Of a DNA stretch of 33,805 bases, positions 1 through 33,805 are shown piece by piece. The notes beneath the pieces are model-generated. The model worked only from the letters and a program-made list of their open reading frames with translations. It made no database searches and had not been told where the DNA came from. The position numbers and the translations under genes were made by a program. Source of the DNA: Pseudomonadota bacterium. GTDB taxonomy: Bacteria; Bdellovibrionota_B; Oligoflexia; Oligoflexales; RGVZ01. The stretch covers positions 1 through 33,805 of the forward strand of contig JAPLFV010000202.1 of assembly GCA_026390495.1 (NCBI GenBank), written 5' to 3'. The first letter of the stretch is position 1. Every line of letters starts with the position of its first letter.

Positions 1-261
1 AATGACATTGCGGTGGCTGGCGTTTGGTGGTCTGGCAAATCAAGCACAGTGCCTGTGACGGTTGTCACTCAAGCCTCAGTTGACAGGCTCGGCCAATTGG
101 CCGCCCAGTGTAGAAGCTGGGGTGGGCCTCTCAGCGCAGCGGTCTACCTACCTCTCTACCAGCAATCAGCTGGATTTCTCAGCGTCGACAATCTCCATAT
201 CTTACGGTCTGCAGCCCTTAACGTATCCAATCTTTTCAACTTCATGAGATCTAGTCAATAA
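1..261 (+). CDS. Partial GT49 (LARGE-like) glycosyltransferase fragment, truncated
   Basis: The plus-strand frame is open from base 1 and stops at 259-261, so the 5' end lies outside the window. The stretch VTVVTQASVDRLGQL followed by WGGPLSAAVYLP matches my memory of the opening of the GT49 domain (LARGE/B4GAT1 type: a 'vTQ.s.dRL..L...c..W.GP.S.a.Y' pattern). The family is known mainly from eukaryotes and works on glycans in the secretory pathway. A full domain is about 300 residues; here only about 86 remain, and the frame ends before the DxD nucleotide-sugar site. Hand-counted G+C is about 57% over bases 1-180, about 45% over 181-240 and about 28% over 241-300, so the fragment is compositionally foreign. 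It overlaps the convergent gene at 251 by 11 bases. It may be a pseudogene, a transferred fragment, one exon, or a chimeric contig end. Family call moderate; functionality doubtful. Confidence 0.5.
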   Translation, partial: NDIAVAGVWWSGKSSTVPVTVVTQASVDRLGQLAAQCRSWGGPLSAAVYLPLYQQSAGFLSVDNLHILRSAALNVSNLFNFMRSSQ

Positions 262-694
262 TAATGTATTTTTTTGGGTTTGATTCCCAAGAATTTCGAA
301 TTTCATAGGTACCTTTTGGAAAGTCTCCCGACAAGTCAATTGACCTTTTGTTTTTCGCTTCGACACATGTTTTTTTGATGACCAACCGCTTGGATTGACT
401 CCAGAGTGAAAAGCAGGCCGGATACTCTGCATCATTTCTGAGAGTTATGGATACTGCAGTTCCAAACGGGATCTTTGACTCATCAAAGATCCAACCATTT
501 TTATCAGCATATTTAAGCACCATTTGTTTTTTACTCTGTGCGAGCAAACTAGGTGGCAACCACAATATGAAAGAAAAAAGAAATATCAGCATGGACGTTC
601 TTAATAATTGATCGAATTCTCTTCTAGAAGATTGACTTTGACTGAATTGATTTAATCCTTTATTCACTACATAGTCTCCAAAAACTCGACTCAA
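251..694 (-). CDS. Small exported or membrane-anchored protein, possible cupredoxin-like fold
   Basis: 147 aa from a TTG start. The TTG is chosen because AAGGA sits about 7 bases upstream; the alternative ATG (at 592) has no clear ribosome site but would give a cleaner signal peptide. Residues 35-53 (MLIFLFSFILWLPPSLLAQ) are a hydrophobic signal or anchor segment. The rest is a soluble domain of about 95 residues with alternating beta-type segments (GTAVSITLRNDAEYPACFSL, then GTYEIRNSW). That layout recalls cupredoxin-like domains, but I see no convincing copper-ligand set, so this is only a fold guess. The gene begins 25 bases after the stop of the 2013-aa lipoprotein gene on the same strand, so it is probably the last gene of that operon. 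No known family recognised. Confidence 0.7.
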   Translation of the reverse strand: MSRVFGDYVVNKGLNQFSQSQSSRREFDQLLRTSMLIFLFSFILWLPPSLLAQSKKQMVLKYADKNGWIFDESKIPFGTAVSITLRNDAEYPACFSLWSQSKRLVIKKTCVEAKNKRSIDLSGDFPKGTYEIRNSWESNPKKYIIID

Positions 695-719
695 AAATTT
701 TTCCTTGCAACAAACTAAA

Positions 720-3700
720 TCATTGCGATAAATTAGTAACTCGAAGCAATGTCCTCATGATAAGGCGCGAGGTCGTCGTCTTATAACCGATGAACGCTTC
801 TGGTAGGTTGTCTCCATTCACGTCACCAGCTACGACAGGTCCAGTGTTGTAACTTTCCATTCCCCAGGCGACCCTTGTACATGTTCCAGTGGCGGTACTT
901 GACATACAGGTATAATAAATCTCACCTGCCTGCGTGCCGTTCTGGTTCTGCATGCCGATCAGTAGATCACTTAGTCCATCCCCATTAAAGTCTGCAATAT
1001 CAACATCGGAAGGATATCCAAAGAACTGCATATATGTTCCAGCATTACTTGAAAGTGTAAATGCACCAGTCACAGTACTTGTTACTGTTAACGATACCGA
1101 ATTAATGATTCTCACTGTATTGGTTGTATCAAGCCCCGTTACAACCACGTCAAGACCTGTCGCTGCATTAGTGTTAAGACGGCCCCATTTCATGACGGTT
1201 CCATTCGATCCACCTGCGGAATTGATCGATACACCAGTTTGCAAAATCCAAGTACCAGAAACATCTGAATGCCTGCGACCAATCCAAAGCGCCTGCGAGT
1301 TATAACAGAAAGTAGCAATTTCGGGTCTACCATCCAAATCTATATCAACAACTGATATCGAGCGTGGATCTGTGCAGGAATTTAAAATCTGATTGATTGA
1401 TACCGCAGTTTGAAAGGTTCCATCACCATTACCTTTTAACCAAGAAACAAACCCTGCTTGAGCACCAGTCAAATTAACCCCAGTAACCACAATATCCGGA
1501 AATCCATCTTGATCCAAATCACCAAATGCAACCCCAACGGGTCTCAAATCTGCGCCGGCCCCAGCATCATATAAATTTGACGAACCCAGCAATCCAGTAG
1601 CAGTACCTAATGCGACTGAAACTCCGCGGCTATAATATCCCGCCGTCACAACATCTTCAATTCCATCATTATTAATATCCATCATGTCCATTGAATTCTG
1701 GTGATGGAAACCATTCGGAAGTCCGTGATTGACCCCCATGGTATTGAACAGTGGATCAGGCAGACAAGAAAGCGAACCATATGGACATCCATAATAAGTA
1801 GGATTTGATAAATACGATTCTGTGATTGAAGATCCCAATGAATATGCTGTTGAACCACCCGAGTTACTCATATATGAACCTACAAATCCCTGGTTCACAG
1901 CATAGGCAAAGAGATCCTTTACCCCGTCATTATTCATATCTGATAACTTCATCGTACCAACTTCAGCGGGTTGAATATAAGAAGCAGGAAATAAATTCAA
2001 CATACGGTCGGCTTTAAGAGGATCCGTTGTTGATGCTCCGTTTCGAGCATACGTCATGACAAATGGCTCCGTGTTTGTGTAATCAATTCCCACGAGCATC
2101 ACATCATTTAAAGTGGGAACTGCAGGAATACTCAATGTAATGGAACCGCTTGATGAGGCGTTTTGATTGAGTGTAATCGACGAGGCTCCCAACGCAGTAA
2201 TATAGGAGAAGTTTGGAATTCCAGTTCCTGTAATTAACTGCCCTACAACAAGGCCAGTCATCGATGAAACACTGGAAATCGTTGGACTGCCTGACGTGGT
2301 GGTTCCAGTTGGTGTCAGATAAGATGACGAGACAATTGGAGCCAGAATCATCTTATGGTGAAGTCCAGGAGACGAGGGATAATCCAACCTTAAATTGGGT
2401 GTGCTGGTTTCAAAAGGAGTCGTACATCCCGGGGACGAACACTGATTTGGAATTATAGACAAGCAGCCAGTACTAGAGGCATTGCCTATACCACCTTCTA
2501 AGTTACAACTCACCAACAAAGAAGGATAAGTACATGTGCTCGCACCATTTGGGCAAATCGGTGAAATTTTTCCTGCTGCGGAGTAGGATGTTCCTAAACT
2601 TTGCAATTGAGTTGATACTGTCGTAACTCCAGAAAAGGTATTGCCACCTGGCATCAAATAACTTCTCACGGACGTAGAATTTGTTAATCCGGCGCCGAAG
2701 GCCACAGTGATATCAGAAATTCCATCGTTGTTTATGTCATCTGTCATAATATCAGAAATACGCGCACCAGTGCTGGTATTAAATTCGTCTGTAGTCGCAT
2801 GTTGACTAAAGTCCGCCATACAATCACTTCCTGACCAACTTTGCCTTAGTATATAAAGCCAAGAAATACCTGTATTCGTATTTTGTAGTCCGCCAAAAAC
2901 TAGAGATGGGCATTTACTGACGGAGGTCGCGTAAGTCGTCGGAGGATTTGGAGCCGCCGAATCAAAGAAGCCCAATTCAATAGATCCAAAAACATAACCC
3001 AAAGTTGAGGAAGGAGTCGGCATCCAAGTGGAATGTTGTGAGATTGGAATCACAAACAAACTTGCTCCTCCCACAGTGGCGGTTGCTGCATTGCTTGTGC
3101 CAATACTAACTCCGGGTGTAATTGTTGTTATATATGTACCCGTAGCAAAGTTTGCATGAGATATTAATTGCCCCACTTGCAAACCGGCCGTCGACGAAAC
3201 ACCCGTGATTGTAAAGCCACCGTTCGTTATATTACCAGTCAAATTAACTTGAGAATAAGATGATATTTTTGATGCAGCTACCGTCGCATTCGCATTAGCG
3301 GAAATTGTAATACTTACATTTGGATTGATCGCTGTTATTGTTGCAAAGGCAGGAATTCCAGCTCCAATAATTGAGCGACCAACAGTAAAGCCAGTGGTAT
3401 CGGCAACGGCAATAACGTTACTGGCATTGGTGGTATTGCCGGTGGTCGCAACAAATCCGCCAAAGATCACTTTCCGAGAAGCTTCAGTCGTACAAGCTCC
3501 AAGTAACGCACAGTTATTTTTAAGGACCGTAATACTCGCCTGCTGATTCGAGTTCTGGCTAGAATTGATAACGATATCGGCTTTTCCATTATTGGTGGAA
3601 TCCGGTCTTAAATTTGTAAATATCTTGAAGTACCAAGGATAGTTATTTGCATGGCCGCCAACTGGCATTGGCCAGCAGTTCATCGACGTATTAGTATAGC

Positions 3701-6700
3701 CAGTGGGCATTCCTATGGAGTTAACCGTCGCAGAGCCCCACATTGCGCATAAATTTTTATTCGTGTAATCAGAAAAAACAATATCTTTGAAACCATCCTG
3801 GTCTAGATCTCCCACGTTGATGTCGCCAATATTGCCAATAAAACTAAGAAGTGGTACATTGATTGACGTAACGTTACCACTTGCATAAGGAATTCGTCCT
3901 GTCTCATCGACCTTTGCAATTTGAATAGACCGAGGCGTCGTATCATTTCTAGAATAAGTTAAAAACTGCTGAACTGTATTTGTCAATTTCGCAAGAGCAT
4001 ATCCATAAGGCGCACAGTTTGCCGTTCCAGCAACGCAGGGATCGGAGTATCGAGGTGCTTTCATATCTAACGTTTTACCGACGTTATTTACAGTCAGAGA
4101 CAACACCTTTGAGCCCGTGAATCCATGCTGATCCGTTACGTTGACAGTGACTGAATAGGGAGACGCAGCATTTGTTGTGGGCGTACCGTAAATGCGTCCA
4201 GTTGTTGTTCCGTAGGTCAATCCTGCTGGAAGTCCTGTGATACTCCAAGTTAAACGTGTCGCAATTGCTGAGCCGTTAAATTGATTGACTCCACCGATTC
4301 TTGGAACATCATATGAATACGGAGTATTCAACACTGCTATTGGCAATGTTGCGGTATTAATCTTTGGTGCTACCGTGACCGTCAAGGCAAACACAGTTGC
4401 AGCTGTAAGCTGACCATGTGCATCCGAAGCCTTGATCGACACAGAATAAGATCCACTATTTGTCGATGCGGCACTAAATGCAGGTGTGCCAGATATTAAA
4501 CCAGCACTACTGAGAGACAGTCCGCTTGGTAATGCACCAGCAGTAATTGTGAAGGTATATGGAGTCTGTCCGCCAGCAGCAACTATGCTAAAGCCTGTGC
4601 CACTGTTGTACGAAATCCCGGTTGCTGCTCGAGGCAAGGTGGTGGATGTTATGCTGAGTGGATCTCGAACAGTCATTGTATAAGATCGAGTTGCTGTTAA
4701 TGGAGTTCCATTTGAGTCGGAAACTGTCACATAAACACTATAGTCTCCAGACGTCGCGCTGGTAAAGCCGCTGAGCACACCTGTTGTTGGATGAAGCGTT
4801 ACTCCAGCAGGAAGTCCAGATGCTGTGTAGGTATAAGGTGCTGTCCCACCGGATGCCGTGACTGAATCACTATAACTAACTCCAATAATCACAGGTGCAA
4901 ACGATGTTTTTGAGATCAAAACACCATCGGCGGTCGTGATACATTTGTTTGATGCTGCACTTGCTTGACCTAAAGAGTCAGTTGCAATCACGTTGAATGC
5001 GTTTCCGGGACAAACCGACGTGGCTGTCGCTGTTCCACTCAAAACACCTGCCGAAGATAAACTCAATCCGGTCGGAAGAGTTCCACTTGAAACAGTAAAC
5101 GTATAAGGTGGACGTCCACCAGATGCTGTTAATGTTTGACTATACGCGACTCCCAAAGTTGCATTAGGCAAGGCAGTTGCGGCAACAACGGGTGTGTCTA
5201 TAGTCACTGTTATTGTCAAAGTCTTCTGCGCGCTTGTTTGGTTCAACGCATCACGGGCTCTTACATAAATTGTATAAGTTGTGCCTGCACTAAGTGCTCC
5301 AGTTCCAGTTGCAGGAGTTCCAAAAAAAGTTCCTGAACTTGTAAGGCCAACTCCGGTTGGTAAAGATCCAGAATACTCAAAAGTATAAGGCGCTGTCCCA
5401 CCACTAGCAGAAAGTACCGTGGAGGAGTTAGAATAGGCTGCGCCTTCGATGGCATTAGATAGAGAAACATTGGAAATTGTAACTGCAAAGGAGCCTGTCG
5501 TCACTGCAAATGCTGTCGAAGTTTGGACATTGTTAGCATCATTACTTCTCACAGTGAAGTTTTTAGTAAGTCCTGCTTCTGATTCAGCGACCGTGCCTGT
5601 CAATACTCCTGTGCTTCCATTTAATGATAAGCCAGACGGCAATGTGCCGCTAGTTACTGAATAAGTATAGGGAGCCTGACCGCCAATAGTCGACAACGTG
5701 GCACTATAGCTTGCGCCTGGCATTGGAGATGAAAGCGTCGAAGGTACGATAGACGTTGTATAAGATGTCACAAAACCAGAGTAAACTTTAGATGCTGACA
5801 GACCAGTGATATCAGCAACTCCGATTGTGAAAAGGTAGGATGAGCCTTGAGTCGCGTGAGCCACTGTACCAGAGATCAATCCACTGCTTGTATTCAACGT
5901 CAATCCAGTCGGTAAGGCTCCTGAAGAGACAGAAAACGTATATGGAGTCGTTCCGCCTGTCACTCCAATAGATGCCAAATAACTTGACCCTGCAATCGGC
6001 GAAGGAACTGAGTTTGTTACTATGCTCATGGACGACGATGAACTTGGAGCAACTGTTCCCAAATATGTCTTACTAGCGGTTAGACCCGAGGCATCTGCAA
6101 TTGTCATTGTAATCGCATAGGCTTGATTGGAGGTCGCAGCTGTGGGACGACCAGAAATAATACCTGTCGTAGTATCAAGAGTTAATCCTGCTGGAATAGC
6201 ACCGGACGTCACTTTAAAAGTATAGGGCAACGTTCCACCAGTAACGGCCAACCCAAAAGAATAGCCAATACCAGCTGTGATTGTTGCCAATTCGGTCGTA
6301 TGAATCGTAATCGATGATCCACCTGCAGTCACTAAACCAGCAAAGGTCCGTAATGCAGAAACATCTCCAGAATCTGTCACTTTGATTGTTACAGCAAAAC
6401 TCTTCCCAGATTGAGTGGATGGAACGGTTCCCGAAATCACACCACTAGAGGCATCAATGGATAGCCCTTCTGGGAATGCACCCTCTGCGACACCAAACAC
6501 AAATGGAGGAACACCTCCTGTAATCGAAATACCAGTATTAACTTTTCCAACTTGTATTCCAGACAATGACATCGTTTGAATTGTCAAAGTTTGATTGAGT
6601 GCGGAGGTATCAGATAGGCTTGCAACTTGCCCGCACGAAGGCAAAAATAAAATCAAACCTAAGACAACGAAGTATTGTTTCAAAGTTGAAATAGAAAAAT

Positions 6701-6761
6701 TTTTTGAAAAACATTGATACATTTTGTTCATGCCTCTTACGAGCTCATAGACCAAAAACAT
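720..6761 (-). CDS. Giant surface lipoprotein A: nine Ig-like (He_PIG) repeats plus VCBS/FG-GAP propeller
   Basis: 2013 aa. The signal peptide ends in a lipobox (LFLPSC, Cys43), so an outer-membrane lipoprotein is predicted. Residues about 55-895 hold nine putative Ig repeats of about 90 aa, each with the signature 'GG..PYTF..SG.LP.GL.L....G..SGT'. From about residue 980 to the end there are eight calcium-loop VCBS/FG-GAP motifs, for example DLDQDGFKDIVF, DINNDGIEDVV and DFNGDGLSDLLIG, typical of integrin-like beta-propellers. Three copies of a 'VGQ.I.G.GIP..T.I..I....ITL' repeat are inserted among them. No catalytic motif is seen; adhesion or ligand binding is inferred. The start is uncertain: AGGAG abuts the ATG at 6761, so the TTG two codons in (about 6 bases after AGGAG) or the ATG at residue 14 (AGAGG about 10 bases upstream) may be used. 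Paralogue of the gene upstream at 6905-13147. Confidence 0.9.
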   Translation of the reverse strand: MFLVYELVRGMNKMYQCFSKNFSISTLKQYFVVLGLILFLPSCGQVASLSDTSALNQTLTIQTMSLSGIQVGKVNTGISITGGVPPFVFGVAEGAFPEGLSIDASSGVISGTVPSTQSGKSFAVTIKVTDSGDVSALRTFAGLVTAGGSSITIHTTELATITAGIGYSFGLAVTGGTLPYTFKVTSGAIPAGLTLDTTTGIISGRPTAATSNQAYAITMTIADASGLTASKTYLGTVAPSSSSSMSIVTNSVPSPIAGSSYLASIGVTGGTTPYTFSVSSGALPTGLTLNTSSGLISGTVAHATQGSSYLFTIGVADITGLSASKVYSGFVTSYTTSIVPSTLSSPMPGASYSATLSTIGGQAPYTYSVTSGTLPSGLSLNGSTGVLTGTVAESEAGLTKNFTVRSNDANNVQTSTAFAVTTGSFAVTISNVSLSNAIEGAAYSNSSTVLSASGGTAPYTFEYSGSLPTGVGLTSSGTFFGTPATGTGALSAGTTYTIYVRARDALNQTSAQKTLTITVTIDTPVVAATALPNATLGVAYSQTLTASGGRPPYTFTVSSGTLPTGLSLSSAGVLSGTATATSVCPGNAFNVIATDSLGQASAASNKCITTADGVLISKTSFAPVIIGVSYSDSVTASGGTAPYTYTASGLPAGVTLHPTTGVLSGFTSATSGDYSVYVTVSDSNGTPLTATRSYTMTVRDPLSITSTTLPRAATGISYNSGTGFSIVAAGGQTPYTFTITAGALPSGLSLSSAGLISGTPAFSAASTNSGSYSVSIKASDAHGQLTAATVFALTVTVAPKINTATLPIAVLNTPYSYDVPRIGGVNQFNGSAIATRLTWSITGLPAGLTYGTTTGRIYGTPTTNAASPYSVTVNVTDQHGFTGSKVLSLTVNNVGKTLDMKAPRYSDPCVAGTANCAPYGYALAKLTNTVQQFLTYSRNDTTPRSIQIAKVDETGRIPYASGNVTSINVPLLSFIGNIGDINVGDLDQDGFKDIVFSDYTNKNLCAMWGSATVNSIGMPTGYTNTSMNCWPMPVGGHANNYPWYFKIFTNLRPDSTNNGKADIVINSSQNSNQQASITVLKNNCALLGACTTEASRKVIFGGFVATTGNTTNASNVIAVADTTGFTVGRSIIGAGIPAFATITAINPNVSITISANANATVAASKISSYSQVNLTGNITNGGFTITGVSSTAGLQVGQLISHANFATGTYITTITPGVSIGTSNAATATVGGASLFVIPISQHSTWMPTPSSTLGYVFGSIELGFFDSAAPNPPTTYATSVSKCPSLVFGGLQNTNTGISWLYILRQSWSGSDCMADFSQHATTDEFNTSTGARISDIMTDDINNDGISDITVAFGAGLTNSTSVRSYLMPGGNTFSGVTTVSTQLQSLGTSYSAAGKISPICPNGASTCTYPSLLVSCNLEGGIGNASSTGCLSIIPNQCSSPGCTTPFETSTPNLRLDYPSSPGLHHKMILAPIVSSSYLTPTGTTTSGSPTISSVSSMTGLVVGQLITGTGIPNFSYITALGASSITLNQNASSSGSITLSIPAVPTLNDVMLVGIDYTNTEPFVMTYARNGASTTDPLKADRMLNLFPASYIQPAEVGTMKLSDMNNDGVKDLFAYAVNQGFVGSYMSNSGGSTAYSLGSSITESYLSNPTYYGCPYGSLSCLPDPLFNTMGVNHGLPNGFHHQNSMDMMDINNDGIEDVVTAGYYSRGVSVALGTATGLLGSSNLYDAGAGADLRPVGVAFGDLDQDGFPDIVVTGVNLTGAQAGFVSWLKGNGDGTFQTAVSINQILNSCTDPRSISVVDIDLDGRPEIATFCYNSQALWIGRRHSDVSGTWILQTGVSINSAGGSNGTVMKWGRLNTNAATGLDVVVTGLDTTNTVRIINSVSLTVTSTVTGAFTLSSNAGTYMQFFGYPSDVDIADFNGDGLSDLLIGMQNQNGTQAGEIYYTCMSSTATGTCTRVAWGMESYNTGPVVAGDVNGDNLPEAFIGYKTTTSRLIMRTLLRVTNLSQ
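2105..3450 (-). repeat. Three 'VGQ/GIP' repeats interrupting the propeller region of lipoprotein A
   Basis: About 55-65 residues each with the pattern 'G..TS.S..I..V.S..GL.VGQ.I.G.GIP...YIT......ITL'. Copies one and two are adjacent (about 3060-3450); copy three lies near 2105-2315. Similar low-complexity modules occur in many large bacterial and phage surface proteins; I know of no assigned biochemical role. They sit between calcium-loop motifs and may form side decorations of the propeller. Confidence 0.6.
4083..6599 (-). repeat. Nine tandem Ig-like (He_PIG) repeats in lipoprotein A
   Basis: Approximate limits. The protein repeats start near residues 60, 150, 245, 335, 425, 522, 612, 702 and 799. 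Each repeat carries the GG-PYTF-LP-GL-SGT pattern with variable spacing. The last repeat has a variant PYSVTVNVTDQHGFTG end and is followed by a Cys-containing linker. The divergence between repeats is high, so these are old protein-level duplications rather than a recent DNA tandem array. Confidence 0.85.
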
Positions 6762-6904
6762 CTCCTATTGGCACAATGAGGGAATCGGATGAAAGATAAC
6801 AAAACTTTAATTTTCTTTAGCGGGCTAAATGCCCTAAATGATTTGATAAAATAGCTAAAAATCGCCTGATTGTGGCTGGGGGCTCGATATCGCCATTTTT
6901 GCGC

Positions 6905-9900
6905 TTATTGAGATAAATTGGTCACGCGCAAAATTGTTCTATTTATGAGTCGAGTTGTCGTAGTCTTATAGCCGATAAACACCTCCGGCAAATCATCCCC
7001 GGTCACATCCCCTGCCAATACAGGTCCTACTCCATAGCTTTCCATACCCCAAGCTAAGCTGGAGCAAGTTCCAGCTGTCACTGCCGTCGCACAGGTGTAA
7101 TAGATCTGGCTAATTCGGTCTGTACTCTGACTATACATTCCTATCAATATGTCTCCATACCCATCTGCATTTAGATCCGCTAAGTCGACATCAGACAGAT
7201 ATCCGTTCAATTGCATATATGATCCAGCGGTGCTTGATAAATTAAAAGATCCTGTCGCAGTGCTTGTAACCGTTAAACTTACACCGTTTATGATTCGCAG
7301 AGTATTGATTGCATCAATTCCACCAACAACTAAATCCACACCTGAAACAGTGCTTGTGTTTAATCGTCCCCATTTCATAACAGTCCCGTTACTACCGCCA
7401 GAAGCATTAATTGTTGGACCGGTTTGAAAAATCCAAGTGCCACCTGCGTCACTATGCCTACGGCCAATCCACACCAGTTGAGTTGACATGCAAAGCACGG
7501 ATATCTCCGGTCGTCCATCTAAATCTAAATCGACAATACTCAAAGCTCTAGGATCCGTGCATCCGTTTAAAATTTGAGAAATAGACACCGCTGTCTCAAA
7601 GGTCCCATCGCCTTTACCACGCAGCCACGACAAAAATCCAGTTTGAGTTCCCGTCGTATTCCATCCTGCGACAGCCATATCGACTATTCCATCTTGGTCT
7701 AAATCACCGAGCGCCACTGCAACAGGTCGCAAATCTGCTCCTTCACCCACGTCATAAAGACTGGACGATCCCACGACGCCCGTACTTGTACCCAATGCAA
7801 CCGAGACACCTCGGCTGTAATATCCTGTCACCGCCATGTCCTCGATCCCATCATTATTGAGATCCATTAAATCCATGGAATTTTGGTGATGATAGGTATG
7901 TGGAAATCCATGATTTACTCCCATCGTATTAAAAACTGGATCGGGCAAACAACTTGTTGCAGAGCTCGGGCATCCATAAAACGTGGAATTTGACAAGTAA
8001 TTTGGTTTTAATGTCGTGCCTAATGAGTACGTTGGCGAACCAGATGTCGTACTCATATAGTTAGCGATAAAGCCTTGATTGACGATGTACGCTGACAAAT
8101 CACCTATGGTATCCGAATTGAAATCCGTCATTTTCATGGTTCCAACTTCTGCCGGTTGGATATAACTGGCTGGGAAGGTGTTCAACATTAAATCTGATTT
8201 AAGCGGATCGTCTGTTAAGCTTCCATTTCTTGCATAAGTCAATGCATAGGGAGCCGAGTTCGTATTTTCTGTTCCCATTACAAACACGTCTTGCCGCACA
8301 TTGTGATCAACAATCACCAATTGAATGGTACCCGTTAAACCCACGGCTCGACTTAAAGTTATATTTGGTGCGGAGATACTAGAGATGGTGGTGTTTTCAG
8401 GAACACCCACTCCATGAACACTTTGTCCAACAACCAATCCAGACGTAGAGGACAAAGACGAAATAGTAGCGTTACCGCTTACCGCCGTTCCAGACGGTGT
8501 AAACACAGGCATAGAAGGTGCCGTGACTGTAACAGATCCAGAGATATTTAAATTCTGATTTAAGGTGATCGAGCTTGCTCCAACAGAAACGATGTAAGAA
8601 TAGCTAGGAATACCCGTACCAGAAACTGGCTGGCCTACAACAAGCCCAGTCATTGACGACATGCCGGTTATAGTTGGATTTCCACTTGTTGCAGTGCCTG
8701 TAGGCGTCAATGTTGACGTCGATACTAAAGGAGCTACAATTGGCTCCATAGCTTGTCCAGGAGGCAACGCATAGTCGATTCTAGTCGTTGGTGTACTGGT
8801 TTCATAAAGGCCAGTGCAACCGGGAGTACTGCATTGACTTGGAATGATCGACAAGCACCCAAAGTTAGTTGACGCACCGACTTGATATTCTCGGTTACAG
8901 GTAACCATTAAAGATGGATAGGAGCATGATTTTGCGCCATTTGTACAATATGGAATGACTTTGTTTGCTCCGACAATATTGGCGCCCGACATTTGCAACT
9001 GAGGATTGATATTGGTTGCGCCCGAAAAAGTGCCGCCCCCAGGCATTAAATAAACTCTCACACTTGCTGAGTTTGCAGTTGCAGCAGATCCAACTGTTGT
9101 CACAATATCCGTGATTCCATCATTATTGAGATCTGTTGCCAAAACATCTGAAATCCAAGGTGAAACCGTGGAAGCAATGACTTCGTCAGTGGCTGATGTA
9201 TGGAGACTAAAATCACCTTGACACTGTGATCCAGTCCAGCTTTGGCGCATCACATGAAGGTAGCCGTTTGCGGTATTACTTTGTTGAAATCCTCCAACAA
9301 CAATACTCGGACAGTTTGCTGCTGAAGTCGAAAAAGTACTAGGAGGATTTACTGCAGCCGAGTTGAAGAATCCCATACCAAGCCCGTAAACATCCCGCAT
9401 AGTAGCAGTGTTGTTAATGATGAGCGGTCGATAGGCTGTTGATCCAAAAGCTATTACAGTTGTACCTGCAACTGTCGCCGTTGCATTAGCAGACAGGGTG
9501 ATGCTGGTATTTGCAACAAAACTTCTGACCGTTGTCCCTGCAGGCAAATTGGCATGGGTGATTGACTGACCAACGTAAACATTGGCGGTGGAAGGTACCG
9601 CTGTTATCACATTACTCGCGTTCGTCAAAGTACCGGTCACTGCATAGGCCGCTGGAGTTGTCAGGACGACTCCCGAGTTTGTTGCTGTTGCAGCAACGTT
9701 CATCGTGATACTTGTATTTGCTACAAAAGATGAAACAACCGCACCCGCGGGAATTCCAAGACCTGCAATCGGCATCCCAGCTTGAACGCCGGCCGTGGAC
9801 GCAACTCCACTTATTGTCGTCGAGGCACTTGTTAAATTACCGCTTGGAGACACATACCCAGTAAACAAAGTTGCTCGTTGGCCTGCTGATGTGCATGCTG

Positions 9901-12900
9901 CATTCAAAGCACAAGTATTTAGCAGCACATTGATCATTGCATCGCCAGTTGAAGTTGACGAAACGACTATGTCCAGCTTTCCAGCATTGGTGGCATCAGG
10001 TCTAAGATTGGAATATATCTCAAAAAAGTACGCTCCATTTCCGCCGTTACTTCCGGGAGGAATGATCCAGCAATTCATAGAGCTTTGAGAATAGCCACTG
10101 GGCATGCCGTATGTATTGACGGTTGAACTTCCCCACAGTGCACAAACTTGCTTGATGGTAGCATCAACAAAAACAATATCTTTGTAACCATCCTGATCCA
10201 AATCCGCGATTTTGATATCGGTCACGGTTCCAGTATTAATTGCTAGCGGTACATTTAATGAGGTTACGTTTTGACTTTGCGCAGGAATTCGTCCATTACT
10301 ATCAATCTTCGCGATTTGAATCGATCTTGGTACAGTATTGTTTATCGAATAAACTGCAAACTGTTGGGCATTACCCGTCAAAAATGAAATCGCAAAAGCT
10401 CTTGGATCACACCCATATGTTGTTACGATGCATGGGTTTGAATAGCGAGCCGACTTCAAATCTAGATTTTTGCCAGCAGCATTGACCTTTAAACTTAAAT
10501 TTTTGGTTCCTGCAAATCCATGTTGGTCTGTCACACTGACCGCAATCGTATAAGGCGACCCGGCATTGGCTGTCGGCGTTCCATAAATTCGACCCGAAGT
10601 CGCACTATAGGACAATCCCGCAGGAAGGCCTGATATAGACCAGGTAAGCCGCGAAGCGATGGCCGATCCATTAAACTGATTGACTCCACCAATTCTTTGA
10701 ATATCCACAGCGTAAGGTGTGTTCAATACTGCGACCGGAATTTTAGACGTCCGAATTTTTGGAGCAACTGTCACATATAAAGTCAAGTTACTCGTTGCGG
10801 AGGTTTGGCCTCCACTGTCAGCACTCCGGACACCGATGGTGTAGGTTCCGCCATTTGCAGCCGTAGACGAAGTGGGAGTCCCTGAAATTAATCCCGCCGC
10901 CGACATACTCAAACCAGATGGCAAACTCCCAGACACGATCGAATATGTGTAAGGGGACGCACCACCCGAAGATGTCAAGGAAAATCCGGTACCACCATTA
11001 TATGAAATACCAGTTCCAGCACGAGGCAAGCTTGTTGTTGCAACGGTCAACGGATCGCGTACTGCAAACGTAAATGACCTAGTATTGGATAGTGAAGGTG
11101 TGCTGCTATCTACAACACTTAAATAAACTGTATAGGTACCTGTTGCCGCATTGGTAAAACCAGACAATGCACCTGTGGTAGAATTTATTGACAATCCAGT
11201 CGGTAGCCCAGATGCAGAGTAGGTATAAGGTGTTGTACCTCCCGTAACTGTCACACTTCCGGAATAGTTCGCACCTACAACCACAGTACTAAAGGTATTA
11301 TTGGTTATAATCACTCCATTAACAGTGGTAATACATTTAGAAGATGCCAGACTCGTTTGTAAGAGCGCATCAGTCGCTTGAACAGTAAATGCTGCTGCTG
11401 GACAAGCCGTCGTCGCTGTTGCAGTACCTGTGACAACCCCAGCGGTTGACATTGACAACCCCGTCGGCAGTGAACCAGTTAAAGTATATGTATAGGGGCC
11501 TCGACCTCCTGAAGCGGAAAAAGTGTAAGAGTATGCTGAGCCCAATGTGGCATTAGTTGGCGAACCTGCGGAGACACTCGGAGTACTAATAGTTACCGTT
11601 ATAGACAGAGCGACCATAGCACTGATCTGACTTGTCGCGTCTCTGGCTCTTACGCTTATATTATAAGTTGTTCCTGCAGCTAGAGCTCCCGAACCTGTTG
11701 CTGGTGTGCCAAAAAACACGCCCGCACTTGTCAATCCCACGCCCGAAGGCAAGGTTCCAGTATATTCAAAAGTATAAGGAGCGGTACCGCCTGTTGCAGC
11801 AAGACTTGTCGAACTATTCGAGTATGCAGTGCCTTCTACTGCGTTAGATAAAGAAGCTGTCGTGAGTGTCACTGTGAATGAATTCGTTGAAAGAGCAAAT
11901 GCAGTCGAAGCGATGATTCCATTCGCATCAGTACTGGTTATAGTAAAATTCTTTGTGAGTCCAGCTTCAGCCTGTGCAACGATACCGCTGATGACTCCTG
12001 TGGAAGTATTCAATGTCAAACCAGATGGCAAGGTGCCGCTAGCTAATGCATAGGTATAAGGTGACTGTCCATTCACGGTCGAAATTGTTGCACTATAACT
12101 AGAACCAGGAGATGCTGCTGTTAGCGTTGTAGGAACTAGTGACGTGGTGTATGAGGTCACAAATCCCGAGTAGCTTCTATTTGCTGTAAGTCCCGCAATA
12201 TCAGTTACCGTGACTGTAAACAAGAAGGCAGCACCCTGACTTGCAAATGTGGACGTTCCGGAGATTAATCCACTGCTTGCATTAAGTGAAAGTCCTGCAG
12301 GTACTGTCCCAGATGTAATACTAAATGCATACGGAGCAGTACCTCCCGTGACACCAATGGATGCCAAGTAACTCGCTCCTGCTTGTGGCGCCGGAATCGT
12401 TGTGGTTACAATGGACAATGATGAGGTCGAACTTCCAGCAACAGTTCCCAAAAACGTTTTAGATGCTTTTATGCCTCCGGCATCGGTAACTGTTAACTCA
12501 AATGCATAAGGTTGATTTGAGGTTGCTGCCAGCGGAACTCCAGTAATTGCCCCAGTTGATTGACTTAAAATCATCCCTGATGGCAACGATCCCGATGACA
12601 CGGTAAACGAATAAGGCAACACTCCGCCTGTCGCGGCTAATGTGTAGGAATAATTTACTCCTGCAGTAATTTCCGATAGTGCTGTCGTATGCAATTTTAA
12701 GGTCGAACTTCCTGCGGAAATACTCCCCGTATAGGTCTGTGAAGCTGTTAGATCTGTGCTATCGGCAACATTAACGCTAAATGCAAAAGAAGTCCCTCCC
12801 GCCGCTGTCAATAGCGTTCCGGAGATAACTCCCGTCAATGGTTCCATCGTCAAACCAGTCGGCAACGTTCCACCGGTTACAGTAAACTTCAAAGGCGCGG

Positions 12901-13147
12901 TGCCTCCAGTTGTTACGATACCAAAGGAAACTGCACCAACCTGCATCGTCGGCAATTCTTTGGTTTGAATCACTAGAGTTTGCTTAGCTATTGTCAAGTC
13001 TGAAACTGTAGCTACTTTTCCACAAGCACTCAGTACCTGAAAAACAGAAAGGATCGCGATGAAGGCAGTTAAAATAGAACTAGGCCATCGCAAAGAACTC
13101 TCGCGATAAAAATGTTTACTCTGTTTCGTCAGTGTTTTCACGACCAC
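6905..13147 (-). CDS. Giant surface lipoprotein B: nine Ig-like repeats plus VCBS/FG-GAP propeller
   Basis: 2080 aa from a GTG start with AGGA about 4 bases upstream; a second in-frame GTG two codons on has AGGA about 10 bases upstream. The signal peptide ends in the lipobox VLSAC (Cys42). Domain order matches lipoprotein A: nine He_PIG Ig-like repeats (about residues 54-890), a linker with Cys residues (YSNPC, YGCDP), then calcium-loop motifs such as DLDQDGYKDIVF, DLNNDGIEDMAV and DLNADGYGDILIG. One loop is degenerate (DFNSDTIGDL), with Asp/Asn ligands lost. Four VGQ/GIP repeats are inserted, one more than in A, which accounts for most of the length difference. Both proteins end in RVTNLSQ. 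First gene of the probable operon; lipoprotein A follows after 143 bases. A surface stalk with a globular head is inferred, likely for adhesion; the ligand cannot be read from the sequence. Confidence 0.9.
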   Translation of the reverse strand: MVVKTLTKQSKHFYRESSLRWPSSILTAFIAILSVFQVLSACGKVATVSDLTIAKQTLVIQTKELPTMQVGAVSFGIVTTGGTAPLKFTVTGGTLPTGLTMEPLTGVISGTLLTAAGGTSFAFSVNVADSTDLTASQTYTGSISAGSSTLKLHTTALSEITAGVNYSYTLAATGGVLPYSFTVSSGSLPSGMILSQSTGAITGVPLAATSNQPYAFELTVTDAGGIKASKTFLGTVAGSSTSSLSIVTTTIPAPQAGASYLASIGVTGGTAPYAFSITSGTVPAGLSLNASSGLISGTSTFASQGAAFLFTVTVTDIAGLTANRSYSGFVTSYTTSLVPTTLTAASPGSSYSATISTVNGQSPYTYALASGTLPSGLTLNTSTGVISGIVAQAEAGLTKNFTITSTDANGIIASTAFALSTNSFTVTLTTASLSNAVEGTAYSNSSTSLAATGGTAPYTFEYTGTLPSGVGLTSAGVFFGTPATGSGALAAGTTYNISVRARDATSQISAMVALSITVTISTPSVSAGSPTNATLGSAYSYTFSASGGRGPYTYTLTGSLPTGLSMSTAGVVTGTATATTACPAAAFTVQATDALLQTSLASSKCITTVNGVIITNNTFSTVVVGANYSGSVTVTGGTTPYTYSASGLPTGLSINSTTGALSGFTNAATGTYTVYLSVVDSSTPSLSNTRSFTFAVRDPLTVATTSLPRAGTGISYNGGTGFSLTSSGGASPYTYSIVSGSLPSGLSMSAAGLISGTPTSSTAANGGTYTIGVRSADSGGQTSATSNLTLYVTVAPKIRTSKIPVAVLNTPYAVDIQRIGGVNQFNGSAIASRLTWSISGLPAGLSYSATSGRIYGTPTANAGSPYTIAVSVTDQHGFAGTKNLSLKVNAAGKNLDLKSARYSNPCIVTTYGCDPRAFAISFLTGNAQQFAVYSINNTVPRSIQIAKIDSNGRIPAQSQNVTSLNVPLAINTGTVTDIKIADLDQDGYKDIVFVDATIKQVCALWGSSTVNTYGMPSGYSQSSMNCWIIPPGSNGGNGAYFFEIYSNLRPDATNAGKLDIVVSSTSTGDAMINVLLNTCALNAACTSAGQRATLFTGYVSPSGNLTSASTTISGVASTAGVQAGMPIAGLGIPAGAVVSSFVANTSITMNVAATATNSGVVLTTPAAYAVTGTLTNASNVITAVPSTANVYVGQSITHANLPAGTTVRSFVANTSITLSANATATVAGTTVIAFGSTAYRPLIINNTATMRDVYGLGMGFFNSAAVNPPSTFSTSAANCPSIVVGGFQQSNTANGYLHVMRQSWTGSQCQGDFSLHTSATDEVIASTVSPWISDVLATDLNNDGITDIVTTVGSAATANSASVRVYLMPGGGTFSGATNINPQLQMSGANIVGANKVIPYCTNGAKSCSYPSLMVTCNREYQVGASTNFGCLSIIPSQCSTPGCTGLYETSTPTTRIDYALPPGQAMEPIVAPLVSTSTLTPTGTATSGNPTITGMSSMTGLVVGQPVSGTGIPSYSYIVSVGASSITLNQNLNISGSVTVTAPSMPVFTPSGTAVSGNATISSLSSTSGLVVGQSVHGVGVPENTTISSISAPNITLSRAVGLTGTIQLVIVDHNVRQDVFVMGTENTNSAPYALTYARNGSLTDDPLKSDLMLNTFPASYIQPAEVGTMKMTDFNSDTIGDLSAYIVNQGFIANYMSTTSGSPTYSLGTTLKPNYLSNSTFYGCPSSATSCLPDPVFNTMGVNHGFPHTYHHQNSMDLMDLNNDGIEDMAVTGYYSRGVSVALGTSTGVVGSSSLYDVGEGADLRPVAVALGDLDQDGIVDMAVAGWNTTGTQTGFLSWLRGKGDGTFETAVSISQILNGCTDPRALSIVDLDLDGRPEISVLCMSTQLVWIGRRHSDAGGTWIFQTGPTINASGGSNGTVMKWGRLNTSTVSGVDLVVGGIDAINTLRIINGVSLTVTSTATGSFNLSSTAGSYMQLNGYLSDVDLADLNADGYGDILIGMYSQSTDRISQIYYTCATAVTAGTCSSLAWGMESYGVGPVLAGDVTGDDLPEVFIGYKTTTTRLINRTILRVTNLSQ
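8325..9855 (-). repeat. Four 'VGQ/GIP' repeats in lipoprotein B (two tandem pairs)
   Basis: Pair one is at about 9445-9855 and pair two at about 8325-8712. The copies read 'G..TS...TI.G..S..G...G..I.G.GIP.G..V.S......IT.'. The second pair (starting LTPTGTATSG and FTPSGTAVSG) aligns with the single third copy of lipoprotein A, so one copy was gained in B or lost in A after the gene duplication. Confidence 0.6.
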
Positions 13148-13178
13148 ACGATCCTAGGTAAATGGGTATTTAACCTTA

Positions 13179-13192
13179 CTAGACTCGTCTAG
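13179..13192. promoter_or_regulatory. Inverted repeat upstream of the giant-lipoprotein operon
   Basis: CTAGAC-TC-GTCTAG is a 6-bp perfect inverted repeat with a 2-base centre, 32 bases upstream of the GTG start of lipoprotein B. It lies in the 194-base gap below corC. This is a suitable place for an operator or a small leader hairpin. I could not settle on a convincing -35/-10 pair for the operon in this gap. A single site of this length can arise by chance. Confidence 0.25.
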
Positions 13193-13341
13193 GTCTTCGG
13201 ACCATTCCGGCAAAACTTGAATGTTTGAAAAATTCCCATTAATTACAATGACATACTCGCAAACGCTTGTACGTCTCAATTAAGCTTGTCATTTAATATT
13301 GGTGACTTAAGCAAAACTTGGTCATTTGATTGCAGCTGGAG

Positions 13342-14670
13342 TTATCCCGAATAACTTCCGTCCTCGCGCTTCTCTAAAGTGGAATCAAGAGGCCTAATCA
13401 CGCGAACTCTTTCGATGCGATGCCGAGCTACTTGAGAAATTTCGCAAACCAATCCAGATATCTTAACCTTTTGTCCGACGCGAGGAAGATCGCCAATCTG
13501 CTGAATCATATAGCCAGCAACTGTTTCAGCGTCTTGTTCTTCATTACTATCGACGTCGGCCGGTGAAATATCAAAGTAGTCCAAAAACTCGTCAAAATTC
13601 ATGAGGCCAGTTACGTCGTAAATTCCGGATGACACCTCGACAACTTTTGCCTCTTCTTCATCATGCTCATCTTGAATCTCGCCGACGATCTCTTCAAGCA
13701 TATCTTCGAGTGTAATGAGTCCAGCTGTTCCACCATATTCATCGATGACGATGGCCATATGACTTTTTGTTTTTTTGAGCTCCTTGAAGACATCCATAAT
13801 CAATTTTGATTCAGGAACCTGGTAGGGCTTACGAATCAAACTCAATATTTTAGTATGTGCCTGACGATCCGGATTGATGGCAAACTGCAAAAGGTCCTTC
13901 GCCAACAATATTCCGATGACATTATCAATTCTGTCGTCATAGACAGGAATCCGCGCGTGTCCACTTTCATAAGCCAATTTGATAGCTTCTCTTAGTGGCG
14001 CCTTTGACTCAATGGCAATCATATCGGTCCGCGGGGTCATTATCTCCCGAACCTTTATCTCATCAAACTCGAACACTCCGCTAATCATGTCCTGTTTTGT
14101 TTCTTCAAACACGCCAGCCTTTTCCCCAACGTTTACCAAGAATTCCAATTCTTCTTCTGTTATTGGAGGAGCCGAAGTCTTCTTGCCTCCACCGAACAAT
14201 CGAATCGTCGCATCTGCGATAAACGATAAAATCCAAATGATCGGCAACGTGAGCAAATAGACAAAATAAATAAATTTCATGGAAGGCACAGCTAGAGTAT
14301 CGGAGTAAATTTTTCCAATTGTCTTGGGAATAATTTCACTAAAAATCAACATCACAAATGTTGTAAATCCTGCCGCAATCGCCATAGCTTGATTATCGAA
14401 GTGACGATTGGCATATTCTGTCGCAATTGCAGACGCGATAATATTGACAGCGGTGTTAAAGAATAAAATCGTAGTAATAACACGTCCAGGCTCATTCAAC
14501 CAAAGATGCAATTCTTTGACTTTTTCACCCTTCGTATCTATCAAATGCTTTGCTTTTAATGACCCTAAAGACGTTACTGCCGTTTCAACTAAAGAAAACA
14601 AAGCTGCCACGACAAAACAGACAAAAAACCCTGTCACACTTGCCGAATCGGATTGAAATAACTGATCCAT
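13342..14670 (-). CDS. corC: CorC/HlyC-family CNNM transporter with CBS pair
   Basis: 442 aa. The N-terminal CNNM/DUF21 domain has about four membrane segments (near residues 12-34, 62-85, 96-116 and 130-155) and the SEIIPKTIGK motif typical of the family. A CBS pair follows (about 205-330; IMTPRTDMIAIE, then MAIVIDEYGGTAGLITLEDM), then a CorC_HlyC C-terminal domain (about 345-425). Family members are inner-membrane proteins linked to Mg2+/Co2+ efflux or resistance; the older 'hemolysin' label is misleading. The ATG follows the ybeY stop directly (TAGATG), so translation is probably coupled, and ybeY-corC is a commonly conserved order. The family call is secure; the exact ion is not. Confidence 0.93.
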   Translation of the reverse strand: MDQLFQSDSASVTGFFVCFVVAALFSLVETAVTSLGSLKAKHLIDTKGEKVKELHLWLNEPGRVITTILFFNTAVNIIASAIATEYANRHFDNQAMAIAAGFTTFVMLIFSEIIPKTIGKIYSDTLAVPSMKFIYFVYLLTLPIIWILSFIADATIRLFGGGKKTSAPPITEEELEFLVNVGEKAGVFEETKQDMISGVFEFDEIKVREIMTPRTDMIAIESKAPLREAIKLAYESGHARIPVYDDRIDNVIGILLAKDLLQFAINPDRQAHTKILSLIRKPYQVPESKLIMDVFKELKKTKSHMAIVIDEYGGTAGLITLEDMLEEIVGEIQDEHDEEEAKVVEVSSGIYDVTGLMNFDEFLDYFDISPADVDSNEEQDAETVAGYMIQQIGDLPRVGQKVKISGLVCEISQVARHRIERVRVIRPLDSTLEKREDGSYSG

Positions 14671-15219
14671 CTACTTTGGCTCCCTTTTTTTCAAAGGAGT
14701 CACACATTTGTGGAAGCTAATTTTTTTGGGCTTGTCAGACAATATTTTCATCAATTTATCTTGCTCTGCAAACATCAGCTTCTTGTCTTTTGCCTTCATG
14801 TGGTCATGCCCCACCAAGTGCAGTATTCCGTGAACCATCAAAAAACAAACTTCTTGATCTAGACCATGCCCTGAATCTTGAGCATTCCCTAATGCATCGT
14901 CCAGCGAAATAACAACATCGCCCAAAGGCATAGGGTTTAAAACTTTACGCCTCTTTGGCAAAGCGTCTGACGATTTAATTTTAAGGGGGACTTTCCATTC
15001 GTATTGAGGAAATGACAAGACATCGGTTGACTTATCTTTTTCACGAAACTCCTTGTTAAGAGCCCGCATTTTCTGTGGTCCAACAAACTGCAAAGAGACT
15101 TCGTAATGATGTACGCCAAGACGCTCACAAACTTCCACGGCAATATTTTTAATCTTAGCTTCGTTGAGTTTGTAGGTTCTAACTCGGTTTATAATTTGAA
15201 TACAGGTAGCTTCGTCCAA
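14671..15219 (-). CDS. ybeY: Endoribonuclease YbeY (rRNA maturation factor)
   Basis: The zinc motif HGILHLVGHDH near the C-terminus is the YbeY/UPF0054 signature with three His ligands. Upstream, LNKEFREKDKSTDVLSFP is the conserved substrate-side segment. YbeY is a single-strand-specific endoribonuclease acting in 16S rRNA 3'-end maturation and ribosome quality control. I chose the TTG at 15219: AAGGGG lies 8 bases upstream, and the preceding gene's stop is one base before it. The longer ATG at 15258 would overlap that gene by 38 bases and add 13 residues atypical of the family. The C-terminal tail (about 35 residues after the zinc motif) is Lys-rich. Next in line is corC, directly abutting. 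Confidence 0.93.
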   Translation of the reverse strand: MDEATCIQIINRVRTYKLNEAKIKNIAVEVCERLGVHHYEVSLQFVGPQKMRALNKEFREKDKSTDVLSFPQYEWKVPLKIKSSDALPKRRKVLNPMPLGDVVISLDDALGNAQDSGHGLDQEVCFLMVHGILHLVGHDHMKAKDKKLMFAEQDKLMKILSDKPKKISFHKCVTPLKKREPK

Positions 15220-15220
15220 C

Positions 15221-15676
15221 TTAGGAACCCCTTTTTCGAGACTTAAAGTCCACCACATTCGGTGAGCTCAATTCACTCGCCGGCATTTTTTTTGGCGAAT
15301 CAGTTTTGCTATCTTGAGATTTTATTTTTACGACACTTTTTTCATGGACGAAAGACTCGAGCCCCAAAAAAGAATCCGTGGTGGTCGGATATTGGCCATC
15401 ATTTTCTTGCTTTGTAGGCCTATCATTAGATGAGGCAACCAAATCATTCAATCCTGACTGGGCATCAACCGCTGACTTATTTTCAAAACGTATCACAGCC
15501 TCTGCGTGGCGCATCAATTCGGAAATCGTCAACGGGACAGCACTTATAGGCAATTTTGTTTTGCCAATGGAAACTTCATTCGCAAGAATGGCATCGCGGT
15601 GAGGCTTCGGCACCGCCACTGCAGTGGAATCCGCAGAAGTGTCTTTTGCACCAACGACTGTAAATTTCTTTGACAC
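15221..15676 (-). CDS. Hypothetical hydrophilic protein upstream of ybeY
   Basis: 151 aa, GTG start with GAGGA 6 bases upstream. There is no signal peptide or membrane segment. The central part (about residues 40-70, LPISAVPLTISELMRHAEAV) could form a short helix; the rest is rich in Ser, Lys, Asp and Pro and probably disordered. The stop lies one base before the preferred ybeY start, so the two are translationally coupled. In many bacteria a PhoH-like ATPase gene (ybeZ) occupies this position; this protein has no P-loop and is not PhoH. Function unknown. The good ribosome site and tight coupling support a real gene. Confidence 0.7.
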   Translation of the reverse strand: MSKKFTVVGAKDTSADSTAVAVPKPHRDAILANEVSIGKTKLPISAVPLTISELMRHAEAVIRFENKSAVDAQSGLNDLVASSNDRPTKQENDGQYPTTTDSFLGLESFVHEKSVVKIKSQDSKTDSPKKMPASELSSPNVVDFKSRKRGS

Positions 15677-15710
15677 GCTCGTTCCTCAATTAACGCGACT
15701 ATTTCCATTT

Positions 15711-15732
15711 CAGTCTCTGAATTTTGAGACTG
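15711..15732. other. Small hairpin upstream of the hypothetical-ybeY-corC operon
   Basis: CAGTCTC and GAGACTG form a 7-bp stem with an 8-base loop, about 35 bases upstream of the GTG start at 15676. No run of T follows on the minus strand, so it does not look like a terminator for trmB. It could be a leader hairpin or operator, or chance. Confidence 0.25.
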
Positions 15733-15837
15733 GAAGACTCACTGAAAATTCATGAGATCTACATGTCTGATTCTAACATGCCGAAACAATCGATGCAGCT
15801 AGGGAGAGTTTGCCGATATATAAGCTGTCCCGTATCC

Positions 15838-16548
15838 TTAAGATAAGGGCTTAACCCATTTTTGACCATACCAAGGTTCACCCATGAGCTGGAAACGCCT
15901 CATGAAATAGCTGGAGTAGTCCTTGTCGGAGAACACTGGCAATGATTGAGTGACTTCAAAGCCCTGCGCCGCCGCATGACTCAGGGCATCATCAAAGTAA
16001 GGCCTTTGATCCGTCTTTAACCAGAGGAACCCTGATGGGCTGAGCGCCTGCCATACAGCCTCACAGAACTTTGGTGAATACAAACGATTGTGAGCGTGCT
16101 TTTTCTTAGTCCAAGGGTCTGGAAAGAAGGTCACAAAGCCGTTCACTTCACCTGGAGCAAACATATGCTCCAGTCCGCCGGCATTTGCCAGAACAGACAA
16201 GACATTTTTTAAGCCAAGTTTTTTAGCCCGCTCTGCCGTATTAATCACTCTCTTAAAAGTAATATCTATCCCTACGAATAAAGCATCTGGATGATCAACA
16301 GCGATGTCTGCGATCGTATGCCCATAATGGCAGCCGATTTCAACGATCAAAGGACGTGTAACGTCGGTGGATGGCATATCTGGAAATTGATTGCGCCAAG
16401 CTCCAATATGAGATTTCAATTTAGGACCGAAACCAACTAGAAGGTCTCCAGACTCTTGAGCATTCACCAATTTCATGACGAAGGGATTCATGGATGTATC
16501 CATCTTCTCAAGAATATTTGCAAATACGTCTGTGGTTCTAACGGGCAC
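15838..16548 (-). CDS. trmB: tRNA (guanine-N7-)-methyltransferase TrmB
   Basis: 236 aa, GTG start with AAGGA 7 bases upstream. It is a Rossmann-fold SAM-dependent methyltransferase that makes m7G46 in tRNA variable loops. Motif I is IVEIGCHYGHT (residues 68-78), an unusual version of the usual EIGxGxG loop. The family-specific FFPDPWTKKKHAHNRL (141-156) follows, then LWLKTDQRPYFDDAL, all expected for TrmB. Length is near the family norm. It is transcribed in the same direction as rnpB, which lies upstream, separated by an inverted-repeat element; downstream is the ybeY operon after 161 bases. Confidence high. Confidence 0.93.
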   Translation of the reverse strand: MPVRTTDVFANILEKMDTSMNPFVMKLVNAQESGDLLVGFGPKLKSHIGAWRNQFPDMPSTDVTRPLIVEIGCHYGHTIADIAVDHPDALFVGIDITFKRVINTAERAKKLGLKNVLSVLANAGGLEHMFAPGEVNGFVTFFPDPWTKKKHAHNRLYSPKFCEAVWQALSPSGFLWLKTDQRPYFDDALSHAAAQGFEVTQSLPVFSDKDYSSYFMRRFQLMGEPWYGQKWVKPLS

Positions 16549-16605
16549 TGGAAAGTCCTTTTTACTTTATAAATACACAGCAATCGCAGCCGATACCGGT
16601 CTTAA

Positions 16606-16751
16606 AGGGGCTGTTGAAATTGGCCAAGTTCAAGGCGCGAGCGATAAAAAAAGCAGGGGTCCCCAGCGAGACTCGCAGCTGGGGGTATTCCACATACACC
16701 ACCTTTTTTAGACCGAAGTAACGCAGAAATTGGCCAATTTCAACAGTCCCT
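16606..16751. repeat. Intergenic imperfect-palindrome element, copy A
   Basis: The outer arms 16606-16627 and 16730-16751 pair over 22 positions (17 perfect in CTGTTGAAATTGGCCAA, plus flanking bases with one G-U). After one mismatch, three more pairs follow. Inside are AAGGCGCGAG (16632-16641) and AACGCAG (16720-16726), both also found in copy B at 24660-24782. An A7/T7 pair and a CCCCAGC/GCTGGGG stem sit at the centre. The element lies between the 3' end of rnpB and the trmB start. It has no coding potential. The class resembles REP/MITE-like repeats, but I cannot name a family. Confidence 0.75.
16645..16709 (-). terminator. Possible terminator of rnpB inside repeat copy A
   Basis: Read on the minus strand, CCCCAGC and GCTGGGG form a stem that is followed, 8 bases later, by TTTTTTT. 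An A7 run upstream lets the helix extend and would make it bidirectional. It is about 45 bases beyond the rnpB 3' end, so it could stop rnpB transcription before trmB. The 8-base gap between stem and T run is longer than in standard intrinsic terminators. Confidence 0.4.
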
Positions 16752-16755
16752 AAAG

Positions 16756-17189
16756 CTAAGATGAGCGGATTGCGTAGGTGACTATAAGCCGGATTCTGTC
16801 CTCACACGCCGAAGCGCGCTAAAACCACCATTCATCTATGGATGTTTGTTGCCAAACACCTCAAGCAACCTACCCGGGATTCACGTCGGACCGACGCTAG
16901 ACAAACCTTTGACAGTCAATCTATCCACTGTTTGGTCTTGCTCCTGATGGGGTTTACCACGCATCCTGTTACCAGAAATACGAGTGAGCTCTTACCTCAC
17001 TGTTTCATCCTTACCACCCCGCCCTCGAGAGGTCGGAGTTCGGCGGTTTATTTTCTGTTGCACTGTCCGTCGGGTCGCCCCGCCCGGCCGTTAGCCGGCA
17101 TCATGTCCTTTGGAGTCCGGACTTTCCTCCAGTAATTATCACTAATTACCCGCGGTGATCCATCATCCTAAATAATCCGCACATCTTAG
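16756..17189 (-). ncRNA. rnpB: RNase P RNA, bacterial class A type
   Basis: This is the catalytic RNA of RNase P, which removes tRNA 5' leaders. The minus strand has the conserved GGAGGAAAGTCCGG (17117-17130) near the 5' end and ACAGAATCCGGCTTAT (16784-16799) near the 3' end, the two segments that form helix P4. A GATGAAACAGTGAGGTAAGA-type segment lies between them. The ends are set by helix P1: CTAAGATGTGCGGATT at the 5' end pairs with AATCCGCTCATCTTAG at the 3' end with one mismatch. The length of about 434 bases fits class A. The exact termini could shift by a few bases. Confidence 0.93.
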
Positions 17190-17196
17190 TTGGCGA

Positions 17197-17225
17197 ACAC
17201 TAAAGGGGGTCCATTAAAAAGTCAA
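17197..17225 (-). promoter_or_regulatory. Sigma-70-type promoter of rnpB
   Basis: On the minus strand TTGACT (-35, 17220-17225) and TAGTGT (-10, 17197-17202) are separated by exactly 17 bases. The -10 box is 7 bases before the inferred rnpB 5' end at 17189. The position relative to a stable RNA makes this one of the better-supported promoters in the window, though the -10 box is only a partial match. Confidence 0.65.
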
Positions 17226-17336
17226 TATTAAAAAGTAACTAATTTTCAAAGTTCCTGCAAAATTATTATAACATCATTAAAATTGATAGAGTCCAAAGTC
17301 ATGAATAGCTTAACAGTAAGGCCCTCATGGACCCAG

Positions 17337-17663
17337 TTATCTTACATTAAGTTTTAAGATCAAGTCGTAATCATCGGGATCGGGCCCGTCTCGTAAAGAC
17401 TTATTTCTGGTTTTCTGGCCGCACTTTTGGCACAGAAACAGAAGAACAATCCCCTTCTTTCCATCGAGCTCATAACCATTCGCCTTCAATTGACCTCGAC
17501 ACTCGTTTGCCCGATCTCCAGGATTTATGTCGACATGCTTGCTTGAAAGACAAAAGGGACAATGATTTCTGCACCCAGTTTTTGCTTTTTGAACGTGGCG
17601 CCCGCAATACTCACAAACAAAATTTTCGTTGATATGGGTAAACTGACCGGAGCTTGTCGACAT
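17337..17663 (-). CDS. RNHCP-domain zinc-ribbon protein
   Basis: 108 aa, cytosolic. The Cys pattern is CEYCGRHV, then GCRNHCPFCLSSKHVD, then FLCQKCGQKTRN. The RNHCP string is the name-giving motif of Pfam RNHCP, a short zinc-binding family of unknown biochemical role. The start ATG lies 3 bases after the DoxX stop and has no good ribosome site, so translation is probably coupled to doxX. Family call strong; function unknown. Confidence 0.88.
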   Translation of the reverse strand: MSTSSGQFTHINENFVCEYCGRHVQKAKTGCRNHCPFCLSSKHVDINPGDRANECRGQLKANGYELDGKKGIVLLFLCQKCGQKTRNKSLRDGPDPDDYDLILKLNVR

Positions 17664-17666
17664 TAT

Positions 17667-18053
17667 TTAACGTCCAAACAGGATAGGTTCAAATTGAGCT
17701 CTACGATCCCAAGCCAACAAAGTTCCGAGAGTCAAAATTAAGATCGGCATAATTAAATTGCCAATTCCTGGTGTCAAAAAAGCGTGAAACAAAAAAATCT
17801 GAATACAGACTGGAGCGATGACAACGAGTGCCAATGCGACCTTTTTATTGATCAAAAACAAAAATCCGCAGACTACTTCTGTTCCCTTTACCAAAGGCAT
17901 AAAATAGGGAGCCACCATAACACCATTCATAAACGCCTGAATATTCTCGGGCATGGGAGGTACTTCTATAAAATTCAAAAATCCATTCAGACCAAATACA
18001 AAAAAAATCAGTCCAAGCAAAACACGTACAATAGTCACAACGATTGCTGGCAT
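17667..18053 (-). CDS. DoxX-like integral membrane protein
   Basis: 128 aa, with AGGAGG 5 bases before the ATG. Four hydrophobic segments (about residues 5-25, 45-68, 72-92 and 97-117) and the N-terminal RVLLGLIFFVFGLNGF, followed by PYFMPLVKGTEVVCGFLFL, fit the DoxX/DoxD-like family. Members are small inner-membrane proteins, some linked to quinone or redox stress functions, but most lack a defined activity. It is the first gene of a two-gene unit with the RNHCP protein. Divergent from the lipoprotein gene starting near 18409. Confidence 0.85.
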   Translation of the reverse strand: MPAIVVTIVRVLLGLIFFVFGLNGFLNFIEVPPMPENIQAFMNGVMVAPYFMPLVKGTEVVCGFLFLINKKVALALVVIAPVCIQIFLFHAFLTPGIGNLIMPILILTLGTLLAWDRRAQFEPILFGR

Positions 18054-18408
18054 GAATGCCTCCTAAAACCGAAACGTTTAATCCTAAAAAAAATTGGGCG
18101 AAAGAAATCAGCCCCCTACACCTCCCTATAGTCTACACGAATCCCTTGAAGGCAAGAAACACGCTTTGAACAAATGAATTCTCATTTATGTTTTTCAAAA
18201 CAAGGGGTCTAACAACTTTAATTCTACTGCGTTTTAGGTGCGTTTTGCCATTCTAACCAAATCCTCAGGTGTACAAAATACTTTAGAAAAATCTAGCATC
18301 TTCCGATCCACACATTGAATTATAGGACCCTTCGAGCAAGAGATTACGAATGGTCGCATTATGTGGATATCCAGAATTTTAGGAATCAATTGTTTTGGGA
18401 GACTGATT
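18054..18408. other. Divergent intergenic region between doxX and the TSP3 lipoprotein gene
   Basis: About 355 bases without a supported gene. It must hold the promoters of both divergent genes, but I could not choose a convincing pair of boxes. AAATGA-ATTC-TCATTT (18173-18188 region) is a short 6-bp inverted repeat. An antisense frame at 18234-18428 has no ribosome site and covers the start of the next gene; I do not call it. Confidence 0.4.
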
Positions 18409-19779
18409 TTGAGATCTTTGCGCAACATTTCTTTACCGATCGCATTCAGCGCTTTAACAGCCCTGAATGCATGTAAAGGTACATCCTCGTCAGAAGAGTC
18501 AGAGACTCAATCTGCCGAATTTGGAGGCGCGCGCACTGACGTAACAGGAACCATCATCAGCCAAAATGGTTCACAAACTCAAATGCACGGATGGTTTGTA
18601 GCATTAATGGAGCAGCAGTCTGGAGCCGGCAGAATTGCAGAGGCAGATGGAAATGGTTCTCTTAAATTCTCACAAGCGAGTGTGGGGGCTGTTCAAACCG
18701 CTTTGTTATTATCTCCTGATTTTCTCGTTCAATCGGTTATGAGTATTCCTTCAACGAAGTCTAATACTGTTCGTCAGTACTTTCAGTTAACAAAAAACAC
18801 AATACCTCGCTTGATTCAAAAGGGCGGAGTCATAAATTTTCAAAACACAGATACCCTAAATATTCTGGATCAGTACTCAACTGATACAGATGGGGATGGA
18901 ATTCCAGATGGTGTGGCATCATTAGGCTTAGCTGCTATGACTGATAGTGATAGCGATGGGACCGCAAATGAATATGATTTTGACTTAGACGGCGACGGAC
19001 TCCCAAACACCTTTGACTCAGACGATGACGGTGATGGAATCTTAGATGCACTTGATTCAGATTCCAATGGAAATGGCGTCAATGATACTCAAGAGCGCTT
19101 TAGTGATATGCATTTTAAAGTAGGATTTGAATACATCAATGTTCAGCAAGTCAAAAACACAGCCGGTACTACGTTTAAATTTATTGCCAAAGTTCGCGAA
19201 GGAATCACACCTTCGAGTGTCAAAATTAGAGGCGCCACAACGCTACTAGCTAACAGCACTTACACTTCGGCGGATACATCTGGGGCAATCTGGGACTTCA
19301 GTCTTGCGGACGATGGTAAGAATGGCGATGCCAATACAAAGGATTCTCTCTATGCTAGGTCTGTTACATTTGCCTCAGGCGTCATGCCACGAACAGACCA
19401 GGCAATCTTCTTTCAGTTGGCAATCGGTGAAGGTCCAACTCAATTCGTTGCTGAGTTTCCTTTTGTTTTTCCTGAGCTCACGTTAGCCGTTCCAAGTACC
19501 TCGTATGCGCCAGCAACCAGGACTGTCACACTCGCTGGCGATCCATTTGGATCATCTCAACAAGAATTTTTGTGGCTCGTCACAGTCACAAATTCAGACG
19601 GACTCAGAGTCTATGAAAGTAACCCGATTGCGGGTTCTCAACGCGCAGCAATTATTCCATCAAATATTCTTCAAACTGGAAAATCATATACCTATAAGGT
19701 CACTGCACGGGCACAAGATAAGGTCACTGGCTACTCTTCACTCATCGTTGAAAGCGATGACGGTACAATCAGCAATTGA
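18409..19779 (+). CDS. Lipoprotein with thrombospondin type 3 calcium repeats
   Basis: 456 aa from the TTG at 18409. This start is preferred because GGGAG is 7 bases upstream and it yields a standard signal peptide (MRSLRNISLPIAFSALTALN|C, lipobox LNAC). The ATG at 18361 lacks a ribosome site and adds 16 residues. In long-form numbering, residues about 175-243 carry a run of TSP3-type loops (DTDGDGIPDG, DSDSDGTANE, DLDGDGLPNT, DDDGDGILDA, DSNGNGVNDT), known to bind Ca2+ and often to act as spacers in outer-membrane proteins. Upstream is a beta-rich region (about 55-165); downstream, about 230 residues of beta-type sequence without a family I recognise. Convergent with the gene at 19823. Surface structural or adhesive role inferred. 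Confidence 0.85.
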   Translation: MRSLRNISLPIAFSALTALNACKGTSSSEESETQSAEFGGARTDVTGTIISQNGSQTQMHGWFVALMEQQSGAGRIAEADGNGSLKFSQASVGAVQTALLLSPDFLVQSVMSIPSTKSNTVRQYFQLTKNTIPRLIQKGGVINFQNTDTLNILDQYSTDTDGDGIPDGVASLGLAAMTDSDSDGTANEYDFDLDGDGLPNTFDSDDDGDGILDALDSDSNGNGVNDTQERFSDMHFKVGFEYINVQQVKNTAGTTFKFIAKVREGITPSSVKIRGATTLLANSTYTSADTSGAIWDFSLADDGKNGDANTKDSLYARSVTFASGVMPRTDQAIFFQLAIGEGPTQFVAEFPFVFPELTLAVPSTSYAPATRTVTLAGDPFGSSQQEFLWLVTVTNSDGLRVYESNPIAGSQRAAIIPSNILQTGKSYTYKVTARAQDKVTGYSSLIVESDDGTISN

Positions 19780-19822
19780 TTTGAACTTGATCTAACATAT
19801 ATCCAAATCAAAAATCGACCTA

Positions 19823-21499
19823 CTACAAAGCAATGGTGATCCCGGTCCCTAGATAGATATTGGAATACTCGACTCCAGACGCATCCTCAGAGTCGGTTTC
19901 TTCAATGACCGTTTTTGTAATTGTCGTTGACTCAAAGGAACCAAAACCATAAACAGCAACGCGGACATCACTAACTTCAAAAAGTCCAAAATATTGATTC
20001 ATACCTGCCTTCAACGATCTTGTCCGATACATTTTATCGAGCGGAGTTACACCTGTAGAAATCCCAGCATAACTCCACAACCTCAGCAACACGGCACTCC
20101 AAGCTTTTTCAACGCCGAATTCGACTCCAGTGGTTGGAGAATTTTTTTGGACAAATGAGTTTGAAATGACTCCGCTTCGAGTGGAAAGTTCGCTACTTGC
20201 CTCCAAATTGGTAACCCCTATATTAGGCGTCATATCAATTCGAGACGCGAGCGCAGAATCTATATCCCATCCAATAGACCATCCCATTTGAAAACTAGAC
20301 CATCGCCCACTCAATTCTTCTTTATCGACAGAATATTCGCTCTTAGGTATCCAATCATAACTAAAACGCAAACCCCGAACTGGCCCGGATCTAGCTTCCA
20401 AGAAAACGCCAAAAATTTTAGATTTTGCAAACGGTGAAACACCACTCAGAACAGGCATACCGATTCTTATGCCAGAAATTAGCTTACTACCAAATAATTT
20501 AGGCTTACCCTTCCCAACCAAAGGGCTCTGCTTTTCTTTCACCACTTCTTTGGCAATGTAGTCTGCAAGCTTCTTGTCGATCGACTTTATAGATTTGTCA
20601 CGATCAGTATGGAGAACTACGGACAAATGAGTCACGGAATTTTTTGCAAGAAAGTCCGATATCTCTGTCGCTAATTTTGGCTTGACGCGACTAACAATCG
20701 ATAGCAAATCCTTAGCGTCGGAAGAACTTGATTGATTCCACTTGACCTGTCCAATAATATATTTTGCCCGAAACAATCCTCTGTCCCTGACTAATAGACA
20801 CAAGTAGTACTCAGTTTGATTTGCAGATTTGGGCTCGGTGACTGTTTGAGATTCAGAAGACTCCGAAGTCGATTCCTCCTTGGATGAATCGGTCTTTTTA
20901 GACGGAAAAATGGATTTCGAGAATGGAGCAAACTTTAAAAATCCTTGACTGGGGAGCGCAAGATTCAATCTTTGTCCCAACGCAATGCCAACATCGGTGT
21001 TTGAAAATAGTTTTGAAACGCTGAGAGTATCGGCGAATTCTACTTTGTAAATTTCAGTGTCCTTAGCTCCAGCGCGAAAAATCAGGCTAACCAAAAATGC
21101 TTTTCTTGCGTCTTCCAAAGGTTTAATCCGAATCAACCATGGATCATCCTTTTTGGATGGGTCTCGACTGCTACCGCTTTCGCCCTGACTCAAACTCAAA
21201 TGACACTTCGTCTCAGTAAATGGGTTCTCTGCAGGCGCACCAGGTAAAACAACAATCCTTTTGTGAAAGTTTGCGCAATTTGATTGAAGGGCTTTGACGT
21301 CTTTGGGTGAAAGTTTTTCAACCAATTCTTTGGAGATTTCAATTTGAAGGGGCATGGGTCCCTGGTTCACCGCAAAGGCAGAATCACAAAATGTGCCAAC
21401 AAATGTAAAGGTGGCTATTGGTATAAACAAAAATAGCTTCAACAATGCTTTGCAAAAGCCCTTGCATAAATTCAATAGCAGGGTGCGCAAAAGTGCCAT
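19823..21499 (-). CDS. Exported protein, possible outer-membrane beta-barrel C-terminus
   Basis: 558 aa. The N-terminal signal region is long and hydrophobic with a likely signal-peptidase I site after DSAFA. The N-terminal domain (about 45-200) contains two Cys (SNCANF, ETKCHLSL). A Ser/Glu/Lys-rich linker lies at about 203-232, then an alpha/beta-looking region (about 235-335), then about 210 residues of alternating amphipathic strands (GLRFSYDWIP, FQMGWSIGWDID, GVEFGVEKAW, VYGFGSFEST) ending YLGTGITIAL. That pattern suggests a small outer-membrane barrel, although the last residue is Leu, not the usual Phe or aromatic. No family recognised. The ribosome site at the ATG is weak. Divergent from the DUF1566 lipoprotein gene. 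Confidence 0.75.
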   Translation of the reverse strand: MALLRTLLLNLCKGFCKALLKLFLFIPIATFTFVGTFCDSAFAVNQGPMPLQIEISKELVEKLSPKDVKALQSNCANFHKRIVVLPGAPAENPFTETKCHLSLSQGESGSSRDPSKKDDPWLIRIKPLEDARKAFLVSLIFRAGAKDTEIYKVEFADTLSVSKLFSNTDVGIALGQRLNLALPSQGFLKFAPFSKSIFPSKKTDSSKEESTSESSESQTVTEPKSANQTEYYLCLLVRDRGLFRAKYIIGQVKWNQSSSSDAKDLLSIVSRVKPKLATEISDFLAKNSVTHLSVVLHTDRDKSIKSIDKKLADYIAKEVVKEKQSPLVGKGKPKLFGSKLISGIRIGMPVLSGVSPFAKSKIFGVFLEARSGPVRGLRFSYDWIPKSEYSVDKEELSGRWSSFQMGWSIGWDIDSALASRIDMTPNIGVTNLEASSELSTRSGVISNSFVQKNSPTTGVEFGVEKAWSAVLLRLWSYAGISTGVTPLDKMYRTRSLKAGMNQYFGLFEVSDVRVAVYGFGSFESTTITKTVIEETDSEDASGVEYSNIYLGTGITIAL

Positions 21500-21664
21500 T
21501 TAAAGCCCATTAGAAGGTCAATTTATTCAACAATACCTTAATTATTTTAGGCTATTACATGAATACATTCAACTTTGGGTCAATTAATGGAAAAAATTGC
21601 CGATCCTTCAACAAACAAGCGCTTTTTGGGATTTATTTTCACTGCTTGCTTTGAAAGGCGCGAT

Positions 21665-23902
21665 ATGAGCTCAATAAATTTGAATTTTGTTGTTTCTGTA
21701 ATGTCCCTAAGTCTATTTGTCGTAAGTTGCGGGAATGTAAAAAGTCAATTCAGACTATCGGGTGGCAAAACTGCAAGCGAGTCTAAGGCTGTGAGCCCTT
21801 CTCCTTTGGCCGCCAAGCCTGGAGACGAGATCGTGTTAACTGGAACTGAATTTAAAAAATCTAAAATATACGCGGTAGAAGTAACATTAGCTGATGGCTC
21901 AAAGGTCATGGTTCCGCTAACAATTGTCAGTGCAACCGAGGCAAAATTTACAATGCCTAAAGGAGCTGGATTAGGCTCTAAGGTGATTGACCTCTATTCA
22001 GGTGACACTAAGCTATCGTCGTTTGATTTGATCGCCGACCAAGTTGACAATAAACTGCCCATCGTCATCGCAGACGCGAGCACCATCTGTTCAGACATTA
22101 CCTATATCGACAAGAACGGAAAATCTTCCGTTGGAACGAAATCATGTACATCGTCTGGCAGCAGTGCAACAACTGTTGCAGATTGCACTGCCGGAGGTCA
22201 AATTGGTTGCAAAACGACAGCGGCATTTATCGCAGCTGAGTCAGCAAATCTAACTGCTGCTAATGTCAAATCAGGGGTGGTCATTGGTGGGATAACGGGT
22301 AGTTTCTCGGGAGCATTTTCAAATTGTTCCGCCGACGGCGTCATAGGATGCATAACGACAGCTTCCTATTTAAGTGCGGATGCTACACTTGCCTTAGCTG
22401 GAAATATCAGGTCTGGAGTCACACTTGCAGGAACAGCGGGTAGTGTTACTGCGGCACCAGCAAACTGTTCGTCAGCAGGCCAGCAATCTTGCGTCGCAAC
22501 AGGAACATACTTTGCAGGGGTTGCTTGTGCGGCCAACGGGTCTGCTTGTTACCTGCCAAGTTATGCTCTTACGACTCAGCCTCTTAAAGCAATTGACTAC
22601 GACAATATAGATGCCAACAAAGCTTCAATTAGGTCTTCTCTTGCACTATCAGGAATTTCAGGAACATTAGCAGATTGTACCACCAATGGCTCGCAAGGAT
22701 GCGTAACGACAGCCTCCTATAAATCTGCTGACCTTACAAATCTTTCCGCAGGTAACATTAAAACAGGTGTTACGATTGCCGGACAAGCGGGTGATTTCCC
22801 AAGTGCCACTTATACTTTGGCAGGCGCTGGAGTCACAGCCGATTTAGACAGTGCTACTTTCAATGCAAAGATAAAGTCCTCATCGTCTTTTGAGTACTGG
22901 GACTCTACAGGAGCGCGCCAAACAGGTGCAGGAGATGCAGATATTACAGTGTCAAACATAGCAAATACAGTTGATATCTTTGGCGCTACCGGAACATACA
23001 CAGGTACAGCCCCCAATGTTTGGGATTTACGTGCCGGTGTAACAGTGAGTGGCGTTACTGGAAAGTTGAGAGTCAATTGCCGCAGTGCAGCCAATCTAGC
23101 GACATACGATAATGCTGGGTATCCATTCTTAGTGTCGGTAGCAAACGGAACTGAAATCATTACCGCGGCTTCGCACGGATTAACCAATAATACCACCGTT
23201 CGTTTTTATGGAACAGCATTGCCTGGTAACGTAAGTGAGAATACAACTTACTATGTTATAAGTGCTAACGCGAATGACTTTCAAGTCTCAGCAACACTTG
23301 CCGGTGCTGCCCATAACCTTACCTCTAACGGAACTAATGTCTATGTCTATAAATGGGGAAATGGAACAACTGACATTTGGGATACGTTAGACGACAATGG
23401 TGGGTATGTTACAGCAACGCCTACATACACCGGATGGAGCTCGAACAATCTATGCGGCGGAATCGCGGCCTCAGACACTGATGACAATGTCTGGAAAGAC
23501 GTCGCAACAAATGGCGATGGATCTACGGCTTCCACTTGCACATTGCATCCCGCAAACTGCTCATTTAAAGATAAGATTACAGGACTTGAACTTGCCAAAG
23601 CAGATTCTACTGACAGAACCTGGACTGCATCAACACAACTTTGTGACAACTCTACACACAACGGTAAAACAGACTGGCGCCTTCCAACTCAAAAGGAGCT
23701 CATGGATATATACAATCACGGGTTCAAAGCAACGGCAGGACAAACAGGCTGGATGATTTCAGGTGACCTTAACGTCGACTTTTGGTCTTCGACAACACAA
23801 AGTAACGACTTACTCAGTGCGTTCTCGGTCCACATGGGATTGGGATATACGGCTACAAGTTGGAAGCCTGCAAGTAAAAGGGCGCTTTGCGTTAGACCAT
23901 AA
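21665..23902 (+). CDS. DUF1566 lipoprotein with IPT/TIG-like domain and Cys-rich 43-aa repeats
   Basis: 745 aa from the ATG at 21665 (AAAGG 7 bases upstream); the earlier ATG at 21575 lacks a ribosome site. Lipobox LFVVSC (Cys22). An IPT/TIG-like domain follows (PLAAKPGDEIVLTGTEF). Four repeats of about 43 aa come next with the consensus '(D/N)C(T/S)..G..GC.TTA.Y..AD...L.AGNIK.GV.I.G..G'; the third is expanded. A 'SHGL.....V.F......P......TYYV...-N-FQ.S' module comes next (VSENTTYYVISANANDFQVS). The C-terminus is a DUF1566/Lcl-type domain (KTDWRLPTQKELMDI, FWSSTTQ, ending RALCVRP). DUF1566 resembles C-type-lectin-like or Fib_succ folds. Surface-exposed binding protein inferred; ligand unknown. 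A strong hairpin terminator follows. Confidence 0.88.
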   Translation: MSSINLNFVVSVMSLSLFVVSCGNVKSQFRLSGGKTASESKAVSPSPLAAKPGDEIVLTGTEFKKSKIYAVEVTLADGSKVMVPLTIVSATEAKFTMPKGAGLGSKVIDLYSGDTKLSSFDLIADQVDNKLPIVIADASTICSDITYIDKNGKSSVGTKSCTSSGSSATTVADCTAGGQIGCKTTAAFIAAESANLTAANVKSGVVIGGITGSFSGAFSNCSADGVIGCITTASYLSADATLALAGNIRSGVTLAGTAGSVTAAPANCSSAGQQSCVATGTYFAGVACAANGSACYLPSYALTTQPLKAIDYDNIDANKASIRSSLALSGISGTLADCTTNGSQGCVTTASYKSADLTNLSAGNIKTGVTIAGQAGDFPSATYTLAGAGVTADLDSATFNAKIKSSSSFEYWDSTGARQTGAGDADITVSNIANTVDIFGATGTYTGTAPNVWDLRAGVTVSGVTGKLRVNCRSAANLATYDNAGYPFLVSVANGTEIITAASHGLTNNTTVRFYGTALPGNVSENTTYYVISANANDFQVSATLAGAAHNLTSNGTNVYVYKWGNGTTDIWDTLDDNGGYVTATPTYTGWSSNNLCGGIAASDTDDNVWKDVATNGDGSTASTCTLHPANCSFKDKITGLELAKADSTDRTWTASTQLCDNSTHNGKTDWRLPTQKELMDIYNHGFKATAGQTGWMISGDLNVDFWSSTTQSNDLLSAFSVHMGLGYTATSWKPASKRALCVRP

Positions 23903-23975
23903 TCAGCAGCAAAGGTAGACATTTGAGTCGGCATTAGTGCAAATGATACAATCTCTGAAATTCTGAGTAATCATC

Positions 23976-24009
23976 AATGCGAAAAACACAAGCATTTGTT
24001 TTTCGCATT
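23976..24009 (+). terminator. Hairpin terminator after the DUF1566 lipoprotein gene
   Basis: AATGCGAAAAACA pairs perfectly over 13 bp with TGTTTTTCGCATT; the loop is 8 bases. On the plus strand the stem ends in a T-rich edge (ATTTTCG). It lies 74 bases after the stop at 23902 and 131 bases before the next gene. The T run is short, so efficiency is uncertain. Confidence 0.65.
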
Positions 24010-24139
24010 TTCGTAGGTTAGTCTTCTCAGAAGCATCTCATTACATTTTTTGTTTCAAATCCTCATGGTTTCGTGGGGATTACGACAATTTGGCGTACTA
24101 AATACCAATGCAATCCAACTCACCTTTAAAGGAGCATCG

Positions 24140-24658
24140 ATGAAACTGACAGCCATTGCCTTTTCTCTCGTATCTTTTGTGAATTCAACATCAATTTTGG
24201 CAAGTGAACTAAATCTAATTCCTTTGAATGAGATCTCCCAAGCTAAATTCAAGGAACACTTGATAGCCAATGATCCACTTCCTTCTGATTCTCTGCAATC
24301 TGGTCGCTACGAAACAAGGGAAGGATACTTTTCTAACTTTGTGGTCTCAAAATGGGCTGATGAATATGTCGTAAAAACCTTGGTCCGATATGCAGAGTAC
24401 TACCTCGACGCTGAGTACTCTATCGAGCATGTCAGTGGAAATGAATTTCGCGGGCGAGGACAAATAGAGGCCACCTACGCTAACAATAAAAGTTGCTTTT
24501 ACACCACCACAATCGAAATCAAGGCATACGAAAATCGCCTATTTATCAAAACCTACATGCAGCAAGGTATTGCCGATCAAATCGTAAACGGCTATTGCCC
24601 CGTTCTGCCTTACGGTAGCTTCGTTCATCGATCACCATATGACCGCGTAGGTAACTAG
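24140..24658 (+). CDS. Small secreted protein of unknown function
   Basis: 172 aa from the ATG at 24140, which has an excellent ribosome site (AAAGGAG 5 bases upstream). The upstream in-frame start at 24050 has none. Signal peptide MKLTAIAFSLVSFVNSTSILA with a likely cleavage after ILA. The mature part is beta-rich and aromatic (YETREGYFSNFVVSKWADEY, RYAEYYLDAEYSIEHV), with two Cys (SCFYTT, YCPVLP) that could form one disulphide. Probably periplasmic or secreted. I do not recognise a family. The stop is immediately followed by repeat copy B. Confidence 0.8.
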   Translation: MKLTAIAFSLVSFVNSTSILASELNLIPLNEISQAKFKEHLIANDPLPSDSLQSGRYETREGYFSNFVVSKWADEYVVKTLVRYAEYYLDAEYSIEHVSGNEFRGRGQIEATYANNKSCFYTTTIEIKAYENRLFIKTYMQQGIADQIVNGYCPVLPYGSFVHRSPYDRVGN

Positions 24659-24659
24659 T

Positions 24660-24782
24660 GCCTGTTCGGGGTTCTCTGAATCAAGGCGCGAGGAGCTGGA
24701 AAAGCGGAGTTTACTTCGGGTAAATGAGCATTTTCCAGCAACGAGCAACGAGCAACGCAGAGTCAGGGGACTCCGAACAGGC
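24660..24782. repeat. Intergenic imperfect-palindrome element, copy B
   Basis: The outer arms are 24660-24682 and 24760-24782: 19 of 23 positions are Watson-Crick complementary, three others are G-U, and one is a mismatch. Inside are AAGGCGCGAG (24683-24692) and AACGCAG (24754-24760), the same boxes as in copy A. An inner 9-bp stem GCTGGAAAA/TTTTCCAGC encloses TTTAC-TTCGG-GTAAA. Three consecutive GCAACG(A/C) units precede the right box. The element fills nearly the whole 129-base gap between two convergent genes, so it may act as a two-way transcription end. Confidence 0.75.
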
Positions 24783-24787
24783 TCTAA

Positions 24788-25990
24788 CTAAAAAGCAATC
24801 TCAGCGGTGTCTTCTTCTCCGATCCTAACAATCTGGCGAAGTCGATGGTGTTCTAAAAACTCCTCAATCGACTTCGCCTTTAGTAATTCTCTGAGATACC
24901 TTGGAGAATCATCACTGGACGCGAATAACGAGTGAACACTCGATGCTCCTGCAAAATGAGGATCCGTGGGTTTGAGTTGACCTAAGCCCGATAGCTTTAA
25001 AACCTTTGAAAACTCAATTTCCGGATATCGATCTTGCAATGGCCGAAGAACAGTCAATGAGAACGACTCGGCTACCGTTTCGTCTAACACTCGGTCTTTG
25101 GAATATATTATTTGCTCATTTGACTTGGTAAAATTTGATCGATTTATATCAAGTGCTATATGACCTACTTCATGCACCATCGTATCAACAGCATCGGCTG
25201 GACCTATTGACGGTGAAAGCCAAATCTTTGTCCCGTTGAAGAACACATCTGGTACGTGACCAACATGCTGCCTAGTATATTGATCCAAACTTTCCAGACC
25301 CGTTTGTCCAACCTTCTCAAAATCAAAATCATCGAACAGTTTGATAATTGTTTGAAGCGGCGGAAAATTTGACACGAACTCAAAGTCCTTTTGTGACATC
25401 GAACCGTAAGTGGCATCAAACGGGACATCAGGCCAAGTGCCAATATCCATTGTTTCGAAAGTCATGTTGGGCACAGTTTCGCGAACCAACTCAGACAATG
25501 ATAGATTTGCTCCGTACTTACGAATCCATTTTGATTTCCAAAGAAACTGGTGCATTTCTGTGGACCAACCAGCTTGGGACGATGAATCGCCACTAATATC
25601 ACTTGCAATACAAATCCGCCCGTGATCAGTTAACCACTCTAACAATTCAATCTCTTTTTCTGAAACCAGATCGTCGCGTACTTTGTTTAAGAACTGACAA
25701 TGCAAGCCTCTGTTTCGATAGTCGGTCGACTGAGTATTCACTCGACTCAATAGGTCTTCAAAAGAATCAAACTTGTTAGGAAAATCCAGGCTTGGAATTT
25801 TTGTCCTTAGAAGGCTACGCCTTTCGGAAAGGTAAAATTCATGCTGACTCTCAGATTCCAAATCTGCCCTTGCAAGTCGTCCTCGCTCAATTCTAAGTTT
25901 AAAAGACTCCCGGGCTTGAGCATTAACTAAGCCAAAAACCATGAACGACACTGTCCCAAATGATAACAATAAAAATAATTTTGATTTCAT
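24788..25990 (-). CDS. Secreted HExxH protein, putative zinc metallopeptidase
   Basis: 400 aa from the ATG at 25990 (GGAGG 5 bases upstream); the codon at 26005 would add five residues. Signal peptide MKSKLFLLLSFGTVSFMVFG with cleavage near VNAQA. DAVDTMVHEVGHIALDIN contains HEVGH (HExxH); about 26-31 residues later VLDETVAESF supplies Glu residues that could be the third zinc ligand, as in gluzincins. The preceding segment VFFNGTKIWLSPS looks like the edge strand found before zincin helices. The rest (about 270 residues N-terminal) matches nothing I know. It follows an AraC-type regulator gene on the same strand by 51 bases and is probably co-transcribed with it. The HExxH motif is short, so peptidase activity is likely rather than certain. 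Confidence 0.75.
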   Translation of the reverse strand: MKSKLFLLLSFGTVSFMVFGLVNAQARESFKLRIERGRLARADLESESQHEFYLSERRSLLRTKIPSLDFPNKFDSFEDLLSRVNTQSTDYRNRGLHCQFLNKVRDDLVSEKEIELLEWLTDHGRICIASDISGDSSSQAGWSTEMHQFLWKSKWIRKYGANLSLSELVRETVPNMTFETMDIGTWPDVPFDATYGSMSQKDFEFVSNFPPLQTIIKLFDDFDFEKVGQTGLESLDQYTRQHVGHVPDVFFNGTKIWLSPSIGPADAVDTMVHEVGHIALDINRSNFTKSNEQIIYSKDRVLDETVAESFSLTVLRPLQDRYPEIEFSKVLKLSGLGQLKPTDPHFAGASSVHSLFASSDDSPRYLRELLKAKSIEEFLEHHRLRQIVRIGEEDTAEIAF

Positions 25991-26041
25991 ATTTGCCTCC
26001 AACATTGTTATGAGGGAGGTTAGATATCAAAACCGATCAGA

Positions 26042-26845
26042 TTATTTCTTGGTGATTTTCGACATATCTTTGGGTTTGTATTCCCTTGGCCGCGCTTTAG
26101 TCACGCGCTTAAACACCCTATAAAATTGACTTAAGTCTTCAAATCCAAACTCTTGGTAAGTATCCACAATCCGAGATCCATGAATCAGATCCAATGAACA
26201 CCGAACGATTCTTAGATGGTTTCGGTACTCTGTGGGACTCAACCCAAAATCTTGGCGAAACATTCGCCCCAAAACGGTAGAGCTTGTCCTATACTCGCTT
26301 GCAACATCGCCCATCCTTTCATTAAACGTGAGGTTTTGTTCTATTCGTCTCTTTAGCCTTTGGGTTATTAATCTCGGCTGATGACAAAATTCAATATCCA
26401 CTGATTCAGCACAATTGGCGACCAATGATTTTACCTGGATCAATGTTTGCGGCAGCGGCCCTGAAAAAGGAAATATCATTGCCCGATCAAAGCCTGCAAA
26501 CAAATCATCTGCCTGAGGATCTGTCGTCAGGAAAAAATGAATATCCAAATTCACACCCAATGTTAAAGCTTTTGTCACCGAATTTCTAGGAAGGTAAATG
26601 GCATATTCTTTCCAAGGTATGTCTATTGAATGACTGTCATCACTTTTAAGGTATCGAAAATTTCCTTTGAGGGGTCCTTCAATGATCCTGCAAACGCCAA
26701 AAGCAATCACAGACCCCATGGCATCACGAAAATTTTTTTCTTGAACAATATTGATTGTTCGGTACAGGTAAGTGTCAAATTGATTTAACCGGCGAAAACG
26801 CCAAACGGTGTCTTTTTCAATCTTCACATGGTCACTAAGATCCAA
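26042..26845 (-). CDS. AraC-family transcriptional regulator
   Basis: 267 aa from a TTG start with GGAGG 4 bases upstream. The C-terminal AraC/XylS DNA-binding domain is clear: first helix-turn-helix around MGDVASEYRTSSTVLGRMF, then SPTEYRNHLRIVRC, and the second around EFGFEDLSQFYRVFKRV ending ARPREYK. The N-terminal domain (about 1-165) looks like a cupin-type or other sensor domain (IIEGPLKGNFRYL, IDIPWKEYAIYLP) but is not assigned. It acts in the cytoplasm as a DNA-binding regulator; the effector is unknown. Its downstream neighbour encodes the secreted HExxH protein, a plausible target. Divergent from the lipoprotein gene at 27102, which it might also control. Confidence 0.9.
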   Translation of the reverse strand: MDLSDHVKIEKDTVWRFRRLNQFDTYLYRTINIVQEKNFRDAMGSVIAFGVCRIIEGPLKGNFRYLKSDDSHSIDIPWKEYAIYLPRNSVTKALTLGVNLDIHFFLTTDPQADDLFAGFDRAMIFPFSGPLPQTLIQVKSLVANCAESVDIEFCHQPRLITQRLKRRIEQNLTFNERMGDVASEYRTSSTVLGRMFRQDFGLSPTEYRNHLRIVRCSLDLIHGSRIVDTYQEFGFEDLSQFYRVFKRVTKARPREYKPKDMSKITKK

Positions 26846-27101
26846 AAAACCTCCAAATTTCAGACAAATATAAGCTAGAAATATTCAAACCTTACAATCA
26901 GTAAACACAGGCCAAACAGGGGCCTTTTGCCCTTAAATTGCAGCTGTAAGCCACCGAAACTACGGGATAATTATGAACTGATCAATTTAACACAAACTGA
27001 GCCGAACTAAGACTTATCTGGGGATTGAGATTTGAGCATGAGCGTCAGGCCTTCTCACCAGAGATCGTAGAATAGTGTCGGCAATTTTTGGGGGAGTCAA
27101 T

Positions 27102-29081
27102 ATGAAGATCAAGATGCAGAACAATCCTTCTATGGTTTCAGATGTTGCCAAACATTTCCAATCTGAAACTCACTCAAGATTGGGCATTCATTTAGTACGT
27201 CCGTTATCCATTTTAGCTCTGTTACTGGCCCCATTAAATGCATGTACTGAAACGACGATGAAGTCAAAAGCCACTGACCAACGCAGCGCATTGGCTCAGC
27301 TTGCGGCGACTACGGATTCCGCAGGCAATATCACGGGCGACATCGATCCTTCATCTGGCGTGACTCAAGTCTTAAAGTCAACATCAGGTAAATTCGCTGG
27401 AGCGGCTGTTGCACTTCCCGTCGGAGCCCTTTCGATTCCAATATCAATCACAATTGGGGAAGGAGAATCATTAGCTTCAGCATCGACCATTTCTCAGATT
27501 GGTCTTTCTGGGAATTCCGCGTCAGCGGCTGGACCATCAGTTAGCTTTATTCCAAGCTCATCTGTCGAGGCAGCAAACCCATTTACCCTGTCCATACCAA
27601 TGTCAATTTCAACCAGCCTTGCAGAATCAGATACGGTAAATAGCAATCCTGAAAACCTTGTCGTTATGTACAAATGGATGAAAGTTGAAAACAATAATGT
27701 GACCTATCTTGTCGGTATCATTCCGCGCAAGGACTTAAGCGTCAGTGCAAAGGGAGTTCAATTTCAATCAACCAAATTTGGTACCTTTCAATTGGCATAT
27801 ACCGCTGTCAAAGTCACAGAAAAAATCAACCAGCAAACAGGCGAGCCACCAGTATTGAAGCAGGATGCTGGAAACCCTCTTGTTGGTGTTTGGGGAATCT
27901 GTCGAAGCGACAAGAACGATGAAGACAATAACTACGTCGAGCCAACGTATAGCAACGTCGGAGTAGCTTGCAATATGGCTCAGGGCTTAGTGCCGTACTC
28001 ATCAATTGGAAACGCATCCGCACCCAAACTAAAAATTCAGTTTGCCTCGGACTACATCTCAGATTCAGCAAGTGATTCTATCAAGATAACTCACATTCAA
28101 AATGGTGGCACAACCTCCTCAATCACACAGTCCGTAAGCGACTCCTTCTTTCCCGCACCGGACAAATCTCGCGGCGTTTTTGCTCGACCATCAAGTGTAA
28201 CCAACAGTTTAGCTACTGAAGATAAGTTTCTAATTTCTGCGGAAGGAAGATGTCGGTTTGTCGACGCCAGCAATGGAAACACATTCAAAACCATTGCTTA
28301 TACAAATACTGTGCCAATGCTAACGTCATTGCAAGGAACTGCCTCCTATAATACGTCTCAAATTACATTTACAAATGCAATTTCTGAATCTTTATTGAAT
28401 GCACCGATCTCGGCGTCATCCAGTCCAATTTACCCTATGACCGCAGGATTACTTTTCTACGTAAACTTCGTTGATACAGCCACAATGAGAATCAATGTTA
28501 GAAATTTATCAGGAGCGGAAATCAGTCTTGCTGCGTCTCCAGCAACTACATACATTAACTCCTATTGCGGCGTTATGACTGTAAACGCTCGACTCGAATG
28601 CAAAGACAACTGGGGCGACAACCATAATGGCTATGATCCTTCACAATCCATCGAGAGAATCGGCGCCCCGGATACTGCTACGCTAACATTCAAAGAAACC
28701 GTTCGCTTTTCAAGAGACCGATATGTATTTAGTAAATCTTCCTTTTCGAGCCCAAGCTGCGCTGGCACTCCCATCAACCGCTATGAGGAAACTGGAAAAT
28801 TCGCCATAGGAACAAAAGAAAGCGACAACGTTTATCCAGCAACCATCACCATGGAAACCCAGAAAGCGGCTGTCTTTGGCCCCATTGCGCGGGCAATTGC
28901 CAACAACAACAGCCACTGCGGCATTACTGACTGGCTAGACTCAAAACAAAGGGACCTTTCAGTCACCTCTTGCAATCAATCCAATACAGGTGGCCCAGAG
29001 AAATTCAAAATTCAAGACAACAAGATCTTCTTCTTTAAAGATGGTGCATTTAGCAATGATGACTACATGAATCGAGAATAA
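27102..29081 (+). CDS. Large lipoprotein with ZU5-like segment
   Basis: 659 aa from the ATG at 27102 (GGGGGAG about 5 bases upstream). The signal peptide has a long n-region and ends in LLLAPLNAC (lipobox). Soon after it, KFAGAAVALPVGALSIPISI resembles the 'G..V..P.GAL.....I.I' core of ZU5-type domains. A second region starts at NPLVGVWGICRS, reminiscent of lipocalin-like 'L.G.W....C' starts, and continues as beta-rich sequence with scattered Cys (GRCRFV, NSYCGVMT, ARLECKDNWGD, SPSCAGT, NSHCGITD, VTSCNQS) to FKDGAFSNDDYMNRE. The fold assignments are tentative. Outer-membrane or surface location inferred. Convergent with the gene at 29106 with only 24 bases between. Confidence 0.8.
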   Translation: MKIKMQNNPSMVSDVAKHFQSETHSRLGIHLVRPLSILALLLAPLNACTETTMKSKATDQRSALAQLAATTDSAGNITGDIDPSSGVTQVLKSTSGKFAGAAVALPVGALSIPISITIGEGESLASASTISQIGLSGNSASAAGPSVSFIPSSSVEAANPFTLSIPMSISTSLAESDTVNSNPENLVVMYKWMKVENNNVTYLVGIIPRKDLSVSAKGVQFQSTKFGTFQLAYTAVKVTEKINQQTGEPPVLKQDAGNPLVGVWGICRSDKNDEDNNYVEPTYSNVGVACNMAQGLVPYSSIGNASAPKLKIQFASDYISDSASDSIKITHIQNGGTTSSITQSVSDSFFPAPDKSRGVFARPSSVTNSLATEDKFLISAEGRCRFVDASNGNTFKTIAYTNTVPMLTSLQGTASYNTSQITFTNAISESLLNAPISASSSPIYPMTAGLLFYVNFVDTATMRINVRNLSGAEISLAASPATTYINSYCGVMTVNARLECKDNWGDNHNGYDPSQSIERIGAPDTATLTFKETVRFSRDRYVFSKSSFSSPSCAGTPINRYEETGKFAIGTKESDNVYPATITMETQKAAVFGPIARAIANNNSHCGITDWLDSKQRDLSVTSCNQSNTGGPEKFKIQDNKIFFFKDGAFSNDDYMNRE

Positions 29082-29105
29082 AGTCGTAGCTCATCTACCT
29101 TTGAA

Positions 29106-30116
29106 CTATCGATTCATAAATTGCGCAAACCATTCAGACCCCATATAGGTCTCCATGGTTTTGCGAATCTTCGCACTCTCTTCGTCGCGTTTGAGCATTT
29201 CTAATCGTCTAAGTGACACGCTATTTTTGAAGAGATTGAGCTTAGTACCTTCGGCAATATATTTCTGTGATTGCTCCACCAGCATCGCATAAGTGGCCTT
29301 AAACTGGGTGTTTTTCTCTAAGTACTGTGGATCGTATTCCTGCAAGGCCATGATCGAGGCACTGCAGAAATAGAGAAAATCTGCCAAGCCATCAAAGGGA
29401 TCTGAATTGCCATTATCCCATTGGCCGGACTCAACGAGCTCAATGGCACTTCTTGACGTCGCTACGTAAGCATTCCATTCGTCAAACAGGTACAACACCT
29501 CTGGCCAACTTGTTGCCTGCTGCACCAAATATAGGTCATAGCGACTTTTTGCCTCTTGGCGAAACTTCGGTCCAATATAGTCTTTGACTTTCGCCATCAC
29601 TTTTTTAGGCTGCACAACATATGAGCCTTTGCCATTTTCATAGTAAAAAAATCCGTCGTCCTCACGAGTCGCATTGCGCATAATTGAGACAAGGCCGTGT
29701 TGAGATTCATGCGCTTGTGTCGACCTTCCACTTGTCAAAAATCTTTGGGATGACGGAGTATGCTCCATAATGTCTTTGAAGATCTTGCTTCCAAAGGTGT
29801 TGCCCGCAAAGGAATATGTCGGCACGTCGTCTAACTTTATATGCTGTCTCCAATCAAAGGAAGTACTGGAACCGGGACCTGAAGGTGGCGCTGACGGAGG
29901 CTTTTGATTTGGATCAAGCGAGGGAGTTGGACTTGGTTGTGGTTTCTTACCGCCATCAGAAGATCCATTATTTGCATCGTCTTCGCTCGGTGGAGGCTTA
30001 GGAGATTCGTTTTTGGAACGTTCGGAAGGAGAATTGTCCGGAGCGCCGCATCCAGATAATTTTACGCAAAATAAAATTGCAAGAATGAAAAAAGAACTCT
30101 TGATCAAATCACTCAT
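29106..30116 (-). CDS. HExxH-motif lipoprotein with Pro-rich linker
   Basis: 336 aa from the ATG at 30116 (AGAGGTGA about 6 bases upstream); the codon at 30158 has no ribosome site. Signal peptide with lipobox CVKLSGC. A Pro/Ser/Asn/Lys-rich linker of about 60 residues follows, as in proteins displayed away from the membrane. The domain begins near FDWRQHIKLDD. STQAHESQHGLVSI contains HESQH (HExxH), and about 70 residues on LYLFDEWNAYVATS offers Glu as a possible third ligand. I recall a similar 'HE..HG ... DEW.AY' arrangement in unassigned bacterial proteins but cannot name the family. Putative surface metallopeptidase or zinc-binding protein. Followed after 24 bases by the end of a convergent gene. 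Confidence 0.75.
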   Translation of the reverse strand: MSDLIKSSFFILAILFCVKLSGCGAPDNSPSERSKNESPKPPPSEDDANNGSSDGGKKPQPSPTPSLDPNQKPPSAPPSGPGSSTSFDWRQHIKLDDVPTYSFAGNTFGSKIFKDIMEHTPSSQRFLTSGRSTQAHESQHGLVSIMRNATREDDGFFYYENGKGSYVVQPKKVMAKVKDYIGPKFRQEAKSRYDLYLVQQATSWPEVLYLFDEWNAYVATSRSAIELVESGQWDNGNSDPFDGLADFLYFCSASIMALQEYDPQYLEKNTQFKATYAMLVEQSQKYIAEGTKLNLFKNSVSLRRLEMLKRDEESAKIRKTMETYMGSEWFAQFMNR

Positions 30117-30163
30117 ATTATCACCTCTAAAAAATAAAATGCTCTTCAATGGGCTCAACTCAA

Positions 30164-30204
30164 GAATGACGATTGAGGCTGAGAGATCCGCCTCAGTCGC
30201 ATTC
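30164..30204. other. Strong intergenic hairpin in the leader of the HExxH lipoprotein gene
   Basis: TGAGGC/GCCTCA forms the inner stem, continued by a T-G wobble, CGA/TCG, a bulged A and GAATG/CATTC, giving about 15 pairs around a 10-base loop. No T run follows on either strand. Two further hairpins lie next to it: CTTGCT-TTTC-AGCAAG (30248-30263) and AAGCATA...TATGCTT (30272-30299). The 293-base gap 30117-30409 holds these three and no gene that I can support. Confidence 0.5.
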
Positions 30205-30409
30205 CTCGCTCGCCTAAGGTTTCGGCGCAGCTAAACTCAAACTTTACCTTGCTTTTCAGCAAGAAAAATCCAAGCATAATCTGAGTGATACCTATGCTTA
30301 AGTTTACCATTTAAAACATTATTTTTAGATGAGACACACAGGGCACAGGATTTGGTGCTTTAGCAAATCCATGCCTATATTCTTGAAAGTCACACTTACT
30401 GCGGCCTCA

Positions 30410-31561
30410 CTATCCTTGGGCTTCCCCAAAAACAGCTCGAGAAATTATCAGTCTTTGAATCTGCTGGGTACCTTCATAAATCTGACAAATTTTTGAGTCG
30501 CGGTACAACTTTTCAACCGGATACTCTGTGCTGTAGCCAAAGCCACCAAAAATTTGGACAGCATCTTGACTGACTCTCACAGCAATATCACCGCCAAAAC
30601 ATTTGGCAAAACTGCACCATTTTGTATTTCGCATTCCTTGGTCAGCCATCCAGCCTGCTTTTTGATAAAGTAATCTTGCAGCTTCTACATCCTTGGCCAT
30701 ATCTGCAATCATAAAGGCCACTGCTTGGTGCTCCGCTATCGGTTTGCCAAACGCTTTGCGCTCCAAAGCATACTTGACGCTATGATCCATCGCACACTGT
30801 GCAATTCCAACTCCAACTGCAGCAACAAAAGGTCTGGAATGATCAAAGGCTTTCATCGCATATTTGAAACCCTCGCCCTCTTTTCCTAGCAGATATTTCT
30901 TTGGAATTTTTACATCTTTAAAAACAATTCCTCTGGTGTCTGAACACCGTTGCCCCATATTGACTTCTTTTTTTCCTACGGCAATGCCTGGAAGATTTGA
31001 AGGTACTATAAATCCACACATCGCTTTGTGGCCTTGCGAAGCATCCAACGTCGCCAATACAAAATACCAACTCGCCACGGATCCATTGGTGATCCACATT
31101 TTCTCACCGTTAAGGATGTAATTATCACCATCACGCTTGCATGAAGTCTTGATTCCCGCAACGTCACTACCAGCTCCAGGTTCTGTCACGCAATAGGCAG
31201 CCATAATAGGCTTATCCACCATTGGCTTGATAAACTCCTCAAGCTGTTCAGGAGTTGCGACAGGAAGTACGGGCCCAAGTGCAAGATCATTTGCAGTTAT
31301 CGCAGTAGCCATTGCACTGCATCCATATCCGAGTTCCTCAACCACCATTGCCTGAAGTAGTGCTCCCAGGCCTAATCCGCCGTGTTCTTCCTTCAGGCTA
31401 AGATTTAGCAAGCCCGCTTCATGAGCCTTTTTTATCACTTCCCACGGATACTCCATGGACTCATCATATTTTGCCGCAAGCGGCATCATTTCTTTGCGAG
31501 AAAATGTTTTAGCAAGATCAAGAACTGCCTGTTGATCGTCAGAAAGTTGCAAACTAAACAT
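30410..31561 (-). CDS. Acyl-CoA dehydrogenase, medium/short-chain type
   Basis: 383 aa from the ATG at 31561 (GGGGG about 6 bases upstream); the 35 residues of the longer frame are not family-like. It is an FAD-dependent enzyme of fatty-acid beta-oxidation that oxidises acyl-CoA to trans-2-enoyl-CoA and passes electrons to ETF. The FAD/substrate motifs are present: AAYCVTEPGAGSDVAG, YILNGEKMWITNG, ERKAFGKPIAEHQAVAF and VQIFGGFGYSTEYPVEKLYR. The catalytic Glu is in QIYEGTQQIQRL (residue 363 of the short form), the position used by medium-chain enzymes. The overall pattern is close to mammalian MCAD; chain-length preference cannot be read. Monocistronic, divergent from the Cys-rich lipoprotein. 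Confidence 0.95.
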   Translation of the reverse strand: MFSLQLSDDQQAVLDLAKTFSRKEMMPLAAKYDESMEYPWEVIKKAHEAGLLNLSLKEEHGGLGLGALLQAMVVEELGYGCSAMATAITANDLALGPVLPVATPEQLEEFIKPMVDKPIMAAYCVTEPGAGSDVAGIKTSCKRDGDNYILNGEKMWITNGSVASWYFVLATLDASQGHKAMCGFIVPSNLPGIAVGKKEVNMGQRCSDTRGIVFKDVKIPKKYLLGKEGEGFKYAMKAFDHSRPFVAAVGVGIAQCAMDHSVKYALERKAFGKPIAEHQAVAFMIADMAKDVEAARLLYQKAGWMADQGMRNTKWCSFAKCFGGDIAVRVSQDAVQIFGGFGYSTEYPVEKLYRDSKICQIYEGTQQIQRLIISRAVFGEAQG

Positions 31562-31757
31562 GAGGAACCCCCAAAAAAAAATTTCAATTGATCCATAATA
31601 GTATACCTGAAAGTCTCGGGTTACACTAATTTCACGAACCGTTTTCAAAACGAGAAAACCGGCCAAAACCTTGAATTCAAGTCACACTTCAGATAGAATT
31701 CCGTCAAAGTCATTTTAATTTTGATCTACACGTAAAAACATTTAGGAGAGTTTTCCA

Positions 31758-32828
31758 ATGAGAACCTACGTATTGTCTTCGCTCATAATATTAGTCGGCT
31801 GTTTCTCCTGTCGCACCGCAGGCCCTGCTGAAAGCGATCTACTATCCAAGAAAAAGAAACCTGACGTGCAAGAGCCATCAACTCCTGGCACAGACGACGA
31901 AGGAACTGAATGTGGCCGCGGTGGGCAAGAACCCATTTGCAAAAATGGACAGATTTGTATTGTTGCTGAAAACGGAGTTAAAGGCGGCATCTGTATGAAC
32001 AACCCAGACAAGAATGCACCTAAAAATGCAACGCTGCTGCGGAAAGTTTCTAAAACGCCTATCAATGGTGGCATCAATCCAGAATTTTCGGCCCTCCAAG
32101 TAACTGCAGAAGTCATGATCGGCTCAAATACATGTCAAGCAAAAGGCAAAACTGCCAAATTGGTACAAGTAAAAGGAGTCGCAAATTCCAAGCTAAGAGT
32201 GACACATGTATGGCCAGTAGCTGAAGTCACTGGTAAAGAAGAGACAAAGTGCACCCGAGAATTTAAACCCGTGTTTAAAAAAGTTACGCTTGAGATTCAC
32301 TCTTTAAGATCTGGACTCGACCGCGTCATCATTCACGGTATCTCTGATCCAAACCCTGGGGACAGTACAGCAGAAATAATCTTTGGTGACAAATGCTCTA
32401 TTCCACTCTGTTCAGCACCGAAGCCAGGCTGCAGAAGGTTTGATCCTCAACCGAGACTATTGGACGAGGAAGGTTGTCTTCTAATGAAATGTGGGGTTAT
32501 GGAATGCCAGAATTCGCCAGGCAATCCTGGAGGAAACGTCAATTGTACTGCTGAAGCAGGACAGCTTTTTAACCCAGTTACCGAGTCATGTCAGGGCTTC
32601 ACTAACGGATGTCAAAAATCTGCGTTAAAAGCAGAGGGACTCATCGATCCGCCAGCAGGGAAGTGTGATGGTTCTAGCAGTGAGCCAATTGGTAGATTTT
32701 GCACTGCAGAGGCAGGACGACTTTACAATCCTTCTAATGACTCTTGCCAAGGATTTTCAGATGGCTGCCAAAAATCAGCTCTGATGGGATCGGGATTTGT
32801 CACTCCACCTGCAGGAAAATGTGAGTAA
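31758..32828 (+). CDS. Cys-rich lipoprotein with duplicated 41-aa C-terminal repeat
   Basis: 356 aa, AGGAG 9 bases before the ATG. Lipobox at LVGC (Cys15) or CFSC (Cys18). A Lys/Pro/Asp-rich linker precedes a Cys-rich segment (ECGRGGQEPICKNGQICI). A beta-rich central domain follows (about 100-220), then CSIPLCSAPKPGCRRFDPQP to LLMKCGVMEC, a spacing that recalls small Cys-knot repeats such as antistasin-like domains. Two 41-residue repeats close the protein (about 263-303 and 315-355); each starts CTAEAG, has SCQGF..GCQKSAL and ends PPAGKC. Extracellular disulphides are expected. Function unknown; the surface location is reasonably supported by the lipobox. Confidence 0.85.
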   Translation: MRTYVLSSLIILVGCFSCRTAGPAESDLLSKKKKPDVQEPSTPGTDDEGTECGRGGQEPICKNGQICIVAENGVKGGICMNNPDKNAPKNATLLRKVSKTPINGGINPEFSALQVTAEVMIGSNTCQAKGKTAKLVQVKGVANSKLRVTHVWPVAEVTGKEETKCTREFKPVFKKVTLEIHSLRSGLDRVIIHGISDPNPGDSTAEIIFGDKCSIPLCSAPKPGCRRFDPQPRLLDEEGCLLMKCGVMECQNSPGNPGGNVNCTAEAGQLFNPVTESCQGFTNGCQKSALKAEGLIDPPAGKCDGSSSEPIGRFCTAEAGRLYNPSNDSCQGFSDGCQKSALMGSGFVTPPAGKCE

Positions 32829-32838
32829 TTTTTAAAAA

Positions 32839-32874
32839 ATGCAATTTCACCATTTCTATATGGTGAAATTGCAT
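32839..32874. terminator. Convergent (bidirectional) intrinsic terminator
   Basis: ATGCAATTTCACCAT pairs perfectly over 15 bp with ATGGTGAAATTGCAT, loop 6 bases. On the minus strand the stem is followed at once by TTTTTT, a textbook intrinsic terminator for the membrane-protein gene at 32947. On the plus strand it lies 10 bases after the lipoprotein stop but lacks a T run, so it is weaker in that direction. Confidence 0.85.
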
Positions 32875-32946
32875 ACTATAGTTAAATAATGCGAACATCT
32901 CCCACCAAAAGTACCGCCACAAAAATTGATTCAATTCAAACAAATC

Positions 32947-33471
32947 TTAAGAAATCAAAAAATTGAAAATGGGCGTTCGGAATAAATATGCGAGACCAAT
33001 AATGACAACGCATATCCCTGCCGACACAAGGAACGGGCGCATTCCATGGGCCTCTGACTTAATGTTAAAAATTCCAAATGTCGATATGACAGAATACACC
33101 AACCCCACCAGAACACCTGGAATCATAGCTATTCCAAAATAAAGTATGCTCACAAACAACCACCCTAAGATCGGGTTTTGCCCGTTTGGACTCGCTCCAT
33201 TTAGAATGGCTTTAGAGCTCAATTCATCCATTCGAGTCATGATTTTCCATGCCTCGGTATCAACCGAAAACAATGTTACAATCAAAATCATGAACCCGAC
33301 TAGCACCAAGGGATATACCAAAATATTGATGCTCAATAATTTTCGAGAACGACTTTCTATTCGTCGTTCAGTCCACCAAGACCAGATCATAAAAACCAAA
33401 AAAAAGACCGCAGGAAATCCCGAGATCATCAATAAAGCATAGATTGACAAAAAACTTAGTACATATTCCAT
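32947..33471 (-). CDS. Four-helix integral membrane protein of unknown function
   Basis: 174 aa. Four strongly hydrophobic segments lie near residues 8-32, 48-70, 103-128 and 145-170. A charged patch (WTERRIESRSRKL) follows the first, and a hydrophilic loop (SVDTEAWKIMTRMDELSSK) lies between the second and third. It ends FLIS. No family motif recognised. The ribosome site before the ATG is weak (no clear GGAG). The 15-bp terminator at 32839-32874 lies downstream. Inner-membrane location inferred. Confidence 0.75.
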   Translation of the reverse strand: MEYVLSFLSIYALLMISGFPAVFFLVFMIWSWWTERRIESRSRKLLSINILVYPLVLVGFMILIVTLFSVDTEAWKIMTRMDELSSKAILNGASPNGQNPILGWLFVSILYFGIAMIPGVLVGLVYSVISTFGIFNIKSEAHGMRPFLVSAGICVVIIGLAYLFRTPIFNFLIS

Positions 33472-33611
33472 AAGGGTCTACTTGCTATTACATTTAGGTA
33501 ATTCTTGAAACAAAAATACTATTTGAATTTACCGAATCACAATCAAATCATTCCAATGATAGTATCGCACAATTCATCGAATCTAGTCTCTATTCTAACT
33601 ACATTTATTCA

Positions 33612-33805
33612 ATGCAATACGTGCCATCTAACTGCTTCTCCTATTTTCCGGGAACAATACCAATAAGACCAGGCTGTCCATCGATAATAGCCACAAATCC
33701 AATTCAGGAGGAATCTGACGAGTTTCAAGAGAAAAACAGATTAAAGCAAGGAGTCGTAGAGATTCCAGTGACAATTGAATGTCCAAATGTGCCACTTGCA
33801 GAAGG
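33612..33805 (+). CDS. Partial open frame running off the right end
   Basis: The plus-strand frame is open from 33498 to the window end (about 102 codons), but its only ATG is at 33612 and has no ribosome site. The translation from there begins MQYVPSNCFSYFPGTIPIRP and later reads KQGVVEIPVTIECPNVPLAE, which looks protein-like but matches nothing I know. A minus-strand frame through the same bases is also open for about 58 codons. Bases 33472-33611 hold nothing else that I can support apart from the likely promoter region of the membrane-protein gene. It could be a real gene, a pseudogene with a lost start, or chance. Confidence 0.3.
   Translation, partial: MQYVPSNCFSYFPGTIPIRPGCPSIIATNPIQEESDEFQEKNRLKQGVVEIPVTIECPNVPLAE

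Follow-up and report, generated by a model that had tools for sequence, protein, structure and literature searches.

A covarying folded core, shared with ERIC, occurs under several families of unrelated ends in short intergenic elements of an Oligoflexales genome

The window, i.e., the whole analyzed stretch of 33,805 nucleotides (contig JAPLFV010000202.1, assembly GCA_026390495.1), contains two intergenic elements, copies A and B. They belong to a multi-copy class whose new part is the core: one covarying fold under many unrelated ends. In our assessment, the elements are probably non-autonomous MITEs, in which the arms would be terminal inverted repeats for different DDE transposases and the core a shared, strand-specific folded module, also present in ERIC. 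Computation shows the core with its covariation, the families of arms with their specific duplication lengths, the modular combination of arms and core, and the match to ERIC; movement by IS transposases, exchange of cores between arm families and a function for the core are inferred.

Copies A and B were found where a sequence-only reading of the window had placed them (Table 1), and the left box AAGGCGCGAG and the right box AACGCAG are common to both and sit at the same position of the fold. Each copy forms one long imperfect hairpin as had been described, with z-values of -5.7 (A) and -7.7 (B), and no shuffled sequence equaled either. With up to two mismatches, the left box alone is no less frequent in the window than expected by chance; the two-box pattern has 7 occurrences in the genome versus 0 for the reversed control. 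Rfam searches at gathering and relaxed thresholds gave nothing credible for the window copies, and a terminator scan at copy A gave nothing convincing. Copy A is located about 20 nt past the 3' end of the RNase P RNA gene; its possible TAAA duplication is imperfect, and duplications of the A family are mostly 5 bp long. The two genes next to copy B both end in a TAG codon (24656-24658 and 24788-24790) that adjoins or falls within the duplicated target site and element end, and the insertion of copy B may have set both gene ends.

Table 1. Positions of the two elements, their parts and one neighboring gene in the window.
Feature	Position	Strand	Evidence or remark
Possible target duplication of copy A, left (TAAA)	16603..16606	.	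sequence; TAAA repeated after right arm
Copy A left arm (A family, GGGGCTGTTGAAATTGGCCAA)	16607..16627	+	
Copy A core, long-hairpin variant	16628..16730	+	R1 43.2 bits; R2 E 1.5e-5
Copy A boxes within core	left 16632-16641, right 16720-16726	+	
Insert in copy A core hairpin (GGGGTCCCCAGCGAGACTCGCAGCTGGGG)	16656..16684, end approximate	+	same junction in A-, C-, D-arm copies
Copy A right arm (TGGCCAATTTCAACAGTCCC)	16731..16750	+	
Possible target duplication of copy A, right (TAAA)	16751..16754	.	sequence
Target duplication of copy B, left (AACT)	24653..24656	.	sequence; duplication-length test
Copy B left arm (B family, AGTGCCTGTTCGGGGTTCTCTG)	24657..24678	+	
Copy B core, short duplication (CAACGAG) on right	24679..24764	+	R1 76.9 bits; R2 79.4 bits, E 1e-17
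Copy B boxes within core	left 24683-24692, right 24754-24760	+	
Copy B right arm (AGGGGACTCCGAACAGGCTCT)	24765..24785	+	
Target duplication of copy B, right (AACT)	24786..24789	.	sequence; duplication-length test
RNase P RNA gene (neighbor, outside element)	16770..17171	-	Rfam RF00010, 279 bits

The genome (4.45 Mb) was searched with the core covariance model R1, a check which the sequence-only reading had proposed, and 54 copies were obtained at E < 0.01; the copies beyond A and B have self-complementary arms as well. By their arms, the copies were grouped into at least four families, A (GGGNCTGTTGAATTTTGCCAA), B (AGAGCTTGTTCGGAGTTAGCTG), C (AGATTCTGCTGAAAAAGGGTTA) and D (GAGCCAGTTTAAAAACTCCGA) and a few singletons. 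Arm identity is 78-92% inside families versus 47-57% across families (shuffled baseline 50%). The core has 71-86% identity across families, and A cores are as similar to C cores (86%) as to each other (84%). Thus, the observation that the arms of copies A and B are unlike and nevertheless self-pairing holds, whereas the idea that they are kept by pairing alone does not, since the two families are each conserved in sequence over many copies. Changes in the B arms are compensatory (344 double differences versus 94 in shuffles, 0/2000), the shuffle treating copies as independent without correction for kinship among them. Concerning G.T versus A.C in the arms, families A and D lean to G.T and B does not; because B lacks the lean and the copies are not independent, this asymmetry was dropped as a test for RNA.

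The central hairpins of copies A and B differ, as had been noted, and the hairpin of copy A turned out to be a variant carrying an insert. The insert string (GGGGTCCCCAGCGAGACT...) occurs at 10 genomic places, 9 of which are inside such elements and the tenth (L150) in an apparent degenerate copy; since every occurrence thus belongs to such an element or to what seems to be a remnant of one, it was ruled out as a separate repeat. In A-, C- and D-arm copies of the genome it sits at the same junction, for which exchange between the families is the simplest reading; cores would accordingly have been exchanged between arm families. Three further arrangements were observed. At L148:1960-2016, a short B-arm palindrome without core (TAGAGCCTGTTCGGAGTTTCCTGAA...GCGCCGAACAGGCTCTA) is apparently a core-deletion form. 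At L149:2238-4400 (G000:C234), a B-arm copy (about 2831-2950) is traversed by an uninterrupted reading frame of 721 aa, and a second B half-arm is found in the upstream gene near 2067. At L094:1501-1801 of an Oligoflexia genome, three near-identical copies stand in tandem with a period of 110 bp; hence, the elements can form arrays too.

The core module comprises 79 nt. In a set of 45 copies, taken from the order of the window and one gammaproteobacterial bin, 94.8% of the cells pair and 147 show changes on both sides versus 34 in shuffles; the covariation is lost once the partners are slid by 1-3 columns. A second set of 43 copies, mostly from the other class, reproduces it. All rows were found and aligned by models of this structure, so that the pair counts lean toward it, which is a small worry given the effect size and the slid controls. 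The fold covaries strongly and strand-specifically, in agreement with the earlier proposal that a folded single strand is maintained, which the compensatory changes in the B arms support further. Characteristic features are a G.U pair, a GNA/GA loop, a bulged A and an AAC bulge; CAAG, G.A opposite GA, the bulged A and AAC are conserved although they form no standard pairs. The one pair is G.U in 39/45 and 41/42 copies, and would be A.C on the opposite strand; therefore, the printed strand is the conserved one. The core hairpin forms under DNA parameters also. The conserved wobble and the non-canonical loop favor RNA over single-stranded DNA (ssDNA), the former being perhaps twice as probable.

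Model R2 was built from the 45 copies, no ERIC included. It recovers ERIC in 6/6 enterobacterial loci, each time in full length, on one strand and as top match of the locus, with E-values of 3.7e-6 (Rahnella), 2.1e-4, 5.6e-4, 1.1e-3, 1.5e-3 and 0.011 (7.6 kb searched), which are rough due to the short calibration of R2. Scores of E. coli ERIC are modest (E 1e-3 to 1e-2, 7.6 kb), and R1 aligned ERIC weakly. ERIC (IRU, RU-1; Enterobacterales, Vibrio) has the left AAGGCG and right AACGC boxes of the window elements, a central GAG-YTTAC..GTAAR-TGA stem with G.U pair and tandem G.A, and a similar size and intergenic MITE habit. It differs in its arms (TATACYCTAAATAATTCGAG...), which are unrelated to those of the window genome, and lacks the bulged A of the core but keeps the G.U and G.A pairs. 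According to the literature, ERIC inserts at TA, whereas the elements of the window genome have 4- or 5-bp duplications. With these arms and duplications, the window elements are relatives of ERIC by core, but not ERIC. The suspicion that the class had been seen but not characterized was a close guess, as ERIC falls in it. The reviews PMC2229807 and PMC10969869 name neither a partner transposase for ERIC nor ERIC relatives outside enterics and Vibrio. An assignment of the E. coli elements L155-L157 to Delihas' RU-2 and RU-3 was rejected, as the printed sequences do not support it.

Matches (E ≤ 1e-4) were obtained in 20/58 genomes of the window's phylum; genus g25, which serves as a check for false matches, had matches in 0/8 genomes. 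In the class sample of the bin titled Gammaproteobacteria, 100/274 genomes had matches. Named hosts include Halomonas, Pseudomonas veronii, P. tremae, Candidatus Fukatsuia, Escherichia and Klebsiella, and, by BLAST only, P. aeruginosa; no match was found in phages. Presence is patchy between close relatives. Most genomes examined have their own arms, and the same core is found under dozens of unrelated arms.

The flanking direct repeats differ in length by arm family, namely 5 bp for A and 4 bp for B and C. For 5 bp in the A family, 52/70 positions agree versus 31.4 in shuffled data (0/5000), and the agreement at 4 bp was reached in 11/5000 shuffles for the B and 14/5000 for the C family; other duplication lengths fail in the same test for the three families. 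Several target duplications are imperfect. A core element of about 110 nt interrupts a cobalamin riboswitch at L119:437-749, where RF00174 scores 87.9 bits across the insert. One CTAG target is occupied by a core element in some Pseudomonas plasmids and by an IS5-family element with different ends in others; no clean empty site was found for the Pseudomonas plasmid copy, the left flank of which is itself mobile (IS630 family). The elements are about 120-145 bp long and hence below 300 bp, have no coding capacity, are multi-copy, and have paired ends forming terminal inverted repeats and a target site duplication; their classification as MITEs is well supported. The earlier argument that transposon ends would look different does not apply, since the arms of each family share a conserved sequence and are flanked by target duplications whose length is specific to that family. 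Given both properties, the arms look like ends for different transposases, and two duplication lengths under one core point to at least two of these. Movement would be mediated by IS transposases. An autonomous IS with A-D ends was not found in the genome (arm BLAST and DDE_Tnp_1 search; assembly of 431 contigs), and no partner with matching ends was found in three named plasmid records with one arm pattern. Multi-copy IS tend to drop out of fragmented assemblies.

Several known systems were compared. The Correia element (NEMIS) of Neisseria is a MITE with AAGGCG and AACGC boxes and a short central GTAC stem; it differs by the missing GAG/TGA loop and by its ends (TATAGTGGATTAA), which are unlike the arms of the window genome. 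With R2, only its boxes align (E 0.018; Cupriavidus relative, E 0.15). In Cupriavidus metallidurans CH34 (L078:1480-1575), a Correia-type centre (GCAGACAGTACAAGTAGTACGG) is found in quite different arms (GAGGCGCTATCAAAATG); Correia elements may have swapped ends too. While no Rfam family matches the window copies, relatives resemble two families below their cut-offs. The best relatives score 39.0-39.2 bits with sX9 (RF02228, gathering cut-off 44 bits), a Xanthomonas sRNA. In the elements of E. coli and Klebsiella and in one more gammaproteobacterial element, its alignment covers the left half, on the minus strand. V_AS5 (RF02818), a Vibrio antisense RNA, aligns along E. coli ERIC with 46.4 bits (gathering cut-off 96 bits). 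Both are described in Rfam as genes for sRNAs and not as mobile elements. MITEPsy1, from Pseudomonas syringae, is a MITE of 100 nt with duplications of 4 bp (CTAG/YTAA), and its transposition has been proven (PMC3189936). Its target type is that of several gammaproteobacterial copies, but its end repeats, as published, differ from theirs. REP/REPIN sequences are likewise short intergenic palindromes with tens of copies, and Y1 genes exist in the window genome; the window elements differ in being longer, having target duplications and lying away from the Y1 genes checked. Searches for the core strings in the openly accessible literature gave nothing relevant; closed journals may hold an earlier notice.

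According to the preferred explanation, different DDE transposases would act in trans on the outer arms as terminal inverted repeats, and the arm family would set a target duplication of 4 or 5 bp. The core would act single-stranded, more likely as RNA than as ssDNA, and would bind a host factor via its G.U pair, GNA/GA loop, bulged A and AAC bulge; the bound core would favor spread or persistence of whichever ends carry it. These steps concerning the core are the least certain. Extending this, we tentatively propose, at somewhat less than even confidence, that the core is a portable RNA or ssDNA module which binds a widespread host factor and repeatedly gained new transposon ends, ERIC being one outfit of an ancient hitchhiker in Gammaproteobacteria and Bdellovibrionota. 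Orientation to the flanking genes is random in the window genome (left neighbor 19 vs 18, right neighbor 16 vs 18), which argues against selection via host transcripts and favors a role connected with the element as such. The same numbers speak against a terminator family, one of the options named initially, and against a host-level RNA signal, i.e., a transcribed hairpin under host selection which stabilizes, cleaves or terminates neighboring transcripts. Such a signal would fit the position of copy A just downstream of the RNase P RNA gene, and effects on mRNA stability via RNase E and RNase III are reported for both ERIC and Correia elements (PMC2229807, PMC10969869). Since presence is patchy between close relatives, and known host effects of ERIC can be side effects of insertion, we regard a host-level signal as distinctly unlikely.

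A core without any function, being the interior of one ancestral MITE whose arms were swapped passively by recombination, would equally be expected to show random orientation, and the insert common to three arm types points to recombination between families. Pairing would then be kept by template switching from one hairpin strand to the other during replication (quasi-palindrome correction), from which the covariation of the B arms is equally expected. Such correction leaves the conserved unpaired bases and the G.U pair unexplained, as it does the survival across phyla under dozens of arms, and a functionless core is considered unlikely, albeit less so than a host-level signal. Least probable of all appears a core serving as ssDNA hairpin for an HUH (Y1) enzyme, i.e., a REPIN-like or IS200/IS605-like element with acquired DDE-type ends. 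The hairpin does form with DNA parameters, G.T and sheared G.A pairs occur in DNA, and Y1 transposase genes were found in 4/4 genomes searched. At the eight Y1/RAYT loci checked, neither core nor arm was nearby, which also disfavors the REP/REPIN assignment considered at the outset, and target duplications with long inverted ends mark DDE, not HUH, transposition.

ERIC has been a typing tool for decades, and the shared core gives it a family and a testable structure. The modularity suggests that mobile elements can change their ends yet keep their payload. Some annotated sRNAs (sX9, V_AS5) may be fragments of such elements. With a covariance model of the core, it would become possible to annotate a class of intergenic DNA that is for the most part unnamed and that a large proportion of Gammaproteobacteria carries.

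Two further observations were made besides. The PLSDB entries NZ_CP119140.1, NZ_CP134663.1 and CP125156.1 are "plasmids" of 2.2 to 5.4 Mb which look like whole chromosomes. On the minus strand of the window, positions 720-6761 and 6905-13147 encode adjacent giant paralogues (2013 and 2080 aa), probably surface proteins, each of which has nine He_PIG Ig-like domains in addition to FG-GAP repeats.
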